Of a stretch of 64,000 bases of DNA, positions 1-64,000 are shown piece after piece (the first letter of the stretch is position 1; each line of letters begins with the position of its first letter). Made by a program: the position numbers and the translations under genes. Source of the DNA: Gardnerella coleohominis (lineage in GTDB: Bacteria; Actinomycetota; Actinomycetes; Actinomycetales; Bifidobacteriaceae); contig NZ_MNLH01000001.1 of assembly GCF_002896555.1 (NCBI RefSeq), positions 372,001 to 436,000 on the forward strand. Direction: 5' to 3'. The notes under the pieces are model-generated. The model was not told where the DNA came from, did not search any database, and worked only from the letters and a program-made list of their open reading frames with translations.

Positions 1-2130
1 AGGAACAATTCGCGCACCATTCAGCTTATCAGCAAGAACTGGATAAAGTATTGAATTTATTAAAGTCGATTTTCCAGATCCAGAAACGCCAGTAATACAC
101 GTAAAAACGCCTAACGGAATAGAAACATCAATATTCTTTAAATTATGTTCGCGAGCGCCAATAATTTTTAAGACACGATTTGAATCTACTTTTCTACGCT
201 TTTCAGGAACACTAATTGATCGTCTTCCTGCAATGTAATCTCCAGTAATAGAGCGTTCAGCTTTGCATATGCACGAGGATGGTCCTGAATATACTACTTC
301 ACCGCCTCGTTCTCCAGCTTCTGGACCAATATCAACAAGCCAGTCTGCTTGACGAATAGTGTCTTCATCATGTTCAACGACTATAAGAGTATTACCAAGA
401 TTTCGTAAATGGTGCAATGTTGCTATTAAGCGTTCATTGTCTCTTTGATGCAATCCGATTGAAGGTTCGTCAAGCACATACATGACACCTACTAATCCTG
501 AGCCGATTTGTGTTGCTAAACGGATTCTCTGCGCTTCTCCTCCAGACAATGTTTTTGCTGCTCGTGAAAGAGTTAAATAATTTAATCCGACATCATTTAA
601 GAATCCAAGTCGTGCACGTATTTCTTTAAGAACTTCTCCAGCAATAATAGCTTGAGAACCTTTTAACTCAAGTGAATTAATCCACTTCAAACTTTCACAA
701 ACAGGCATATCGCACACGTCTGCAATTGAGTATTCGCCAACTTTAACCGAAAGAACTTCTGGCTTTAAACGTCTGCCTTCACAAGCCCTACATGGAACTT
801 CACGCATATAAGATTCATAGTATTGGCGCATTTGATCAGAATCAGTTTCATCATGTTTTCTCATGAGTGTACGAACTACACCCTCGAATCCAGTGGAATA
901 TTCCCTATTACGACCCCATCTGTTTCTATATGAAACTTGAACAGTAAAATCATGTCCATAAAGAATTGCTTGTTGAACATCTTTAGGTAAATCTTGCCAA
1001 GGAGTATCCATGCTAAAGCTTAGATCTTTGGCAAGTCCTGAAAGCACATGCTGATAATACATTCCAGCAGATTTATTCATAGCCCATGGCTCAATAGCAC
1101 CTTGAGAAAGAGATTTTTCCGGATTAGGAATAACTAATTCTGGATCAATTTCTAGGTTATAACCGATACCAGAGCATTCCTTGCATGCTCCATATGGAGC
1201 GTTGAACGAAAAAGTTCTTGGTTCAATTTCATCAAGCTCTAAAGGATGATTATTTGGACATGCTCTATGTTCTGAGAATGATTGTCTACGTTTTGAAGAC
1301 TCTTCTGGTTCATCAACAAAATCAGCAACTACAACTCCATGAGATAGTTTTAATGCTGTTTCAATAGAGTCGGTAAGACGTACACGAATTCCATCTTTAA
1401 TAACTAAACGATCAATAACAACTTCAATAGTGTGCTTTTTTTGCTTAGCTAGATTAATATCTTCGGAAAAATCGCGCATCTTACCGTCAATAATTGCTCT
1501 AGCATAACCGTCTGAACGCAAAAGTTCTATAACATCTTTAAACTCACCTTTACGTCCTTTAACTACTGGAGCTAATATTTGCAAACGCGTACGCTCAGGC
1601 ATAGAAAGCAAAGTATCAGTCATTTGCTGAGGCGTTTGAGCACTAACTAATTCACCACATTCAGGACAGTATGGAGTTCCAACCCTAGCAAAAAGAAGAC
1701 GTAAATAATCATAGATTTCCGTAATCGTACCAACTGTAGATCTAGGATTCCTATTCGTAGTTTTTTGATCTATAGAAACTGCTGGGCTTAAGCCTTCAAT
1801 AAAATCTACATCTGGCTTATCCATGCGGCCTAAAAATTGCCTAGCATAAGCGCTAAGTGATTCAACGTAACGTCGTTGTCCTTCTGCGAATAAAGTGTCG
1901 AAAGCCAGTGAAGATTTACCGGATCCTGAAAGACCAGTAAATACAACCATGCGATTTCTTGGAATAGATAAGCTAACGTTTTTAAGATTATGCTCGCGAG
2001 CTCCTTGAATAGTTATTTTCCATTCAGAAGGAACTTTAGATAAATCAGATATAAGAGAACCTTTAGATAAGCATAACGGAGCATCATCCAATAACGCTTG
2101 TAACGCATCTGATTGCTGTAGCTTTGACAT
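1..2130 (-). CDS. uvrA: UvrA, excinuclease ABC subunit A (3' end outside window)
   Basis: DNA damage-recognition ATPase of nucleotide excision repair, acting as a dimer with UvrB. I translated the reverse strand: 710 codons are open from ATG at 2130 to the window edge, so about a quarter of a normal UvrA is missing. Visible are Walker A GLSGSGKS near residue 66, a zinc-binding CPECG near 155, ABC signature LSGGEAQR near 527, Walker B region [11 protein letters not shown] near 553, and the second Walker A GVSGSGKS near 680. The N-terminus carries about 35 residues before the usual [10 protein letters not shown] start, as in many actinobacteria. A GGAGG sits just upstream of the ATG. Divergent from the ABC-F gene. 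Confidence 0.97.
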
Positions 2131-2545
2131 AGCCGCCTCCGAAATACTTATATGCAATACCCAATACGCATATGCAACGTTCAATTAACGATTTTAATTC
2201 ACAATAAATCATACAAGTCCAATAAGTATAGAACACTTGTTCGAAAAAGTAAAGTTATACGATTCGCGTGTGATTAAATACTCATTAAACACATCTAAAC
2301 AATATATTCCAGCAACACATCCCACATAACATCCACAATCGTGTCACACATAAAATCACACTTAATCCCCCACATAACATCAGACTTAAGCTCCCACATA
2401 ACATCACACATAAAATCCAAACATAGCATTTTAAAAGCGATTATTAAGAATTCGTTACCACCACACGATATAATGGCTCGTTTGGCTGAGATTTTACTTA
2501 GTTAAGTATGAGTAAGACTTATTTTTCAGGAAACGGACACATAAT
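2131..2545. promoter_or_regulatory. Divergent intergenic region with 24-bp tandem repeat
   Basis: AT-rich spacer between uvrA (leftward) and the ABC-F gene (rightward), which must hold both promoters. About 2320-2415 contains three to four imperfect copies of a 24-bp unit beginning CCCACATAACATC or CACACATAAAATC. No ORF is credible here. Function of the repeat is unknown; it is too long for a simple operator. Confidence 0.55.
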
Positions 2546-4147
2546 ATGCCTATTGACGCACAAGCATTAACCATACAAATTGGTGCGCGTACGCTATTAA
2601 ATTCTTCTGATTTTCACGTTACTAAAGGCGACAAAATTGGTTTAGTCGGACGAAACGGAGCCGGAAAAACCACATTAACAAGAGTAATAACAGGCGACAT
2701 GCTACCTGCAGGAGGATCAGTCCGAGTAAGCGGAAAATTAGGTTACTTACCACAAGATACTCATGCAGCAGATCCAGAACAAAGCGTTATCGACCGCATT
2801 ATGAGCGCTAGAGACATAGCATCCATCGTTTCTAGAATTCGCAAAGCAGAAAAAGAAATGACGGATCCAGATCCAGATATTATGTCAAAAGCTATGAATC
2901 GCTATGACAAAGCCATGCAAGACTATGAAAAAGCAGGTGGATACGCTGTACAATCTGAGGCAATTTCAATGGCAACAAGCCTAGGACTCCCACAAGAAGT
3001 CATGCAACAAGCTCTAGGCACTCTTTCAGGCGGCCAACGTAGGCGCATTGAGTTAGCTAGAATACTTTTTTCTGACGCAGATACGCTAATTCTTGACGAA
3101 CCTACTAACCACCTTGACGCAGACTCAATAATATGGCTTCGCAATTATCTTAAACGATTTGAAGGCGGATTCCTCGTAATTTCCCACTCAACAGAATTAC
3201 TTGACGAAGTTGTTAATAAAGTATGGCATTTAGATGCGCAAACAGCACAAATTGACATGTATTCAATGGGCTGGAAAGCATATTTGCACCAAAGAGTTGT
3301 TGACGAAGAACGCAGACGCAGAGAACGTGAAGTAGCTGAAAAGAAAGCCGAACGCCTTATGAAACAAGGAATTCGCTTACATGCTAAAGCCACTAAAGCT
3401 GTAGCAGCTCAAAACATGATGCGCAGAGCAGAACGACTTCTTAGCGAAACAAGCGAAGCTCAAAAACAAGAAAAAGTGGCAGACATTCGTTTCCCAGAGC
3501 CAGCTCCATGTGGAAAAACGCCTATTATGGCAACGGAAATTTCTAAAGCATACGGATCTAATATTGTTTTCGCTGGAATTAACCTTGCTATAGATAAAGG
3601 ATCTCGAGTAGTAATACTCGGTTACAACGGTGCCGGTAAAACAACTACACTGCGCATTCTAGCAGGCGAAGAAACAGCAGATACTGGTGAAGTAAAGTAT
3701 GGCCACGGATGCAAAATCGGCTATTTTGCACAGGAACACGATACTCTAGATTTAGACGCAACAGTTTTAGAAAATCTTCAACACGTTGCACCAAACTTGA
3801 ATGACACTCAAGCTCGTTCTATGCTTGGCAGTTTCTTGTTCTCAGGAGATGACGCAATGAAACCAGCTCGAGTGCTTTCCGGAGGCGAAAAAACACGCCT
3901 TGCACTCGCAACTTTAGTTACTTCACAAGCTAACGTACTTTTACTCGATGAGCCTACTAATAACTTGGATCCAGCCTCTAGGAATGAAATTCTTAAAGCT
4001 ATATCAAAATATGAAGGCGCTATTGTGCTTGTAACACACGATGAAGGAGCTGTTGAAGCATTACATCCTGAAAGAGTTCTTCTTATGCCTGATGGCGATG
4101 AAGATTTATGGAACGATGAATATCTAGATCTTGTCGCAGAGGAATAA
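2546..4147 (+). CDS. ABC-F family ATPase (ribosome-associated, EttA/Uup type)
   Basis: Soluble protein of 533 residues with two ABC ATPase domains in tandem and no membrane segment, the layout of ABC-F translation factors that act at the ribosomal E site. Domain 1 has Walker A GRNGAGKTT near residue 36 and signature LSGGQRRRIELA near 161; domain 2 has GYNGAGKTT near 361 and LSGGEKTRLALA near 450. The charged linker between them (about residues 255-310, rich in Arg, Lys, Glu) matches the family's P-site tRNA interaction motif region. Start ATG follows a weak AGGAAA. Which ABC-F subfamily it belongs to cannot be decided by eye, and an antibiotic-resistance role is possible but not indicated. 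Confidence 0.9.
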   Translation: MPIDAQALTIQIGARTLLNSSDFHVTKGDKIGLVGRNGAGKTTLTRVITGDMLPAGGSVRVSGKLGYLPQDTHAADPEQSVIDRIMSARDIASIVSRIRKAEKEMTDPDPDIMSKAMNRYDKAMQDYEKAGGYAVQSEAISMATSLGLPQEVMQQALGTLSGGQRRRIELARILFSDADTLILDEPTNHLDADSIIWLRNYLKRFEGGFLVISHSTELLDEVVNKVWHLDAQTAQIDMYSMGWKAYLHQRVVDEERRRREREVAEKKAERLMKQGIRLHAKATKAVAAQNMMRRAERLLSETSEAQKQEKVADIRFPEPAPCGKTPIMATEISKAYGSNIVFAGINLAIDKGSRVVILGYNGAGKTTTLRILAGEETADTGEVKYGHGCKIGYFAQEHDTLDLDATVLENLQHVAPNLNDTQARSMLGSFLFSGDDAMKPARVLSGGEKTRLALATLVTSQANVLLLDEPTNNLDPASRNEILKAISKYEGAIVLVTHDEGAVEALHPERVLLMPDGDEDLWNDEYLDLVAEE

Positions 4148-4192
4148 AATTAAATAAAAATAAAAATAAAAATAAAAATAAAAATAATAAAC
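4145..4192. repeat. TAAAAA hexamer tandem repeat
   Basis: Five to six copies of a TAAAAA hexamer directly after the ABC-F stop codon. Non-coding simple-sequence repeat, likely variable between strains by slippage. Confidence 0.8.
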
Positions 4193-4276
4193 GCATAAGA
4201 CTTAAACTAAATAATTAACGAACAAAACTAAGCTTATTACTAATAAGCTATGCAAATCAGTTAGGATAGATACGTT

Positions 4277-6475
4277 ATGGCAATTTCAGTATCTCAGACT
4301 CTGATAGAAGCACAACGTAGAAAATACTTTCGCAACAAACACATATTGCGAAAACTACGCATGCCAATAATCGTATTATTACTAATAGTTTTGTTTGAGT
4401 GCACTTTAGGCAATATCCAATTTTGGAACAGCGTCGCAGGTAGTACGGATAGTTTTTCTGCACACAACAATATTGGAGCAGGACTTCAGCGTTTACATTC
4501 TGGAGGACTTAAAATCCTATACCCTTCAGAAGCGTATATTGAAGTGATTTCAGATGGGTCATCTCCTTATATTCGTTTACAACCAGCATCTAAGCCACCT
4601 AAAAAATTGGGAAATGTGCCAATTATTAAAGATATTCACGTACGAATTGACGTAAATAGCCATGCAGGAAAATACATTAGCGCAAATCCTCGTGCAACAA
4701 ACGGCGCCATAATACCAATACCAGAAGAAGGCGTTGGAAAACCAGGCATTTTAAGAATCTGGATACAACATCCAGCCGATTCAATAATAGATTTGGAAGA
4801 CGCTAGAGCAAATGTAAGAGTGCCTTTTAGCTTTTCATGGGGACGCATAGGAATACTAATTCTTATATCGTTAATAATCGCAGCATGGAATCCGTGGTCT
4901 AAATTATGGAAAATAAAACTTAACACATCTAATATTTACCATCAAATATTTTTCATAATCATTATTTTGCCATTTATATTAAACGCTGTGAAATCTATTG
5001 TTGAAAGCTTCATGTACTCAGCACCATTGCATTTCGACGTAGAAGGAAACTATACATACGATTTCGACCAATACAATAACACAGCTAAAGCTTTCCTAAA
5101 CGGTCATGCTTACTTAGATTTACCAGTACCGCATGAGCTTACACAATTAGCAAATCCATATGATCCTTCTGCAAGAGACAAACTTTTAGCAAGCGGTGTT
5201 AGTAATATTTACTGGGATCACTCTTATTATCAAGGACATTGGTACTCTTATTTTGGCGTTGTTCCAACAATATTATTCTTCTTACCTTTCCAAGCAATAA
5301 GCTCAATATTCACTCATAATGCTATTAGTTTACCTACATCTTCAGTTACTTTCTTATGCATTATAGGATTCCTTATATCAGGATCTTTACTTGTGATTAG
5401 CTTAGTTCGCAGAGTTCAAGAACAGGCTTCATTAGGAACCGCATCTTGTTGCGTTGCGATGTTCCTGGTTTCTTCTAATATTTCATACTTATGGTTTAGA
5501 CCATCATTCTATTCAGTACCTATAGCAGCTTCCATGATGTTCACAACTATAGGATTACTATGCTGGATTCATGCAAGAAAATCAGATTCGACTTTCAGTA
5601 AAACATACTTCATTTTAGGCACATTCTTTATAGCTATTAATCTGGGTTGTAGACCAACATTCGCAATAGCTTTCATTTTTATTTTCCCTATTTTCGGAAA
5701 GAAAATTTTAGACATTTTAAGAAATATTCTAGCCGACTATAAAAATTCGTCTTCCTGGAAAGAATTATCTAAATTTATTGCAATAACTTTTATACCAATA
5801 GCAATCATCGCAATACCACTAGGCTTTTATAACAGTATTCGCTTCGGCTCACCTTTTAAATTTGGGAACGAATATCAAATAACAGTAACAGACATGACTA
5901 AAATGCGAATACCGGCAGATAATATACTCCCATCTATAATTAGCTATTTAGCATTGCCTTTACGCATCATACCTGATTTCCCTTGGATTGGAATTCAACC
6001 AATCTCATTTAATAAGTGGCAGTATAGCGAACCAATGATCGGCGGAATTTTTAGTATTTGCCCTCTAGTTTTATTAGGCATAATCTCAGCTATTGCTTTT
6101 TACAAACATACTAAAAATAAATACGTAGCTAATATTGCGATTACTTCAATTGCATCAGCTTTTATATTAGTGATATTCGATAGTTTGAAAGCTGGAATAG
6201 GCTGGAGATATATGGCAGATTTCAGCTGGCTTTTTGCAATAGGAGCAACAGTAGGAATAACACTATTCCTAGAAAAAATCGCTGTACTTAACAATGACGA
6301 TACGTTGATAAATAAAGTATCAGCATATTCTATACGAGCTATTTTTATATCTCTACTACTGTTCTCAATCGCAATAATATTCTTGAGCTGGTTCACTGTA
6401 GGAAGAGAAGATTCACTAGTAAAATACAATCCAGATTTATGGTATAACGTAAGAGCTTGGCTAACTCTCCTATAA
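4277..6475 (+). CDS. Polytopic membrane protein, GT-C glycosyltransferase-like
   Basis: A 732-residue integral membrane protein. One transmembrane helix lies near residues 29-47, followed by an extracytoplasmic domain of about 130 residues and then roughly ten further helices from about residue 187 to 715. The first long loop after the second helix cluster has acidic and aromatic residues (NYTYDFDQY, LPVPHEL), which resembles the catalytic loop layout of lipid-linked GT-C glycosyltransferases. No sugar or acceptor can be named. The following convergent gene is 34 bp away, so it is probably transcribed alone. The family assignment is inference; membrane topology is directly visible. Confidence 0.7.
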   Translation: MAISVSQTLIEAQRRKYFRNKHILRKLRMPIIVLLLIVLFECTLGNIQFWNSVAGSTDSFSAHNNIGAGLQRLHSGGLKILYPSEAYIEVISDGSSPYIRLQPASKPPKKLGNVPIIKDIHVRIDVNSHAGKYISANPRATNGAIIPIPEEGVGKPGILRIWIQHPADSIIDLEDARANVRVPFSFSWGRIGILILISLIIAAWNPWSKLWKIKLNTSNIYHQIFFIIIILPFILNAVKSIVESFMYSAPLHFDVEGNYTYDFDQYNNTAKAFLNGHAYLDLPVPHELTQLANPYDPSARDKLLASGVSNIYWDHSYYQGHWYSYFGVVPTILFFLPFQAISSIFTHNAISLPTSSVTFLCIIGFLISGSLLVISLVRRVQEQASLGTASCCVAMFLVSSNISYLWFRPSFYSVPIAASMMFTTIGLLCWIHARKSDSTFSKTYFILGTFFIAINLGCRPTFAIAFIFIFPIFGKKILDILRNILADYKNSSSWKELSKFIAITFIPIAIIAIPLGFYNSIRFGSPFKFGNEYQITVTDMTKMRIPADNILPSIISYLALPLRIIPDFPWIGIQPISFNKWQYSEPMIGGIFSICPLVLLGIISAIAFYKHTKNKYVANIAITSIASAFILVIFDSLKAGIGWRYMADFSWLFAIGATVGITLFLEKIAVLNNDDTLINKVSAYSIRAIFISLLLFSIAIIFLSWFTVGREDSLVKYNPDLWYNVRAWLTLL

Positions 6476-6528
6476 GATCACTCTCCTATAAGATCACTCT
6501 CCTATAAGATCACTCACCTATAATTTCA
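6465..6528. repeat. 16-bp tandem repeat spanning two convergent stop codons
   Basis: Three exact copies of CTCTCCTATAAGATCA at 6465-6480, 6481-6496 and 6497-6512, plus a degenerate fourth at 6513-6528. The first copy contains the TAA stop of the membrane protein gene, and the end of the third contains the TGA stop (TCA on this strand) of the convergent aminotransferase gene, whose last codons lie in the degenerate copy. Confidence 0.95.
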
Positions 6529-7772
6529 CTAAGCAATACATCAACGGTTTTTAATAAACGCTCGATATTACTATTAAATTGTTCAGGCTCCGGCAATAAC
6601 GATAATGCAAGATAACCATTATTAGGCATATCAAAGTAATATCCAGGCTGGGAAACCAAGCAATAATCTTTAATTAAACGCAACGCAAGAACATCATCAT
6701 CAATACATGAAGGCACACGAAGTAAAATATTCCATCCGCCTTCTGCTCTTAAAGCACTAACAGTGCAATTAGGCCATTTAGATAACACTGACCGTAATGT
6801 TTTAAGATTTTCACGTACGCGAGCGCGAACTTTATTAGTTTGATTAGATGCGCAAGATAATAATTCCGGAATATGTTCTGAAACAGTTGCACCGATAGGC
6901 AAAAAATCATCAGCTATAACATCTAAGCGTTTTTTAGCTTCATTAACATCTTCAGTTGGTCCTGAAACTTCAATCCAACCAACTTTTGCATGAGGAGCTG
7001 CCAACATTTTAGAAAATCCATCTAAAGCAAAAACAAGCGTTGATGATTCTCCAGCTAAACGAGCGTTATTGTCAAAAGGCTCTAAAGAATAATCATAAAA
7101 AACTTCATCTGCAATAATAGCTATACCATGACGATTACAAAGTTCCAACAACGTTTCTCGCTCTTGTGGCTTCACATACGAACCAGTTGGATTATTTGGG
7201 TTAATAAGCACTAATGCTTTAATATTGTGCGAATCATTTTCGATTAAGTAGCGGAGATTAGATAAATCAATAGTCCACGATCCGTCATAGCGCAAAAAAT
7301 AAGGTATCGAAACTACATTATTAAGTCTGGCTATTGATTCAATTAAAGGATACCCAGGAGTAGGCGCAAGAACAGCATCTCCAGCATCGCATAAAAGCAT
7401 CATAAGCCATGCATATGCTTGAGAAGTGGAAGACAAAACATAAATATTTTCAGGATTAACAGCTTGAACGTTATATTTACTTTTGCCATTTGCGCACGAA
7501 TCACTTACAGAATCGCTTACGGAATCAGTAGCACACGCATCACTAATTCGATTATCTCTTTTATTAATAAAATCCGATAATAGCTTTCTAACTTCTAAAG
7601 GACCTCTAGGATCTGCATTGTATGTGCTAGATAAACACTCTGGAGCAAGATTATGAGATGTTGGATTAGAATCATTAAGCTTCGTTAATTTTATATGTTC
7701 AGATAAAGCACGTCGCTGAGCTACGATAATAGGATTCGGCTCACTTACATCAACTCTAGAAGAAAATCGCAC
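6510..7772 (-). CDS. PLP-dependent aminotransferase, class I/II
   Basis: Fold-type I aminotransferase of 420 residues. The PLP/substrate motif NPNNPTGSYV is near residue 190, the cofactor Asp in IADEVFYDYS near 222, and the Schiff-base lysine in DGFSKMLAAPHAKVGW near 255-260. It lacks a clear substrate signature; alanine/aspartate or MalY-like enzymes are all possible. Odd features are a Ser/Asp-rich insertion (three DSVS-like repeats, residues about 83-90) between helix regions that normally have none, and the lack of a clear Shine-Dalgarno before the GTG start at 7772, so the start is uncertain. Confidence 0.88.
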   Translation of the reverse strand: MRFSSRVDVSEPNPIIVAQRRALSEHIKLTKLNDSNPTSHNLAPECLSSTYNADPRGPLEVRKLLSDFINKRDNRISDACATDSVSDSVSDSCANGKSKYNVQAVNPENIYVLSSTSQAYAWLMMLLCDAGDAVLAPTPGYPLIESIARLNNVVSIPYFLRYDGSWTIDLSNLRYLIENDSHNIKALVLINPNNPTGSYVKPQERETLLELCNRHGIAIIADEVFYDYSLEPFDNNARLAGESSTLVFALDGFSKMLAAPHAKVGWIEVSGPTEDVNEAKKRLDVIADDFLPIGATVSEHIPELLSCASNQTNKVRARVRENLKTLRSVLSKWPNCTVSALRAEGGWNILLRVPSCIDDDVLALRLIKDYCLVSQPGYYFDMPNNGYLALSLLPEPEQFNSNIERLLKTVDVLLSEIIGE

Positions 7773-7881
7773 ACAACTACACTACAGTGAATCAAAGATA
7801 TATGATAAAACGATACGCAAAACGATACATGTAAGACAACATGTAAAACTAATAAATTAATAAACTAAGAAACTAATAAAA

Positions 7882-7927
7882 ATGCTAGGCACAATCAAAC
7901 GATTTAAAATCGCGACTGCGCCTAGCT
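7882..7927 (-). terminator. Rho-independent terminator after ppgK
   Basis: On the reverse strand GCTAGGCGCAGTC pairs with GATTGTGCCTAGC (13 bp with two G-U pairs), followed by ATTTTTATT. It lies 72 bp downstream of the ppgK stop. An inner CGATTTTAAATCG can extend the structure. Confidence 0.8.
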
Positions 7928-7998
7928 AAATGTCAGAGCATAAAAGCAATTAGCACATAAATTTAAATAATAAACTAATATTATCTAATTTAAATTAA

Positions 7999-8769
7999 TT
8001 ACTTCTCACGCTGTTGCATAGCATAGAAAGCTGCACCAATAATGCCAGCCTCGTTATGCAAAGAAGCAACAACAATAGGAGTCTTAATATCAATATGTGG
8101 CAAGAACTTTTCACTTACGCGGCTCACGCCACCGCCAACAACGAACAAATCTGGATTAAAATACTTTTCCATCAATCCGTAGTACTTAGTTAAGCGCTTA
8201 GCCCACTTCTTATAACCCATATCAAGCTTTTCACGCACTGATGATGCAGCATACTTCTCAGCATCACCCTTACCCTTTTCAAGCTGAATATGGCCGAGCT
8301 CTGTGTTAGGAATAAGAACACCGTTATAAATCAACGCAGTACCAATACCAGTACCTAATGTCGTTGCAATAACCAATCCATCCTTATCTTTTGCTGCTCC
8401 AAAATGCTGTTCAGCCAAACCTGCAGCATCAGCATCATTAACAACGGTAACAGGACGGCCGCATGCTTCACTAAACACTTCTGTGACATCAACACCAATC
8501 CACGACTGGTCAAGATTTGCCATATAATCAAGCTTCTTGCCTGGCTTTATTGGTGCTGGGAAAGCAATACCAACAGGAACATCAGGAGTGACTTCGAAAT
8601 GTTCAAGTTGTTGACGAACAATATCAGCGACTGCCTGAGGAGTAGAAACTGCAGGAGTTAGAATCTTATAACGCGGTTCAGCGAACTCGCCTTTTTCAAG
8701 ATTAACTGGTGCAGCCTTAATACCTGAACCACCGATATCTACGCCAAAAGCTTGTGCAGTGTTAATCAT
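7999..8769 (-). CDS. ppgK: Polyphosphate glucokinase (ROK family)
   Basis: Phosphorylates glucose to glucose-6-phosphate using polyphosphate or ATP, feeding the bifid shunt in this family of bacteria. The 256-residue protein shows the actinobacterial ppgK order: phosphate-binding FGVDIGGSGIK near residue 8, catalytic VVNDADAAGLAE near 100, and TLGTGIGTALI near 133. I chose ATG at 8769 because GGAGAGG lies nine bases upstream; an in-frame GTG three codons earlier overlaps that ribosome-binding site. Terminator follows at 7927-7882. GT2 gene lies 178 bp upstream on the same strand. Confidence 0.93.
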   Translation of the reverse strand: MINTAQAFGVDIGGSGIKAAPVNLEKGEFAEPRYKILTPAVSTPQAVADIVRQQLEHFEVTPDVPVGIAFPAPIKPGKKLDYMANLDQSWIGVDVTEVFSEACGRPVTVVNDADAAGLAEQHFGAAKDKDGLVIATTLGTGIGTALIYNGVLIPNTELGHIQLEKGKGDAEKYAASSVREKLDMGYKKWAKRLTKYYGLMEKYFNPDLFVVGGGVSRVSEKFLPHIDIKTPIVVASLHNEAGIIGAAFYAMQQREK

Positions 8770-8947
8770 CGCTAACACCTCTCCTCTGAATGTGTTGACA
8801 ATGGAATTTCAAGTTCATTCTACATTATCTTATAAACGACACGCGTAGCCACGAACTTAATTATTGCCAACGGTTCCAATATTATTTTTCTCAGTATAAT
8901 AACCAAGAATTATACAAATTTGCAAATTTATGAAACACGTTTGTTTT

Positions 8948-10159
8948 TTATTCTAAAGAAGGCATAGGCTTCCAATGTGAATCATGCAAAATCCTTCTAG
9001 AAGCAAACCATCCTTTAATTAATTTTCCTACGCCAGAAGATATGTTATCGCGATCAACTGCTAACAAACGAATAAATTCCTTCGCAGCAGTAGCAGCAGT
9101 TCCCAAAGCAAACATAACCGGATGATAATCTCCATGAACCATGAAATAACGCGCCATAAAACCGCGATTGCGCATAATATGGTAACGATTCATATCAGAA
9201 GTAGAATTTAACTGTCGTACTCCAGCAATATCCCAATTAGGAATATCACGAGTACGTCTTAAAACAATGTCAGGAATAACAATAGGATTTGTAACTTTAC
9301 TAGCAAGATACCCATAAGTAGTATCATCCCAATAAATAAAATATCGAGGATCAGGAAAACCTATTTTCTTAACAACATCTCTTCTAAACAATCCACCTTC
9401 AAAACACAAAGTGTTCATAACACGATATCCAGAACGTCCAAAAGCCGCAGGAGCGAAAGGATTTGGTATGCCCATAGGCACCAAGAAGTCGTATTGCCAG
9501 TAGAATTTCCCACCATCGTAATCTAATCGGCTTCCTTGAATTACAGAATGCTTTTTAGTCCATGGAGCTAAACGAGAAATAGATTCTGGAACTGTTTCAA
9601 CATCATCATCCATAACCCAGAACCACTTAGCACCAATCTCATAAGCCTTTTTAACGCCAGCACTGAATCCACCAGCACCACCTAAATTATCCTCTTGAGG
9701 CTCGTAAAGCACGTGTTCACAATTGCCTTCATCATCGCTATACGTATTACCCCATTTTTTAGTAAGATTCTCATTTAACGAATCAACCATTTCACGAGTT
9801 TTCTCGCTTTTTTCATTATCAACTACGATAATTCTCCATGGGCATTCATTTAAATTCTCAAACGACTTAAATAAACGAGCCAACAACTCTTGACGCTTAT
9901 ACGTAACTACAACAACAGCTAAACGCTCAATACTTTGCTTCGAATACTCACTATTTGTAGATTCAATATTGTTATTTACTTTAGTTAAACTTTTATCTAC
10001 ACCAGTGGTTTCTTTAGCTTCTTTAATTACTTTAGTTTCTTCAATTGCCTTAGTTTCCTTAACGTCTTCAGATTCTTTAGCACCAGTAGTCTTCTTAGTA
10101 CCATTGGTTTTTTTAACGCTTACAGATTTTCTAGTTCTCGTACTGCTAACATTGCTCAT
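8948..10159 (-). CDS. Family 2 glycosyltransferase (galactofuranosyl/rhamnosyl-like)
   Basis: Cytoplasmic GT-A glycosyltransferase of 403 residues, likely making cell-wall or capsule polysaccharide. Residues 1-77 are a low-complexity tail of Lys/Thr/Glu pseudo-repeats absent from typical family members. The GT2 domain begins LAVVVVTYKRQELL near residue 80, with the metal-binding DDD in WVMDDDVET near 185 and a second acidic cluster YWDDTTY near 283. The closest layouts I know are the GlfT/rhamnosyltransferase-like enzymes of actinobacteria, but the donor sugar cannot be read from sequence. Start ATG is followed by Ser/Thr/Arg-rich residues; a start after the low-complexity region is conceivable but no better ribosome site is visible. 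Confidence 0.85.
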   Translation of the reverse strand: MSNVSSTRTRKSVSVKKTNGTKKTTGAKESEDVKETKAIEETKVIKEAKETTGVDKSLTKVNNNIESTNSEYSKQSIERLAVVVVTYKRQELLARLFKSFENLNECPWRIIVVDNEKSEKTREMVDSLNENLTKKWGNTYSDDEGNCEHVLYEPQEDNLGGAGGFSAGVKKAYEIGAKWFWVMDDDVETVPESISRLAPWTKKHSVIQGSRLDYDGGKFYWQYDFLVPMGIPNPFAPAAFGRSGYRVMNTLCFEGGLFRRDVVKKIGFPDPRYFIYWDDTTYGYLASKVTNPIVIPDIVLRRTRDIPNWDIAGVRQLNSTSDMNRYHIMRNRGFMARYFMVHGDYHPVMFALGTAATAAKEFIRLLAVDRDNISSGVGKLIKGWFASRRILHDSHWKPMPSLE

Positions 10160-10223
10160 ACTGTTATTCTCGCACCTACCCTCGCCACATTTAAATTACA
10201 AAAATATAAAATGGATTACTTTA

Positions 10224-10271
10224 TTTAGTTCAATATTTAGTTCAATATTTAGTTCAATATTTAATTTCATA
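10224..10271. repeat. 12-bp tandem repeat TTTAGTTCAATA
   Basis: Three exact copies of TTTAGTTCAATA (10224-10259) and one degenerate copy (10260-10271) in the spacer between the leftward GT2 gene and the riboswitch. Probably length-variable; may sit in the ribU promoter region. Confidence 0.9.
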
Positions 10272-10334
10272 TTTAGTCTTATAAACACATAATGTTCACG
10301 GCATGATATACAAAAGGAATGTATAAAAGAATAT

Positions 10335-10462
10335 TTGTTTCAGGGAAGGTGAAAATCCTTACTGGCGGTAGCAAGATAATCTTGAAGCCCGCGAGCGGAG
10401 TAAAATCTGCAGATTCGGTCAAATTCCGAAGCCAACGGTCAAAGTCCGGATGGAAGAAACGG
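10335..10462 (+). promoter_or_regulatory. FMN riboswitch (RFN element)
   Basis: Contains the conserved RFN blocks in order: AGGGAAGGTGAAAATCC, CTGGCGGTAGC, GAAGCCCGCGAGC, and GCCAACGGTCAAAGTCCGGATGG, ending at GAAGAAAC. The 3' end lies against the GGAGG ribosome-binding site of ribU (10461-10465), so FMN binding most likely blocks translation start. This is a direct match to the known consensus of FMN aptamers. Confidence 0.96.
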
Positions 10463-10471
10463 AGGCCCACC

Positions 10472-11044
10472 ATGGGTACTTTAAGTAATTCTCTGCACAG
10501 CACAGATGCTAATTCTTCAAACTATTGGTCAACAAAAAGAATCGCGCAATACGCATTGTTCGTAGCTTTATCTATGGCAGTTAGCTTCATAGAATTCCCT
10601 ATTACTCCAGTTAGCTATCTTAAATACGATCCTTCAGGAATTGTATGCCTCGTAGCAGGATTCGCATACGGACCTGCAGCTGCAGCAATAGTAAGCATAC
10701 TTGGATTTGCACCACACTTATTCACAAATCCATTAGGAACAATAATGGCAGTGCTAGTCTCATTTGGATTCTCAGTTACCGCAGCATTTATCTACAAAAA
10801 AATGCACACAAAAAAGGGAGCTGCACTAAGTCTTATCTTTGGATCTGTAGTTGCTATTATTATCGCAATCGTTGGAAATCTTATTATTACTCCTCTTTAC
10901 GCTCCTCACATGCATGTTGCTGATGTTGCATCACTTATTCTTCCAGTTTTATTGCCGTTTAATGTTATTAAACTTGCTTTGCACGTAGTAATAACAATTA
11001 TTATTTATAAGCCAATTTCTAAATTACTTCATAAAGTTAATTAA
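10472..11044 (+). CDS. ribU: RibU, riboflavin ECF transporter S component
   Basis: Substrate-binding membrane protein for riboflavin uptake, working with an ECF energizing module. The 190-residue protein has about six hydrophobic helices, with the family-typical opening STKRIAQYALFVALSMAVSF and GIVCLVAGFAYGPAAA. I start it at ATG 10472, which follows GGAGG; an in-frame extension upstream runs through the riboswitch and is not coding. The FMN riboswitch fixes the substrate as riboflavin or FMN precursor. The fused ECF module gene begins 15 bp downstream, so both are probably one riboswitch-controlled operon. Confidence 0.93.
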   Translation: MGTLSNSLHSTDANSSNYWSTKRIAQYALFVALSMAVSFIEFPITPVSYLKYDPSGIVCLVAGFAYGPAAAAIVSILGFAPHLFTNPLGTIMAVLVSFGFSVTAAFIYKKMHTKKGAALSLIFGSVVAIIIAIVGNLIITPLYAPHMHVADVASLILPVLLPFNVIKLALHVVITIIIYKPISKLLHKVN

Positions 11045-11059
11045 CTATCGCAGACAAAC

Positions 11060-13543
11060 ATGCGTAACATAAATACGAACTGTAGTACGACTGGCAATAC
11101 GAGCTGTAATACAAACGTAAATACGAATTGCATTACAGCTTGTAATACAACCGGCATTAGCAGAATCGCAAGTCGCAGTAATACAAACGCAAGTCAAGAA
11201 ATCAAAGCTGACTTTACTACTCCAGTAATACTGCGAGATATTTGCTTTAGCTACGATAATGGCAATACTTGGATTCTTAATAATGTGAATCTAACTATTA
11301 ATTCCGGCGAGCGCGTGGCAATTGTTGGAGCTAACGGTTCTGGAAAATCGACATTGTCGAAAATTATTTCCGGCCTTACAGCACCAGATAGTGGTTACGT
11401 ACATCTATGCGGAGAAAAAGTTTTTGATAATACTACTGCTCACTCTTTAGCATATAAAGAAGCAAGAAAGCATATCGGCACGCTATTTCAAAGTCCGGAA
11501 GATCAAATTATTACTACTGTTGTTGAAGATGATATTGCTTTTGGGCTAGAAAACTTGCAAATTCCGCGCGAAAAAATGCAAAATCGTATTAGCAAAGCTT
11601 TACAAGCTATTCACATGGAAAATAAACGTTATGCAAACCCTAGTTCTATGAGCGGTGGCCAACAACAAAAAATTGCTCTGGCATCCTCTATTGCCATGAA
11701 TTCTCAATTACTTGTTCTTGATGAGCCAACTTCTATGCTTGATACATATTCGCGTAAAAGCGTTGATGATCTACTAAATAATTTGCACAAAAATGGCACT
11801 AGCATCGTTCAAATTACACATAGTCTTGAAGAATGCAAAAATGCAAATCGCATACTTTTATTAGAAAATAGCAAACTGAAAGAAATTAGTTTTGAAGATT
11901 TAGAAACTCATTTTTCGAATATTAATTCAGCGAATAATAATTTCATCAAAATCAGCGAACGCAAAAATTCAACTGAGAATAGCAATTGCGTAAATAAATC
12001 TGACGATGCTATAAAAATTTCTAATCTAACTGTTAAATATGATAAAACTTCGCCAGCTGTTATTGACGATTATTCACTCACTGTTAAAAGTGGCGAAATC
12101 GTTGCAATAATAAGCAAAAATGGAAGTGGAAAATCAACTCTTGCTAAAACTATTTGCGGATTGTTAAAAGCCGATTCCGGAACCATAACAGTTGATGGCA
12201 TACCAGTAACTGGAAAAACTTCTCGCGATGATCGACGTAAATTGCGCAGCACTATTGGTTACGTTATGCAACTTCCAGAACAACAACTTTTTGCCGATAC
12301 AGTACGAAATGATGTTGCTTATGGCCCACAAAATTTTGGATTAAAAGGCGATGCTCTTAAAAGACGTGTGGATGAAACTCTGCGTTTACTGCATATTGAG
12401 GATTTGGCTGAAAAATCACCTTTTGCTCTTTCTGGAGGCCAGCAACGACTTGTTGCAATAGCAGGAGTACTCGCATGCAAACCACGCGTGCTTGTATTGG
12501 ATGAACCAACTGCAGGATTGGATTTTGAAGCAGCATCGCGCATTCTAGATATTCTCTACACTTTGCACAATCAAGGCGTGACAATAGTGCTTATTACGCA
12601 TAATATTCAGGAAGCGAAAGCTTTAGGAGCACGAATTGTAAGTATTGAGCAAAGCGGAAATAAAAATAATCAAGTAGATAAAAATCATCAAGTAGATAAA
12701 AATAAAGTATATAAAAATCAAAAAGACAAGCGCAAAAATACAAGCAATATCAAGCCAGCAGAACGACCAGAAAAATCACTACTCGCATATTTTGATCCTC
12801 GAGTAACTTTATTTTCTTGCTTTATCATTATGCTAAGCGCTTTTAGTATTACTAACTATACGCAATTAACAATCCTAGCAATAGCAACAATTTTGCTCAC
12901 TTTTATAGCAAGAATATCACTTATAAAACTGTTATCTTCACTTCATATGATTATCGCAGTATTTATTTTTTCAGGCTTGCTTAATATTCTTTCAGTTCGA
13001 ACTGGTACAGTACTCGCAAACATTGCAACTATTCCAATAACTAGTGACGGAATTAATTATTCAATACTTTTTGCAACACGATTTTCACTCGTTATTATTA
13101 TTGGCGCTATTGTAGTGCTCACTATGAGTCAGACAGTACTTACTGAATCTTGCGCACGCCTACTTTCACCGCTTAAACATATATGCATACCAACTCAGGA
13201 AATATCTCTTATCATGAGCCTGGCAATGCGATTTTTACCAACGCTCGCATCTGAAGCTCACGCTGTTGCACTAGCACAAATCGCACGCGGAAGCAGTATT
13301 CACGACGGATCATTTAAGCAAAGAATACATGCCATAACGGCTATAATAGTGCCAGGATTTGCTAGCGTAATTCGCCATGCAGATACGCTTGCACTCGCAT
13401 TAGACTCACGATGCTACACACCTGGAGCTAAAAGAACTCACTTACATACTTGGAGAGTGCGCATAAAAGATATAGCGTTATTGGTAACTTCTCTAATAAT
13501 TGTGAGCGCGATTATTGCTTGCAAAATATTGTATTTATACTAA
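11060..13543 (+). CDS. Fused ECF module: EcfA-EcfA'-EcfT
   Basis: Energizing module of an ECF vitamin transporter in a single 827-residue chain. ATPase 1 has Walker A ANGSGKST near residue 92 and MSGGQQQKIALA near 196; ATPase 2 has KNGSGKST near 353 and LSGGQQRLVAIA near 457; a Lys/Asn/Asp-rich linker (about 535-570) leads to an EcfT transmembrane domain from about 575, with about five helices and the coupling-helix region (AMRFLPTLASEA, AQIARGS near 730-750). These are normally three proteins. The first ~45 residues are an Asn/Thr/Cys-rich repeat from a tandem DNA repeat and no good ribosome site precedes ATG 11060, so the true start may be later or translation may be coupled to ribU. Confidence 0.9.
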   Translation: MRNINTNCSTTGNTSCNTNVNTNCITACNTTGISRIASRSNTNASQEIKADFTTPVILRDICFSYDNGNTWILNNVNLTINSGERVAIVGANGSGKSTLSKIISGLTAPDSGYVHLCGEKVFDNTTAHSLAYKEARKHIGTLFQSPEDQIITTVVEDDIAFGLENLQIPREKMQNRISKALQAIHMENKRYANPSSMSGGQQQKIALASSIAMNSQLLVLDEPTSMLDTYSRKSVDDLLNNLHKNGTSIVQITHSLEECKNANRILLLENSKLKEISFEDLETHFSNINSANNNFIKISERKNSTENSNCVNKSDDAIKISNLTVKYDKTSPAVIDDYSLTVKSGEIVAIISKNGSGKSTLAKTICGLLKADSGTITVDGIPVTGKTSRDDRRKLRSTIGYVMQLPEQQLFADTVRNDVAYGPQNFGLKGDALKRRVDETLRLLHIEDLAEKSPFALSGGQQRLVAIAGVLACKPRVLVLDEPTAGLDFEAASRILDILYTLHNQGVTIVLITHNIQEAKALGARIVSIEQSGNKNNQVDKNHQVDKNKVYKNQKDKRKNTSNIKPAERPEKSLLAYFDPRVTLFSCFIIMLSAFSITNYTQLTILAIATILLTFIARISLIKLLSSLHMIIAVFIFSGLLNILSVRTGTVLANIATIPITSDGINYSILFATRFSLVIIIGAIVVLTMSQTVLTESCARLLSPLKHICIPTQEISLIMSLAMRFLPTLASEAHAVALAQIARGSSIHDGSFKQRIHAITAIIVPGFASVIRHADTLALALDSRCYTPGAKRTHLHTWRVRIKDIALLVTSLIIVSAIIACKILYLY

Positions 13544-13659
13544 ACTTTCCGAACATTTCACATTTTTCAGCAAACGCAATACATAAGTGTCTACTAAAAT
13601 ATGCATACACTTACAAAATTTTCCCATCTAATGTTGCTGCAAATCGAAGGAGCTTAAAG

Positions 13660-13791
13660 TTGCAAGTGCGCGTTAAGATTCTTTCTGATGGTGCTGAGTT
13701 GTCGGAGTTTCTCTCATCGCAAGATTTTTACATTGCTCTAAGAGAAACTTCGACAGCTCTTGGCATGTTTAGTCTTTTAATCTTCGGTTAA
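13660..13791 (+). CDS. Possible 43-residue small protein
   Basis: TTG at 13660 lies seven bases after AAGGAG and opens 43 codons ending at a TAA inside a terminator hairpin. The product has no recognisable domain; its C-terminus is hydrophobic (LGMFSLLIFG). The open frame extends upstream but without another ribosome site. A 19-bp dyad runs through the ORF. It may instead be a non-coding transcript. Confidence 0.3.
   Translation: MQVRVKILSDGAELSEFLSSQDFYIALRETSTALGMFSLLIFG
13698..13759. other. 19-bp inverted repeat (long hairpin)
   Basis: GAGTTGTCGGAGTTTCTCT at 13698-13716 pairs with AGAGAAACTTCGACAGCTC at 13741-13759 with one mismatch and one G-U, around a 24-nt loop. It lies just before a terminator hairpin, in 486 bp between the ECF gene and yhbY. 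Confidence 0.7.
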
Positions 13792-13808
13792 TCACCGAGA
13801 TTTTTCGA
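13779..13808 (+). terminator. Rho-independent terminator
   Basis: AATCTTCGGT pairs with CACCGAGATT (one mismatch) around a short loop, followed by TTTTCGATTTTT. It ends whatever is transcribed from the ECF operon or the small ORF. A further GC-rich dyad (GGCGAG ... CTCGCC, about 13825-13859) follows. Confidence 0.75.
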
Positions 13809-14029
13809 TTTTTCTTGCTCTCTCGGCGAGTCACCATCTAGCGACGCTGAGGCTCGCCTCTTTCGCTGCGAAAAATCTTAAATCTCTGCCTAACTGGTAG
13901 AAAATCATACTTTGTAAATGAATCTATGCAGCAATTCGCAATATACTGTATAATCCGTTAAGCACTTAGTACTAAGTATGAATACTTTTGAGATTACCAA
14001 TACTTTTACTTTTATTGAAAGGACTACTT

Positions 14030-14335
14030 ATGGCATTGACAAAGAAGCAGATTAAGCAGCTTCGCGCGCTCGCTAATACGCTTAGCCCACTTTTATACGT
14101 TGGCAAGAACGATATTACTGATGCAGCAGTTAAGCAGGCAGACGAGACCATGCAGCATCATGAACTCATGAAGTGCGCTGTGCAAGATGGTTCCGGATTA
14201 AGCGCTAAAGAAGCTGCTGATGCACTTGCTGAAAAGCTCGGAGCCGAAGTCGTGCAAGTAATCGGAAATCGTTTTGTACTTTTCCGCGTCTCCACATTAG
14301 ACAACGTTGAGCATATTGTGCTCGTGCGCGAATAA
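14030..14335 (+). CDS. yhbY: YhbY, CRS1-YhbY (CRM) RNA-binding protein
   Basis: Small ribosome-assembly-associated RNA-binding protein of 101 residues. It opens ALTKKQIKQLRALANTLSPL and carries the family's VGKNDI loop near residue 23, then the ELMKCAV strand and NRFVLFR near the C-terminus, all typical of the CRM domain. ATG 14030 follows AAAGGA by seven bases; an upstream in-frame extension has no ribosome site. Single gene with its own terminator; last conserved chromosomal gene before the prophage remnant. Confidence 0.93.
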   Translation: MALTKKQIKQLRALANTLSPLLYVGKNDITDAAVKQADETMQHHELMKCAVQDGSGLSAKEAADALAEKLGAEVVQVIGNRFVLFRVSTLDNVEHIVLVRE

Positions 14336-14385
14336 AACTCTCTCTTAATATTTTATATTTTTGCGATACTTCGTAAATAAAAATG

Positions 14386-14450
14386 CTCCATGATTCTAAG
14401 GCTTATTCATAATCAATTTGATAGCCAAGCGAATCGTGGAGAATTTTTGT
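14386..14450 (+). terminator. Terminator after yhbY
   Basis: CTCCATGATTC (14386-14396) pairs with GAATCGTGGAG (14431-14441) with an inner GGCT/AGCC pair, followed by AATTTTTGT. Fifty bases downstream of the yhbY stop. Confidence 0.85.
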
Positions 14451-14472
14451 ATTTAACACCATTAAGCTCTAA

Positions 14473-14494
14473 ATCTTGGGGTTATAGGCCAAAA
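14473..14494. mobile_element. Probable insertion-sequence end
   Basis: ATCTTGGGGTTATAGGCCAAAA lies on the 3' side of the leftward transposase fragment. The same 15-mer core, GGTTATAGGCCAAAA, occurs inverted at 44132-44147. The pair behaves like terminal inverted repeats of one IS type. Inferred from position and the inverted match only. Confidence 0.45.
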
Positions 14495-14551
14495 AGTGCG
14501 TAAAGCTAAGCTGATGAATATTCTTGAAATAGGAGTAATCAGCTTAGCTTT

Positions 14552-14872
14552 TTAATAACTACTGGTAGTATTCACGACTCTTATGGAACTCATTCCAATC
14601 AACACCAGTACCATACTTGCTGGTATTCCAAATACTTCAGATAATCCCTGCTCAGAACGCTCCCAAGCTTGCTGATAAAGTTGTTCTATACATTCACTAG
14701 TAAAAGAATTAGCGATTATCCAAGACTTATCTTGTGGCTCATTTGTGTTTAAATAACACCACCAGCATACAGCATGTATACGTTTTAACAAGCTTAATCC
14801 ACGATGATTACGTAGCATATCACGAATTCTACTATTCATTGATTCAATAGCATTATTAGTTGGTGGAATAGG
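14552..14872 (-). pseudogene. Transposase C-terminal fragment
   Basis: The reverse strand encodes about 106 residues starting mid-gene at PTNNAIESMNSRIRDMLR, a pattern typical of the C-terminal catalytic Glu region of DDE transposases (NxxES), with RGLSLLKRIHAVCWWCY following. No N-terminal DDE domain exists in the window; the frame is cut exactly where the phage portal fragment begins on the other strand (14873). I read it as the 3' remnant of an IS whose insertion or deletion removed the left part of the prophage. Exact IS family unknown (IS1249/IS256-like are candidates). Confidence 0.75.
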
Positions 14873-15022
14873 ATGAGTGCAAACGATATTAGACAGTTAG
14901 AAAACTTGGATAAGATTCCCGCCTGTGAGGGTGGTGACTTGTATTTGATTAACGGTAACATGCTCCCACTTAACCGTGCGGGAGCGTTCAATGTAATTGG
15001 TAGAAATAAGTTAGGTGATTAA
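14873..15022 (+). pseudogene. Phage portal protein, C-terminal fragment
   Basis: Forty-nine codons from ATG 14873 to TAA 15022. The product matches the end of HK97-type portal proteins: DIRQLENLDKIP, then EGGDLYLINGNMLPL and a Gly/Asn tail. A complete portal is about 400 residues, so some 350 are missing. It sits immediately upstream of the protease and capsid genes, where a portal belongs, and directly against the transposase fragment. ATG is likely fortuitous. Confidence 0.75.
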
Positions 15023-15039
15023 GCTGAATTTGTGTCTTG

Positions 15040-15073
15040 ATAATATTAATATAACATGTTATATTAATATTAT
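15040..15073. promoter_or_regulatory. Perfect 34-bp palindrome
   Basis: A perfect dyad centred on ACATGT with 17-bp AT-rich arms (arm ends TTAATATAACA). It separates the portal fragment from the secreted-protein gene and could be a terminator, a regulator-binding site, or both. Confidence 0.8.
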
Positions 15074-15251
15074 TTTATTATAACTGTTTAGACAGTGAAT
15101 GAATCATTTAGGCAACGAAGACATAACGAATTATCTTAACGTTAAGCGAAAAATAGAATCTAATCTCTATGGATACTTAACTAAGATAATATCCTACACT
15201 ATGAGAGTATACAGCGAATTAAGAATATAGAATTCTAGGAGGCGTAATACT

Positions 15252-16019
15252 ATGTCTAAGAAAAAAATGTATATTTCGCTAGGAACTTTACTTTTATTGG
15301 TTCTATTTGTATTTACTGGAATTTTTATTATTGGAAATAATCCAGCATCAAAGAATAGTGGGAATATAGCTAATAAATTGATGCCAGTAAACGTAGCTTA
15401 TGCTGAAACGTTAGATGATATAAAGGGATCCATGAATAAGTTGATGGTGGAATTAGAAACTGAGACGAAGACTAATCCACAAGTGGCTATGCAGGCACAT
15501 CCAGGAAAGTTTATTAGGAATTCTAAAAACTATCAAAGAATATTGAAACTGGGACTGAAGGCAATTAAACCTCTTTACGATGCTATTTATGATAGTAGAG
15601 ATGCTGGATGCTATGAATATATTCTAGCTATGGCTATTGAAGACATAACTGGCGAAAAGTTTGTTTACAATTCTGACTATGGTTGGAAAAATTCGTTAGA
15701 GTTTAGGATGGCTTATGACGAAAAAGTAAACAATACAAGGTTTAATGTTGAAAGAATCAGTAATAATGAAACTTTGAATGATCATGACCGAACTCAGAAA
15801 TTTAAGGAATTAGGGATTTTTGCAGTTTCTGATTTAATTAAAGAGTATAGGAAAAGTGATTCCAAAGTTTCTAAACCATCGATATTAGAAGCTGTTAAGG
15901 GAATTACTAGTAAGTATAAAGAACTTGCAATAACGGAAAGAACTCCAACTGAGAGTATTCTAGATGAAACACAATTATTTGATTCTCTAGTTTCCTTAAA
16001 TGGAAGAGCATACAAGTAA
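15252..16019 (+). CDS. Secreted protein, prophage cargo (moron)
   Basis: A 255-residue exported protein placed between portal and protease genes where phages usually have none. Residues 1-5 are MSKKK, a hydrophobic helix follows (about 8-28), and a signal-peptidase-like site AYA-E occurs near 51. The mature part has a HEAT-like helix (RILKLGLKAIKPLYDAI) followed by an YILAMAIEDITG segment and a conserved-looking DYGWKN. Strong GGAGG before ATG 15252. It has its own upstream palindrome and its own terminator (16080-16112), so it can be expressed independently of the lytic genes. Function unknown; an effect on the lysogen's surface or on other phages is a guess. Confidence 0.75.
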   Translation: MSKKKMYISLGTLLLLVLFVFTGIFIIGNNPASKNSGNIANKLMPVNVAYAETLDDIKGSMNKLMVELETETKTNPQVAMQAHPGKFIRNSKNYQRILKLGLKAIKPLYDAIYDSRDAGCYEYILAMAIEDITGEKFVYNSDYGWKNSLEFRMAYDEKVNNTRFNVERISNNETLNDHDRTQKFKELGIFAVSDLIKEYRKSDSKVSKPSILEAVKGITSKYKELAITERTPTESILDETQLFDSLVSLNGRAYK

Positions 16020-16079
16020 GGTGGATTATTTAACTGTAAAGCTAGTTCTTTAGGTATTATATGAGTGTTATACGAACAT

Positions 16080-16113
16080 GAAGCGACCAAGAAAATCTTG
16101 GTCGCTTCTTTAT
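16080..16113 (+). terminator. Terminator of the secreted-protein unit
   Basis: GAAGCGACCAAG (16080-16091) pairs perfectly with CTTGGTCGCTTC (16097-16108), followed by TTTAT. Immediately before the protease ribosome site. Confidence 0.93.
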
Positions 16114-16135
16114 ATAAGAGAGGAGGAAAAAGGTA

Positions 16136-16879
16136 ATGAGGAAGTTTTGGCAGTGGAAAAACCAAAAGGAAAACAATGAGACTAATGAGAATAATGAGAT
16201 TTTTGAGAGGACACTGTTTCTTAACGGTACGATTGCTGAAGAATCATGGTTTGATGATGATATTACACCACAACTTTTTAAAGACGAGTTAAACGCTGGT
16301 AGTGGAAATATTACCGTGTGGATTAACTCACCTGGCGGCGATTGTGTGGCTGCGGCACAAATCTATAACATGCTCATGGATTACAAGGGTTGTGTGACGG
16401 TCAAGATTGATGGGATTGCAGCTTCGGCTGCATCAGTGATTGCTATGGCTGGGACAAAGGTTTATATGAGCCCGGTGTCAATGCTTATGATTCATAATCC
16501 TATGACTGTTGCTTTTGGAAACAGAAGCGAAATGGAAAAAGCAATATCAATGCTTGATGAGGTCAAAGAGTCCATTATTAACGCTTACGAGATTAAAACA
16601 GGGCTTAACCGTGTGAAACTCTCGCATTTAATGGATTCGGAAACGTGGATGGATGCTAACAAGGCGGTAGAACTCGGGTTCGCGGACGGTGTTTTAACTA
16701 GAGGTGAAACCACTGATATTGGCATACCACAAGTTTCAACATTGTATTCAAAATTAAGCGTGCAAAACACGTTATTGGAAAAAATATCTAAAGCCTGCCG
16801 GATAAGCGGTAAGGAAACAAACAATATTAGTGCAGACGATCTTATGGATCGTCTTTTTTTAATCAAAAATTGGAGGTAA
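16136..16879 (+). CDS. ClpP-type prohead protease
   Basis: Capsid maturation protease of 247 residues, ClpP/S49 fold. INSPGGDCVAAAQIYNML marks the oxyanion-loop strand, the nucleophile Ser lies in IAASAASVIAM near residue 97, and the catalytic His in MLMIHNPM near 120; Asp is likely in the region around 170. It cleaves scaffold from the capsid precursor during head assembly. AGGAGG precedes ATG 16136. Its stop lies three bases before the capsid start, so the two are translationally linked. Confidence 0.92.
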   Translation: MRKFWQWKNQKENNETNENNEIFERTLFLNGTIAEESWFDDDITPQLFKDELNAGSGNITVWINSPGGDCVAAAQIYNMLMDYKGCVTVKIDGIAASAASVIAMAGTKVYMSPVSMLMIHNPMTVAFGNRSEMEKAISMLDEVKESIINAYEIKTGLNRVKLSHLMDSETWMDANKAVELGFADGVLTRGETTDIGIPQVSTLYSKLSVQNTLLEKISKACRISGKETNNISADDLMDRLFLIKNWR

Positions 16880-16881
16880 AC

Positions 16882-18066
16882 ATGATGAACACTATTTCAA
16901 ACATGGTTGAGAAACGTAATAAGGCTTGGCAGGGTGCAAAAGCTTTCCTTGAGTCTAAACGTGACAAGGACGGGCTTATTTCAGAAGAAGACGCGAAAAC
17001 CTATGATGAGATGGAAGCGAAAGTGAAAGCTTACAGTAAGGAAATTGAACGCTTGGAACAGATGGAAAAAATGGATAAGGAGCTTTCAAAACCAACATCT
17101 GAGGCGATTGTTGCAAAACCTATGAAAACAGGTGTGAACCTTGAAAAACAAGGTCGTGCGCGTGACGAGTATAAGCAGGCAATGCTTACAGCTCTTAGAA
17201 GTAATTTTAAACGAGTCGATAACGTGTTGCAGGAAGGCGTGGACGCTGACGGCGGGTATCTTGTGCCGGAAGAATACGATAATCGTCTGATTGAAACGTT
17301 GAAAGAAGAAAACATTATTCGCTCTCTTGCTACCACGATTACCACTAGTGGAGAGCATAAGATTAATGTTGCGATGAGTGATCCTGCAGCAGCTTGGATT
17401 GAAGAAGGCGCAAGCCTTAACTTTGGGGATTCCAAGTTCGCGCAAATCCTGCTTGACGCTCATAAGCTTCACGTTGCAGTAAAAGTTACTGAAGAACTCT
17501 TGCATGATAATGCGTTTAACCTCGAGAATCATCTTCTCACATCCTTCGGCATGGCGTTGGCTAACGCTGAGGAAGACGCTTTTCTTAACGGGGATGGCGT
17601 TGGAAAACCGACTGGTATTTTCAACAAGAAAGACGGCGGCACGTTCCTTAAAGAAACTACCAGTATTAAAACTGATGATCTGATTGATCTTATTCACGCT
17701 TTGAGGCGACCATACCGTAAAAACGCGAGTTTTATTATGAACGATAAAACAGTCGCGAGCATACGAAAACTTAAAGACAATAATGGCGCGTACGTTTGGC
17801 AGCCTTCATACCAGGATGATGAGCCGAACAGGATTCTCGGATACCCGGTATACACGTCTGCTTACGCGCCTGAAAACATGGTGGCTTTTGGCGACTACTC
17901 GTACTACAACATTGGCGACCGTGGTTCACGCTCGTTTAAAGAACTTACCGAACTTTTCGCTGGAAACGGCATGATAGGTTTCGTCGCTAAAGAGCGTGTA
18001 GACGGCAAACTCGTGCTTAAAGAAGCAGTACAGATTCTACCTGTTAAAACAAGCGTAGCAGCTTAA
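16882..18066 (+). CDS. Major capsid protein, HK97 fold
   Basis: Shell-forming protein of 394 residues. The first ~100 residues are charged and coiled-coil-like (delta/scaffolding domain: KRNKAWQGAKAFLES, MEAKVKAYSKEIERLE), followed by the HK97 core starting around EGVDADGGYLVPEEY near residue 120. ATG 16882 is preferred over an in-frame TTG at 16870 because GGAGG lies between them. The order protease-capsid-connector is standard for siphoviruses of Gram-positive hosts. Confidence 0.94.
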   Translation: MMNTISNMVEKRNKAWQGAKAFLESKRDKDGLISEEDAKTYDEMEAKVKAYSKEIERLEQMEKMDKELSKPTSEAIVAKPMKTGVNLEKQGRARDEYKQAMLTALRSNFKRVDNVLQEGVDADGGYLVPEEYDNRLIETLKEENIIRSLATTITTSGEHKINVAMSDPAAAWIEEGASLNFGDSKFAQILLDAHKLHVAVKVTEELLHDNAFNLENHLLTSFGMALANAEEDAFLNGDGVGKPTGIFNKKDGGTFLKETTSIKTDDLIDLIHALRRPYRKNASFIMNDKTVASIRKLKDNNGAYVWQPSYQDDEPNRILGYPVYTSAYAPENMVAFGDYSYYNIGDRGSRSFKELTELFAGNGMIGFVAKERVDGKLVLKEAVQILPVKTSVAA

Positions 18067-18096
18067 AAGACGACTAAAAGTTAAGGAGGGGTGTTG

Positions 18097-18375
18097 ATGA
18101 TAGTTACAGTCGAGGAAGCAAAAAACTATCTTAGGGTGGATAGTAAAGAAGATGATGAGCTTATCAACACCCTTATTCATTCTGCTGAAAAACTCTGCCA
18201 GGGAGTAGCTCGTAAAAACGATACTAGTTTGATTAGTGAAAACTTTGACGAGTATCGGCTCGCAGTCTTATACGCTACAGGCTACTTGTATGAGCATCGG
18301 GAAGAAGCAGACCATCACGCGCTAACTCTCACCTTACGTTCGATGCTTTTTACTGTTAGAAAAACGGGGTTTTAA
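18097..18375 (+). CDS. Head-tail connector (gp6-like)
   Basis: Ninety-two residues starting MIVTVEEAKNYLRVDSKEDDELI, the signature of phage head-tail connector gp6/QLRG proteins, a helical adaptor bound below the portal. GTG at 18091 is in frame but overlaps the AAGGAGGGG site; ATG 18097 fits spacing better. Ends directly at the next start. Confidence 0.9.
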   Translation: MIVTVEEAKNYLRVDSKEDDELINTLIHSAEKLCQGVARKNDTSLISENFDEYRLAVLYATGYLYEHREEADHHALTLTLRSMLFTVRKTGF

Positions 18376-18708
18376 ATGAGAATAAGTTTATTAAACGAGC
18401 GTATTACGCTGCTTAAAAACAGTGTTGAAGTTGATGAGGTTGGTAATCATAAGATTAAGTGGAGTAAATATTACGAGTGTTACGCCACGGTGAGTGCTGA
18501 AAGCCCATCTGAGCAGACTTCGGCGGGAAACGTGTGGGATGAGTCAAAAATAGATTTTACTATCCGCTATTCGAAAGAAACCGCTGCAATATCATCCACC
18601 AGGTATCGTGTTATTTTTCATGATACGGTTTATGAGATTTTAGGTGTTGACCACATGAATTATAAGAAGAAAAGCCTGAAACTTCACTGTAAGAGGTGTA
18701 AAAAGTGA
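18376..18708 (+). CDS. Head-tail joining protein (SPP1 gp16-like)
   Basis: A 110-residue head-completion (stopper) protein. Beta-rich; begins with RISLLNERITLLKN and contains YECYATVSAESPSEQ, then SSTRYRVIFHDTVYEILGV, as in phage head-tail adaptors that close the head after packaging. Adjacent to the connector with no gap and overlapping the next gene by four bases (GTGA). Confidence 0.9.
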   Translation: MRISLLNERITLLKNSVEVDEVGNHKIKWSKYYECYATVSAESPSEQTSAGNVWDESKIDFTIRYSKETAAISSTRYRVIFHDTVYEILGVDHMNYKKKSLKLHCKRCKK

Positions 18709-19085
18709 GCAAAGTAAGTATTGGCAGCCTCTCTAAAGAAGTTATTAGAGAGCTTAAAACTTACGCGAAAGTTACAACCGGGAAAGTAAAAGAAGCAGTA
18801 AAAACCGCTGGTAAAACAGCAAAAGAAGAAATTAACATGACAGCTCCTAAACGAACTGGAGCGTATGCGAAAAGTTGGGCGGTTAAAACATTAAGCGAAA
18901 CAGGCAGCAGGCTAGTTCTCGTAGTGCATTCTAGAAACAAGTATCAGCTTACACACTTGTTAGAGTACGGGCATGCTAAACGAGGCGGCGGACGCGTGGA
19001 AGCAAGAGCACACATTGCTGAGGCTGAAAGTAAAGCAGTACGAAGTTTTGAAAAAGAAATAGAGGAGGCGGTTAAAAATGGGTAA
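18705..19085 (+). CDS. HK97 gp10-like tail completion protein
   Basis: 126 residues, Lys/Ala-rich N-terminal helix (KTYAKVTTGKVKEAVKTAGK) and the typical TAPKRTGAYAKSWAV, LTHLLEYGHAKRGGG and AHIAEAE segments of gp10-family head-tail proteins. GTG start overlaps the previous stop, indicating translational coupling. Overlaps the next gene by eight bases. Confidence 0.9.
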   Translation: MSKVSIGSLSKEVIRELKTYAKVTTGKVKEAVKTAGKTAKEEINMTAPKRTGAYAKSWAVKTLSETGSRLVLVVHSRNKYQLTHLLEYGHAKRGGGRVEARAHIAEAESKAVRSFEKEIEEAVKNG

Positions 19086-19416
19086 TCTTTTAAACATTAT
19101 GAGGGAGATAGGTTTTCCTTTCGCCTATCACCATTTTGCTGAAGGAGAATCACCTAATCCGCCTTTCCTCCTGTTCTTAACGCCTGCGAGCAGTAATTTC
19201 GCTGCAGACGGGAAAACGTATTTTAAAGCAAACGAAGTTCATATTGAACTATACGCAGACTATAAGAACCCCGTACTGGAAGAACAAGTTGAAGCCGTGC
19301 TTGATAGGCACGGCATTTTTTATAACAAAACAGAAGCGTTCATAGAGTCGGAAAAGCTTTATGAAACACTCTACATTTTTGAAATGGAGGTAACAATAAA
19401 TGGGAAACAAGGTTAA
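19078..19416 (+). CDS. Tail terminator / minor tail protein
   Basis: 112 residues. Position between gp10-like and major tail protein, length, and the motif series FPFAYHHFAEGESPNPPF then ANEVHIELYAD fit the tail-terminator family (phage gp11/DUF3168-like) that caps the tail tube. Overlaps the preceding and following genes. Confidence 0.8.
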   Translation: MGNLLNIMREIGFPFAYHHFAEGESPNPPFLLFLTPASSNFAADGKTYFKANEVHIELYADYKNPVLEEQVEAVLDRHGIFYNKTEAFIESEKLYETLYIFEMEVTINGKQG

Positions 19417-19972
19417 ATACAATCTGAAAAACGTGTACGCGGCAAAACTTAAAAAAGATTCGAGTGGTTTCTCCTACGATGAGCCTAAGCCGATTCCGGG
19501 GGCGGTGAGTATAAGCCTTGAGGCTGAGGGTGAATCCTCACCGTTTTACGCTGACGGGATTGTTTACTTCAGGTCGACTGCTAACAACGGTTACAGTGGC
19601 GACTTGGAAATTGCTCTTATACCTGAATGGTTTAGGACGGAAATACTGAGAGAAGAACTAGATAAAAACGGTGTGCTGGTTGAAAACGCGAAGATTAGTG
19701 AAACAGAAAAATTCGCGCTCCTGTTTGAGTTTGATGGTGACGTGAACGCTATCAGACACGTTTTATATAACTGTTCAGCAACACGACCGTCTATCGAGTC
19801 AGAAACTAAGGAAGACACGATAGAACCGGGTACGGAAACTTTGTCGCTTACGGCTGATCCTAGAGAAGATGGTTTGGTGAAATCTAGGAGTGGTGACACT
19901 ACTTCAAAAGAAACCTATGAGAAATGGTATAAGAGCGTGTACGTTCCGCAAGTTAACACGGAAATCAAATAA
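19400..19972 (+). CDS. Major tail tube protein
   Basis: 190 residues of beta-rich tube protein, beginning GNKVKYNLKNVYAAKL and with the phi13-type pattern of an alternating strand core (AVSISLEAEGESSPFYADG, GYSGDLEIALIPEWF) and a C-terminal TAD-type arm. Overlaps the tail terminator by 17 bases. Forms the tail tube with the chaperones encoded next. Confidence 0.9.
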   Translation: MGNKVKYNLKNVYAAKLKKDSSGFSYDEPKPIPGAVSISLEAEGESSPFYADGIVYFRSTANNGYSGDLEIALIPEWFRTEILREELDKNGVLVENAKISETEKFALLFEFDGDVNAIRHVLYNCSATRPSIESETKEDTIEPGTETLSLTADPREDGLVKSRSGDTTSKETYEKWYKSVYVPQVNTEIK

Positions 19973-19989
19973 GTTTTAAAGGGGTAAAA

Positions 19990-20355
19990 GTGTTAGAAAA
20001 AACAGTAAAAGTAAATGGTAAAGACGTGAAGTTTCGTTCTTCCGCCACTATTCCAAGACTGTATCGTATTAAATTCAAGCGTGATATTTTCAAAGACCTA
20101 TCAAAATTAGAGCAGTCTTTCAAAAACAACGAGGGTGTTTTTGAAATAGCAGATCTTGAAATTTTTGAAAACGTAGCCTACATCATGGCTTACCACGCGG
20201 ATAATAGTATTCCAGCAAGTATTGATGAGTGGCTTGACGAGTTTGAAATGTTTTCTATCTACGAGATTCTTCCTGAAATTCTAGAACTTTGGGGAGCAAA
20301 CTTGGAAACTGAAGTAAAATCTAAAAAAAATTTAAAACAACAACACGGCAAATGA
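19990..20355 (+). CDS. Tail assembly chaperone gpG
   Basis: 121 residues from a GTG at 19990 after GGGG. Acidic helical protein (YRIKFKRDIFKDL; EWLDEFEMFSIYEILPEILELW) with a Lys/Asn/Gln-rich tail. It binds the tape measure during tail assembly. The 3' end carries a run of A and AAATTTA in the right phase for -1 ribosomal slippage, giving the longer gpGT form with the next ORF. Confidence 0.85.
   Translation: MLEKTVKVNGKDVKFRSSATIPRLYRIKFKRDIFKDLSKLEQSFKNNEGVFEIADLEIFENVAYIMAYHADNSIPASIDEWLDEFEMFSIYEILPEILELWGANLETEVKSKKNLKQQHGK
20328..20334 (+). other. -1 programmed frameshift site (AAATTTA)
   Basis: In the zero frame the codons are AAA AAA AAT TTA, giving a canonical X_XXY_YYZ heptamer A AAT TTA, overlapped by A AAA AAT. 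The -1 frame is open from here through 20516 (54-codon T ORF). Shift would join gpG to gpT. Confidence 0.75.
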
Positions 20356-20516
20356 CAACCGCGTTGTTTCTTCTTAGATGCACCGAAATCGGGATTAGTA
20401 TTTGCGAACTGGATCTTTTAACCATCGGCATGATTTTAGACATGTGGACGGAGAAAGCAAACGATAGTGTGAAATACGATAAGCTCGCAAGCCAAGCAGA
20501 GTTTGATAAGTTCTAA
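20352..20516 (+). CDS. gpT, frameshifted second half of the tail chaperone
   Basis: 54 codons in the -1 frame relative to gpG, overlapping its stop (ATGA). Contains CTEIGISICELDLLTIGMILDMW, the hydrophobic/acidic pattern of gpGT C-terminal halves in Gram-positive siphoviruses. Probably made only as the G-T fusion, since the ATG lacks a ribosome site. Typical of the second tail chaperone that precedes the tape measure gene. Confidence 0.75.
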   Translation: MTTALFLLRCTEIGISICELDLLTIGMILDMWTEKANDSVKYDKLASQAEFDKF

Positions 20517-20587
20517 TTTAAAGACTTGAGTATTTTTGGTATGATAATGATAAATATAGTAATAAGCACAAAAAATGGGAAAATATA

Positions 20588-20616
20588 TTTACATTAATAT
20601 CAGATTGATGTAAAAT
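20588..20616 (+). promoter_or_regulatory. Promoter with overlapping operator of the Panacea TA pair
   Basis: TTTACA (20588-20593) and TAAAAT (20611-20616) are separated by exactly 17 bp, a good sigma-70 promoter. The same bases form an inverted repeat, TTTACATTAAT / ATTGATGTAAA (20588-20598, 20604-20614, one mismatch), covering the -35 and -10. This is what an autoregulated toxin-antitoxin operator looks like. Confidence 0.75.
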
Positions 20617-20643
20617 GAAAAGATTTACGAAAGGAGTATGAAT

Positions 20644-21300
20644 ATGATTTATTCAAATGAAAGAAAACTATATTTAAGTGGTTGGCTAAAGAATAATGAC
20701 AATACATCATATGAGACCCCTTTAAAGTTGCAAAAATTTTTGCTGTTTTATGAAGCCTTTACGAAAGTATCTGGAGAAACACCTGATTTTAGTCATTTAA
20801 GAGGGTATAAAAAAGGTCCGGTATTTAGTAATGTTTGGGGAGATTATACTAAGGAAAGAGCAAGCTTTAATGTGGCGGCTCAGAATGCGTATGATAAAAA
20901 TGTTGAAGCTATTAATGTTAAAAGGGCTGAAAAATGCGCTTTTATAGTTGGTACTATGACGGAAAAGGAATTATCTGATCTTACACATCAGATGAATCTT
21001 TGGAAATCAAAAGAAAATCGCATTGTGTCTGGTGAGTATCAAGTAGATTTAGATGAATCGGACTTCAATTATAATGATAAAAAACTGATCGATGCATTAG
21101 ATGCAATGTATTCAACAAATATGGTAGAAAACTCAAAAATTATAAATTTAGATAAAAAATACTTTGTATTTTCAAAATCTGATTCGGAATTACTTACGGA
21201 GAAACATTTCGATATGATGCTTACTCTTGCGGAAAATGAAGAACTCCATAATCCAGTATTCGTCGATATTGACGAAGAAGGGAGGCTTCTGATTGATTAA
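20644..21300 (+). CDS. Panacea-domain (DUF4065) antitoxin
   Basis: 218 residues with the Panacea/SocA-like pattern: TPLKLQKFLLFYEAF near residue 25 and LRGYKKGPVFSNVW near 53, followed by an acidic C-terminal part. Proteins with this domain neutralise varied toxins encoded beside them. ATG 20644 lies seven bases after AAGGAG; the ATG at 20638 is too close. The toxin gene overlaps its end by eight bases. Not related to phage morphogenesis: an independent unit inserted between gpT and the tape measure gene. Known family, inferred role from the pairing. Confidence 0.82.
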   Translation: MIYSNERKLYLSGWLKNNDNTSYETPLKLQKFLLFYEAFTKVSGETPDFSHLRGYKKGPVFSNVWGDYTKERASFNVAAQNAYDKNVEAINVKRAEKCAFIVGTMTEKELSDLTHQMNLWKSKENRIVSGEYQVDLDESDFNYNDKKLIDALDAMYSTNMVENSKIINLDKKYFVFSKSDSELLTEKHFDMMLTLAENEELHNPVFVDIDEEGRLLID

Positions 21301-21706
21301 CGAAAAAGATGTTGTGAGGATGAAAGTGCCTTATCCGTCTATATCGGATGGGATGGCTGTGGCTTCACATATGTATATTTGTAATAAACATTCGGGTACA
21401 GTGTATGAGTATATTAAATGTCAAACACTAAAACCTTATATGCTTATTAGAAACCCAATGGTTCATTATCATGATGAGCAGCCAGATATATCTAGGAATC
21501 CATTTACGCGACCAACTAGAATAGATTGTGATAAGTTATTTCTGACAACTACAGTACATTATGATGATCGATTAAAAACATTAAATCGTCCAGATGTATG
21601 TGAGGATTTATTTAGATCTGTACGAGTAGAATTATTGAAAGACGGCTATACGAACATAAATATAAATGAAATAGAACTAAAGAACTTGAATAGATTGATT
21701 TACTGA
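21293..21706 (+). CDS. Putative toxin paired with the Panacea protein (PemK/MazF-like)
   Basis: 137 residues from TTG 21293 (GGGAGG seven bases upstream). It begins INEKDVVRMKVPYPSISDGM then ASHMYICN and ECIKCQ-like strand, which resembles the SH3-barrel start of MazF/PemK endoribonucleases, but I cannot see all catalytic residues. The Panacea partner, eight-base overlap, shared promoter and terminator support toxin assignment. Could be another small toxin fold. Confidence 0.6.
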   Translation: MINEKDVVRMKVPYPSISDGMAVASHMYICNKHSGTVYEYIKCQTLKPYMLIRNPMVHYHDEQPDISRNPFTRPTRIDCDKLFLTTTVHYDDRLKTLNRPDVCEDLFRSVRVELLKDGYTNININEIELKNLNRLIY

Positions 21707-21732
21707 TAAATTAATCATGGAAGATTATTTCT

Positions 21733-21762
21733 AGCACTTACTAAATAGTAGGTGCTTTTTTC
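21733..21762 (+). terminator. Terminator of the Panacea TA unit
   Basis: AGCACTTACT (21733-21742) pairs with AGTAGGTGCT (21747-21756, one G-U), followed by TTTTT. It closes the TA unit 30 bp before the tape measure gene. Confidence 0.85.
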
Positions 21763-21791
21763 ATGCCTATTTTTAGGAAGGAGGTGAAGTT

Positions 21792-24359
21792 ATGGCAAAC
21801 AGGATTAAAGGTATTACTGTTGAAATTGGTGGGGATACTACAGGCTTAGATAAGTCTTTACAACAGGTGAATTCGACTATTCGCTCAACCGAACAGTCGC
21901 TTCGTGATGTTAATAGGCTTTTGAAACTTGATCCGACTAGCACGCAGCTTTTAAGCCAAAAGCAGGCTTTTTTGCAGAAAGAAATCCAAGAAACGTCTAA
22001 TAAGCTTAACGTTTTGAAACAGGCGGATAAGCAGGCTAAAGTACAGTTGGAAAACGGGGAGCTTGGTAAAGACAAGTATGATGCTTTGCAGCGTGAGATT
22101 GTTGAGACAGAAAATAGTCTTGATAGTTTAAAAGAAAAATTAAAACAGGTAGGTAGTGTTAGTTTAACCAAGCTTAGTAGCCAGTTTGATAGTACGAGTA
22201 AAAAGATAAAGAAACTAGGAGATGGTATGTCATCTCTTGGTCAAAGTTTAAGCACGAAAGTTACGCTGCCGATTGCTGCTATTGGTACTGCTGGTTTTAC
22301 TGCTGCAGCAGACTTACAGGATGCTATGGGGGCTACAGAGCAGATTTACGGTAAGTCTGCTGACAGAATGCTTAAATGGTCAGGAAGTTTGAAATCCTAT
22401 TATGGTATTGCTCAAGGTCAAGCTTTAGAGTATGCGAATACTATGGGCGCGATGTTGAAAAATATTGGTGGGAAAAGTGATGCTGAAGCAGCCGAGATGA
22501 GTCAGAAGCTGGTTGCTCTTGCAGGTGACTTGTCTGCTATGTTTGGTGGCACAACCGAGTCTGCTGTTCTTGCTTTAACAGGCGCGCTTAAAGGTAATAA
22601 TGCGATGCTTGACAATTATGGTATGGGTGTTAACGAGGCGACTATTAAAGCTAAAGCTCTTGCCATGGGTTTGCATGATGGTAGAGGCGCGATGAGCTTG
22701 CAAGCGAAACAGGCTGCTACTTTGGCTCTTATTATGGAGCAGACTGCTGACGCTCAAGGGCAGGCTGGGCGTGAAGCTGCGGGCGCTTCGGGTTCTATGA
22801 AGATTCTAAAAACAGAGTTGCAGAATATTGCTGCGACTATTGGTAATGTTTTACTTCCCGTCATAACACCATTAATGCAGAAAATATCAGCATGGCTTTC
22901 TAAATTTAAACAGCTTTCTCCAGAAAGCCAAAAACTTATAGTTACACTTGGGCTGATTGCTGCGGCAGTCGGCCCTTTTTTAGTGGTTCTTGGAACGTGT
23001 ATTTCTAAAATAGGTGTTGCTATACAAGGGTTTTCTAAACTAGCTTTGTTTATAGGTAAAATGTTCGCAAGTTTTACTTCCGGCTCTAGTATTCTTGAAG
23101 GGTTAGGCGCTGTTTTAGGTGGAGTATCCGCGCCAATACTCGCGGTTGTTGCGGTTATTGGTGTTCTGGTAGCAGCTTTTGTAACCTTATGGAACACTAA
23201 CGAAGAGTTTAGAAACAGTGTTATTGCTGTTTGGGAGAAAATCAAGGAAACTTTCACCGGTTTTGTTAATGGTGTTAAAGAAAAACTGTCAAGCCTTGGT
23301 ATTGATTTTACGAGTATTGTTGAAGGGCTTAAAACAGTGTGGAATGGTTTGTGTGCTATTCTAGCTCCACTGTTTGAAGGCGCTTTAAATTTAAGTTTTA
23401 CTAGTTTCAAAACCGTTCTTGATTTAATCACAGGCGTTTTAGACGTTTTTATAGGATTGTTTACCGGTAACTGGTCTCAGCTTTGGAATGGTGTAAAAGA
23501 AATTTTTACCGCTGTTTGGAACGCGGTTAAAAACACGTTCATAACGGTATTTAACACGTTAAAAAACGTTTTTAACGTGTTTTTGTCTTTCTTTGGCACT
23601 AGTTGGAACAAACTGTGGTCGAGTGTGAAAAACTTTTTCATGAATGTTTGGAATGGTATCGTATCGTTTTTCACTAACGTTTTAAACGGTATTAAAAACA
23701 CTGCAACAAGTGTTTGGAATGGTATTAAAACTGCGATCATGAGCGTGGTAAACGGTATTAAAACAAGCATTTCAACAGTGTTTAATTCAGTAGCAAACAT
23801 GGTTAAGTCTGTGTTTAACGGTATTAAAAACACGGTTGTGTCAGTTTGGAATGGTATTAAAAACGCTATCATCACTCCGATTGAAGCGGCGAAAAACAAG
23901 GTTAAAGCAGTAATCGACGCTATAACAGGGTTTTTCTCTGGCATAAAACTTAGTCTTCCTCATATTAAACTGCCTCATTTTAGTATTAAAGGACAATTCT
24001 CTCTTACGCCACCGTCTGTACCGTATCTTGCTATCGACTGGTATAAGAAAGCAATGAATAAGCCGATGCTGTTAAACGGGGCGACTATTTTCGGTGAGAA
24101 AAACGGGCGTATGCTTGGCGGCGGTGAAAAAGGCCCGGAAGTGATCATGGGGCTTGATACTTTGCAGAATATGAGCGCGGGAGCGAACACGCAAATGCTT
24201 AGTGTTATGAACCAGATTCTAGCGATTATGGACGCGTATTTCCCACAGTTTTCCAACCAGAGTATTGTGCTCGACACTGGCGAACTAGTGGGTGGTATCG
24301 CGCACAGGATGGACAGTGAGCTTTTCAAGCTTCAAACAAGAAAAACAAGGGGGTGGTAA
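21792..24359 (+). CDS. Tape measure protein
   Basis: Determines tail length and is injected with DNA; 855 residues. Residues 1-130 are coiled coil (TGLDKSLQQVNSTIRSTEQ), then TP901-type core (ADLQDAMGATEQIYGKSADR), hydrophobic stretches around 345-470, and a repetitive region around residues 560-700 with repeated WNGIK/FNGIK-type 11-residue units. GGAAGGAGGTG precedes the ATG. It follows the gpG/gpGT chaperones with the TA unit between. Confidence 0.95.
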   Translation: MANRIKGITVEIGGDTTGLDKSLQQVNSTIRSTEQSLRDVNRLLKLDPTSTQLLSQKQAFLQKEIQETSNKLNVLKQADKQAKVQLENGELGKDKYDALQREIVETENSLDSLKEKLKQVGSVSLTKLSSQFDSTSKKIKKLGDGMSSLGQSLSTKVTLPIAAIGTAGFTAAADLQDAMGATEQIYGKSADRMLKWSGSLKSYYGIAQGQALEYANTMGAMLKNIGGKSDAEAAEMSQKLVALAGDLSAMFGGTTESAVLALTGALKGNNAMLDNYGMGVNEATIKAKALAMGLHDGRGAMSLQAKQAATLALIMEQTADAQGQAGREAAGASGSMKILKTELQNIAATIGNVLLPVITPLMQKISAWLSKFKQLSPESQKLIVTLGLIAAAVGPFLVVLGTCISKIGVAIQGFSKLALFIGKMFASFTSGSSILEGLGAVLGGVSAPILAVVAVIGVLVAAFVTLWNTNEEFRNSVIAVWEKIKETFTGFVNGVKEKLSSLGIDFTSIVEGLKTVWNGLCAILAPLFEGALNLSFTSFKTVLDLITGVLDVFIGLFTGNWSQLWNGVKEIFTAVWNAVKNTFITVFNTLKNVFNVFLSFFGTSWNKLWSSVKNFFMNVWNGIVSFFTNVLNGIKNTATSVWNGIKTAIMSVVNGIKTSISTVFNSVANMVKSVFNGIKNTVVSVWNGIKNAIITPIEAAKNKVKAVIDAITGFFSGIKLSLPHIKLPHFSIKGQFSLTPPSVPYLAIDWYKKAMNKPMLLNGATIFGEKNGRMLGGGEKGPEVIMGLDTLQNMSAGANTQMLSVMNQILAIMDAYFPQFSNQSIVLDTGELVGGIAHRMDSELFKLQTRKTRGW

Positions 24360-24361
24360 AA

Positions 24362-25024
24362 GTGTATGGGATGCTAATAAACGGGTTGCATAGTTTTAAC
24401 GATCTAGGGCTTGTTGCTACAAGCCGTCCACGCGTTCAACTTCCAGAACCTAAATTAGAGTATTTGCAAATACCAGGCAGGCAGGAAAGTATTGATATTA
24501 GTGAAAGTCTTGCCGGTGAAGTGTTATACGAGATGCGTGAAGGCTGTTTCGAATTCATTGTTGCAAACAAAAACAAGTGGAGTGAAACATGCCATAGGGT
24601 TAAAACGTTAATCCACGGTAAGAGTGTGAAACTGTCTCTTGATGATGAACCATTGTTCTACTATCAGGGTCGAATGTGGGTTAGTGGTTTTAAATCGGAT
24701 AAAAACTATTCAACTCTCACACTCAACTATAAGCTGCAACCATATAAGTATAGTGTAGATGATTCGGATGGGGTTCACACAATATGGGGTGTGCAAGTAG
24801 ATGATAAGCGGGAAATAACACTCGTTCACGATTTTGACATGACGCTGATTCCAGAATTTAACAACCTGTCATCTAACAGTATGCTACTGGATTCTAATGG
24901 TAAAAAGTATGAGATTAAAACAGGTGTTAACCGTTTCCCACAGCTTCGTTCAAAAATAAGCATGAGTTTAACATTCGTTGGAAACGGGATGGTAAATATT
25001 TCCTATAAAAGGGGGTGGTTGTGA
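24362..25024 (+). CDS. Distal tail protein (Dit)
   Basis: Baseplate hub protein that connects tube and receptor-binding apparatus. About 220 residues; SFNDLGLVATSRPRVQLPEPK and LEYLQIPGRQESIDISE are the conserved N-terminal Dit strands. GTG 24353 overlaps the tape measure stop and GTG 24362 fits the GGGGGTGG site better, so I use 24362. Followed by the tail-associated protein with one base between. Confidence 0.88.
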   Translation: MYGMLINGLHSFNDLGLVATSRPRVQLPEPKLEYLQIPGRQESIDISESLAGEVLYEMREGCFEFIVANKNKWSETCHRVKTLIHGKSVKLSLDDEPLFYYQGRMWVSGFKSDKNYSTLTLNYKLQPYKYSVDDSDGVHTIWGVQVDDKREITLVHDFDMTLIPEFNNLSSNSMLLDSNGKKYEIKTGVNRFPQLRSKISMSLTFVGNGMVNISYKRGWL

Positions 25025-27844
25025 GTGTACAGGATCATGCTTGACGGTAATACGATTTACTATCCGAATGATGATAAAGCGGTACTTGATGATATTACGT
25101 TAAACTTGGAGCTTAACACTGCGGGAACGTTAACGTTTACTTGCCCGAGTCAAAACCCTTGCTATGAGCTTATTAAAAACCGGAAATCAATAGTAAGCGT
25201 GTGGCGTGACGATGAGGAGATTTTCTTCGGCGAGGTTAGAGAGCAAGTAAAAGACTTGTATGGTAGTAAGAAAGTAACTTGCGTAGGGTTGTTAACTTAT
25301 TTAGCGGATAGTATTCAACCTCAGAAAGAATATCATGATCAGAGTTCCTACCAGCTTTTAGAAAAACTTTTACAAGCTCATAACAGTCAGGTAGATGATT
25401 ATAAGAAAATAAGAATTGGTTTCGTCACCGTATCTGACTCGAATGATTCGCTCTACAGGTTTACTAATTTTGAAACCACGCTTGAAGCGATTATGGGTAA
25501 AATGGTTGAAAAGCTTGGCGGATATTTGCGTCTTAGGAAAGAAGACGGGAAACTTTACTTAGATTACCTGCATTTGGAGGAAATAGGGAAAGCTACAAGC
25601 CAGCATATTAGTTTCGGCTTGAACCTGCTTGAATACGCGGAAAACCTTTCAGCAGAGGATGTTACTACAGCGGTTATTCCTCTCGGCAAAGAGTTGGAAA
25701 ACGAGAATGGTGAAAACGAGGTTCTTAAAAAGCATGTTGATATTACTTCAATAAACAATGGGAAAAACTATATAGTATCTCGTGAAGCGCAAAAAACATT
25801 CGGCTGGGTTTGTAAAGTTATTAATTTCAATAATGTGACAGTTCCAACTAATCTTATGCGCAAAGCTACTAAATGGTTACAGGATAACCAGTTTGAGCAT
25901 GTAGAAATAAGCCTTAGCGCGGTTGACTTATCCGAGTTAGGTTTACATTATGCGACGATTAAGTGTGGGGATAGGGTTCGTTGCCTCGCTCCACAATTTG
26001 GCATGGACCGTGTGTTTCCTGTAGTAAAAAAGACTATACCGATTCAAAAACCAGGCGAAGTTAGAATCGTGCTTGCGAGCAGGATTTCTAAAGGGTATGT
26101 GCAAAACGTGTCGCATGCTGTTCAAACGTTAAAAGAAGAAGCGGTTGAAGCTAGAAAAATTGATAACGAGCGTGTTAAAGCTGCGATCGATAATATTAAA
26201 GCGCAAATGGGTAATTCTCAAAGCGGCTATAAGATAAGCGAATACGATAGTAAAGGCATGTGGGTTCGTGACCTTTACATGGATACGCCTGATAAAAACA
26301 CTGCTACGAAAGTGTTACAGGTTAACATGAATGGTATTGCTGGAAGCCATAACGGTTTTTCAGGGCCTTACAATACTGCGATGACTCTTGACGGCATGGT
26401 GTATGGTGACAGGATTATCGGGCATTCGATTGACGCGGAAAAACTTTCAGTTTCTTACACTTCGCAGGTAGAAAAGCAGATTAGTAAAGCAAAAAACGAG
26501 GCTATAAAAGACACTGGTAGGAGGCTTGAAAACTATTACACGATAAGTGAAATCAACACGAAACTAAATGTTACAGACGGTAAGATTGAGGCTGGTGTTG
26601 AAAGCGTTAACCATAGTCTTAAACAGAAAAACGGTAACTATTACGGTTCGTATACTCCAAGCCATTTTAACGCTCCTATGAGCTTGTGGCTGACTGATAG
26701 TGAAAAAATGCAGCATGTTGGTGATTTTTTCTACGACACGTCAACCGGCTACGCTTACAGGCTTATTGTTAAGCAGGAAAGTTTAGCCGTAAAATTTAAT
26801 GAGAAGTCGCACACGGAATCAGCTTTTGACGATTTTGTAGACATTTTTTACAAGTATGAGGATAAAATTTACGCTATACCGGGTTTAACTGGTGAAAAAA
26901 TTTCTGGCGCGACAGTGTTTGTTCCATCAAGTGAGTTTTGGCTACATTTTAGAACTAACTGGTCTCCGTTTGACAATTATGGTTTTAAGATTGATAGCAT
27001 TAAAAAAGAGTATTCAGGAGAAATTTCAGGATACGTGTCTAAACTGCCTGAAGATATTAACATTATTGAGGTTGAAGGTGAAAATTATCCTGAGTCTGAA
27101 CACCCGTATAAAGGTGGAACAAGCAAACTATGGCATTACGTTTCCGCTGACAGTATAAGTAGTTTTAGAACGTTCGATTGGCTGAGAGTTAAAGATAAAG
27201 ATATTGAGGCTGCTAAATTCACGGCTGATAAGGCTATTTCTAAACTAACCATAGTAGAAGATTCCATATCTTCAATGGTTAAAAAAGGTGATTTTGGTAG
27301 TTTCATGCAGCAAAACTATAACAGTTTCCTTCTCGGGTTTAACCATTCGAGTAAATACGTGCAAATAACACCCGGGCAGATAGAGCTTTACGATGGTGAA
27401 GTTGATGAGGATCATAAAAGAGCTGTTTTTGATAAAAACGGGAACAACTTCTACCGTAACGGCGTGTATATTGGCTATGTTGGAACCGGCGAGTGGGAAG
27501 AAGATAATTCTCACAAGGGTCTAGTTTTTCATCTTACTAACGACGGAAAGTATATGGCTTTCGCGCAACGTAAAACGGCTGATGAAGAAACATACGCTAC
27601 TATGCTGTGTTTTTCACGTTCACAAAGCATTTATAAAGAGTATGGTATTCACGCTGGATGCAACTTTTACATGCATGGTAACAAGATTATAGATCCTGTT
27701 TGGCAAGACGGTGCAGGAGTAGACGCGGATATTAACTATGTGCAGATTATTGAAATGAACCAGGATGGGAAAGCTTCAAAATGGGGTTCTAACGCTCACA
27801 TGGTGTTTAAAAACGGGATACTCATGAAAGTTAAATACTATTAA
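25025..27844 (+). CDS. Tail-associated protein (Tal/prophage endopeptidase-like)
   Basis: Minor structural protein of 939 residues. Residues 1-330 match the phage tail endopeptidase/gp27-hub N-terminal fold (LNLELNTAGTLTFTCPSQNP, DEEIFFGEVREQVK). The middle (about 335-480) is helical; the C-terminal half is beta-rich with Tyr/Asn/Gly-rich strands that may bind the host surface. GTG start 25025 lies five bases after the previous stop, itself after GGGGGTGG. Determines host recognition. Confidence 0.85.
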   Translation: MYRIMLDGNTIYYPNDDKAVLDDITLNLELNTAGTLTFTCPSQNPCYELIKNRKSIVSVWRDDEEIFFGEVREQVKDLYGSKKVTCVGLLTYLADSIQPQKEYHDQSSYQLLEKLLQAHNSQVDDYKKIRIGFVTVSDSNDSLYRFTNFETTLEAIMGKMVEKLGGYLRLRKEDGKLYLDYLHLEEIGKATSQHISFGLNLLEYAENLSAEDVTTAVIPLGKELENENGENEVLKKHVDITSINNGKNYIVSREAQKTFGWVCKVINFNNVTVPTNLMRKATKWLQDNQFEHVEISLSAVDLSELGLHYATIKCGDRVRCLAPQFGMDRVFPVVKKTIPIQKPGEVRIVLASRISKGYVQNVSHAVQTLKEEAVEARKIDNERVKAAIDNIKAQMGNSQSGYKISEYDSKGMWVRDLYMDTPDKNTATKVLQVNMNGIAGSHNGFSGPYNTAMTLDGMVYGDRIIGHSIDAEKLSVSYTSQVEKQISKAKNEAIKDTGRRLENYYTISEINTKLNVTDGKIEAGVESVNHSLKQKNGNYYGSYTPSHFNAPMSLWLTDSEKMQHVGDFFYDTSTGYAYRLIVKQESLAVKFNEKSHTESAFDDFVDIFYKYEDKIYAIPGLTGEKISGATVFVPSSEFWLHFRTNWSPFDNYGFKIDSIKKEYSGEISGYVSKLPEDINIIEVEGENYPESEHPYKGGTSKLWHYVSADSISSFRTFDWLRVKDKDIEAAKFTADKAISKLTIVEDSISSMVKKGDFGSFMQQNYNSFLLGFNHSSKYVQITPGQIELYDGEVDEDHKRAVFDKNGNNFYRNGVYIGYVGTGEWEEDNSHKGLVFHLTNDGKYMAFAQRKTADEETYATMLCFSRSQSIYKEYGIHAGCNFYMHGNKIIDPVWQDGAGVDADINYVQIIEMNQDGKASKWGSNAHMVFKNGILMKVKYY

Positions 27845-27891
27845 AAAACGCGGAAGTGAAGCGCGGAAGTGAAAGTAGAGGAGAATTTGTT

Positions 27892-28074
27892 ATGGAGAAA
27901 CTAATTATTCACACAAACAAAATAGTGGCTAATAAAGGCACGCGCTTAAAAGACGTGACAGAAAGTATTACAACACCTGTAGTTGATAATACGAAAATTT
28001 TATGCGAAATCAGCCACAAGCTGGATATTATTCTAAAAAGATTGGAGGAGAGTAGTGGTAAAACCGACAATTAG
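27892..28074 (+). CDS. Small phage protein, unknown
   Basis: Sixty residues from ATG 27892 (GAGGAG upstream), ending KRLEESSGKTDN, with a C-terminal helix. No domain recognised. In siphoviruses this position, between the tail fibre and holin, holds XkdX-like or small baseplate proteins. Overlaps the next gene by 20 bases, so coupled. Confidence 0.6.
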   Translation: MEKLIIHTNKIVANKGTRLKDVTESITTPVVDNTKILCEISHKLDIILKRLEESSGKTDN

Positions 28075-28426
28075 CTACGCGGTAGCTGTGCAAAAATATA
28101 AGGCTGAGTTAAACGAAAAAATAGTCGAGTTGAATAAGCAAATACCAATACCTACTTACATGATAGAAGGCATTGTTGCAAGCGTATTATCTGATATGCG
28201 TTCGGCAGTGATTGCGGAAAACTCGATGGAATATGAAGTGTATGTGAAACAGTTAGAAGACTATTTTAATTCTAGAGAACGCGAACTTAACGACGAGATT
28301 TTGAAAATAAAAGCCGAAAAAGCCGAAAAAGACGAAAAAGATGAAAAAGATGAAAAAGATGAAGCGGCTGGGAAAAGTGTAAAAGATGAAATGGTTGATG
28401 AAGGTGAAAAAGATGGTAAGGAGTAG
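28055..28426 (+). CDS. Small phage protein with Lys/Asp/Glu repeats
   Basis: 123 residues from GTG 28055 after GGAGGAG. Residues 1-90 look helical (VKQLEDYFNSRERELND). The C-terminal tail consists of KDE/AEK tandem units from a 9-12-bp DNA repeat (about 28318-28370). Unknown function; neighbours point to tail or lysis accessory. Confidence 0.55.
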   Translation: MVKPTISYAVAVQKYKAELNEKIVELNKQIPIPTYMIEGIVASVLSDMRSAVIAENSMEYEVYVKQLEDYFNSRERELNDEILKIKAEKAEKDEKDEKDEKDEAAGKSVKDEMVDEGEKDGKE

Positions 28427-28494
28427 TCATGTGTTGAAAAATAATATCAGTCGAAATACTGAAAAGCTGAAATGCTGAAATGCTGAAATGTTAG

Positions 28495-28528
28495 GGCAGG
28501 TGTGGGTTAAACCATGCCTGCCATTTTT
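28495..28528 (+). terminator. Terminator before lysis genes
   Basis: GGCAGG (28495-28500) pairs with CCTGCC (28517-28522), extended by an inner TGG/CCA, followed by ATTTTTT. Three CTGAAATG-like units precede it. Separates structural from lysis genes. Confidence 0.8.
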
Positions 28529-28602
28529 TATTACTTTCTACTTTTTACTTTTTGTTTTTATAAGAGTACTGGCAAATGTTAGGAAAACTTGTAAGGAGAA
28601 TT

Positions 28603-29022
28603 ATGAGAGGATTTTGGAATAGTGCTCAACTGGCTTTCACACTAGTAGGCGGCTGGCTGGGATACTTTTTAGGCGGGTGCGACGGGCTGATCCTCGCACT
28701 CGTTTTATTTGTGGTAACGGATTATATTACAGGCGTGATGTGTGCGGTCACGGATAAGAAACTGTCTAGCAGCATTGGTTTTAAGGGCATCTTTAGAAAG
28801 GTGCTCATTTTTATGCTTGTTGGCATAGCAAACATTATAGATTTTCATGTTTTGAAACAAGGAAGCGTGATTAGAACCGCAGTAATTTTCTTCTACCTAT
28901 CTAACGAAGGATTATCTTTAACCGAAAACGCGGCTCACCTGGGGCTTCCCGTGCCTGAGAAATTAAAAAACGTTTTAGAACAATTACACGACAAGAACAG
29001 AAAGGACAATACTCATGAGTAA
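28603..29022 (+). CDS. Holin (phage holin family 4-like)
   Basis: 139 residues with three hydrophobic segments (LAFTLVGGWLGYFLGG, GLILALVLFVVTDYITGVM, KVLIFMLVGIANIIDF), the pattern of bacteriophage holins that make membrane pores for endolysin. ATG 28603 follows AAGGAG; ATG 28576 lacks a site. Overlaps the endolysin gene by eight bases, which supports a lysis cassette. Confidence 0.88.
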   Translation: MRGFWNSAQLAFTLVGGWLGYFLGGCDGLILALVLFVVTDYITGVMCAVTDKKLSSSIGFKGIFRKVLIFMLVGIANIIDFHVLKQGSVIRTAVIFFYLSNEGLSLTENAAHLGLPVPEKLKNVLEQLHDKNRKDNTHE

Positions 29023-29788
29023 AAAAGGAATAGACGTATCAGAGTGGCAGGGTGACATTGATTTCAACGCGGTGAAAGCATCCGGCGTTGAGTTTGTGAT
29101 CATTCGAGCAGGATACGGTATCGGATGCAAAGACAAGTGGTTTGAACAGAACTATCGTAAAGCAAAAACAGCTGGTCTTGACGTGGGAGCCTACTGGTAT
29201 TCGTACGCAAACTCTGGTTTTGAGGCGGCTGAAGAGGCTCAAAGCTGTGCGAACATGCTTTCAGGTAAGAGTTTTGAGTATCCTGTTTACTTTGATTTGG
29301 AAGAAAAAAGCCAGCTTAACCGTGGGCGAGCTTTCTGCGATTCGCTGATTACCAGTTTTTGCAATAAGCTGGAAACTTGCGGGTATTATGCAGGCTTTTA
29401 CACCTCGCTTTCAACCGCTAATAATCTTGTGTCATCTCATGTTAGAAACCGTTACGCTTTGTGGATCGCACAGTGGAACACGCACTGCAGTTATCAAGGC
29501 TCGTATGGTCTTTGGCAATACTCGTCAAGTGGCAGTGTGCCTGGAGTAGCCGGCAGAGTTGACATGGATTATGCTTACGTGGATTATCCGAGCATTATTA
29601 AAAACGCTGGATTAAACGGGTGTAAAAACGGCGGCTCTGACCAAGCTGCGCGCACGTCAAGTATTGATGAGGTGGCGCGAGAAGTTATTAACGGCGCGTG
29701 GGGTAACGGTAGCACGCGTAAACAGCGTTTAACTTCTGCCGGATACGATTATGCTACGGTACAAAAACGAGTAAACGAACTCTTGTAA
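29015..29788 (+). CDS. Endolysin: GH25 muramidase with CPL-7 repeat
   Basis: 257 residues. GH25 domain: KGIDVSEWQGDIDF at residue 4 with catalytic Asp, YPVYFDLEE near residue 90 with the second Asp/Glu pair, LWQYSSSG near 174. The C-terminal 40 residues (DEVAREVINGAWGNG ... YDYATVQKRVNELL) form a CPL-7/CW_7 cell-wall-binding repeat. Cleaves peptidoglycan at lysis. Followed by a strong terminator. Confidence 0.94.
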   Translation: MSKKGIDVSEWQGDIDFNAVKASGVEFVIIRAGYGIGCKDKWFEQNYRKAKTAGLDVGAYWYSYANSGFEAAEEAQSCANMLSGKSFEYPVYFDLEEKSQLNRGRAFCDSLITSFCNKLETCGYYAGFYTSLSTANNLVSSHVRNRYALWIAQWNTHCSYQGSYGLWQYSSSGSVPGVAGRVDMDYAYVDYPSIIKNAGLNGCKNGGSDQAARTSSIDEVAREVINGAWGNGSTRKQRLTSAGYDYATVQKRVNELL

Positions 29789-29805
29789 AACAGTTTGAAA
29801 CATGT

Positions 29806-29856
29806 AAAGCCCGAGGCTTGTTCCTACATTGGAGCAATCCTCGGGCTTTTTTTATT
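29806..29856 (+). terminator. Terminator after endolysin
   Basis: AAAGCCCGAGG (29806-29816) pairs perfectly with CCTCGGGCTTT (29839-29849), followed by TTTTATTTTTTTT. Ends the late operon. Confidence 0.95.
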
Positions 29857-29939
29857 TTTTTTTTAAGGTTAAATTGTCAAGTCAAGAGGTTAAAAAACAC
29901 TGTTTTTTCTTTGCCTGTGATGTAAGGAGGCACAGGCAA

Positions 29940-30350
29940 ATGAATGTGGAAGAAAAACAGCAAGTCAAATTACTAAGAGATGAAGGTCTTAGCTATACGC
30001 AGATTGCAAACCGTATGGATGTTTCCGTTAATACGATTAAAAGCTACTGCAAACGTAATAGTCTAGGCGTAATCCAGTCTATGAAAACACAGACGGAATT
30101 ATGTGAATCTTGTTCAAAACCAATTAAGCAAAACACAGGAAGAAAAGTTAAACGTTTCTGTTCTGACGCGTGTAGAAACACGTGGTGGAACAAGCATACA
30201 CAGTTGGTAAAAAGACAGGCAAACTATGAGTGTGCTTGTCTTAACTGCAAAAATTCTTTTATCTCTTACGGTAATAAAACCAGAAAATACTGCTGCCACG
30301 CCTGCTATATAGAACATCGTTTTGGAGGTGAGCATCATGCAAATAAGTAA
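29940..30350 (+). CDS. HTH and zinc-finger protein next to recombinases
   Basis: 136 residues. Residues 1-42 form a sigma-70 region 4-like helix-turn-helix (LLRDEGLSYTQIANRMDVSV); residues 50-130 carry two CxxC pairs each with further CxxxC (CESCSKP, CSDACRN, CLNCKNS, CCHACYI), as zinc ribbons. AAGGAGG before ATG 29940. In Firmicutes phages and integrative elements a protein of this type precedes tandem recombinases; I infer a regulatory or directionality role. Confidence 0.65.
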   Translation: MNVEEKQQVKLLRDEGLSYTQIANRMDVSVNTIKSYCKRNSLGVIQSMKTQTELCESCSKPIKQNTGRKVKRFCSDACRNTWWNKHTQLVKRQANYECACLNCKNSFISYGNKTRKYCCHACYIEHRFGGEHHANK

Positions 30351-30549
30351 TGATGTTCACGGGCTAAAGGATGTTAAAGCGAGAGCTTGGACAAAAGAGA
30401 GTATGCAGGCGGATTTTCGTTTTGAAATAGCCGAAAAACTTACCGCTTCACTCTTTAAAAAAGGGCTTATCAGCGAGCAAGAAAAAGAAAAAATAAGCCG
30501 TCTTAACAGGGAAAAATTTCACCCGTTTTACAAGGAATTATTGGGTTAA
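30337..30549 (+). CDS. Small protein (SHOCT-like) preceding recombinases
   Basis: Seventy residues, ATG 30337 after GGAGGTG; an upstream in-frame TTG lies inside that site. Helical with LFKKGLISEQEKEKISRLN, the SHOCT-like short C-terminal domain pattern seen before serine recombinase genes in mobile elements. Function unknown. Confidence 0.6.
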   Translation: MQISNDVHGLKDVKARAWTKESMQADFRFEIAEKLTASLFKKGLISEQEKEKISRLNREKFHPFYKELLG

Positions 30550-30610
30550 AAGCTTGATAAACACTGCTTTTAGAGTGATGAATAGTATTAGCTGAAAGTG
30601 AGGGGAAATA

Positions 30611-32206
30611 GTGAAAGAGATAATAAAAATAGACTCTACAATGCGAAAAACTGGTTTTGAGAAAAAGACGCGGGTTGCAGCGTATGCGAGAGTTTCTAGT
30701 GATAGTGATGAGCAGCTTCTCAGTCTAGAAGTGCAAAAGGAGCATTACGAAAACTATATTAAGTCTAATCCCTGCTGGGAGTATGCGGGGCTTTACTTTG
30801 ACGAGGGTATTAGCGGCACGAAAATCGGTAAGCGTGAAAGTCTTAAACAACTGCTTAAAGACTGTCAGAGCGGTCAGATAGACAGGATTATTACAAAGTC
30901 TATTAGTAGGCTTGCAAGAAACACGGTTGACTGTCTTGAAATAGTTAGAAAACTTACCGGTCTCGGTATTTATTTGTATTTTGAGAAAGAAAACATTGAT
31001 ACCGAGCATATGAGTTCAGAGCTTATGCTTTCTATCCTGAGTTCTATTGCGCAAAGCGAGTCAAAATCCATCTCGGAAAACAACACGTGGGCAATTCAAA
31101 AACGGTTCGAAAACGGAACCTTCGTCATTTCCTGCCCTGCGTATGGGTATAAAAACGAGAATAAGAAAATGATTATAGTTCCCGAGCAAGCCAGGGTAGT
31201 AAAAGAAATTTTCAACATGGCTCTTTCCGGCATGGGTGGAGAAGCAATAGCACGAGTATTGACCGATAAAAAGATTCCAACTAAAAAGGGCGGAAGTTGG
31301 ACTTCAAGTACCGTGAATGCTATTTTGACTAATAAAACATACACAGGGGATGTGATTTTTCAAAAGACATTTACAGACGATAATTTTAACCGTCATAAAA
31401 ACTGTGGCGAGAAACAACAGTATGTTATTGAAAACCATCACGAGGCTATCATCAGTCATGAAACTTTTAATCTTGTAAAAGAGATTATCGCGTGGAGAAG
31501 AAGTGAAAATAATATAGTATGTGGTAGTGGTAAGTACAATAAGCTTTATGCGTTTTCAGGTAAAATTCGTTGTGGTGAGTGTGGAAGCAAGTGTAAAAGA
31601 CGAATAATTTATCAACATAATAAGGCGTATGGCATATGGGTTTGTATAACGCATCTTGAAGATATTCATGCTTGTTCACAAAAGTCTGTTATGGAAAGTT
31701 ATCTTAAAATTTCCTTCCTGCAAATGTTAAACAAGTTAAAAGCAGGATACGTTCAAATGTTGACTCCTCTCGTAGAAAGTTTGAGAGGTGTGAATAATAA
31801 AGACGGTTTGAACAAGGTTATCGAACTCGAAGAAAAAATAGCTAAATTGCAAGAACAAGAGCAAGTACTCAGTAAGCTTTTAGCCGGTGGCTATATTGAG
31901 ATGGATTCCTACTATCTGGAAAGCAATCAGCTTAAAACGGAAATGGATACTTGTCTTAAGGAAAAACTTAAGCTTTCCAACAGTTTAAACGGTAACTTAA
32001 CGCACTTAAACGAGGTGCAAAAACTTCAACGGTTCGTAAGTGTCACAGAAGTATTTAGCGAGTTTAAGGATGAGGATTTTCTGGATTTTGTAGACGATGT
32101 CGTAGTTAAAAGCAGAACAAGATTTCTTTTTATTTTGAAATGTGGATTGGAATTAGAAGAAGAGGTGAAAGAAACATGGCACGCATCCCATATGGTTACA
32201 GAATAG
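30611..32206 (+). CDS. Large serine recombinase 1
   Basis: 531 residues: resolvase catalytic domain (VAAYARVSSDSDEQ; nucleophile Ser near residue 25), Recombinase domain (GYKNENKKMIIVPEQARVV, IARVLTDKKIPTKKG, ILTNKTYTGDV), zinc ribbon (IRCGECGSKCKRR) and C-terminal coiled coil (VIELEEKIAKLQEQEQVL). GTG start after AGGGG. Such enzymes integrate and excise phage or ICE DNA. Its 3' end overlaps the accessory recombinase gene by 31 bases. Confidence 0.93.
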   Translation: MKEIIKIDSTMRKTGFEKKTRVAAYARVSSDSDEQLLSLEVQKEHYENYIKSNPCWEYAGLYFDEGISGTKIGKRESLKQLLKDCQSGQIDRIITKSISRLARNTVDCLEIVRKLTGLGIYLYFEKENIDTEHMSSELMLSILSSIAQSESKSISENNTWAIQKRFENGTFVISCPAYGYKNENKKMIIVPEQARVVKEIFNMALSGMGGEAIARVLTDKKIPTKKGGSWTSSTVNAILTNKTYTGDVIFQKTFTDDNFNRHKNCGEKQQYVIENHHEAIISHETFNLVKEIIAWRRSENNIVCGSGKYNKLYAFSGKIRCGECGSKCKRRIIYQHNKAYGIWVCITHLEDIHACSQKSVMESYLKISFLQMLNKLKAGYVQMLTPLVESLRGVNNKDGLNKVIELEEKIAKLQEQEQVLSKLLAGGYIEMDSYYLESNQLKTEMDTCLKEKLKLSNSLNGNLTHLNEVQKLQRFVSVTEVFSEFKDEDFLDFVDDVVVKSRTRFLFILKCGLELEEEVKETWHASHMVTE

Positions 32207-32586
32207 TAGACGGTAAAGCGGTTATAGATGAAGTAAAAGCTCAAGAAGTAAGAGAGTTTTTTTGTTTCTATCTTGAATTTAAAAATATTTCTCAAGCTGC
32301 TAAAAAATCAGGTATAAAAAGGGATTGGCCAGTCACGGGCAAAATTCTTAGCAAGAAATTGTATTTAGGAACAGAGTTTTATCCTCAGATTATCGATGAG
32401 GATATGTTTAGACAAGTGCAACAAATAAGGCATGAGAATGCTATCAGGAATCATCGTTATAAAGAGCCTAAGCCAATAAAGGAAATTCGGCTTATTACAA
32501 GCTACCAGTTAGAAAAGGTAGAAAAGAAATATGATGATCCTTATCGTCAAGCAGTATACGCGTACAGTCAAATCAAGGAGGTGTAA
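32176..32586 (+). CDS. Recombinase-domain-only accessory protein
   Basis: 136 residues matching only the DNA-binding Recombinase domain ([43 protein letters not shown]), with no resolvase catalytic domain or nucleophile serine. ATG 32176 follows AGAGGTG; the preceding frame is the recombinase 1 end. Probably an accessory subunit of the tandem recombinases. Confidence 0.75.
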
Positions 32587-32587
32587 A

Positions 32588-34165
32588 ATGAATGCCAACG
32601 TTACAATTATTCCACCAAGAAAAATAGCGGGGAATACGGTAGATAAGCATGAAGATAAGCCGAGGTTAAGAGTAGTAGCGTATTGTCGTGTTAGTACTGA
32701 CAGTGAAGAACAGGCAACAAGTTATGACACGCAAGTTCAGCATTATACGGATTATATTTCAAGAAATCCTCTCTGGGAGTTTGCCGGCATCTACGCTGAT
32801 GACGGTATTTCAGGAACTAGCACGAAAAAACGTGTCGGTTTCAATGACATGATCCACGATTGCATGAGTGGCAAAGTAGACATGGTTATCACTAAGTCGA
32901 TTAGCCGTTTTGCGAGAAACACTATCGACTGTTTAAAGTTTGTTAGACAGTTGAAAGACAAAAACATTCCGATCATTTTTGAAAAAGAAAACATCAACAC
33001 CATGGAAGCAAGCGGAGAACTATTGCTTACTATCATGGCTTCTTTAGCTCAACAGGAATCCGCGTCGCTTTCTCAGAATGTGAAGCTTGGACTTAAGTTT
33101 CGCTACCAGGAAGGCAAAGTGCAAATCAACCATAACTGGTTTTTAGGATACACAAAAGATGATGAGGGGAATCTTGTAATTCTTGAACAGGAAGCAAAAG
33201 TCGTAAGAAGGATTTATAGAGAATATTTAGAAGGAGCAAGTCTTAGAGACATAGCGGAGGGCCTTGAAAAAGACGGCATTAAAAACGGTGCCGGGCATTT
33301 AAAATGGAATTTATCTAATATTAAAGGCATCTTGCAAAACGAAAAATATATTGGTGATGCACTTTTACAAAAAACCATCACGACAGATTTTATCAACCAT
33401 GTTCGTATAAAAAATGATGGAACAGAACCACAGTATTATGTCAAAGATAGCCACACGCCTATTATTCCAAGAGATATTTTCTTTAAAGTTCAAGAAGAAA
33501 TGGTAAGACGAGCCAACATGTTTAGCGGTGAGGAGAACAAAAAAAGAAGAGTCTATTCCAGCAAGTACGCTTTATCCAGCCTATGTGTTTGTTCTAAATG
33601 CGGGGATATTTACAGAAGAATTGCTTGGAACAATCGAGGAGTGCATTCTGTTGTCTGGCGTTGTTGCACCAGAGTGGAAAACGGTCCTAGTGCTTGCGAT
33701 GCTCCGACAGTAAAAGAGAACGAACTGCAATCTGCCATAGTGAAAGCCATAAACAAGGTGTTTAGTATACCGGATGAAGTATTGGATACGTTGAATAACA
33801 ATATTAGAGAAATTATCGCGGGCAACAACTTAAGCGAGATTGAAACGGTTGATAAAAAAATCGCAGACAAACAAGCGACACTACTAACCTTGCTTAAAGC
33901 TAAAAAAGACTACACGAAAATAGCTGATGAGATTGATGAGCTTAAAGGTAAGAAACAGCAGCTTCTTATAGAAAAAGCAGGTCAAGAAGATGCTAAAAGA
34001 CGAATCAGAGAAATGGAAGATTTTCTGAAAAATGAGCGTCACGATATTAGTGAATATGACGAGAAGCTGGTAAGAAAGTACATCAAGAAAATAAAAGTTT
34101 ACGAGGACAAGTTCAGCATAACTTTTAAATCAGAGATTAGTGTGGATATTGAAAGGGCATCGTAA
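32588..34165 (+). CDS. Large serine recombinase 2
   Basis: 525 residues, same architecture as recombinase 1: [21 protein letters not shown] with nucleophile Ser near residue 33, Recombinase domain, zinc ribbon ([10 protein letters not shown] ... CC ... C) and long C-terminal coiled coil ([18 protein letters not shown]). AAGGAGGTG just before ATG 32588. A divergent copy of the last ~78 codons recurs at 36086-36321. The prophage is bounded here on the right. Confidence 0.93.
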
Positions 34166-34205
34166 AAGCCAAAAGAATGTGAGCATTTGAAATGTTACAA
34201 AACTC

Positions 34206-34240
34206 AGCCTAGGGGGAATCCTCTCTAGGCTGTTTTTGTT
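34206..34240 (+). terminator. Terminator after recombinases
   Basis: AGCCTAG (34206-34212) pairs with CTAGGCT (34225-34231), then GTTTTTGTTTTT. The same hairpin recurs at 36362-36390 and 42095-42125, always upstream of the accessory-module repeat. Confidence 0.85.
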
Positions 34241-34264
34241 TTTATGCTAAAATCAAGTTATTAA

Positions 34265-34374
34265 GCCAATCTTAAACCTTTTAACGATAGCTTTTTCTAT
34301 CGTTAAAAAGTGCACCCACTATCAATAGTGTGCACTCAAAAAAGTGTAGCTATACTACCTGTTCTCTCAATCCA
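34265..34374 (+). repeat. Hairpin repeat, copy A
   Basis: First of five ~105-110-bp repeats. Hairpin 1: TTTTAACGATAG / CTATCGTTAAAA, 12-bp perfect arms, loop CTTTTT. Hairpin 2: AGTGCAC..ACTAT / ATAGT GTGCACT. Then AGTGTAGCTATACT, a third short dyad, and a right edge TTCTCTCAATCC. Copies B-E differ mainly in loops. Confidence 0.92.
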
Positions 34375-34458
34375 AGTCGAGACTGTGGCGTTGTTGACAA
34401 GAGAATAAAATTAAACAAAATCAAATGGATCAAAAGAATAGAAAAGAGGAAAATTATA

Positions 34459-34956
34459 GTGGAAAAAGTTATGGAGCATAATTGCGGATTTATTAACGAT
34501 AAAAAAGCATTTAGATATAGAGCAGCAGCCATCATAGTAGAAGAAGGTTGTGTGCTATTTGCAGGAAATGATGAGGACGACTATTACTACTCAGTTGGCG
34601 GAGCGGTTCACATGGGTGAGACATCAGAAGAAGCCGTAAAGAGAGAAGTATTTGAAGAGACAGGTCTTAATTACGAGGTCGATCACCTTGCCGTCATACA
34701 CGAGAACTTATTCATCGGTAGCTCTAGCTTAGATGGAGTAGACTTCCATGAGATTACACTCTACTACATGATGAAGTCCCTGGGCAAAAAAGATTTTACG
34801 AGCCATAGTACTACAGAGTCAGGTGCTAAAGAGACAATGCATTGGTTACCTATAGATGAGCTTGATAAGTGCAAGGCTTACCCTACATTTATGAAAGAAT
34901 ATCTTAAATCGGAGCATAGTGGAATAGAGCATATAATTTCAGATGAAAGATATTAA
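34459..34956 (+). CDS. Nudix hydrolase
   Basis: 165 residues with a Nudix box GX5EX7REVXEETGL (GAVHMGETSEEAVKREVFEE) near residue 48; the last part contains LPIDELDK. Hydrolyses nucleoside-diphosphate derivatives; substrate unknown. A longer frame runs upstream into the repeat, but GTG 34459 follows GAGGA and is a better start (ATG 34471 also possible). First gene of the accessory module, between the repeated 440-bp blocks. Confidence 0.88.
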   Translation: MEKVMEHNCGFINDKKAFRYRAAAIIVEEGCVLFAGNDEDDYYYSVGGAVHMGETSEEAVKREVFEETGLNYEVDHLAVIHENLFIGSSSLDGVDFHEITLYYMMKSLGKKDFTSHSTTESGAKETMHWLPIDELDKCKAYPTFMKEYLKSEHSGIEHIISDERY

Positions 34957-35007
34957 TGAATCCCACTATTATGGCAAGAGATCGTTACATAAACATTATT
35001 TCTGTTT

Positions 35008-35315
35008 ATGTTCGGACAGAACAATCAGTCGAAAACATTAGCCAGGATACCATTAGAGCAGTTCGAAGATGTACTCTCTTACATAGATTATGAAAACATA
35101 GATCATGATACAATTACGCTTATCGGAGTCTCGAAAGGCACAGAATACGCGTTGATGTCGTAGCAATGATCATTGAATTCGGTGGAGAGGGAGAAGAAAA
35201 TCAGAAGTCTAAAGCGGAGTCTCAAACCTTGATACTTGAAACACTTATGTTTTGGATTGATTACCGTAGTCCCTTTACACTGCCACGACGTGGAATATCA
35301 GATTGTGTAAATTAG
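35008..35315 (+). pseudogene. Alpha/beta hydrolase (BAAT-like) remnant
   Basis: ATG 35008 opens 51 codons that include ENIDHDTITLIGVSKGTEYAL, a GxSxG nucleophile elbow like acyl-CoA thioesterase/BAAT C-terminal domains, ending at TAG 35163. A second short frame 35166-35315 follows (IIEFGGEGEENQK). Both are far too short for a functional enzyme (about 300+ residues expected). I read this as a decayed gene. Confidence 0.55.
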
Positions 35316-35333
35316 CATTTGAAGGAGAAATCA

Positions 35334-35921
35334 ATGAGCTTAGATGAATTGAGGAATGATATCATCATAAAGCAGAAAAAAGGATTGCCATTTATCATGG
35401 CATCGGTGATTATATGGCTTCTGATAGTACTTGTGTCAGTTTTAGATATCAATATGGATATGAAAAATTTATTGGTATTTTGCTGTTCATGCCCATTATT
35501 ACCGCTTGCTTGGCTCATTGGTAAACTTATAAAGGTGGATATCTTTTCAAAACAAAATCCACTTGGACAATTAGGCTTCATTTTCACCTTAAATCAAATG
35601 ATTTATTTATTAATCGTTATGTGGGTGTTTAGTGCGGTTCCGGGAAAGATGATTATGGTATACGCTATGGTGTTTGGAGCACATTTACTGCCGTATTCAT
35701 GGTTGTATCAATCAAAGGGATACACAGTTGCTGCAATTTCCATTCCGATGATTTCCTTGATTTTAGGATGTGCATTAAACGGGACAACGGTTGCTGTTGC
35801 GGCATGTATTATTGAGATAGTATTTGTTTGTGTATTACATATGGAATTAAAGAAAATGGGAGATAACTACAACAAATCCCAGTTTGTAGAGCTTAGCAAG
35901 GATCAAGTTTCTATGAAATAG
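35334..35921 (+). CDS. DUF7010-family membrane protein
   Basis: 195 residues with about six transmembrane segments (FIMASVIIWLLIVLVSVL; CSCPLLPLAWLIGKL; FTLNQMIYLLIVMWVF; others), as in a Firmicutes DUF7010 family. Function unknown. ATG 35334 follows AAGGAG. Second gene of the Nudix module. Confidence 0.75.
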   Translation: MSLDELRNDIIIKQKKGLPFIMASVIIWLLIVLVSVLDINMDMKNLLVFCCSCPLLPLAWLIGKLIKVDIFSKQNPLGQLGFIFTLNQMIYLLIVMWVFSAVPGKMIMVYAMVFGAHLLPYSWLYQSKGYTVAAISIPMISLILGCALNGTTVAVAACIIEIVFVCVLHMELKKMGDNYNKSQFVELSKDQVSMK

Positions 35922-36085
35922 AAATCTAAATCTAAATACGTTATGTGTAAATAATGGCGGTAGTAATACCGTCTTTTTTGATGCCTAAAAAGGTTTCAGA
36001 GTTTCAAGGCTAAAGTTTCAGAGTTCAAAGCTAAGGTTTCATTGTATCCAACACGTAATGAAACTATATACGAAAACTGTCAACG

Positions 36086-36321
36086 AGATTGATGAGCTTA
36101 AAGTTAAGAAACAGCAGCTTCTTATAGAAAAAGCAGGTCAAGAAGATGCTAAAATACGAATCAGAGAAATGGAAGATTTTCTGAAAAGTGAACGTCACGA
36201 TATTAGTGAGTATGACGAGAAGCTAGTAAGAAAGTACATCAAGAAAATAAAAGTTTACGAGGACAAGTTCAGCGTAACTTTTAAATCAGAGATTAGTGTG
36301 GATATTGAAAGGGCATCGTAA
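36086..36321 (+). pseudogene. Duplicated 3' end of recombinase 2
   Basis: The frame from about 36086 repeats the recombinase C-terminus ([17 protein letters not shown] ... SVDIERAS). Sequence before 36086 is unrelated, so the catalytic part is absent. It is the right copy of the 440-bp repeat, followed by terminator-like hairpin and copy B. Confidence 0.9.
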
Positions 36322-36419
36322 AAGCCAAAAGAATGTGAGCGTTTGAAATGTTACAAAAGTCAGCCTAGGGGTAATCCTCTCTAGGTTGTTTTTTTTATGC
36401 TTAATAATTAAGCTATTAA

Positions 36420-36528
36420 GCCAATCTTAAACCTTTTAACGATAGCTTTTCCTATCGTTAAAAAGTGCACCCAATATCCATAGTGTGCACTCAAAAAAGT
36501 GTAGCTATACTAGGAGTTCTCTCAATCC
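36420..36528 (+). repeat. Hairpin repeat, copy B
   Basis: Same two-hairpin sequence as copy A, hairpin 1 loop CTTTTC. Its right edge (CTCAATCC at 36521-36528) joins directly to a truncated gene. Confidence 0.92.
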
Positions 36529-37027
36529 GCATGGGCACGGAAACTTGAATCTGAAAACATTCAAGCCATTTGCAAAGAATCCGCCGATAGCAAAAGTGTT
36601 CCGTGAGATCGGTCTTGCTGACGAACTGGGAAGCGGTATGCGCAACAGCTATAAATACACGAAGATGTATTCTGGTGGAGAGCCTGTCTTTACAGAGGCA
36701 GATGTTTTTACGACAGTGATTCCTCTTTCTGAGGCGGCAACTGCCAAGGTCGGGCCGATTACCCAAGGTACCCCACAAGTCGTCCCTCAAGATACCCATC
36801 AAGTCACCCCCCAAGATCTGGAACAAAGGTTATTGAGATTAATTGATTTTTGCAGTACACCGCGAAGTAAGCGTGAGATGATGGATTACCTTGGCCTTAC
36901 GGATAGCAAGAATTTCAGAGAAAGGTATCTTGTTCCTTTGCTTAGTGCAGGAAAAATAGAAATGACGATACCAGATAAGCCAAACAGCAGGAACCAGAAA
37001 TATAAAAAAGTGAACATTGAAGATTAA
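36524..37027 (+). pseudogene. AlbA_2/ATP-binding protein, 5'-truncated
   Basis: The product begins HGHGNLNLKTFKPFAKNPPI and VFREIGLADELGSGMRN, the C-terminal end of AlbA_2 (Schlafen-like) putative DNA-binding ATP-dependent proteins normally 400-500 residues. Only the last ~165 residues remain, including a winged-helix part (MMDYLGLTDSKNFRERY). Truncated exactly at the edge of copy B, which supplies an artificial start. Non-functional as a full enzyme, though the fragment may be expressed. Confidence 0.7.
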
Positions 37028-37485
37028 AAAGCGACCATTGGAGACAGAAACCATATATCGAATAGAGGAAAACGGACATTCAATGTATAGTTTTGGTTTC
37101 ACGAATAGGTATGTCGAGACGATGGGATTTCGTACTTATTTCCTCAGAGCGAGTCTTGAAACGAACGTCAAATCTACGGATTTGCATATCATAGGTAGTA
37201 GCATGTCCTTTGAACTTTTCCGAGAACGTATAATGGCAAAAATCGGTGTGTTTCCGAGCAAAAACATGCTTTGACCAATTCCAGCGAACGAGCACGAATC
37301 TGTCTACACACTCGACACCAAGATGAAGCAGTCGTGCCAAATCGAAGCGTTGATTCAATACATTGACTTGCGGATGGCGGATTCGACGATCTCCTGGCAT
37401 ATGGATGGCGATGGCACGTAAAAGAGTATTGCATATTTTTTCATAGAAGCATACCATAAGAGCAAGGTGTTTTACTATTGTAAAG
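37028..37485. other. Intergenic, no credible gene
   Basis: 458 bp. Short frames on both strands (for example 37080-37457 reverse) give compositions unlike real proteins here. I see no tRNA, repeat or terminator. Possibly decayed DNA next to the truncated gene. Confidence 0.4.
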
Positions 37486-38895
37486 ATGCATAGTATGCCT
37501 TCTTATAGAGAAAGAAATATTGTGAAAAATATAATAAGCACAACTGGGAATAAAACTCATAGAGTAGTAGTCTGGATTTTCGGGGTCATAGGTATAATTG
37601 CTGTAATTGCAGCCGTTACTATAGGTCTCTTTCATTGGGCTTTATCGACAGAATATACAATATCTGCTCATTCGGAGAAATTTGAAAATCTTCGGTTGCA
37701 GCATGCGGTTGTTGCAATCCCGCTGCATAACCCTCAGACATCTCTTGTTCCCAATGGCAGCGCATTTATGTCAATTGTTTATGAAGATGGCAGTTTTAAG
37801 CTGCATACGGTGAGCAATATAGAAGGCCAAACGCCAATTTGGAATACTGAGGCGCTTCACTATACAGATTCCCATGATAGTTATTTCATACCAGTGAACG
37901 CTAAAAAACCTACAGTAAACTCTATAGAAAAGGTGCAACGTCAGAATTTTGCATTTTCTCTTGCTAATGGCGGTTTTGTTGATCTGTATGACGAAAGCAT
38001 GATGAAGCATAGAGGTAAAACAACATATAAGATTCTTTCTACGACTTCTAAAGGTGAGAGTAAGCAGCAAACAATACGATTTTCAGAGAGCCTATTTATT
38101 AAAACTTGTTCTACCTGTGGCAATCAAGCGTATGCAATTGCTCAAACAGACAAGCATGAAGTTGTATTGTATCGCATGGTCAATGAAGCAAATGTTGGCC
38201 TAAATGAGGTATCGCGGCACCATGAAAAAGACATGGTGGGTGAGCAATTATACCAAGGAGAAAATGAATCTACAGGAGTAATTGATGCTGCTTATAGCCC
38301 ACGATGCAACAATGGTGTGATTACTTTCTTATATTCGTATGGTCCATCGTCTGCTCGCACAAAGGATATGGCAGTAGAACACAGCGATTCTGCTGATGAT
38401 GTTAAAGCTATTCAGGAACATTTTCTTGTGCGATGGGATGTGAAAACTGGTAAAATAACAACAATTCCATTGAAGAACAGCAAAGGTCAAGTGTTGTATG
38501 GTCCGACCACAGTCTCTTATGAGATTGCTGGCTACATAAACGCACAGGCATACGATGAAAAGCTTCTTCATATTGTTGATACCGAGAATGGACGAGTGTT
38601 TACTCTTGATACGCAAACAGGTGTTCTTCGCCGATTGTTAGATAAAGCTACGCGTCAAGAGTCGTCAGCTGGCGTCAACTATCGTTTGCTGGTAGGAAAC
38701 CATGAAATAGTTCGTATACCATCGATTATCGATACCTCTGATTTGAAAGATTTCGTTATCGAACGATTTGATAGGAAGACTGGAAAATTATTGAAAAAAA
38801 TAAAAGTTAATAAAGATTTTCTCTATTTGACAGCTCAGAAAAATACGAGTTTATATCCGGGAATTCCAGCTGTGAATCCAAAATGGTTGCAATGA
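37486..38895 (+). CDS. Membrane-anchored extracytoplasmic protein, unknown
   Basis: 469 residues. One transmembrane helix near residues 27-53 (VVVWIFGVIGIIAVIAAVTIGLF), the rest outside. The exterior part has repeating Asp/Thr/Gly strand motifs (WDVKTGKITTIPLKN, VDTENGRVFTLDTQTG, FDRKTGKLLKKI) like blades of a beta-propeller, but no named family. Start ATG 37486 has no clear ribosome site; ATG 37495 is the next. No partner genes; it shares a repeat-bounded module with the truncated AlbA_2 gene. Confidence 0.65.
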   Translation: MHSMPSYRERNIVKNIISTTGNKTHRVVVWIFGVIGIIAVIAAVTIGLFHWALSTEYTISAHSEKFENLRLQHAVVAIPLHNPQTSLVPNGSAFMSIVYEDGSFKLHTVSNIEGQTPIWNTEALHYTDSHDSYFIPVNAKKPTVNSIEKVQRQNFAFSLANGGFVDLYDESMMKHRGKTTYKILSTTSKGESKQQTIRFSESLFIKTCSTCGNQAYAIAQTDKHEVVLYRMVNEANVGLNEVSRHHEKDMVGEQLYQGENESTGVIDAAYSPRCNNGVITFLYSYGPSSARTKDMAVEHSDSADDVKAIQEHFLVRWDVKTGKITTIPLKNSKGQVLYGPTTVSYEIAGYINAQAYDEKLLHIVDTENGRVFTLDTQTGVLRRLLDKATRQESSAGVNYRLLVGNHEIVRIPSIIDTSDLKDFVIERFDRKTGKLLKKIKVNKDFLYLTAQKNTSLYPGIPAVNPKWLQ

Positions 38896-38994
38896 TCGGC
38901 AATTGACGTATTGGGCTTGATGCTTGTGAATGATTTTGCAGTGTCAAGCCCGATTTATTCTGTCGTGCGTGTAGGGGAAACTAAGGGTAATCGG

Positions 38995-39291
38995 CCCAAA
39001 AGTGTGTCTATTAGTCGGCGTGTAGTTAGCGTATTGCGCTCATCTTTCGCGTAATCATCTATGAATTTGTCAATAGGACACCGTTTGCCAAGTACTGTTA
39101 GGATTCGATAATAGCTGCTATTACGACATTTCTTTCTCACTATTTATATCTACTAACTAGGCAGTTACCGCATACACCACAAACATGATTATTGCAAGAC
39201 CTGTTCTGCATACATGCTTTTTAAGCATGTACTACACCTAACACGCCTCAAATAAGAATAAAAACCAGAAATTCTGTACACACTTTTTGGG
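38995..39291. mobile_element. Candidate small IR-flanked element (MITE-like)
   Basis: CCCAAA-AGTGTGT at 38995-39007 and ACACACTTTTTGGG at 39278-39291 are inverted repeats (one gap) flanking about 300 bp; ends resemble IS256-like termini. Inside is only a 61-residue reverse frame (38955-39140) with no recognised domain, and a TACATGCTT/AAGCATGTA hairpin at 39211-39231. No target duplication seen. Confidence 0.35.
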
Positions 39292-39300
39292 AATTAACCC

Positions 39301-39395
39301 TAATCTAAACTTTTTAACGATAGCCTTTCCTATCGTTAAAAAGTGCACCCAGTATTCATAGTGTGCACTCAAAAAAGTGTAGATACATTACCCGT
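39301..39395 (+). repeat. Hairpin repeat, copy C
   Basis: Same hairpins 1 and 2 as copies A and B, loop CCTTTC; the right part (GATACATTACCCG) diverges from the others. It lies 24 bp from the relE stop, at the 3' side of the TA pair. Confidence 0.88.
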
Positions 39396-39418
39396 ACTTT
39401 TCTAGCACAAATCGCGTA

Positions 39419-39751
39419 TTAATTGTTTGGGTCGTTAGCAATATTTTCTATATTTCTGCCTGAGTAGAATATGCGAATAACTGTTACATTCATTTGGTTT
39501 TTGTCTACTTGGTAGAAAACAGTGTAGTTGTCGACTGGAACTCTTCGTATTTCCATAGATAACCACGGCTCCCACTCAACAAGCTGATATCGCATAGGCA
39601 TAGTCTCAAGAGAACGTATAGCATGCTTAATGCGGTTGACTTGTTTTTCCGCCGTTTTAGGAACTTGTAAATTAAAGCGAATGTATTCGTATAGCTCAGT
39701 GAGATCAAGGAACGCTTGCGGAGAATAAATGACGCTATAGGTTGTGCTCAT
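39419..39751 (-). CDS. RelE/ParE-family toxin
   Basis: 110 residues of the RelE/ParE superfamily: YSVIYSPQAFLDLTELYEYI at the N-terminus and the C-terminal strand TVIRIFYSGRNIENI with basic residues. RelE-type toxins cut mRNA at the ribosome or poison gyrase (ParE); fold alone does not decide. Overlaps the antitoxin stop by four bases (ATGA), which is classic for antitoxin-first pairs. Confidence 0.87.
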   Translation of the reverse strand: MSTTYSVIYSPQAFLDLTELYEYIRFNLQVPKTAEKQVNRIKHAIRSLETMPMRYQLVEWEPWLSMEIRRVPVDNYTVFYQVDKNQMNVTVIRIFYSGRNIENIANDPNN

Positions 39752-40053
39752 ACGCCGTATTCCTTAGCGAAGAATTGGTCTACTTCATCTGCACTGTATT
39801 GTTTGCCAGTTGAAATAGAGTCGATGCCTTTTTGTAATTCTTTATCCAACTCGGCTCTTGTTAAGCTGCCTAAAGCAGTAGGCTTATTAGTTGGCAAGCG
39901 AAGTTCAAATGGCATGCCTTTTTGTAAAACAATCTGGCTGTAAAGCATTTGGATTGCTGAAGATGGAGTTATTCCAAGCTGATTCAAGATACTTTCAGCG
40001 TTTTCTTTAAGATTTGTATCGATTCTTGCATATACAACGTTCGTGTTTGTCAT
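39748..40053 (-). CDS. RelB/DinJ-family antitoxin
   Basis: 101 residues with the ribbon-helix-helix N-terminus NVVYARIDTNLKENAESILNQLGITPSSAIQMLY and Pro/Leu-rich C-terminus that wraps the toxin, typical of RelB/DinJ. AAGGACGG upstream on this strand. Binds its own promoter and neutralises the RelE-like toxin. Confidence 0.87.
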   Translation of the reverse strand: MTNTNVVYARIDTNLKENAESILNQLGITPSSAIQMLYSQIVLQKGMPFELRLPTNKPTALGSLTRAELDKELQKGIDSISTGKQYSADEVDQFFAKEYGV

Positions 40054-40144
40054 TATGTTACCGTCCTTTATGCGCTTATTTTACAAAATAGTTGCAAGCA
40101 TACGCAAGCAATTGAAAGCAATATATTTATTTCAGTGAGATAAA

Positions 40145-40252
40145 CCATCTTAAACTCTTTAACGATAGCCTTTCCTATCGTTAAAAAGTGCACCCAGTAT
40201 CCATAGTGTGCACTCAAAAAAGTGTAGCTATACTAGGAGTTCTCTCAATCCA
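40145..40252 (+). repeat. Hairpin repeat, copy D
   Basis: Same hairpin structures, loop CCTTTC. Right flank to about 40316 (TACAGAATCAGTGGCGC and on) is also shared with copy E, so D and E share a longer ~170-bp block. Confidence 0.9.
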
Positions 40253-40407
40253 TACAGAATCAGTGGCGCTTCTTTACAAATCGTGACTGTTTCAAGATAT
40301 CGTTTTGATGACATGTGATGATGACAATGGTAAATGAGCATAGGCATATGCATGATTTAGTAAAAATTTGATTGATTATTTTATTTTATTTTATGCTGAG
40401 TGTTGCT

Positions 40408-40503
40408 AAATGCGTATAATTATGTGATAAAAAACACTAAAATACGTATAATAATGTGATTAAATGCACCAAAACATATATAATAATGTGATATACGATA
40501 AAA
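40408..40503. repeat. 32-bp tandem repeat x3
   Basis: Three adjacent 32-bp units start at 40408, 40440 and 40472, each with ACGTATAATAATGTGAT-like cores. They lie 118 bp upstream of the DUF4143 ATPase. The core contains TATAAT, so may form promoters or an operator array. Confidence 0.85.
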
Positions 40504-40620
40504 GATAACGCAAAATATAACAGAACAACAGTGCAACTACGCGTAGAAAAAGCAACGCGACAAAACAATAATACGGTTGCAATATTTAATAGCGTAACGT
40601 CAAGTGAAAGGTGAGTAATC

Positions 40621-41958
40621 ATGAAAAGGCTGATTATGAGCAAACTTTTAGCATGGAAGAACTCGCCGTACCGTAAACCATTGATATTAAAAGGCGTGCG
40701 TCAAGTTGGTAAAACTTGGATATTAAAAGAATTTGGTAAGCTTTACTACAAAAATATTGCTTATTTTAACTTCGACGAAAACAAAGAATATAAGCAATTC
40801 TTTGAAACCACTAAAAGCGTGGAGCGAATTTTACAAAACCTCATGCTTGCAAGTGGTCAAAAAATCGAAGCAGAAAACACGCTGATTATATTTGACGAGG
40901 TTCAGGACTGTCCAGAAGTAATAAACTCGATGAAATATTTTTGCGAAAACGCTCCGCAGTATCATGTTGCTTGTGCTGGATCATTACTTGGAATAACGCT
41001 TGCAAAACCATCTTCATTCCCAGTTGGAAAAGTTAATTTTATGCAAATAAATCCAATGACTTTCACGGAGTTTTTGCTTGCTAATGGAGATGGAAATCTA
41101 GCGAAGTATATTGAACAAATCGATAAAATAGAGCCGATTCCAGACGCATTTTTTAATCCTCTATACGAGAAATTAAAAATGTATTATGTTACAGGGGGAA
41201 TGCCTGAATCAGTTTTAATGTGGACTAAAGCGCGAGATGTAAACGCAATGCAAGAAACGTTGTTTGAGATTATAACAGCTTATGAACGAGATTTTGCTAA
41301 ACATCCTAGTGTTAGTGAGTTTCCTAAAATATCAATGATTTGGAATTCTATTCCGTCTCAACTTGCGCGTGAAAACAAAAAATTCTTGTATAAAGTTGTT
41401 AAAAATGGTGCGCGAGCAAGAGAATATGAAGATGCTTTGCAATGGCTAGTATCGGCACAATTGGTGTATAAAGTTTATAGAAATACTGCGCAGAGTTTAC
41501 CTATTGCTGCTTATGATGATGTATCTGCTTTTAAGATTTATTTGGCAGATGTTGGCTTGTTAAGGCGATTATCTCAACTTGCTCCTACTGCGTTTGCGGA
41601 AGGTAATAGGCTGTTTACTGAGTTTAAGGGTGCTTTAACAGAAAATTATGTTTTGCAAGCGCTACTTACTCAATTTGAAGTGATGCCTAGATACTGGTCT
41701 CAAACGAATCCGCCGTATGAAGTGGATTTTCTTATTCAACGAGAAAATGATATTTTCCCTATTGAGGTTAAATCTGAAGCAAATATTAATAGTAGAAGTT
41801 TGAAAAAGTTTAAAGAATTATTCCCTAATCAAACGAAATTACGCATACGATTCTCGCTGAATAATCTCAAACTAGATGATGATATGTTGAATATTCCGTT
41901 ATTTATGGCTGATTACACGGATAAGCTTATAGAACTTGCGCTGAAAGAGAATAATTAA
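40621..41958 (+). CDS. AAA ATPase with DUF4143 domain
   Basis: 445 residues. AAA/P-loop domain: Walker A LKGVRQVGKTW near residue 23, Walker B TLIIFDEVQDCPE near 87; then a winged-helix region and DUF4143 with the PD-(D/E)XK-like EVDFLIQREND ... PIEVKSEANIN near 368-390. AAAGGTGAG precedes ATG 40621. Family function is unsettled; members are frequent in accessory genomes and may act on DNA. One gene per repeat-bounded module. Confidence 0.88.
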   Translation: MKRLIMSKLLAWKNSPYRKPLILKGVRQVGKTWILKEFGKLYYKNIAYFNFDENKEYKQFFETTKSVERILQNLMLASGQKIEAENTLIIFDEVQDCPEVINSMKYFCENAPQYHVACAGSLLGITLAKPSSFPVGKVNFMQINPMTFTEFLLANGDGNLAKYIEQIDKIEPIPDAFFNPLYEKLKMYYVTGGMPESVLMWTKARDVNAMQETLFEIITAYERDFAKHPSVSEFPKISMIWNSIPSQLARENKKFLYKVVKNGARAREYEDALQWLVSAQLVYKVYRNTAQSLPIAAYDDVSAFKIYLADVGLLRRLSQLAPTAFAEGNRLFTEFKGALTENYVLQALLTQFEVMPRYWSQTNPPYEVDFLIQRENDIFPIEVKSEANINSRSLKKFKELFPNQTKLRIRFSLNNLKLDDDMLNIPLFMADYTDKLIELALKENN

Positions 41959-42148
41959 GAAAGAAAAAGAGAACGATTGAGAAAGAAAGATAATTAAGAA
42001 ATGAAGATAATTAAAAAAGTGAGCGATTAGAAGATATAGAAATAAACTAGTGCAAAAGTTAAAAGAGTGTCAATCGACGAAGCGTTACAAATCCAGCCTA
42101 GGGGGTGGGCTTCTAGGCTGATTTCATTCCCAAAAATCAAGCTATCAA

Positions 42149-42258
42149 GCCAATCTTAAACTTTTTAACGATAGCTCGCTCCTATCGTTAAAAAGTGCAC
42201 CCAGTATCAATAGTGTGCACTCAAAAAAGTGTAGCTATACTTGGAGTTCTCTCAATCC
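42149..42258 (+). repeat. Hairpin repeat, copy E
   Basis: Hairpin arms conserved; hairpin 1 loop CTCGCTC. A terminator-like AGCCTAG hairpin lies upstream (42095-42125) and the right flank to about 42318 matches copy D. 42383-42402 holds a partial inverted copy (GCTATCGTTAAAAGGTTTA). Confidence 0.9.
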
Positions 42259-42429
42259 ATACAGAATCAGTGGCGCTCCTTTACAAATCGTGACTGTTTC
42301 AAGATATCGTTTTGATGATTTTTACTGTGCTTGCAGTCTAATTGCTGCGTTTTAGGCTTTGTCTAGCAAGGCTTAGCGAGGGCTATCGTTAAAAGGTTTA
42401 GCGCATTATTGTCAGAGCAAGGCTTCCTA

Positions 42430-43713
42430 TTAGTTTTTTAAGCAGCCGATAGGAACCACATAAACACCGTCTTTACGGCAATACGCAAAGTCGCCTGTTC
42501 CAGTTAAAACCATAAGGAAAGATGGCGCGTTCATTTTATCGGTATCGATTTTATCTTTCATCGCTTTAAGGCTTTTTGCACCATCTTCAATGAGTTTGCT
42601 GCCACCGAGTTTAATTTCAATAAGACCGTATTTACCGTTTCTTAAATGAATAACCGCATCGCATTCCTGTCCGTCTTTATCTCTGTAGTGGTAAACCTCG
42701 CCGCCTAGAGAATCTGCAAAAATGCGCAAATCTCTGACGCAAAGTGTCTCAAACATAAAACCGAAAGTATTTAAGTCATTTATCAAGTCGTTTGGTCCGA
42801 TTCCCAAAGCCGCTGCAGCGATAGACGGGTCAATATAGTAACGTGTATCGGATGAACGAATAGCAGTTTTTGATCTTAGATTTGGATTCCAGGCAGGCAT
42901 ATCTTCTACAACAAATATTTTGCGAAGCGCATCAACATACGACGCAACAGTTTCCTCGCTAATTGGCGTATCTTCGTTAGTGGAAATATCCCGCGAAAGC
43001 ACTGTATTTGGTACTTGTGCTCCTTGATTTCTTGCGTATGAGCGCATAAGGCGCTTAACTTTTTCAGCATTTTTTTGTACGCCATCGGCGCGATTAATGT
43101 CGGAGTGTACAACAGCGTCATAGTAATCAAAAGCTTGATCTAAAGCAATTTCATCACGCATATCCACCGCTTGCGGCCATCCTCCACGGCATACAAGAAA
43201 AGCTAGGCTGTCAATACTTAAGTTTGAATCACCCTCAATATCCTTAGTTCCCGAAAAAAGGTTCTCCAAGCTAACTTCGCCAGTGGAATCACCGGATTCA
43301 TACAAGCTCATTGGTCTCATCGTTAGCCACGTGAAGCGCCCAGTACCAGAGTGAGTAATTTCTGTAGTATCCGCAGGAACGGCAGAACCAGTTAGTATAA
43401 ATTGACCAAGCTTACTACGATGATCCACCTCAAACCGTATTGCATCCCAAAGTTTTTGAGCGAGCTGCCATTCGTCAATTAATCTTGGAGTATCGCCATT
43501 CAGTAATCGCTTTGGACTTAGTTCCGACATAGCGATATTCTGTTCTTTCTTTTCCGGGTCGTCCATATATAGAACGCTTGCTGCAAATTGTTCTGCAGTA
43601 GTGGTTTTACCGCACCATTTCGGCCCTTCAATCAGTACTGCGCCTTTGCCTTCTAGCTTTCTTTTTAAAATATCGTCGGCAATTCTTTTCCTATATTTTT
43701 TCAACTTTGTCAC
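42430..43713 (-). CDS. AAA ATPase with DUF4143 domain, second copy
   Basis: 427 residues, a divergent DUF4143 ATPase: Walker A IEGPKWCGKTTTAEQ near residue 28, Walker B RLIDEWQLAQ near 77, EVYHYRDKDGQECDAVIHLRN and GLIEIKLGGSK for the nuclease-like C-terminal part. Start GTG 43713 is only weakly supported. Neither close in sequence to the 40621 copy nor to that at 56839. The upstream 23-bp repeat (43778-43879) is the likely control region. Confidence 0.85.
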   Translation of the reverse strand: MTKLKKYRKRIADDILKRKLEGKGAVLIEGPKWCGKTTTAEQFAASVLYMDDPEKKEQNIAMSELSPKRLLNGDTPRLIDEWQLAQKLWDAIRFEVDHRSKLGQFILTGSAVPADTTEITHSGTGRFTWLTMRPMSLYESGDSTGEVSLENLFSGTKDIEGDSNLSIDSLAFLVCRGGWPQAVDMRDEIALDQAFDYYDAVVHSDINRADGVQKNAEKVKRLMRSYARNQGAQVPNTVLSRDISTNEDTPISEETVASYVDALRKIFVVEDMPAWNPNLRSKTAIRSSDTRYYIDPSIAAAALGIGPNDLINDLNTFGFMFETLCVRDLRIFADSLGGEVYHYRDKDGQECDAVIHLRNGKYGLIEIKLGGSKLIEDGAKSLKAMKDKIDTDKMNAPSFLMVLTGTGDFAYCRKDGVYVVPIGCLKN

Positions 43714-43777
43714 CCTGTTTTCTAATTAAGTCTGCTCGTATTTTCTACTGATAATTATGAATTCTATCATCATTTTC

Positions 43778-43879
43778 CGACGATTGGCGGGTTTTCGTGT
43801 CGATGATTGGCGCAATTCTGTTCCGACGATTGGCGAAATTCTGTTCCGATGTTTGGCGGAATCAGTGAGGATGATTGGA
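43778..43879. repeat. 23-bp tandem repeat x4.4
   Basis: Units at 43778, 43801, 43824 and 43847 plus a partial, with CGACGATTGGCG or CGATGATTGGCG cores and exact 23-bp period. It is just upstream (65 bp) of the leftward DUF4143 gene, where an operator would lie. Confidence 0.9.
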
Positions 43880-44086
43880 AAGCGCGGTGTGCGAAGTGCA
43901 TGTCATCAAGTCATAAAGGGCAAGATATTTAGTGCGCTGTGATAGTTTGCGTTTTCGTTCTGACGTTTGTTTGTGTTTATAAAGGTGAGTGTAAGACTAA
44001 ATAATCTTGTTAGAAAGAAAAAATTTGTGCTAGTTTGAAAGATTTAATAAAATACTCTTATTGGTGTAGCATATGTAAATAACAGT

Positions 44087-44130
44087 ACCCGACGCGCCTC
44101 TTAACAATGCGGGCCAAGTCGGGTCTTTTG
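44087..44130 (+). terminator. Hairpin with T tract before DUF4097 gene
   Basis: ACCCGAC (44087-44093) pairs with GTCGGGT (44118-44124), with GC pairing inside, followed by CTTTTGATTTT. Inside it sits the start of an IS-end-like sequence TTTTGGCCTATAACCAAGAT (44132-44151). May be a terminator or attenuator. Confidence 0.55.
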
Positions 44131-44173
44131 ATTTTGGCCTATAACCAAGATATTTAACAAGGGAGTTGTTCAA

Positions 44174-44776
44174 GTGGTGAATAGTAGGAAGTTTGTAGCA
44201 AAAACGAAAGATGTTAGCTTAACGGTTAGAAGGGCTGATTCTTTTAGTATTAGTTGTGTTAATTGTGAAAAAGACGTGTTTGGGATTGATGAAAATCAAG
44301 ATGGTATAAAACTTGTTCAAACAGAAAAAGTGTCGGCTTTTTACTGGTTGCATTGGCTTGCTAAAGGCAGTCCTGAGGTAATTATTTCGTTGCCGGAGAG
44401 TGTTGATTTTTGTGAGATTGAAGCTGAGTCTAATCGAGTATTAGTAACGGATATTAAAGCTGACAAGATTTATGCGGAGGTTCATAACGGCAGGGTGGAA
44501 GCAAGGAATGTTCAGGCGAATGATGTTTTTCTAAAGTGTCTTAATGGTTCTGCTGTGGCGAATAATGTTAAGGTTGTTGCTTCTTGCATGGTGGATACGT
44601 TAAATGGTACGAGTGTTTTAGAAGGAGAAATTACCAAAGGCGCATGTCTTGAAGTAGATTGTGAGAATGGCGTGGCTGAAGTTTGTGATAAGCATAAAGC
44701 AGATCTTGGGTACAAAACAGATGGATGTGCTCACTACGTTGTGCACTGCCTTAATGGGAAAGCTGTAGTGAAGTAA
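44174..44776 (+). CDS. DUF4097-family beta-helical protein
   Basis: 200 residues of repeated short beta-strands (AEVHNGRVEARNVQAND; LKCLNGSAVANNVKV; VDTLNGTSVLEGEI), typical of DUF4097 right-handed beta-helices. No signal peptide visible. Start: GTG 44174 (or 44177) after AAGGGAG. Role unknown; adhesin-like surface or intracellular structure proposed for the family. Confidence 0.75.
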   Translation: MVNSRKFVAKTKDVSLTVRRADSFSISCVNCEKDVFGIDENQDGIKLVQTEKVSAFYWLHWLAKGSPEVIISLPESVDFCEIEAESNRVLVTDIKADKIYAEVHNGRVEARNVQANDVFLKCLNGSAVANNVKVVASCMVDTLNGTSVLEGEITKGACLEVDCENGVAEVCDKHKADLGYKTDGCAHYVVHCLNGKAVVK

Positions 44777-44839
44777 TACTGTTTTGGTGTTTTGTGTCCG
44801 TCACTGTGACTAGTAGCACGAAATAGAGTTTGGCATATT

Positions 44840-44983
44840 CTAAAAAATGATTTTAAATGTTTGCAGTGGAGTCTTTAATGCAGAATCAAGCATTCCTACA
44901 TCTCGGATACCTGAAGAACCGCCGCTTATTTCAATCAGAGCTTGGTGAAGTTTAATCACCTGTTCTCGTGTTAAATACTTCAT
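44840..44983 (-). pseudogene. Doc toxin, truncated
   Basis: The reverse strand encodes 47 residues matching only the Doc N-terminus (KYLTREQVIKLHQALIEISG, GIRDVGMLDSALKTPLQTF). The catalytic HxFxDGN motif is absent. Overlaps the Phd stop by four bases (ATGA), so the pair was phd-doc before the toxin was lost. Confidence 0.8.
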
Positions 44984-45228
44984 TTGGCAAGTTCCTCATA
45001 GACTTTTTTATTCTTTTTGATGAACATGTTGGATAACGCCATAACTTCATCGTCTGCTGGAACAGTAACTTTTTCAGTTTTGGCTTTTGGGAATTCTAAA
45101 ATTACGTAGCGAGGAGCGTTGTTTTTTAAAATAACAGCTGATCCGTATGTGTCAACAAGTCGCGCAACTTTAGAAAAGTTTTGATTTGCTTCGGAAATAG
45201 AAACAAGTGTGTCTGTATTTACATTCAT
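44980..45228 (-). CDS. Phd/YefM-family antitoxin
   Basis: 82 residues with the Phd N-terminal DNA-binding region (LVSISEANQNFSKVARLVDTYG, VILKNNAPRYVILEF) and an acidic C-terminal part. An ATG at 45243 overlaps the GGAGG site; ATG 45228 is better placed. Partner toxin is broken, so the antitoxin may only regulate or protect against related toxins. Confidence 0.85.
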   Translation of the reverse strand: MNVNTDTLVSISEANQNFSKVARLVDTYGSAVILKNNAPRYVILEFPKAKTEKVTVPADDEVMALSNMFIKKNKKVYEELAK

Positions 45229-45350
45229 ATGTATAACCTCCATTTTTAGGAGAATTATAGCATATATTTTAGGATAAATAAATCCTAAGTATTTTGAGAG
45301 TCATTTTATAAATGACATATAGTCTATATGTGATTTAGTTGTTTATGTTT

Positions 45351-45454
45351 TGGGGAACAAATCGGTGTAATAATTGTAAAAAAGTTCCCTACATTATTGA
45401 TTATTGGGGAACAAAACGGTATTTTATTTAAGTAAATGTTCCCCAATTTATGTG
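45351..45454. promoter_or_regulatory. Repeated dyads upstream of Fic gene
   Basis: GGGGAACAAATCGGT (45352-45366) and GGGGAACAAAACGGT (45405-45419) are direct repeats, with GTTCCC inverted copies at 45390-45396 and 45437-45443. Likely operator(s) between the divergent phd and fic genes. Confidence 0.6.
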
Positions 45455-45470
45455 AAAAAGGAGTGTGAAG

Positions 45471-46442
45471 ATGGCTGCAAAATATGATGATGTGCAAGAA
45501 TTGCTTAGAAAAAAGGCTGATATTAATGCTCGCTTGAGTTTGCTTGCGTATGATGGTACTCCTGAAATCAAAAATCGTGGAGATGGTAAATATTTATACA
45601 CCAGAAAGCGTGTTTCGGGAAAGTTGACGTCTACGTATGTTGGTGTGTATTCGGACGATTTGTATAATCTTCTTCTTCGCAATGCAAGTGAATCTAGGCA
45701 ATTGCGTAAGGAACTTCGCGCTGTAGTAAGGCAGCTTGCGAATGCTGGATATTCTAATAGTGAGTTATCTGCTGATCTGGTGAACAATATTGCTTTTGCA
45801 AGGGCTAACTTAAAGGCGAATATTTACGATCAGGCGGTTTTGGAAGGTGTTACTACTACTTTTCCTCAGACTGAAGAGATTATAGATAATGGAAAAGTGT
45901 TTGGTGTTTCTGCGAGTGATGTTCAAAAAATCTTGAATTTGAAGCATGCTTGGGAGTTTATTTTAGACGAGGATGTTGTATTAAGCAGGTCTGATTATTA
46001 CATGCTAAGTCATATAGCGAAGCTTGTTAATGAGGGTTTTTTCTTAGACGGTGGTCGTATCAGGGGTGTTCCTGTTGCGATTGGTGGATCTACTTATATT
46101 CCGCCTATTCCTAATGAAATAGATGTTAAAGAAAAAATAAGGAATATTGTTGAAGGTGAGGAAGATAGTGAGAATGTTGAAGGTAGAGTTGGAAGGAAAG
46201 AGCCTATTGATATTGCGATTGAATTATGCGTTTATTGTATGAAGTCGCAGATATTTTTAGATGGGAATAAGAGGGCTTCTGTGATTTTTGCGAATCATTA
46301 TTTGATTTCTCATGGCAGGGGCTTGTTGGTTATTCCAGAAAATAAGGTTCCTGAGTTTAAGCAGTTGCTTGTTGAGTATTATGAGGGTGAAGATTTGCAG
46401 GTTATTGCTTCGTTTATGAGGGAATATTGTTGGAGGCGTTAA
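45471..46442 (+). CDS. Fic-family protein with His-to-Gln motif change
   Basis: 323 residues, C-terminal Fic fold. The active loop reads SQIFLDGNKRAS near residue 260, where the canonical His of HxFx(D/E)GN is Gln. This variant occurs in a known Fic/Doc-like subgroup and may lack AMP transfer. The N-terminal region has an RGDGKYLYTRKR segment and the helix YDQAVLEGVTTTF. AAAAAGGAG precedes ATG 45471. Next to phd/doc remnant; could be an inactive-toxin or regulator-type protein. Confidence 0.82.
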   Translation: MAAKYDDVQELLRKKADINARLSLLAYDGTPEIKNRGDGKYLYTRKRVSGKLTSTYVGVYSDDLYNLLLRNASESRQLRKELRAVVRQLANAGYSNSELSADLVNNIAFARANLKANIYDQAVLEGVTTTFPQTEEIIDNGKVFGVSASDVQKILNLKHAWEFILDEDVVLSRSDYYMLSHIAKLVNEGFFLDGGRIRGVPVAIGGSTYIPPIPNEIDVKEKIRNIVEGEEDSENVEGRVGRKEPIDIAIELCVYCMKSQIFLDGNKRASVIFANHYLISHGRGLLVIPENKVPEFKQLLVEYYEGEDLQVIASFMREYCWRR

Positions 46443-46852
46443 ACACGCGCTATTATGTTGGTTCTTCTGGCTCTTTTGGCTTTGTGAATCTTGCTGTTTA
46501 TGAAAGAGTATAGTTTGCTAGTAAACGAAGAAATTAGCATTGATATAATAATTGGTAAACCTTTTGCAATAGTACATTCTTATAGTTAAAATGTGCACCC
46601 ACTTTTTTGTTTGTATATTTGGTTGTATCATGCATTTTTCTAGTAAAAGCTGTGCTTTATGGAAGAGAAAAATTTTATGGGTGTGAAAACCCTATACTAA
46701 TTGGAAAAATAAAAAATTTTTCTTTAATAAAGCTTGTATGTATGGTTTTTTTTTAATAGTAATACTATTAAAGCTAAACAGACTATTATGGATTCCAATT
46801 TTAATAGAATTGCATTCTTATTAGAATTGCATATTGGGAATAAGGAGCACGT
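46443..46852. other. AT-rich intergenic with degenerate hairpin-repeat copy
   Basis: 410 bp. 46552-46606 resembles a decayed copy of the 110-bp hairpin repeat (TAAACCTTTTGC, GTTAAAATGTGCACCCAC). TTTAATAGT/ACTATTAAA is a perfect 9-bp dyad at 46752-46772, and AGAATTGCAT occurs twice in 46800-46834. GNAT promoter probably lies here. Confidence 0.5.
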
Positions 46853-47359
46853 ATGCGACTAATTAGACCAGATAGTAAATATATCCAAAGTTATATAGAA
46901 GCAAATGAAGAAGATGAAATTTTTAGGCCGAATGCAGAAAGACGTTTTATAAACCCTGAGACAATTATAGAGAGTTCTTATAACTATGAACATGGTATAA
47001 ATTTACCTGCAAATTATGTTAAAGCTACTACATTTTGGCTGATAGATAATGAAAAATTTATTGGTGAAATTAATATTAGGCATGAATTAAATTCTTTTTT
47101 AATTAACTATGGTGGTCACATAGGGTACGAAGTTAGGCAATCTGAATGTATGAAGGGCTATGGAACAAAAATGCTTTCTATGGCACTTACATATTGTAAA
47201 GAGACTTTGAATCTACATAAAATTCTTATTACGTGTGATGATGACAATATCGGATCGATACGAGTTATAGAAAATAATGGTGGAATTTTGGAGAACAAAG
47301 TGAAAAATAGCCTACCAAGGGGAAATGTTACAACAAGAAGGTATTGGATTAATATATAG
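46853..47359 (+). CDS. GNAT acetyltransferase (COG3981-like)
   Basis: 168 residues. Acetyl-CoA loop QSECMKGYGTKMLSMAL (R/QxxGxG/A variant) near residue 98, preceded by GEINIRHELN and followed by NLHKILITCDDDNIGSI and a C-terminal NNGGILEN loop. Substrate unknown. AAGGAG before ATG. It is followed after a few bases by a membrane protein gene. Confidence 0.85.
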   Translation: MRLIRPDSKYIQSYIEANEEDEIFRPNAERRFINPETIIESSYNYEHGINLPANYVKATTFWLIDNEKFIGEINIRHELNSFLINYGGHIGYEVRQSECMKGYGTKMLSMALTYCKETLNLHKILITCDDDNIGSIRVIENNGGILENKVKNSLPRGNVTTRRYWINI

Positions 47360-47366
47360 AGGAAAG

Positions 47367-48323
47367 ATGATGAGTGAGACGAAGGTAAGTCCAGTGCTTT
47401 TCAAGCATGCTTTTTGGGATAATGTGATTATAGAAACTGTTGCTGGCATTTGCACTCTTATTATTTCGCTTCTTGTACAGCAGTTCGTAGGGCACCGCGT
47501 ACTAGGTTGGGAAACTGTGGTCATACTCGCGTTGAGTGTTGTGGTGTTTTCGCTGCTAAGTACAGCGTATCTGCAGTGGTATAGGCATCGTAGACCGGAT
47601 GACGGGTATTTGCTTATTGGAATCATCGATTTTGCGTTAAGGCTTCTGGCGACTTCTGGTATTGCTTTATTGCTTGTTTCCGATATCACGCTGCTAAGCA
47701 TCATTATTGGCGCAGCGATTACTAGTGTGTTGATGTTTGTTTTTGAAAAGCCTTGGCAGCCAGGTATGACGTATGCGCAATTACAGGAAGCTTCAAAGAA
47801 ATCGGTTGAGCTTGGCGTTCAAATGCTTGAAGAAGAGCGCGTAAAGCGCGCCGAGGTGAGAAACAAGATTGCATTACAGCATGCGAGCGCAGGTAAAACA
47901 GACACTTCTAGAGGTGTGTCTTTAACATTCTCCTCGTTAATTGTTGCGAATATGCTGATGGAAGCAGTATACGATGTTGTCACATTTTTGCTTGCATTGA
48001 TGCTGCAATGGTGGATGCTTGGTACTATTGCTGGCTGGCGAACGCTGCTTGTCATGTTCTTGGGCAATATGCTATTTTCTTGCGTGGCGGCTGCGGTTAT
48101 GGTTCTGATGGGCGCATTGAATGCTGATCAACAGAAATACCTAACAAAAAGTTGGACTTTCTTGGTTATTGTTGTGCTGCTTCGACTGCTGATTTTTGGT
48201 GTTCTCGCTTGGCTTCTTACACCGAGCTTGGCATGGGTGAGCTTAGTAGTTGGTATTGTTCTTACAGATATTATTCTCGTTATCAAGCAGCACCCATGGA
48301 AAAGAACCGCAGTAGAAGCATAA
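47367..48323 (+). CDS. Membrane protein, unknown
   Basis: About 318 residues with a duplicated set of four transmembrane helices (VIIETVAGICTLIISLLV..., LIVANMLMEAVYDVVTFLL...), separated by a charged loop (VQMLEEERVKRAEVRNK). No known family by eye. GAGGAAAG precedes tandem ATGs at 47367 and 47370. Possibly co-transcribed with the GNAT gene. Confidence 0.65.
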   Translation: MMSETKVSPVLFKHAFWDNVIIETVAGICTLIISLLVQQFVGHRVLGWETVVILALSVVVFSLLSTAYLQWYRHRRPDDGYLLIGIIDFALRLLATSGIALLLVSDITLLSIIIGAAITSVLMFVFEKPWQPGMTYAQLQEASKKSVELGVQMLEEERVKRAEVRNKIALQHASAGKTDTSRGVSLTFSSLIVANMLMEAVYDVVTFLLALMLQWWMLGTIAGWRTLLVMFLGNMLFSCVAAAVMVLMGALNADQQKYLTKSWTFLVIVVLLRLLIFGVLAWLLTPSLAWVSLVVGIVLTDIILVIKQHPWKRTAVEA

Positions 48324-48723
48324 GATTTTATAAGACTGTTTTCTTCTTCTTTAAGCAAAAGGCTCTACGAGCGTCGAGAGTGTTGTGTTGATGTCAAAGG
48401 CTGATTAGGTTGGTGCAAGTTTGCTCTTGTGTAGCAAGGCTTAGTGAGGGCTATCGTTAAAAGGTTTAACGTGCGGTGGATTTAAGATTACTTCTCGAGA
48501 TTCTAGATGCAATTTTTGCTTTTTTTTTTAAACGAGAGTATAGTGTTATCAAATTTGTCAAAAAGCTATTGGATTTGTGTAGTTTGTAGTGGATTATTTA
48601 AGTTTGATAGCGATTGGCGAGTAGTTATGTAAGTTTGCGTATAAGTTTGCGTGTAAGTTTGTATGCGAGTAGTTATGTAGGCTTGCATTATTTTGAAAGA
48701 GTTTTAGGGGAGAGCTGGTAGCT
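48324..48723. other. Intergenic with partial inverted hairpin repeat
   Basis: Contains 48431-48475, nearly identical to 42361-42405 (AGCAAGGCTTAGTGAGGGC and on), including GCTATCGTTAAAAGGTTTAA, a reverse copy of the left arm of the hairpin repeat. No gene seen. Confidence 0.6.
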
Positions 48724-50028
48724 GTGAAGTCAATTTTTAGCAAAGATAATATCTTTATTCGTATGAGCTCTATTAGTCCAGCATTGCGATGGGCGTTGGT
48801 TGGTTTCTGTTTTTCTATGCTTGGCAATCAAGCGTATGAAGGCTCGGTTTTGCCTTCGATTATTATTTTTGGCTTGCCGGCGTGGGTGATTGGTTTTCGT
48901 AAGACTTTTATGACGGTTGCCGATTTTCTTTCGCCATGCTCTGGTTGGATTGTTGATAAGCTTGGCGGTTTTCGCGCTCTTGCTATGACTGAGGGTGTGG
49001 AAGGCGTGCTAAGTTTGCTGCCGCTTCTTATGCCTTACAATTCTCTAGCGTGGAAGTGGTCACTTGTGGCTCTTTCTTGCGCATTGTTGATTACTGGTCA
49101 AGTGATTGATATTGCTAGCGAAGTTTTCGAGGTTGATGCTGCAGGCGGAGACGACAGCATGATTGTCAACTACAGCGGCATTGTAAGCGTTTTGGCTAGT
49201 ATTACTGGAACGTTGCTTGGCTCTCCACTTGGTTCGTGGATTGCAAGCTGGTCGGTTCCTGCGGTTTTGATTTTCTCGTCCGTAACTTCTTTTGCAGCTT
49301 GCGCCACGAGATTTATTATGAAGCAAGACATTGCGCGAGTATCTTGCGAAGTAGTTGAAGGATCAGATGAGACTAATGAAGTAGAGGAAGCGTCGCAAGA
49401 TGCAGAGAATGAATCGCAAGAAAATCAAGCAAATGATGCGACTAACAAATCTACATCTAAGCAATCTGCGAATCCATCGCTCAAGAGTAAAATCATGCTT
49501 CTTGCTGGCTCGCTTTTGGTTGCTTTTATTCCTGCATGCTCTGTTTCTTATATTCTTCTTGGTCTTGGTAATCAATATGGCTCTAAATCTTTAACAATAC
49601 TGTATATTTTCACTGGTGTAGGAAGCGTGCTTGCGTCCGTTTTGTATGCGCATTCTTCCCAAAAACTCGGTTTAAGAAAAGTTGCGATTTTAGGTATTGC
49701 TGTGAGCTTGGTTTCTTATTGCCTTATGTTTAGTAGTCTTTTGCCAGTGATGTGGGTTGCGTTCTTCCTTGAGGCGATTGGCGGAATGTTACTAGTAGAG
49801 CCGATTATTGTTGCGCGTCAGATTCTGTTTAAAGGTAGTTCGCTCGCAAAGTTTTCTGGTTGGGCGCGACTCGCATTTGCGATTGGTGCTACTAGCGGAT
49901 CTTGGATTGGATTTGCATTCTCGTCTACGTTCCAATGGCAGCTTTTGCCTATACTAGCGTTGATTTTTACTGCAGGTTTGCTGGCTGTTTTGCCGCAGTT
50001 GCCAAACACGAGCTACTCTAGAGATTAG
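48724..50028 (+). CDS. MFS transporter
   Basis: 434 residues, about 12 transmembrane helices (FSMLGNQAYEGSVLPSIIIF; GWIVDKLGGFRALAMTEG cytoplasmic MFS loop near residue 75), central loop rich in Glu/Asn/Gln. Substrate unknown; typical of drug or metabolite exporters. GTG 48724 follows GGGGAGAG; the alternative is ATG 48763. Confidence 0.8.
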   Translation: MKSIFSKDNIFIRMSSISPALRWALVGFCFSMLGNQAYEGSVLPSIIIFGLPAWVIGFRKTFMTVADFLSPCSGWIVDKLGGFRALAMTEGVEGVLSLLPLLMPYNSLAWKWSLVALSCALLITGQVIDIASEVFEVDAAGGDDSMIVNYSGIVSVLASITGTLLGSPLGSWIASWSVPAVLIFSSVTSFAACATRFIMKQDIARVSCEVVEGSDETNEVEEASQDAENESQENQANDATNKSTSKQSANPSLKSKIMLLAGSLLVAFIPACSVSYILLGLGNQYGSKSLTILYIFTGVGSVLASVLYAHSSQKLGLRKVAILGIAVSLVSYCLMFSSLLPVMWVAFFLEAIGGMLLVEPIIVARQILFKGSSLAKFSGWARLAFAIGATSGSWIGFAFSSTFQWQLLPILALIFTAGLLAVLPQLPNTSYSRD

Positions 50029-50037
50029 GGATATAGC

Positions 50038-50097
50038 GTCGATTTTTACGTCGATTTTGACGTTGATTCTAGCGTCGATTCTAGCGTCGATTCCAAC
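50038..50097. repeat. 12-bp tandem repeat GTCGATTCTAGC
   Basis: About four to five imperfect copies of a 12-bp unit (GTCGATTTTTAC, GTCGATTTTGAC, GTCGATTCTAGC) between the MFS stop and the GNAT gene. Non-coding. Confidence 0.85.
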
Positions 50098-50120
50098 AGT
50101 ATTCGGAGGTGTTATTGTAA

Positions 50121-50543
50121 ATGAATCTAACAGATGTGCAAATCAAAGAGTACGAAAAGTATGATAGCAAAGATATTCCAAAGCTGTATGATTCCGTTGG
50201 TTGGTCTGCGTACACAGATGATTTAGCTGCCTTGGAAAATGGTTTTAACAATTCGCTCAAGGTTTTAGCTGCGTATAAAAATGATGAGCTAGTTGGCATT
50301 GTTAGGGCCGTTGGTGACGGGTATACGGTTGTTCTTATTCAGGATATTCTTGTTTTGCCTGAGTATCAACGCCAGGGGATAGGGTCTGCTTTGTTAAAAG
50401 CGATTGTGGATTGCTATCCTAATGTTCGTCAAATTCAGTTGACTACGGATTCTACTGAAAAAACTATTGCTTTTTATAAGTCTGCTGGTTTTATTGAGCT
50501 TTCAGAAATCGAGTGCTGTGGTTTTATAAAAGATAGAACATGA
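50121..50543 (+). CDS. GNAT acetyltransferase
   Basis: 140 residues. GNAT core with ILVLPEYQRQGIGSALLKAI near residue 77 (acetyl-CoA R/QxxGxG/A loop) and TIAFYKSAGFIEL near 117. GGAGGTG before ATG 50121. Substrate unknown. Immediately downstream are repeats and the ABC exporter gene. Confidence 0.88.
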   Translation: MNLTDVQIKEYEKYDSKDIPKLYDSVGWSAYTDDLAALENGFNNSLKVLAAYKNDELVGIVRAVGDGYTVVLIQDILVLPEYQRQGIGSALLKAIVDCYPNVRQIQLTTDSTEKTIAFYKSAGFIELSEIECCGFIKDRT

Positions 50544-50550
50544 TACAGTT

Positions 50551-50700
50551 GCTTTTATCGATATTATTTTAGAAAGTTATTTTTATCGATATTATTTTAG
50601 AAAAGAAATAGCAAAAAGTAGAAATAGCAAAATAGTATAAATATTAGAAATACTAGAAATAGCAAAATAGCAGCGATAGAAGAGATATATAAAGGAAGTG
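50551..50700. repeat. 28-bp duplication and GAAATAGCAAAA repeats
   Basis: TTTTTATCGATATTATTTTAG occurs twice in tandem (about 50553-50604), followed by several GAAATAGCAAAA-like units. No gene. Confidence 0.7.
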
Positions 50701-50713
50701 AGAGGTAACGAGA

Positions 50714-52534
50714 ATGAGAAAAACTGACGACGCGGCAAATCAAAATTCATCCGCAAATCAAAATACTGCGTCAAATCAGCAATCGCCTGCGAATCAGCAA
50801 TCGCCTGCGAATCAGCAATCATCCAAACTACATCCCGACGTAAAAAATTACGTAAAACTATTTTTCAAGGAAAACAAGCTTGTAGCTTTTCTTTCGATGA
50901 TAGTTTTTATTGCATTGTCTATGATTTTTACTGCTATTTCCTGGATTTTGCAAATTATTTTCGACTATATGGCAGGTAAAGAATCCTACTCTTTAACTAC
51001 TATTTTGCTGCTTTGTGTTTCCTTTATGCTGGTAATCTCCCTGATTTTCGCGTTGAAGCGCAGTGCATACCCTCGCTTTCTTGAAAAAGCAATGAATCAG
51101 TATAAAGAGTCTGTTATCAAGAAGCTTTTAAAAAAGAGTTATAGTGATTTTTCTCTTGCGAATTCCGGCACGTATCTTTCTGTACTTACTAATGATTGCG
51201 AGCGTATTCAAGAAAAGTATTTGAAGAAGATTTTTGATTTTGTTCAAGACATTCTTATGCTTGTAAGTTCGCTAGCTCTTATGATTTACTATAGTCCGCT
51301 GCTCACTGTTATTTCTCTTATTATTTCCGTGCTTCCTATGGCGTGCTCGATTCTTACAGCTAACGAAATTGCCACTCGCGAGGAGCAGGTTTCTAAGTCG
51401 AACGAGTCTTACACGGCCCTGACGAAGGATGTTTTGAACGGCGTTTCGGTTATTAAGAGTTTTAAGGCGGAGCAAGAGGTTATTAACCGTTATCAGAATC
51501 AGTCGATGGAGCTTGAGCATACGAAGAATCTTCGCGAAAAAACGATGACTACTGTTTCTGCTCTTGGCACAATTTCAAGTCTTGGGACTCAGCTTGGCGT
51601 GATGCTTATTGGTGCTTGGATGGTTAACGCTCATATTGGTGTTATTACTGCTGGAATGGTGTTAGCTTTCACTAATTTGATGAATGGCGTGCTTCAGCCT
51701 ATTGCAACTCTTCCGCAAATGCTTGGCGAGATGAAGGGCGCTAAGAAGCTTATTGGTAAGATGGCTGATTATATGAGTAACGCTAAGGAAGATTCTGGCG
51801 AGATCATTGACGATTCTATTAAAAGCGTTGTTTTGCGCGATGTTTCGTACGCTTATGATGCTGATCATAAAGTCTTGAAAAATGTAAATCTAACTTTGCA
51901 AGCTGGAAAATCTTACGCGATAGTAGGACCTTCTGGTGCCGGTAAGAGTAGTTTGATTAATCTGCTTATGGGCTATTACAAGGATTATGAAGGTAATGTG
52001 CAGCTGGATAATCACGAGCTTAGCAATGTGAGCAAGAGTTCGCTTTACGATAAGACGACTCTTATGCAGCAGTCTGTGTTTATGTTTGATGCTTCGATTT
52101 TAGATAATATTACGCTTTTTAAGCCGTTCCCGGATTCGGAAGTGGATCGCGTGATTCATTTGGCTGGTTTGGATGATTTGATTGCTGCTAAAGGTAAGGA
52201 TTATCAGTGCGGTGAGAACGGTAGTCATCTTTCTGGCGGTGAAAAGCAGCGTATTGCTATTGCGCGAAGTTTGCTTAAAAAGTCCGAGATTCTGCTGGTT
52301 GATGAGGCAACGAGCGCATTGGATAACGAGACAAGCGTGAACGTAACGCAGTCTATTTTGGATTTGCAAGGAATTCTTCGACTTGTTGTAACTCATCGCT
52401 TGGATGCCAATTCGCTTAAGCAATATGATGAGATCCTTGTGATGAAAAGCGGCGAGCTTATTGAGCGCGGAAGCTTTGAGGATCTTATGAATCAGAAGGC
52501 TTACTTCTACTCGCTTTACACTGTGTCTATGTGA
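50714..52534 (+). CDS. ABC exporter (fused TMD-NBD)
   Basis: 606 residues: a Gln/Asn/Ser/Pro N-terminal tail with 18-bp repeats (NQQSPA x2-3), six transmembrane helices (about 50-330), and an ABC domain with GPSGAGKSSLI near 416, LSGGEKQRIAIARSL near 515, and DEATSALDNET. Type I half-transporter; works as homo- or heterodimer. Substrate unknown (peptide, lipid or drug). GAGAGG before ATG. Confidence 0.88.
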   Translation: MRKTDDAANQNSSANQNTASNQQSPANQQSPANQQSSKLHPDVKNYVKLFFKENKLVAFLSMIVFIALSMIFTAISWILQIIFDYMAGKESYSLTTILLLCVSFMLVISLIFALKRSAYPRFLEKAMNQYKESVIKKLLKKSYSDFSLANSGTYLSVLTNDCERIQEKYLKKIFDFVQDILMLVSSLALMIYYSPLLTVISLIISVLPMACSILTANEIATREEQVSKSNESYTALTKDVLNGVSVIKSFKAEQEVINRYQNQSMELEHTKNLREKTMTTVSALGTISSLGTQLGVMLIGAWMVNAHIGVITAGMVLAFTNLMNGVLQPIATLPQMLGEMKGAKKLIGKMADYMSNAKEDSGEIIDDSIKSVVLRDVSYAYDADHKVLKNVNLTLQAGKSYAIVGPSGAGKSSLINLLMGYYKDYEGNVQLDNHELSNVSKSSLYDKTTLMQQSVFMFDASILDNITLFKPFPDSEVDRVIHLAGLDDLIAAKGKDYQCGENGSHLSGGEKQRIAIARSLLKKSEILLVDEATSALDNETSVNVTQSILDLQGILRLVVTHRLDANSLKQYDEILVMKSGELIERGSFEDLMNQKAYFYSLYTVSM

Positions 52535-52567
52535 GGTTGTTTTAACGCTTGTGCAAAGCTCCAGTAA

Positions 52568-52605
52568 GTAAACAAATTCGGGGAGGTGTTCTTGATTTTG
52601 TTTAC
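52568..52605 (-). repeat. 38-bp dyad repeat, solo inverted copy
   Basis: GTAAACAAATTC ... GATTTTGTTTAC, 38 bp, is the reverse-strand equivalent of the unit arrayed at 61173-61422. It lies downstream of the ABC exporter. Confidence 0.85.
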
Positions 52606-52669
52606 AAACACGCAGGATAAGCGCGACGACCTGCCTAAGCACTAATCCTCACGGCGTAGCCGTTCGGCT

Positions 52670-52718
52670 GATTTGGCTTAATTGTGAAGCACATCGTGCT
52701 TCACAATTAAGCCAAATC
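52670..52718. other. Perfect 23-bp hairpin
   Basis: Arms 52670-52692 and 52696-52718 are perfect complements with a 3-nt loop (ATC). Preceded by CGACGACCTGCCTAAGCACT, which recurs at 59999; followed by another weaker dyad (GCTTTGAC ... GTCAAAGC). Confidence 0.9.
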
Positions 52719-52983
52719 ACGCTTTGACCGAGCTTGAAATTCCAATAATTTCAGACTCAGTCAAAGCGCTAACGAAGGCTGCTGATTTGGTGATTGATTA
52801 TTTTCAGCGATTGGCTACTTTGTGGTGATATGACCTGCTTTTTCGCTACATTTTAAGGAATTGCGTTGTTGCTTGCAGTGTTTTCTTTGATTTAAAATTT
52901 TGCAGAATAAATCTTAGAAAAATCTATATTTATTTAATGTTTATGTGTAATTTAGATTGTATAGATTTAGAGAAAAGGTAGAG

Positions 52984-55092
52984 ATGGAACAGTTTAATCA
53001 GAATGGCTCGAATGATATAGATAACTATGAATCGAATGAGCAGAATCAGACAAATCCAAACAATGATAATGGCTTACATGATCAAGGTGAATCGGTTGCT
53101 GTGAATAATAGCGTGAATAATAGTGCGAATAATAGCAATGGCAATGACCGGTATCAGCAGAATCAGCCATCTCAGAATCAGCCATCTCAGAATCAGCCAT
53201 CTCAGAATCAGCAGTATCAACAGAACCAGTATCAGCCATCTCAGTATGCTCAGAATCAAAACTGGTATGGACAATATCCTAATCAATATCAAAATTCGCA
53301 ATATCAAAATTCGCAATATTATAATAATCGAGAATATGTGAATAATCAGTACAATCAAAATGCCAATAATTTTTCGGCTCAATATCCATACAATTATACT
53401 GTAAATTCGAATGGCACGGGTTCGTATTCTTCCGATTATGTAAAGCAGTCTGCTCCATATAATGCAATGAACGCGGACAGTTCATATTCATCGGATTCTA
53501 CTTCAGTTAAAGTAAATTCTTCGAATTTTAATCTTAAAAGTTTATTAACTAAGCGAAACAAAATTATTGCAGCAGTAGTTTGTTTATCAATATTGTTGTG
53601 CGTAGTTGTAGCTTTATGCGTTCCCCAAAAACATAATAATAGTAAACGAGCGGCTACTGCAAGCTCGCAGTCTGACTCGCATAAGCATTCAAGCGCTGAT
53701 GTGAAGACGGAGCCAAAGCGTCAAGAGAACCCAGATGCGGTCGACGCCGGTGGTCCAGCTGATTACTCTGCATTGCCGCTCAACCAGATTTATGATCAAA
53801 ATTGGTACAAGGTGGGTAGCGAGTTGGTGGCTACTCCAGGGTACACCAATAACCATAATGTCGTCGGTATGGATGTAGATGCGCCAGTAAACGATCACGA
53901 TGGCTTTTACAACTTCTACAATGCGCGTTACAAAATCGATTCGGCCGCCGAGAAGGGTCAAATCGGCAAGGTGATCCGCAGCGAAATCTCTAATAGTGAT
54001 GCTGATGACGACGCTATAATGGAGTACTACCGTGTGGCAAGTGATAAACGTGGAACGCTGCCAAAGCTGACAACTGCACAGCGCAATTATCTTGAGGGCT
54101 GGAACTCCGTTACGGACAACTTCAACAAATATACGCGTGAAAGCTTATACTCTGGGCGTATCAGCATTGATAAGATGATGAGCGCTACTATTACCACAAC
54201 GTATAACTCCCGTCACCCAGGATCAGTGGGATATGCTGATATGTATCAAAGCAACGAGAGGGAGACGAATGTGCCATACGTGGACGAAAATGGCGACAGT
54301 ATTGAGTTTAAGAAGTCTGCTCATTATGACAGCATAATGAGCGTAGCACGCTGGATGATGTACGATCAGGGGTTCTACAATGTTCACGCAAGTCCGGCTG
54401 GCGCTTGGGGTACTTGCCGTTTGGATAACCGTGGTTATGTGGAGGCCGTGCAGATTGTGATACCGTCCCAAGACAAGCCAGACAAGTTTGACGTGATGGT
54501 TGGCGTGTTGGATGATATCTACTTTAACCGTGTGTTAAGTAGAGACATTTATTATCACGTGGCGGACTACAGTGGTACGGATGACTACGCCCTATATGCT
54601 TCGGTGTTGCGCCAAAGCAATAAGAGCACTGGCATTTTGCCATTCCGTGCTATTTTGCACGATGTTGACCGTCCGTTGCGCGCGAAGGACAACGAGCTGC
54701 CGCGTGTTATGAAAAAGTTTGGCATCAACGATAATGAGATTGGTAGAATCGTTGGTAACAGCTTCAATACCCTTATTGGCAGTAACATGTTCGTCGATAA
54801 TGAGATTAGAGACGAGGGCTATGGAGAGTATACCCATCGCGGTGATGTTGAGGCTCTGCCACATTACAAACAATACGTAGGGAGTGGAAATTGGGCGGTT
54901 TATCTTAATGGCCTCAATGCCCACTCATCCGAAGGTGTTGATGATGTTACGCGTTACCGCGCTTTTGTGGTAAAGACGGCACCAGTTAATCGTAGATGGT
55001 ATGGTCAACCAAGACGGCGTATCGATTATGATGATGCGATGTCAAATTATGATGAGTTTGTAAAGCATGACCGTGCGGTGTTTGGCAATTAA
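52984..55092 (+). CDS. Surface protein with Gln/Asn-rich N-terminus (paralog 1)
   Basis: 702 residues. About residues 1-180 are Gln/Asn/Ser/Tyr-rich, partly 15-bp DNA repeats (QPSQN x3-4), then one transmembrane helix (IIAAVVCLSILLCVVVALCVP, near 200), then a ~490-residue extracellular domain. The latter shares motifs with the next gene: SAEKGQIGKVI, AHYDSIMSVARWMMYDQGF, KPDKFDVMVG. ATG 52984 is preferred (ATG 52957 has no ribosome site). The cytoplasmic QN-rich half followed by TM and large domain is unusual. No known family recognised. Confidence 0.65.
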   Translation: MEQFNQNGSNDIDNYESNEQNQTNPNNDNGLHDQGESVAVNNSVNNSANNSNGNDRYQQNQPSQNQPSQNQPSQNQQYQQNQYQPSQYAQNQNWYGQYPNQYQNSQYQNSQYYNNREYVNNQYNQNANNFSAQYPYNYTVNSNGTGSYSSDYVKQSAPYNAMNADSSYSSDSTSVKVNSSNFNLKSLLTKRNKIIAAVVCLSILLCVVVALCVPQKHNNSKRAATASSQSDSHKHSSADVKTEPKRQENPDAVDAGGPADYSALPLNQIYDQNWYKVGSELVATPGYTNNHNVVGMDVDAPVNDHDGFYNFYNARYKIDSAAEKGQIGKVIRSEISNSDADDDAIMEYYRVASDKRGTLPKLTTAQRNYLEGWNSVTDNFNKYTRESLYSGRISIDKMMSATITTTYNSRHPGSVGYADMYQSNERETNVPYVDENGDSIEFKKSAHYDSIMSVARWMMYDQGFYNVHASPAGAWGTCRLDNRGYVEAVQIVIPSQDKPDKFDVMVGVLDDIYFNRVLSRDIYYHVADYSGTDDYALYASVLRQSNKSTGILPFRAILHDVDRPLRAKDNELPRVMKKFGINDNEIGRIVGNSFNTLIGSNMFVDNEIRDEGYGEYTHRGDVEALPHYKQYVGSGNWAVYLNGLNAHSSEGVDDVTRYRAFVVKTAPVNRRWYGQPRRRIDYDDAMSNYDEFVKHDRAVFGN

Positions 55093-55104
55093 AATGAGAT
55101 GATT

Positions 55105-56310
55105 ATGGAACAAATGTCAAGCAATAGCAATAATGAAGTGCAGAACAAAGAGCAAGAGCAGAAGCATGAGAAGCTGCAGAAACGCTTGTTGGCTGCGGGC
55201 GTGGCTGGAGCGGTAGCGTTGATTGGCTTTACGGTGTTCAAGGGGCCGCGTGAGTTTGTTGGTGGTGTGGTGAACCGAGTTAGCTGGTTCTTTCAGGGGC
55301 GCGATGAAAATGGCATTCCCAAAAAAGGCTACTACTCTACTTGGTCACGCAAAGATTTAGAGGGAAATGGTTTGCGTGCTTACAATCCTAATACCGATAA
55401 AGATAAGTTTGACAAGAATGGCTTTGAGCGAGAGCTTAATATGCCGGAAAATTATGTTTCCAACAGTCGGATAGTGGTAGAAACTAGCGCCGAGAAGGGG
55501 CAGTTTGGCCCAATTCTTAAAAACGGCGTGGTAGATAGCGACGTTGACGAGGCTGCCATGAAAGCGGCGTATGTAAGTTATTGTAAAGCTGGCCAGGAAT
55601 ATGGCTCGCCAGAGGTATCGCGGAGCTTTAATGAGCATGAAGGGGCTACTAAAAGACAGAAAACATTTTTGACCGATGCAGCAAGCCGCTTTGATGGACA
55701 ATATGATGCATTGTGCGATGTGGAGCAAAAAACACCAATTGAGCCGGATTTACTATTGGTGAAATATTTTCAAAACATATCTCGGAGCGATGGTAGCTCG
55801 CTTTATGTTGATAAAAACGGTAATCCGGTGACTCTGAATGAGTCAGCACACCGCGATAGCTTAATTAGCGTGGCGCGGTATATGCTGTACAAGCAAGGAT
55901 TTTCAAAAGTTCAAGTGACGCCGGGTGGTGTGATAGGCACTTCGATGGTTCTTAGCAATAGGGATGACAATGGAAATTATTGGACTGGTGCTATTACTGA
56001 GATTGTTGTGCCATCAAAGACTGATCCAAATAAGTTTGATGTATATTCCGACTATATTTATCTGCCGTATTACTTTAGGTTTTATGGCCGGCTGTTAAGC
56101 TTTAATGAAGATGATGGCAATAAGATGATAAGCATAGGTGGAGAGATGTTAATTGAACATACAAATATGTTGCGTGATAAAAATAAGCACTTGATGCCAT
56201 TTCGAATTGTGGCCCACAACGTTGAGCGACCGTTGAGCGATGAACATAAAATGACCGGTCCGGATTATAAAAGTGAGCTGGATCATATTGCCGATAAATT
56301 CAAAGGCTAA
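55105..56310 (+). CDS. Surface protein, paralog 2
   Basis: About 401 residues: charged Gln/Lys N-terminus, one transmembrane helix near 30-48 (LLAAGVAGAVALIGFTVF), then an extracellular domain homologous to that of the previous protein (SAEKGQFGPILKN, AHRDSLISVARYMLYKQGF, DPNKFDVYSDYIYLP). ATGs at 55094, 55099 and 55105 are close; 55105 or 55099 is likely. Ends in a strong terminator. The two genes form an operon of a family I cannot name. Confidence 0.65.
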   Translation: MEQMSSNSNNEVQNKEQEQKHEKLQKRLLAAGVAGAVALIGFTVFKGPREFVGGVVNRVSWFFQGRDENGIPKKGYYSTWSRKDLEGNGLRAYNPNTDKDKFDKNGFERELNMPENYVSNSRIVVETSAEKGQFGPILKNGVVDSDVDEAAMKAAYVSYCKAGQEYGSPEVSRSFNEHEGATKRQKTFLTDAASRFDGQYDALCDVEQKTPIEPDLLLVKYFQNISRSDGSSLYVDKNGNPVTLNESAHRDSLISVARYMLYKQGFSKVQVTPGGVIGTSMVLSNRDDNGNYWTGAITEIVVPSKTDPNKFDVYSDYIYLPYYFRFYGRLLSFNEDDGNKMISIGGEMLIEHTNMLRDKNKHLMPFRIVAHNVERPLSDEHKMTGPDYKSELDHIADKFKG

Positions 56311-56315
56311 TATTT

Positions 56316-56357
56316 AAAATAAATCACCACCTAACAGAGGTGGCGATTTATTTTTTC
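56316..56357 (+). terminator. Terminator after paralog 2
   Basis: AAATAAATC.CCACCT pairs with AGGTGG.GATTTATTT, followed by TTTC. Strong Rho-independent terminator. Confidence 0.92.
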
Positions 56358-56399
56358 ATTGACTATTTCGTGCGATTTTTTGCTACACGCCTAAGAGTT

Positions 56400-56575
56400 G
56401 TTCTTTGCGTTGAAAGCGCACTGTGCTTTCAACTTTGAGCAAGCTCGGCGCTCCGAGTTGCCTTCGCGCGCTACGCTTTAAGCGCTCAAGCAGGTCGTTG
56501 CGCTGCGTTAGTGTCTGATTTTGCTCGTTTTAAGACACTGGCGCAGTATGGTTTCTGCGTGGGCGCGAATGTCTC
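56400..56575. repeat. Mosaic intergenic repeat (three dyads)
   Basis: Contains GTTGAAAGC/GCTTTCAAC dyad, AGCAAGCTCGGCGCTCCGAG (also reversed at about 60030-60053), a reversed CGACGACCTGCTTGAGC-like block, and GTGTCTGATTTTG...AGACAC hairpin at 56511-56538, repeated at 58168-58195. Confidence 0.6.
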
Positions 56576-56584
56576 TGTTTTGCG

Positions 56585-56698
56585 AAGTAGCCATTAAGTG
56601 CAGATTTGCAGCGATTGGCTACTTTGGGATATTGAGAGTTTAAATTATCCAGATTATAATAGTAGCCATTAAGTGCAAAATTGCAGCGATTGGCTACT
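56585..56698. repeat. Two AGTAGCCA dyads
   Basis: AGTAGCCA ... TGGCTACT at 56586-56623 and 56661-56698, with a shared middle (AAGTGCA ... TTGCAGCGAT). Related single arms occur near 52809, 58230 and 60155. Lies just upstream of the third DUF4143 gene. Confidence 0.8.
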
Positions 56699-56838
56699 TT
56701 GGGATTGGCTAGTTATGCATACTTGTTGCAGTGCTTGCGGAAAGATTTGTGTAACGATAGTAGCAATAAAAAGATTTGCATATCAATATCGCAGTGCCTC
56801 CGCGCGTTTGCACAATACTTATTGAAAGGATGCTAAAT

Positions 56839-58101
56839 ATGCCTGTTAAAGAAATAAAAAGAGACTATTATATCCAAAAGCTCGATTCGGCGAAAAATAA
56901 TGGTCTTATCAAGGTAATATCTGGCATGCGCAGATGCGGTAAAACGTATATTTTAATGAAACTATTTTATGACCATTTGATTGCGGATGGTGTAGAAGAT
57001 AATCATATTATTCGCATAGCATTGGACGATAGAAGAAATAAAGACTTGCGTAATCCTGATAATATTCTTGCGCATGTTGATGAGCTTCTGAAAGACGATA
57101 ATACATACTATCTGTTTATTGATGAAGTTCAAATGATGGACGATTTTGTAGATGTGCTTAATAGTTTTCTGCATATTAGTAATCTAGATGTTTACGTTAG
57201 CGGTAGTAATTCTAAATTCCTTTCGTCGGATATAGTTACAGAATTTAGAGGAAGAAGCGATCAGATTAGAATTTACCCTCTTTCGTTTTCTGAATTCATG
57301 TCTATTAATGAAAAAGATGAGCGAGATGCTTGGGAAGAATATTGGAGATTTGGTGGTCTTCCTCAAGTTGTTTTAATGGAAAGCGATGAGCAAAAACGCG
57401 AGTTCCTTCAATCAGTTTTTGAAAACACTTATAAAAGAGATATTCTTGATCGTCATGCAATACGGAAAAGAAGTGAACTTGATGATGTTACTAGAGTAAT
57501 CGCTTCTTCTATTGGCGCTTTAACTAGCACTAGAAAAATCGTCCAAACGTTTAAATCTGTTTCACAGGTTTCGACTACAAGAACGACTGTTGAGAGATAT
57601 ATCTCTTATTTAGAAGATTCGTTCCTTTTAGAGAGTGCTATTCGATATGACATTAAAGGCAGGAAGTATATAGGTAGTCCTGTGAAGTATTATTTTACGG
57701 ATCTTGGTGTGAGGAATGCGTTGCTTGGCTTTAGGCAGATGGAAGAAACTCACATAATGGAAAATGTTATTTACAATGAGTTAAAACGTCTTGGTTACAA
57801 GGTGGATGTTGGTAGTGTGCAAGTTAGTGAAGTGAATAAAAATGGTAAATCGGTTCGCAAGCAAACGGAAGTTGATTTTGTTGTAAATATGGCAGATCAA
57901 AGATTTTATATTCAATCTGCACTTGCGTTACCTACTAGAGAGAAGACGTTGCAAGAAGAGAAATCTTTGATGAATATTAGTGATGCGTTCCGTAAGATTA
58001 TTCTTGTTGGTGGGAGCGTAAAGCCTTGGCATACTGAGGAAGGCGTTCTTGTATTGGGATTGCTGAATTTCCTTCTTAATCCTGAAACTATTTACATGTA
58101 A
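56839..58101 (+). CDS. AAA ATPase with DUF4143 domain, third copy
   Basis: About 420 residues. Walker A ISGMRRCGKTYILM near residue 29, Walker B YYLFIDEVQMMDDF near 90, HTH region RKIVQTFKSVSQVS, and DUF4143 with TEVDFVVNMADQRFYIQSALA near 350. ATG 56839 follows GAAAGGA by nine bases; ATG 56830 is in frame. Followed by an intergenic repeat region then AbiE. Confidence 0.88.
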   Translation: MPVKEIKRDYYIQKLDSAKNNGLIKVISGMRRCGKTYILMKLFYDHLIADGVEDNHIIRIALDDRRNKDLRNPDNILAHVDELLKDDNTYYLFIDEVQMMDDFVDVLNSFLHISNLDVYVSGSNSKFLSSDIVTEFRGRSDQIRIYPLSFSEFMSINEKDERDAWEEYWRFGGLPQVVLMESDEQKREFLQSVFENTYKRDILDRHAIRKRSELDDVTRVIASSIGALTSTRKIVQTFKSVSQVSTTRTTVERYISYLEDSFLLESAIRYDIKGRKYIGSPVKYYFTDLGVRNALLGFRQMEETHIMENVIYNELKRLGYKVDVGSVQVSEVNKNGKSVRKQTEVDFVVNMADQRFYIQSALALPTREKTLQEEKSLMNISDAFRKIILVGGSVKPWHTEEGVLVLGLLNFLLNPETIYM

Positions 58102-58328
58102 GGATTTGTGATTTTTACAGCTGAGATGTCGCAAGTAGCCATTAAGCGCAAAATTGTTTCTGCACGCGTGTCTGATTTTGTTCGTTTTAAGACACTGGCG
58201 CAGTATGGTTTCTGCGCGAATGTCTGATTTTGGCTACTTTGTGGTTTGGCTGATCTGTGTTTTGGCTACTTTGCAGTTTGGCTATTTTGTTATTTGTAAC
58301 TTTGAGATTTGCTTGTGTATTTGATACG

Positions 58329-58362
58329 TTTACGCTGATATAATATATGAAATCAGCGTAAA
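58329..58362. promoter_or_regulatory. 11-bp dyad with TATAAT (probable AbiE operator)
   Basis: TTTACGCTGAT (58329-58339) and ATCAGCGTAAA (58352-58362) are perfect inverted arms around TATAATATATGA-like sequence; further half sites AGCGTAAAT at 58404. No clear -35. Likely operator/promoter for the AbiE operon (ATG 58494). Confidence 0.65.
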
Positions 58363-58493
58363 TGTGTCATAAAGTATTGCTGTGCTGTAATCACAGAATT
58401 CTATTAGCGTAAATCGTGATAGTAATCGTGATAGTAGTAGGATAGTGAAATTTAATATAATTCATCCAATCGTGCTAATATAAGTTACAATAT

Positions 58494-59099
58494 ATGCACG
58501 AAAGGACGGTGGCTATTATCGCTACATTATTAAACGCTAATGGTAACAATATGCTTACTTTAAAAGAAGCAAAATCTTGCGGATTGTCAAAATACAAGTT
58601 TTATAAATTTGTTAAAGATAATGAACTAGAACAGTTAAGCGGTGGAATATACGCGTCTAAAGACTCGTGGGTAGATGAGTTACTTCTTATTCATAAGCGT
58701 TCACCGTCTGCTGTTTTTTCTCACGACGAAGCTTTCTTTTATCATGGATTAGTTGATATGGAGCCAATTACTCACACTATTACTGTTTACAGTGGCTTTA
58801 ATGCTCATCGGCTGAAAGCGTCGTGCAATGTGAAAGTTTATAGCGTAAAAAAGGAATTGCTTGAAGTTGGAAAGATTTTAGTCACTGATAATCTCGGTAA
58901 TAAAGTACCAATGTATAATCTTGAAAGAACTGTCTGTGACGCGTTTAGAAGCAGAAATTTAATTGAAATTCAAGAATTTAATACAATCTTGAAATCCTAT
59001 ATTGCTAGACCAGACAAAGATCTTAATTTGTTGATGGAATATGCGAAACTTTTTAAAGTAAACAATGTTGTTCGCAAGTATTTTGAGGTGTTACTGTAA
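58494..59099 (+). CDS. abiEi: AbiEi, type IV TA antitoxin/regulator
   Basis: 201 residues. N-terminal winged helix (LTLKEAKSCGLSKYKFYKFVKDN; LEQLSGGIYA) and the conserved AVFSHDEAFFYHGLVD and LERTVCDAF motifs of AbiEi. Represses its own operon and antagonises AbiEii, in the abortive phage infection system. ATG 58494 is the upstream in-frame start with only weak ribosome binding; GTG 58509 is a possible alternative. Confidence 0.92.
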   Translation: MHERTVAIIATLLNANGNNMLTLKEAKSCGLSKYKFYKFVKDNELEQLSGGIYASKDSWVDELLLIHKRSPSAVFSHDEAFFYHGLVDMEPITHTITVYSGFNAHRLKASCNVKVYSVKKELLEVGKILVTDNLGNKVPMYNLERTVCDAFRSRNLIEIQEFNTILKSYIARPDKDLNLLMEYAKLFKVNNVVRKYFEVLL

Positions 59100-59939
59100 A
59101 TGGGTTTAACGGATGCGCAAATAAGAGGTAGAATCAAAAACCTCGCCGAACAAAATAACGCAGATCCTCGTGTGCTGATGCGTCTTTACATGATGGAACG
59201 CTACTTAGAGCGTATGTCAGTTTCAAAATATCGCAATAATTTTATTGTAAAAGGCGGTGTTTTAGTAACGTCTTTGCTTGGTATTTCTATGCGATCAACT
59301 ATGGATATAGATACGACTATTCAAAATTATGATTTGTCTCTCGAGAATACGAAAAAAATGATTGAGGATATATCTCGTATAGACATAGACGATGGAGTTG
59401 ATTTTACTATTAAAAGCGTAATGAAGATTATGGATGATATGGAATATCCAGGTATTCGTTTTGCGCTTGATTCGCGTATTGGAAGAATGATAACGCCAAT
59501 AAAAATTGATGTTTCTACTGGAGCTACTATTACACCACGCGCAATTAAGTATGACTATAAGTTGATGTTGGAAGACCGTTCTATTTCTATTCTTTCTTAC
59601 AATATTGAAACAGTGTTTGCGGAAAAGCTACAAACCATTTTATCGCGCGGAATTCTTAATACGCGTATGAGGGATTTTTATGACATTCACGTGCTACTTG
59701 TTTCACATAAAAGAGAGGTAGATAGGGAGATTCTTAAGCGTGCTTTTCATGCAACTTGTGAAAATCGTAAAACTGAAAATATTATAGATAATATTAAATC
59801 TATTTATGAAAGTATTGCTTGTGATGAGAGACTTTCTTTATTGTGGTTGTCATATCAGCGTAAATATTCCTACGCTAAAGACATCGATTTTAGCAGTGTG
59901 TTACTAAGTTTGGATGCATTGTTGAAATTGCTTGAATAG
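59100..59939 (+). CDS. abiEii: AbiEii nucleotidyltransferase toxin
   Basis: 279 residues. The nucleotidyltransferase core shows FIVKGGVLVTSLLGI then STMDIDTTI (GG...DxD) near residues 48-70 and FAEKLQTILSRG, RDFYDIHVLL motifs of AbiEii. ATG immediately follows the AbiEi stop. Known AbiE systems give phage resistance by toxin activation. Confidence 0.93.
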   Translation: MGLTDAQIRGRIKNLAEQNNADPRVLMRLYMMERYLERMSVSKYRNNFIVKGGVLVTSLLGISMRSTMDIDTTIQNYDLSLENTKKMIEDISRIDIDDGVDFTIKSVMKIMDDMEYPGIRFALDSRIGRMITPIKIDVSTGATITPRAIKYDYKLMLEDRSISILSYNIETVFAEKLQTILSRGILNTRMRDFYDIHVLLVSHKREVDREILKRAFHATCENRKTENIIDNIKSIYESIACDERLSLLWLSYQRKYSYAKDIDFSSVLLSLDALLKLLE

Positions 59940-60336
59940 AATTTTGCATTAAGATACTTGAAGTAATTGCTGGCTTTTCTAAATCATTGTGGTTGCGCGA
60001 CGACCTGCCTAAGCACTGCGATATAGCGTGCGAAGGCAACTCGGAGCGCCGAGCTTGCTTAGGGTTGAAAGTCCAGTGGACTTTCAATGCAAGCGAGGTA
60101 TGTCTTCGTTAGTAAAGACGAAGGCAGGGCCACTTTGTGGGTTTAGGTATTTGCAGCGATTGGCTACTTTAGAATTGTCTGACTGTTGGGTTTGGCTACG
60201 TTCTGGGTTGTGTCGATGAAGAAAATTGCCGTAAATGGCAAAAATCTTCATTTCGATTGGCAACTTTGTGATTTTTGTGCGATAATGCGCATGCTGGTAT
60301 GTAAAATTGAATGGCTTGCATGACGGAGCTGATTGT
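59940..60336. repeat. Mosaic intergenic repeat
   Basis: Includes GCGACGACCTGCCTAAGCACT (59998), GGCAACTCGGAGCGCCGAGC (60033), TTGAAAGTCCA/TGGACTTTCAA hairpin, and GCAGCGATTGGCTACTTT (60153), all shared with other intergenic regions in the window. No gene. Confidence 0.6.
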
Positions 60337-61158
60337 ATGACAGAATATGATTTGCCGATTTTAGAGTATGATTCCGATAAAAGTGCAGTTTTAATGCCAA
60401 ATCACGATGATATTGCTGTTCAGCTACCATCTAAAGCGGTTTTTGCTTTTTTGGGCGATGAAATCGATAAGTATGCTTTAAGTAAGAAAGCTACGGTTGT
60501 AACAAATTTTGAATCTGCAACTAAAGTGTATCCGATATATGTTTTGGAAGAAAAAGTAAAGAAAAAAATAGAGGATAAAGTAAGAGAAAATACAAACAGC
60601 GAAGTAGTAGAAGAAACGCAAAAAATCTGCTTAGTGCAGGCTCCAGTTGGCGCTCCTGCCGCTGTTCAGATCTTAGATTGGTTGATTTCTTACGGCGTTA
60701 GGGAAGTTGTTAGTGCTGGTTCTTGCGGATCGTTAGTTGATTATGCGGAAAACGTTTTTCTGGTTCCGTATAAAGCTTTAAGGGATGAGGGGACTTCTTA
60801 TCATTATTTGCCTCCAAGTCGTTATGTTGATGTTTCAGAGAGTTCGAGGCGTGCTATTTTGCAAACCTTGCAGGCGCATAATTTGCCTTATCATGAAGTT
60901 AAAACGTGGACTACGGATGGATTTTTCCGTGAGACTAAGACGAAAGTTGCTAATCGTAAGCAGGAGGGATGCGCGGTTGTTGAAATGGAGTGTTCTGCTT
61001 TAGCGGCTTGTGCGCAAATGCGTGGGATTGTCTGGGGTGAGATTCTTTACACTGCAGATACTTTGCACGATGTTGAAAATTACGATGAGCGTAATTGGGG
61101 TGGGGATTCTAAAGCTTATGCGCTTGAGCTTTGTATTGAAGCTGCGTTGCGTATTTGA
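60337..61158 (+). CDS. Nucleoside phosphorylase (PNP/UDP family)
   Basis: 273 residues. Phosphorolyses purine or uridine nucleosides. Motifs: VSAGSCGSLVDYA near residue 128, TWTTDGFFRETK near 195 and VVEMECSALAACA near 217 (nucleoside-binding Glu-Met-Glu). Specificity cannot be read by eye. ATG 60337 follows GGAG; an earlier in-frame ATG (60307) lacks a site. Solitary, then an array of dyads. Confidence 0.88.
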   Translation: MTEYDLPILEYDSDKSAVLMPNHDDIAVQLPSKAVFAFLGDEIDKYALSKKATVVTNFESATKVYPIYVLEEKVKKKIEDKVRENTNSEVVEETQKICLVQAPVGAPAAVQILDWLISYGVREVVSAGSCGSLVDYAENVFLVPYKALRDEGTSYHYLPPSRYVDVSESSRRAILQTLQAHNLPYHEVKTWTTDGFFRETKTKVANRKQEGCAVVEMECSALAACAQMRGIVWGEILYTADTLHDVENYDERNWGGDSKAYALELCIEAALRI

Positions 61159-61172
61159 TTTTTGCGATCTAA

Positions 61173-61422
61173 GTAAACAAAATCAAGAACCCTTCCCCGA
61201 TTTTGTTTACCAATATGCCCAATAAGTAAACAAAATCAAGAACCCTTCCCCGATTTTGTGTACTTATGTACCCTCTAAGTCCACAAAATCAAGAACGTTT
61301 CCCTGATTTTGTTTACCAACACGCCCAATAAGTAAACAAAATCAAGAACGTTTCCCCTATTTTGTGTACTTATGTACCCTCTATGTCCACAAAATCAAGA
61401 ACGTTTCCACGATTTTGTGTAC
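61173..61422. repeat. Array of five 38-bp dyads with 15-bp spacers
   Basis: Units start at 61173, 61226, 61279, 61332 and 61385, each 38 bp (GTAAACAAAATC or GTCCACAAAATC ... GATTTTGTTTAC/GTGTAC), separated by exactly 15 bp (period 53). Spacers alternate between two sequences (CAATATGCCCAATAA-type and TTATGTACCCTCTAA-type), giving a 106-bp higher-order period. Lies between two convergent genes. Confidence 0.95.
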
Positions 61423-61449
61423 TTAGTGGCGCTGTGGATGAGCGCGAAA

Positions 61450-62868
61450 TTATTTAGCTAGAATTGCGGATACGTCTGTTGGGTATCCCATTGAGTAAGC
61501 GCGCAAAAGCCTTGAGATTACGAGTTTCGCTAGAATATTGTGCAATTCGTTATTTACCTCTTTTATAGAAGACTTTTTCAGATTGATAGATGAGGAATCT
61601 GACTTGTGAGAGGGATCTGACTTGTGAGAGGGATCTGACTTGTGAGAGGGATCTGCAGTTTTGCCGCTCTTGGAGGAGTTATCTGAATTGGAGGAGTTGT
61701 CTGAATTGGCATAGTCGTAATCTGCTTCTGGAATCTCACTTTTAGCGTCATATCCAGTAAATGCAAAATTTTCGTTTAAAGCTGCAAGTTCTGTTCGCGC
61801 GCAATCCATATAGACAATTGCCTCAACTTTAAGATTCTTTCCAGTAGCAGTGTCTTTTGCTTTTTGCGAATCCAATGACTCGAATGGGAAATCATATGTT
61901 TTTTTGCGAATATCCTTGCCTTTTCCGGCAAAATGCATGAAAGTATCAGATATGCTTGCCGCGTTTTCGCCTTTTTTAAACAAATCTCGGTCTTTTTGAT
62001 TTGAGGCGAGCGTTTGCAAAATAAAAGCAAGTTGATCCTCTCCAAGTGCTGCTCGCGCGATAGGTGCGTGCGTCAAACGTAAGCTTTCGTGATCGTGCGC
62101 AAATTTTCGTATAGCTTCAAACATGTGTGTTTCCGCTTCGTCTGCAACGCGCGTTAAGCGATCGGATGGGGTTTGTGAAGCGTAAGATTTTTTAGAATCT
62201 GAATCGTCTGATTTATTTTTTGAATTTTCAGGATTCTCTGCAAATTCTTTAGATGAGTTTTCGGATGAGTTATTAGACGAGTCCTCAGCAAAGTCTTTAG
62301 ATGAGTTTTCGGAAAAGTCCTTCGTAAATTCTTCGGCAAAATCTTTGGCAAAATCGCTGTTATTTTGTATTAGTTTTACTGTTATTTGTGTGCTTTTTAC
62401 TATTCCTTCAGCAAATCTACTCGGGCACTGTTCTGCGACTATTTGCCAAGCTTTAGCGGTTTGTTTGAGCAATGAGTAATTTAATTGCGCGGATTTTTCT
62501 GTTTTTGAGGAAGCGTTGTTGGCAGTGCTGTTGTCAGAATTATTGGCAGAATTTTTGGCAGAGTTTTCGGTATCGTTGCTTTTATCGGTTTTTCCAGTAT
62601 CACTGCTCGCATTATTAGCGTTCTCTGTATCATTACTCGAGCTATTAGCATCTATATATTTTTGATTTTTTTGAGCTATACGATAGGCGCTCGCGCAAAG
62701 GCTGGATTTTGCTGAGGACTGTTCAAGTGCCTTTTGATCTATTCGAACATTATTACATGCAGATAGTGAAAGTACGATTCCGCAGCAAAAGACTACTGAA
62801 ATAACGGTTTTAGCTGTACTTTTTGCTTTGCGTATTGAATCCTTTAACAAAACTTTAAGTGTCTGCAT
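61450..62868 (-). CDS. Ser/Asn/Asp-rich lipoprotein
   Basis: 472 residues. N-terminal charged region and hydrophobic helix end in a lipobox LSAC (Cys near residue 38), so the protein is lipid-anchored. Low-complexity runs include ASSDTGKTDKSND, SENSSKDFAED repeats and three DPSHKS copies from an 18-bp DNA repeat (61605-61650). A more ordered part lies at about 265-370 (APIARAALGEDQLAFI). Function unknown. Start ATG 62868 has no clear ribosome site. Confidence 0.75.
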   Translation of the reverse strand: MQTLKVLLKDSIRKAKSTAKTVISVVFCCGIVLSLSACNNVRIDQKALEQSSAKSSLCASAYRIAQKNQKYIDANSSSNDTENANNASSDTGKTDKSNDTENSAKNSANNSDNSTANNASSKTEKSAQLNYSLLKQTAKAWQIVAEQCPSRFAEGIVKSTQITVKLIQNNSDFAKDFAEEFTKDFSENSSKDFAEDSSNNSSENSSKEFAENPENSKNKSDDSDSKKSYASQTPSDRLTRVADEAETHMFEAIRKFAHDHESLRLTHAPIARAALGEDQLAFILQTLASNQKDRDLFKKGENAASISDTFMHFAGKGKDIRKKTYDFPFESLDSQKAKDTATGKNLKVEAIVYMDCARTELAALNENFAFTGYDAKSEIPEADYDYANSDNSSNSDNSSKSGKTADPSHKSDPSHKSDPSHKSDSSSINLKKSSIKEVNNELHNILAKLVISRLLRAYSMGYPTDVSAILAK

Positions 62869-63157
62869 AATCTAATAGAATAAGCAACGAGTGTGACCAA
62901 TGCGGAGTTTTTAGATTTTCAACATCAAATGATGTCTAAAATTATCTCTTAAATTATGGAAATACTTAAAAATTATGCTTGTTTTTATAATAAAGCTGTT
63001 TAATTACGTAAATTGTATAGATTTTATGTAATTAGACTGAAAAAGTGTTGATTATAGAAATATGGCGTAATTGAAGATTTATAAATACAAATGAAAATTC
63101 ATAACTACAAATAATTATAAGTGAATTATAAGTTAAATATACGAGAGGACGTGCACG
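62869..63157. promoter_or_regulatory. Divergent promoter region, lipoprotein/nusA
   Basis: 289 bp AT-rich DNA. CGAGAGG precedes nusA ATG by 9 bases. No other feature detected. Confidence 0.5.
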
Positions 63158-64000
63158 ATGGAATTGGATTTGGCGGGAATGCATCAGCTTGCGGCTCAGC
63201 AGGGGATTAATGCCGAAGAGCTGGACGAGGCACTCGCCGAGGCTTTACGTCTTGCATATATGAAGACTTCGCATCCTGCTAAACATGCTCGCGTTGAATT
63301 AGATGAACGCGCTGGTACTTTTACTGTTTGGGCACGAGATGAAATACCAGGTGTTCCTACGGAAGAGAATCCTCATCCTGCCACAACTTTGGGGGAGGAA
63401 TATGACGATACTCCTCATGATTTTGGACGTCTTGCCGCCGCTACAGCGCGACAGGTTATTAGCCAGATTTTCCGCAAAGCAGAAGATGACCGTGTTTTTG
63501 GAGCTTTTTCTGGTCAAAAAGGCAAGCTGATTAATGGCATTATTCAGCAAGATTCTAAGGATCCTTCGAATATACATGTTGCAGTTGGGGATGTTGAGGC
63601 AATTCTCCCACGTCGTGAGCAGGTTCCTGGTGAGCGTTATCGTCACGGTGAGCGCATTCGAGTTTACGTTGTGAATGTTGCGCGCGGCTTGCGTGGACCT
63701 GAAATTGTTGTTTCAAGATCGCATCCTGAACTTGTTCGCCGTTTGTTTGAACGTGAAGTTCCTGAACTTGTTTCTGGAGCTGTGTCGATTATGTCTATTG
63801 CTCGTGAAGCCGGCGCTCGCACTAAGATTGCTGTACGTGCAAATACAGACGGAGTTAATCCTAAGGGTGCTTTGATTGGTCCTGGCGGTGCTCGTGTACG
63901 CGCTGTTATGGAAAATCTTGGACAAGAAAAGATAGATATTGTTGACTGGTCTGAAGATCCAGCCAAGTTTGTAGCTGCAGCTCTTTCGCCAGCTGTTGCA
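63158..64000 (+). CDS. nusA: NusA transcription factor (3' end outside window)
   Basis: 281 codons open to the edge. Order of NusA domains: N-terminal domain (MHQLAAQQGINAEELDEAL; KTSHPAKHARVELDE), S1 domain (AFSGQKGKLINGIIQ ... VGDVEAILPRREQVPGE) and KH1 (IVVSRSHPELVRRLFEREVPELV; ALIGPGGARVRAVMEN). Binds RNA polymerase for pausing, termination and antitermination. GAGAGG before ATG 63158. Confidence 0.96.
   Translation, partial: MELDLAGMHQLAAQQGINAEELDEALAEALRLAYMKTSHPAKHARVELDERAGTFTVWARDEIPGVPTEENPHPATTLGEEYDDTPHDFGRLAAATARQVISQIFRKAEDDRVFGAFSGQKGKLINGIIQQDSKDPSNIHVAVGDVEAILPRREQVPGERYRHGERIRVYVVNVARGLRGPEIVVSRSHPELVRRLFEREVPELVSGAVSIMSIAREAGARTKIAVRANTDGVNPKGALIGPGGARVRAVMENLGQEKIDIVDWSEDPAKFVAAALSPAVA

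Follow-up and report, generated by a model that had tools for sequence, protein, structure and literature searches.

The window, the whole 64,000-nucleotide stretch of Gardnerella coleohominis DNA analysed here, contains an array of small gene modules which very probably arose by accretion of site-specifically integrated elements targeting the 3' end of rumA, modules that could be moved only in trans. This reading builds on the anatomy of the repeated arm, on the fixed base at which it joins rumA sequence, on swapped rumA tails in other hosts, and on the variation of modules behind one and the same arm. Since hybrid arm-tail joins occur together with swapped rumA tails, the region is understood as an accretion array of elements lacking a complete recombinase.

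Repeats of the Window Are Arms of Hybrid Attachment Sites

The original prediction described five repeats of about 105-110 bp in one orientation, and an exact-seed repeat search as well as nhmmer (122-145 bits) confirm five same-strand copies, with starts at 34260, 36415, 39294, 40141, and 42145, within a few bases of the coordinates first given. The repeat itself is longer and modular, consisting of the hairpin (block A) followed by block B, about 124 bp in total for R1 (34249-34372). In each repeat, blocks A-B form the phage-side arm of a hybrid attachment site, and hairpin A is a conserved piece of that arm. Module boundaries do not lie at the hairpin, as had been supposed, but at the fixed 3' edge of A-B, CTCTCAATC, which is found at 34372, 36527, 40250, and 42257 and is lost in R3. 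Of the stem arms, reported as constant, the left arm of R4 deviates by one base.

All arms and tails lie on the forward strand. R1 is followed by C3 (34373-34408), a rumA-like 3' end reading QVETVALLTRE* with the presumptive core CA at 34373-34374. R4 (40147-40250) precedes a partial C2 block (40251-40313), and R5 (42133-42257) precedes C2 with its downstream part, ending in GCTATCGTTAAAAGG (42258-42396); both C2 copies encode the rumA-like end HTESVALLYKS*. R2 and R3 have no rumA-like tail at the edge: in R2 (36406-36527) a gene-internal join, CGCATGGGCACGG, takes the place of the rumA half, and in R3 (39293-39398) the edge is degenerate and the core is lost. The array was first thought to end at about 42318, which is too short; beyond C2 an A2-type partial arm (46556-46603) and C1, a rumA 3' end with downstream part but without A-B (48372-48469), extend it to about 48469. 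C1 forms the right end of the array and a conserved transporter-like gene comes next. Within the window, a tRNA search for possible integration targets found none, and the sole Rfam match at gathering score is an FMN riboswitch (10332-10465). R5 plus C2 (264 bases; blastn, E 1e-5) had no match in 72,556 plasmid records.

Arms Join the rumA 3' End at One Base

In 42 of 48 distinct edge-keeping arm-tail combinations, a count that leaves out the 7 of 49 copies with a lost edge, the arm joins a rumA 3' end at one fixed base, CTCTCAATC/CA; the rule fails in the other six. Among control CCA sites 106 of 12,265 (0.9%) pass. CA is probably the crossover dinucleotide. The gene rumA, which encodes a 23S rRNA uracil methyltransferase, continues into C blocks in four Gardnerella genomes and then in two more, while in all nine outgroup genes rumA reads THHVET and continues without C. 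Blocks C-D thus correspond to a rumA 3' end plus its downstream sequence. As the rumA frame is open through to the C1 or C2 stop, the gene appears to be completed by the tail of the element; judged from sequence, the elements supply a rumA 3' end of their own (C1-D) in place of the host's, which is displaced. Insertion takes place at a fixed point in the rumA 3' end.

A rumA Prophage With Tandem Serine Recombinases Precedes the First Arm

Immediately upstream of the first arm of the window, a prophage encodes two large serine recombinases, recombinase 1 (30611-32206, + strand, 531 aa; Pfam Resolvase, Recombinase, and Zn_ribbon_recom) and recombinase 2 (32531-34165, + strand, 544 aa; assigned by Pfam), the latter directly preceding the arm and separated from it by a terminator-like stretch T, named by eye (34164-34248, + strand). 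Three serine recombinases had been announced, but only these two are complete. Between them lies a 148-aa ORF (32140-32586, + strand) with no Pfam match and 23 bits, far under the cut-off, to the CcrA model; its position is conserved in Gardnerella prophages and Atopobium minutum (cluster F28, in L054, L058, and L176). In addition, an 87-aa C-terminal remnant of recombinase 2 closes module 1 (36058-36321, + strand). That the neighbouring serine recombinases serve the modules, as first suggested, is likely, and recombinases 1 and 2 together with the 148-aa ORF may carry out catalysis.

Among IMG/VR contigs with recombinase 2 at an identity of at least 94% and sequence beyond the gene, T-A-B follows recombinase 2 in 16 of 16, and C1 comes next in 15 of these 16. 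Recombinase 2 is complete in only three of seven array-bearing Gardnerella genomes. Far from being fixed in all strains, module order varies to the extent that 13 informative prophage contigs (12 IMG genome ids) have nine different first genes after the same arm. A second viral-contig pattern retrieved 17 stretches, largely contigs already found; one metagenomic contig (L197) fits this pattern without A-B upstream, looks like a chance match, and was rejected. Phage AB1 has been induced and circularised (PMC7996455), and its record has two N at the expected A-B/C1 position.

Most Modules Carry Cargo Without a Recombinase Gene

Module 1 (34330-35921, + strand) consists, by Pfam, of a Nudix gene (34330-34956 as listed, the true start being probably later) and a DUF7010 gene (35319-35921). 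Module 2 (36485-38895, + strand) combines a truncated AlbA_2-type gene, with Fic-like_C and HATPase_c_4 parts, and a 469-aa protein without family. For module 3 (39419-40053, - strand), predicted as RelB/RelE, the RelB antitoxin is borne out and the toxin is of the ParE type (Pfam ParE_toxin). Modules 4 (40621-41958, + strand; PADLOC PDC-S01) and 5 (42430-43713, - strand; family match) are each a DUF4143/AAA_14 ATPase. Most window modules have no serine recombinase gene. Those between R1 and R2 (C3 to A-B) and between R4 and R5 (C2 to A-B) keep both site halves without a complete recombinase, and those between R2 and R3 and between R3 and R4 have lost one half. According to family matches, Hachiman, CBASS-type, AbiD, and type III restriction genes adjoin arm sites, as do Lsa-type or other ABC-F ribosome-protection genes.

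The Same Arm Occurs in Unrelated Bacteria

Five further host genomes have the arm joined to a rumA tail at the identical base, and near-identical arms occur in two classes of Actinomycetota and in a Lachnospiraceae. Unrelated bacteria share units with this docking sequence and with genes that closely resemble each other. The rumA proteins of these hosts are only about 23-38% identical to that of Gardnerella. In A. minutum, rumA ends in Gardnerella-type C1-D, as had been predicted beforehand, and 15.6 kb further on A-B is followed by a rumA tail of another kind; this displaced tail was not seen in any relative examined. In a Lachnospiraceae bacterium, rumA/C1-D and A-B/other rumA tail are 2.7 kb apart, and at either end of the unit the core has T as its third base, which requires a donor tail starting with CAT. 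The displaced tail of Mobiluncus curtisii, HVESLCLLSAQVR, matches the uninterrupted HVESLCLLSAQSR of its relative G085, and rumA of M. curtisii ends in a different, long tail and not in C1. In Arcanobacterium the tail behind A-B is of Gardnerella type, and therefore no displaced native end is visible there.

Passive homology, with A-B copies as homology blocks between which modules are shuffled by homologous recombination that carries rumA tails along, would explain the long, near-identical repeats, the few hybrids which join A, C, and D pieces at a common GTTAAAA motif, and the likely large rearrangement of flanks between species. Shuffling of this kind, already raised in the original prediction, exists but looks minor. 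As a general account it is improbable, because the join falls at a single base, to the right of which the sequences are unrelated, in hosts with so divergent a rumA, and because homology cannot put the arm exactly into rumA of another class or phylum.

The cassette-like layout noted originally holds in that the modules have the appearance of gene cassettes with recombination sites at their borders; the folded hairpin as the site does not hold, since the exchange point is the attachment core inside rumA. Integron-like cassettes, in which a tyrosine recombinase acts on sites folded from single strands, would account for small units all in one orientation and for the perfect 12-bp stem of most copies, yet about 60-65 bp separate the hairpin from the exchange point downstream of it. 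Structure was also claimed to be conserved more than sequence, but the 12 inner stem pairs of 49 distinct copies display no double-sided compensatory change. In six copies TG replaces AA in the left arm, which breaks one pair and makes one G-T, and the outermost 13th position is C-A, unpaired, in 26 copies and paired in 20 (T-A 10, T-G 7, C-G 3). The reported lack of an integron integrase stands, none scoring over the cut-off in the genome; the TIGR02249 model matches three regions, at best with 75.7 bits versus a cut-off of 265, and likewise gives sub-cut-off matches in all 14 control genomes. We consider this integron attC reading rejected and highly unlikely.

Equally implausible is a Xer/dif-like nature of the hairpin, with the units as Xer cassettes similar to pdif modules. 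A2 variants do comprise, by eye, two 11-bp arms around 6 bp, and halves are sometimes re-paired at the hairpin point, but clear re-pairing is rare according to a rough classifier and the lone match to a dif-like pattern (up to 3 mismatches), CGATAATGTACGTTATGTCAA at C1:351509, lies elsewhere and has arms different from those of A. IS- or MITE-derived ends or repeated terminators, also proposed at the outset, are very improbable: in 'empty' A-B-C sites the start of A and the end of C, about 213 bp from each other, are related in inverted orientation, but a MITE reading of this interval is rejected because C-D is rumA 3' sequence and what follows it, no transposase family was matched among the 13 window module proteins scanned, and the same-base join to rumA recurs in the five other hosts.

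Proposed Mechanism and Relation to Known Systems

In the accretion model, the circular element would have an attP of the structure A-B/core/C-D, where A-B is the arm behind recombinase 2 and C-D stands in for the rumA 3' end and the sequence downstream of it. By integrating at attB (rumA/core/host end), the element would yield attL (rumA/C-D), with rumA completed by the tail of the element, and attR (A-B/displaced host tail). Later elements would dock at attL- or attR-type sites, which would produce a one-orientation pile of units separated by hybrids of A-B and a tail. The window modules, with no complete recombinase of their own, would be similar to CIMEs (cis-mobilizable elements) and mobile only in trans, with the rumA prophage's two tandem serine recombinases as the most likely enzymes. 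Excision of elements is predicted by this model, and the window modules may still be moving. Against the model count that no excised circle or reaction was seen, that R2 and R3 lack a rumA tail and six of 48 combinations break the joining rule, that few array-bearing Gardnerella genomes have a complete recombinase 2, and that the M. curtisii rumA end, the Arcanobacterium tail, the A. minutum tail not met in relatives, and the T in the Lachnospiraceae core fit it less well.

The array resembles integron arrays in layout (small one-orientation units, bounds formed by recombination sites, no enzyme of their own), but here no integrase exceeds the cut-off, no folded site is used, and attachment sites are of the serine-recombinase type. 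SCC elements of staphylococci use large serine recombinases and accrete at the end of a conserved rRNA methyltransferase gene. They are similar to the array in both respects; however, their target is rlmH and not rumA, and CcrA/B/C models reach at best 139 versus a cut-off of 900 bits here.

Closest are streptococcal phages of the Phi-m46.1 type, which integrate at the 3' end of rum and for which transduction across species was demonstrated (PMC4288039). Target gene and place are the same, the published 18-bp attB in rum agreeing with Gardnerella rumA at 15 of 18 bases, and resistance genes are among the cargo in both. The recombinase of the S. suis rum phage phi-SsuFJNP3_rum (MN270260) is 52% identical to recombinase 2. 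In contrast to the streptococcal rum phages, the dock here bears dense arrays of small recombinase-free units, each with its own rumA tail, with Gardnerella, other Actinomycetota, and a Lachnospiraceae as hosts. Streptococcal ICEs and IMEs (PMC4701971 and PMC5704250) share the serine recombinase, the rumA target, and tail replacement, but their attR lies inside the integrase gene, whereas a 124-bp T-A-B arm region is located behind the recombinase here, and they carry conjugation genes, none of which were recognised here in the scanned proteins. CIMEs and tandem accretion islands (PMC5704250) are decayed elements at one dock which keep attL and attR and have lost the recombinase, features shared by the array; in contrast to CIMEs, units here often comprise one or two genes and their mobility is putative.

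Significance

Already known is the use of the same rum site by streptococcal phage Phi-m46.1; new are the dense cassette arrays in Gardnerella and the near-identical arms across two Actinomycetota classes and a Lachnospiraceae. No description of this array was found in the open-licence PubMed Central literature searched, and the claim of novelty is limited to that literature.

Gardnerella is linked to bacterial vaginosis. One testable rule, CTCTCAATC followed by a rumA end, accounts for its strain-variable gene island. More tentatively, and with the odds somewhat against it, phage serine recombinases may run an integron-like cassette economy across phyla, with the rumA 3' end as common dock and recombinase-free units (defence, toxin-antitoxin, metal- and ribosome-protection genes) moving in trans between Gardnerella, Mobiluncus, Arcanobacterium, Atopobium, other Coriobacteriales, and Lachnospiraceae; as rumA tails would be swapped at each event, arrays would record past hosts, with C2, C3, and other tails as captured host ends. 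With the 19-base tag GTGCACTCAAAAAAGTGTA, exchange of small cargo units between unrelated bacteria can be followed in reads that already exist. The findings extend the rum hotspot known from streptococci to two Actinomycetota classes and a Lachnospiraceae, and since defence and ribosome-protection genes lie beside the sites, the dock deserves monitoring with regard to the spread of defence and resistance.

Repeat anatomy and distribution

The five window repeats on one strand, as claimed in the original prediction, were recovered with exact-seed repeats and nhmmer. The window genome comprises 1.67 Mb in 47 contigs and, with it included, the repeat is present in 7 of 61 genus genomes (E ≤ 0.01). 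The repeat was split into blocks, which were then mapped across the fetched loci, giving the order T (terminator-like, by eye), A (hairpin TTTTAACGATAG..CTATCGTTAAAA), B (GTGCACCC..CTCTCAATC), then a C block or other sequence, often with D afterwards. In the window, T (34164-34248) and the A-B of the first repeat, R1 (34249-34372), directly follow prophage recombinase 2 (stop at 34165). The predicted conservation of structure above sequence did not hold: across 49 distinct copies, no compensatory change on both sides was seen in the 12 inner stem pairs, and the outermost position is variable (mostly C-A, also T-A, T-G, and C-G).

The GTTAAAA motif is also found in C ends and D ends. In many loci, CTATCGTTAAAA(A/G)G is common to the A, C, and D ends, and rare hybrids switch at this motif. 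A rough classifier, for which one side was unclassified in 90 further occurrences, assigned GTTAAAA occurrences to A/B (37), C/C (46), D/D (28), A/C (3), A/D (5), and C/D (1); about six of the nine in the last three classes are true hybrids by eye, and these look like deletions via short homology. A single dif-like site (contig 1 of the window's genome, 351509-351529) lies about 20 kb ahead of the window start, which suggests that the array is situated near the replication terminus.

A fixed junction with the 3' end of rumA

The fetched loci yield 48 distinct combinations that keep TTCTCTCAAT, counted over the arm and the 46 bases after it; in 42 of them the arm meets, always at one base, a rumA-like tail that begins with CA. 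The 48 are not independent, many being close relatives, and 7 of the 49 distinct copies, including R3, have lost the edge and are left out of this count. Exceptions are the gene-internal join of R2, two joins to other sequence (loci L023 and L026), a tail with CG replacing CA (RVESVVLMSKAD and stop), a one-base insertion, and a degenerate copy. As a control, the rule was applied to 12,265 CCA sites of 29 loci and passed at 106, with the true tails counted in. Since the same core is preceded by rumA itself (..ACTCAT before CA), by A-B, or by other arms, among them ..CCTAACAATCT and ..GTTGACTCCAGG, other elements share the site.

A gene of 469-471 aa, coding for an rRNA uracil methyltransferase of the RumA/TrmA type (Pfam tRNA_U5-meth_tr and TRAM; best NCBIfam fits RlmD and rumA, both below cut-off), continues unbroken into C in four Gardnerella genomes and likewise in G014 and G031, while genome G044 is masked at this join. 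C1 codes for the last residues of rumA, HVESVVLMSRA-stop and variants, C2 for H(T/A)ESVA(F/L)L(C/Y)KS-stop, and C3, the piece at R1, for QVETVALLTRE-stop. Because genes run into C and all nine outgroup rumA genes (same GTDB genus) carry THHVET and then other sequence, C is a rumA 3' end and D what comes after. Arrays hold many C and D pieces at a distance from rumA.

Linkage to a prophage and variable first genes

Recombinase 2 occurs at ≥ 94% identity in 19 IMG/VR loci (17 IMG genome ids). Past it, T-A-B is found in all 16 loci that are long enough, with C1 next in 15 of them. Behind the arm, 13 informative prophage contigs (12 genome ids) carry nine different first genes; examples are RelB, a 314-aa recombinase, and a DUF4097-type gene accompanied by a 94-aa ORF and an Lsa-type ABC-F gene. 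This comparison took 15 of the 16 contigs, leaving out L072, and L083 and L084 gave no module. A cautious number is eight, because F63, one of the first genes, probably represents an antisense ORF across a deaminase gene, and F147 and F15 are parts of cadmium-transporter modules. The window contributes a further module, Nudix plus DUF7010. A third serine recombinase, of 314 aa, lies behind C1-D in some Gardnerella loci (L053:657-1601; L159:2195-3139); a recombinase gene of equal length is found near the left end of Streptococcus phage Javan105.

Among the seven array-bearing Gardnerella genomes, recombinase 2 is complete in three (the window's own, G031, and G044), present only as C-terminal remnants in G009, G022, and G046, and was not found in G014 at the threshold used. 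In Atopobium minutum its gene is in two pieces, and in phage AB1 it is 98% identical. AB1 is described as induced with mitomycin C, its circle being verified by PCR (PMC7996455). The "complete" AB1 record (MW387018; L111:7620-7870) has NN within A and joins D directly, exactly where A-B joined to C1 is expected, and B and C1 of the attachment region seem to be collapsed in this assembly. Judged by eye against the AB1 gene order, the window prophage has its capsid-side genes from 16136 onward and chromosomal-looking genes before about 14335, so that it looks truncated on the left, at 14335-16136.

Hosts outside Gardnerella and probable recent transfer

An exact scan of the species-genome collection with a 19-base stretch of B yielded 19 hits. 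Of these, 14 belong to records of Gardnerella or Bifidobacteriaceae; the other five come, one each, from Arcanobacterium sp. S3PF19, A. minutum, Mobiluncus curtisii, Coriobacteriales bacterium DNF00809, and Lachnospiraceae bacterium KA00044, and span two Actinomycetota classes plus one Bacillota family. After A-B, a rumA-type tail begins at the same base in each of the five; it is non-Gardnerella in four and again Gardnerella-type in Arcanobacterium. For A. minutum, the attachment model predicted an element tail on the distant rumA; rumA of the Lachnospiraceae bacterium and of Arcanobacterium had been seen beforehand. In A. minutum, rumA ends in C1-D (96% and 93%), 15.6 kb ahead of A-B on the same strand; in Lachnospiraceae, the C1-D end (88% and 93%) lies 2.7 kb ahead of A-B. 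Arcanobacterium has a rumA ending in C1-D and a 1.45-kb unit with a recombinase 2 remnant. The Coriobacteriales genome, in which the Arcanobacterium rumA query found no rumA, holds a rumA-like gene ending in C1-D, a second one whose end lacks C1, and four A-B matches. The rumA of M. curtisii ends in a different, long tail, so its island is composite.

The displaced M. curtisii tail (HVESLCLLSAQVR and stop) matches the uninterrupted rumA of a relative, G085 (84% over 45 bp). Within the A. minutum family, rumA was found in 14 of 16 genomes, with the C1 end in A. minutum and one other and the long tail in one; the displaced A. minutum tail occurs in none of these 14 but is likely native. A rumA tail, ..HVETVALLSKLDV.., common to M. 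curtisii and one Atopobiaceae genome (L161, L193) suggests another element family at rumA.

The rumA proteins of these hosts are only about 23-38% identical to those of Gardnerella, yet element DNA identity is high: 96% over 2.9 kb between A. minutum and prophage contigs, 95% over 1973 bp between M. curtisii and G014, 95% over 913 bp between M. curtisii and the DUF7010 stretch of the window, and 97% over 554 bp between Coriobacteriales and G031. This suggests recent transfer. Record by record, misassigned contigs may account for such identities, but different rumA tails are joined to the arms in each host.

Cargo

Cargo names are family matches and functions are predicted. The window encodes Nudix, DUF7010, a truncated AlbA_2 type, RelB/ParE, two DUF4143 ATPases (PADLOC PDC-S01), a GNAT acetyltransferase, a Phd-like antitoxin below the Pfam cut-off, and a Fic-like protein just above cut-off; the 469-aa, membrane-anchored-looking protein of module 2 (37486-38895) matched no Pfam or PADLOC family. 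An FMN riboswitch above gathering score is located at 10332-10465. Outside the window, AbiD is present, and Gardnerella carries a CadD-type transporter and an Lsa-family ABC-F (802 bits, cut-off 750; L043:1842-3371). Another ribosomal-protection-like ABC-F type is found in the unit of Lachnospiraceae (436 bits against a cut-off of 380) and in the Coriobacteriales array, where the protein starts in the same way (L149:4470-5912; L177:9348-10787). A cyclase with a 2TM effector (CBASS-like) lies behind the Arcanobacterium site, where unit limits are undefined, and the A. minutum element (L176:1842-10436) encodes HamA and HamB (Hachiman) and a type III methyltransferase split over two ORFs.

Relation to known systems

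The array works like integron cassettes, but we reject its being an integron. Streptococcal ICEs that carry just one serine integrase are reported to insert in rumA (PMC4701971), and Phi-m46.1, described as transduced to other species, at the rum 3' end (attB GCATCACGTGGAGTGTGT; PMC4288039). In Streptococcus suis prophages, most of 33 resistance genes are reported on prophages in rumA (PMC7168690), and tandem islands have been described as arising by CIME accretion (PMC5704250). The dock is thus already known, and what is new is its use in Gardnerella and the other hosts, together with the many small units.
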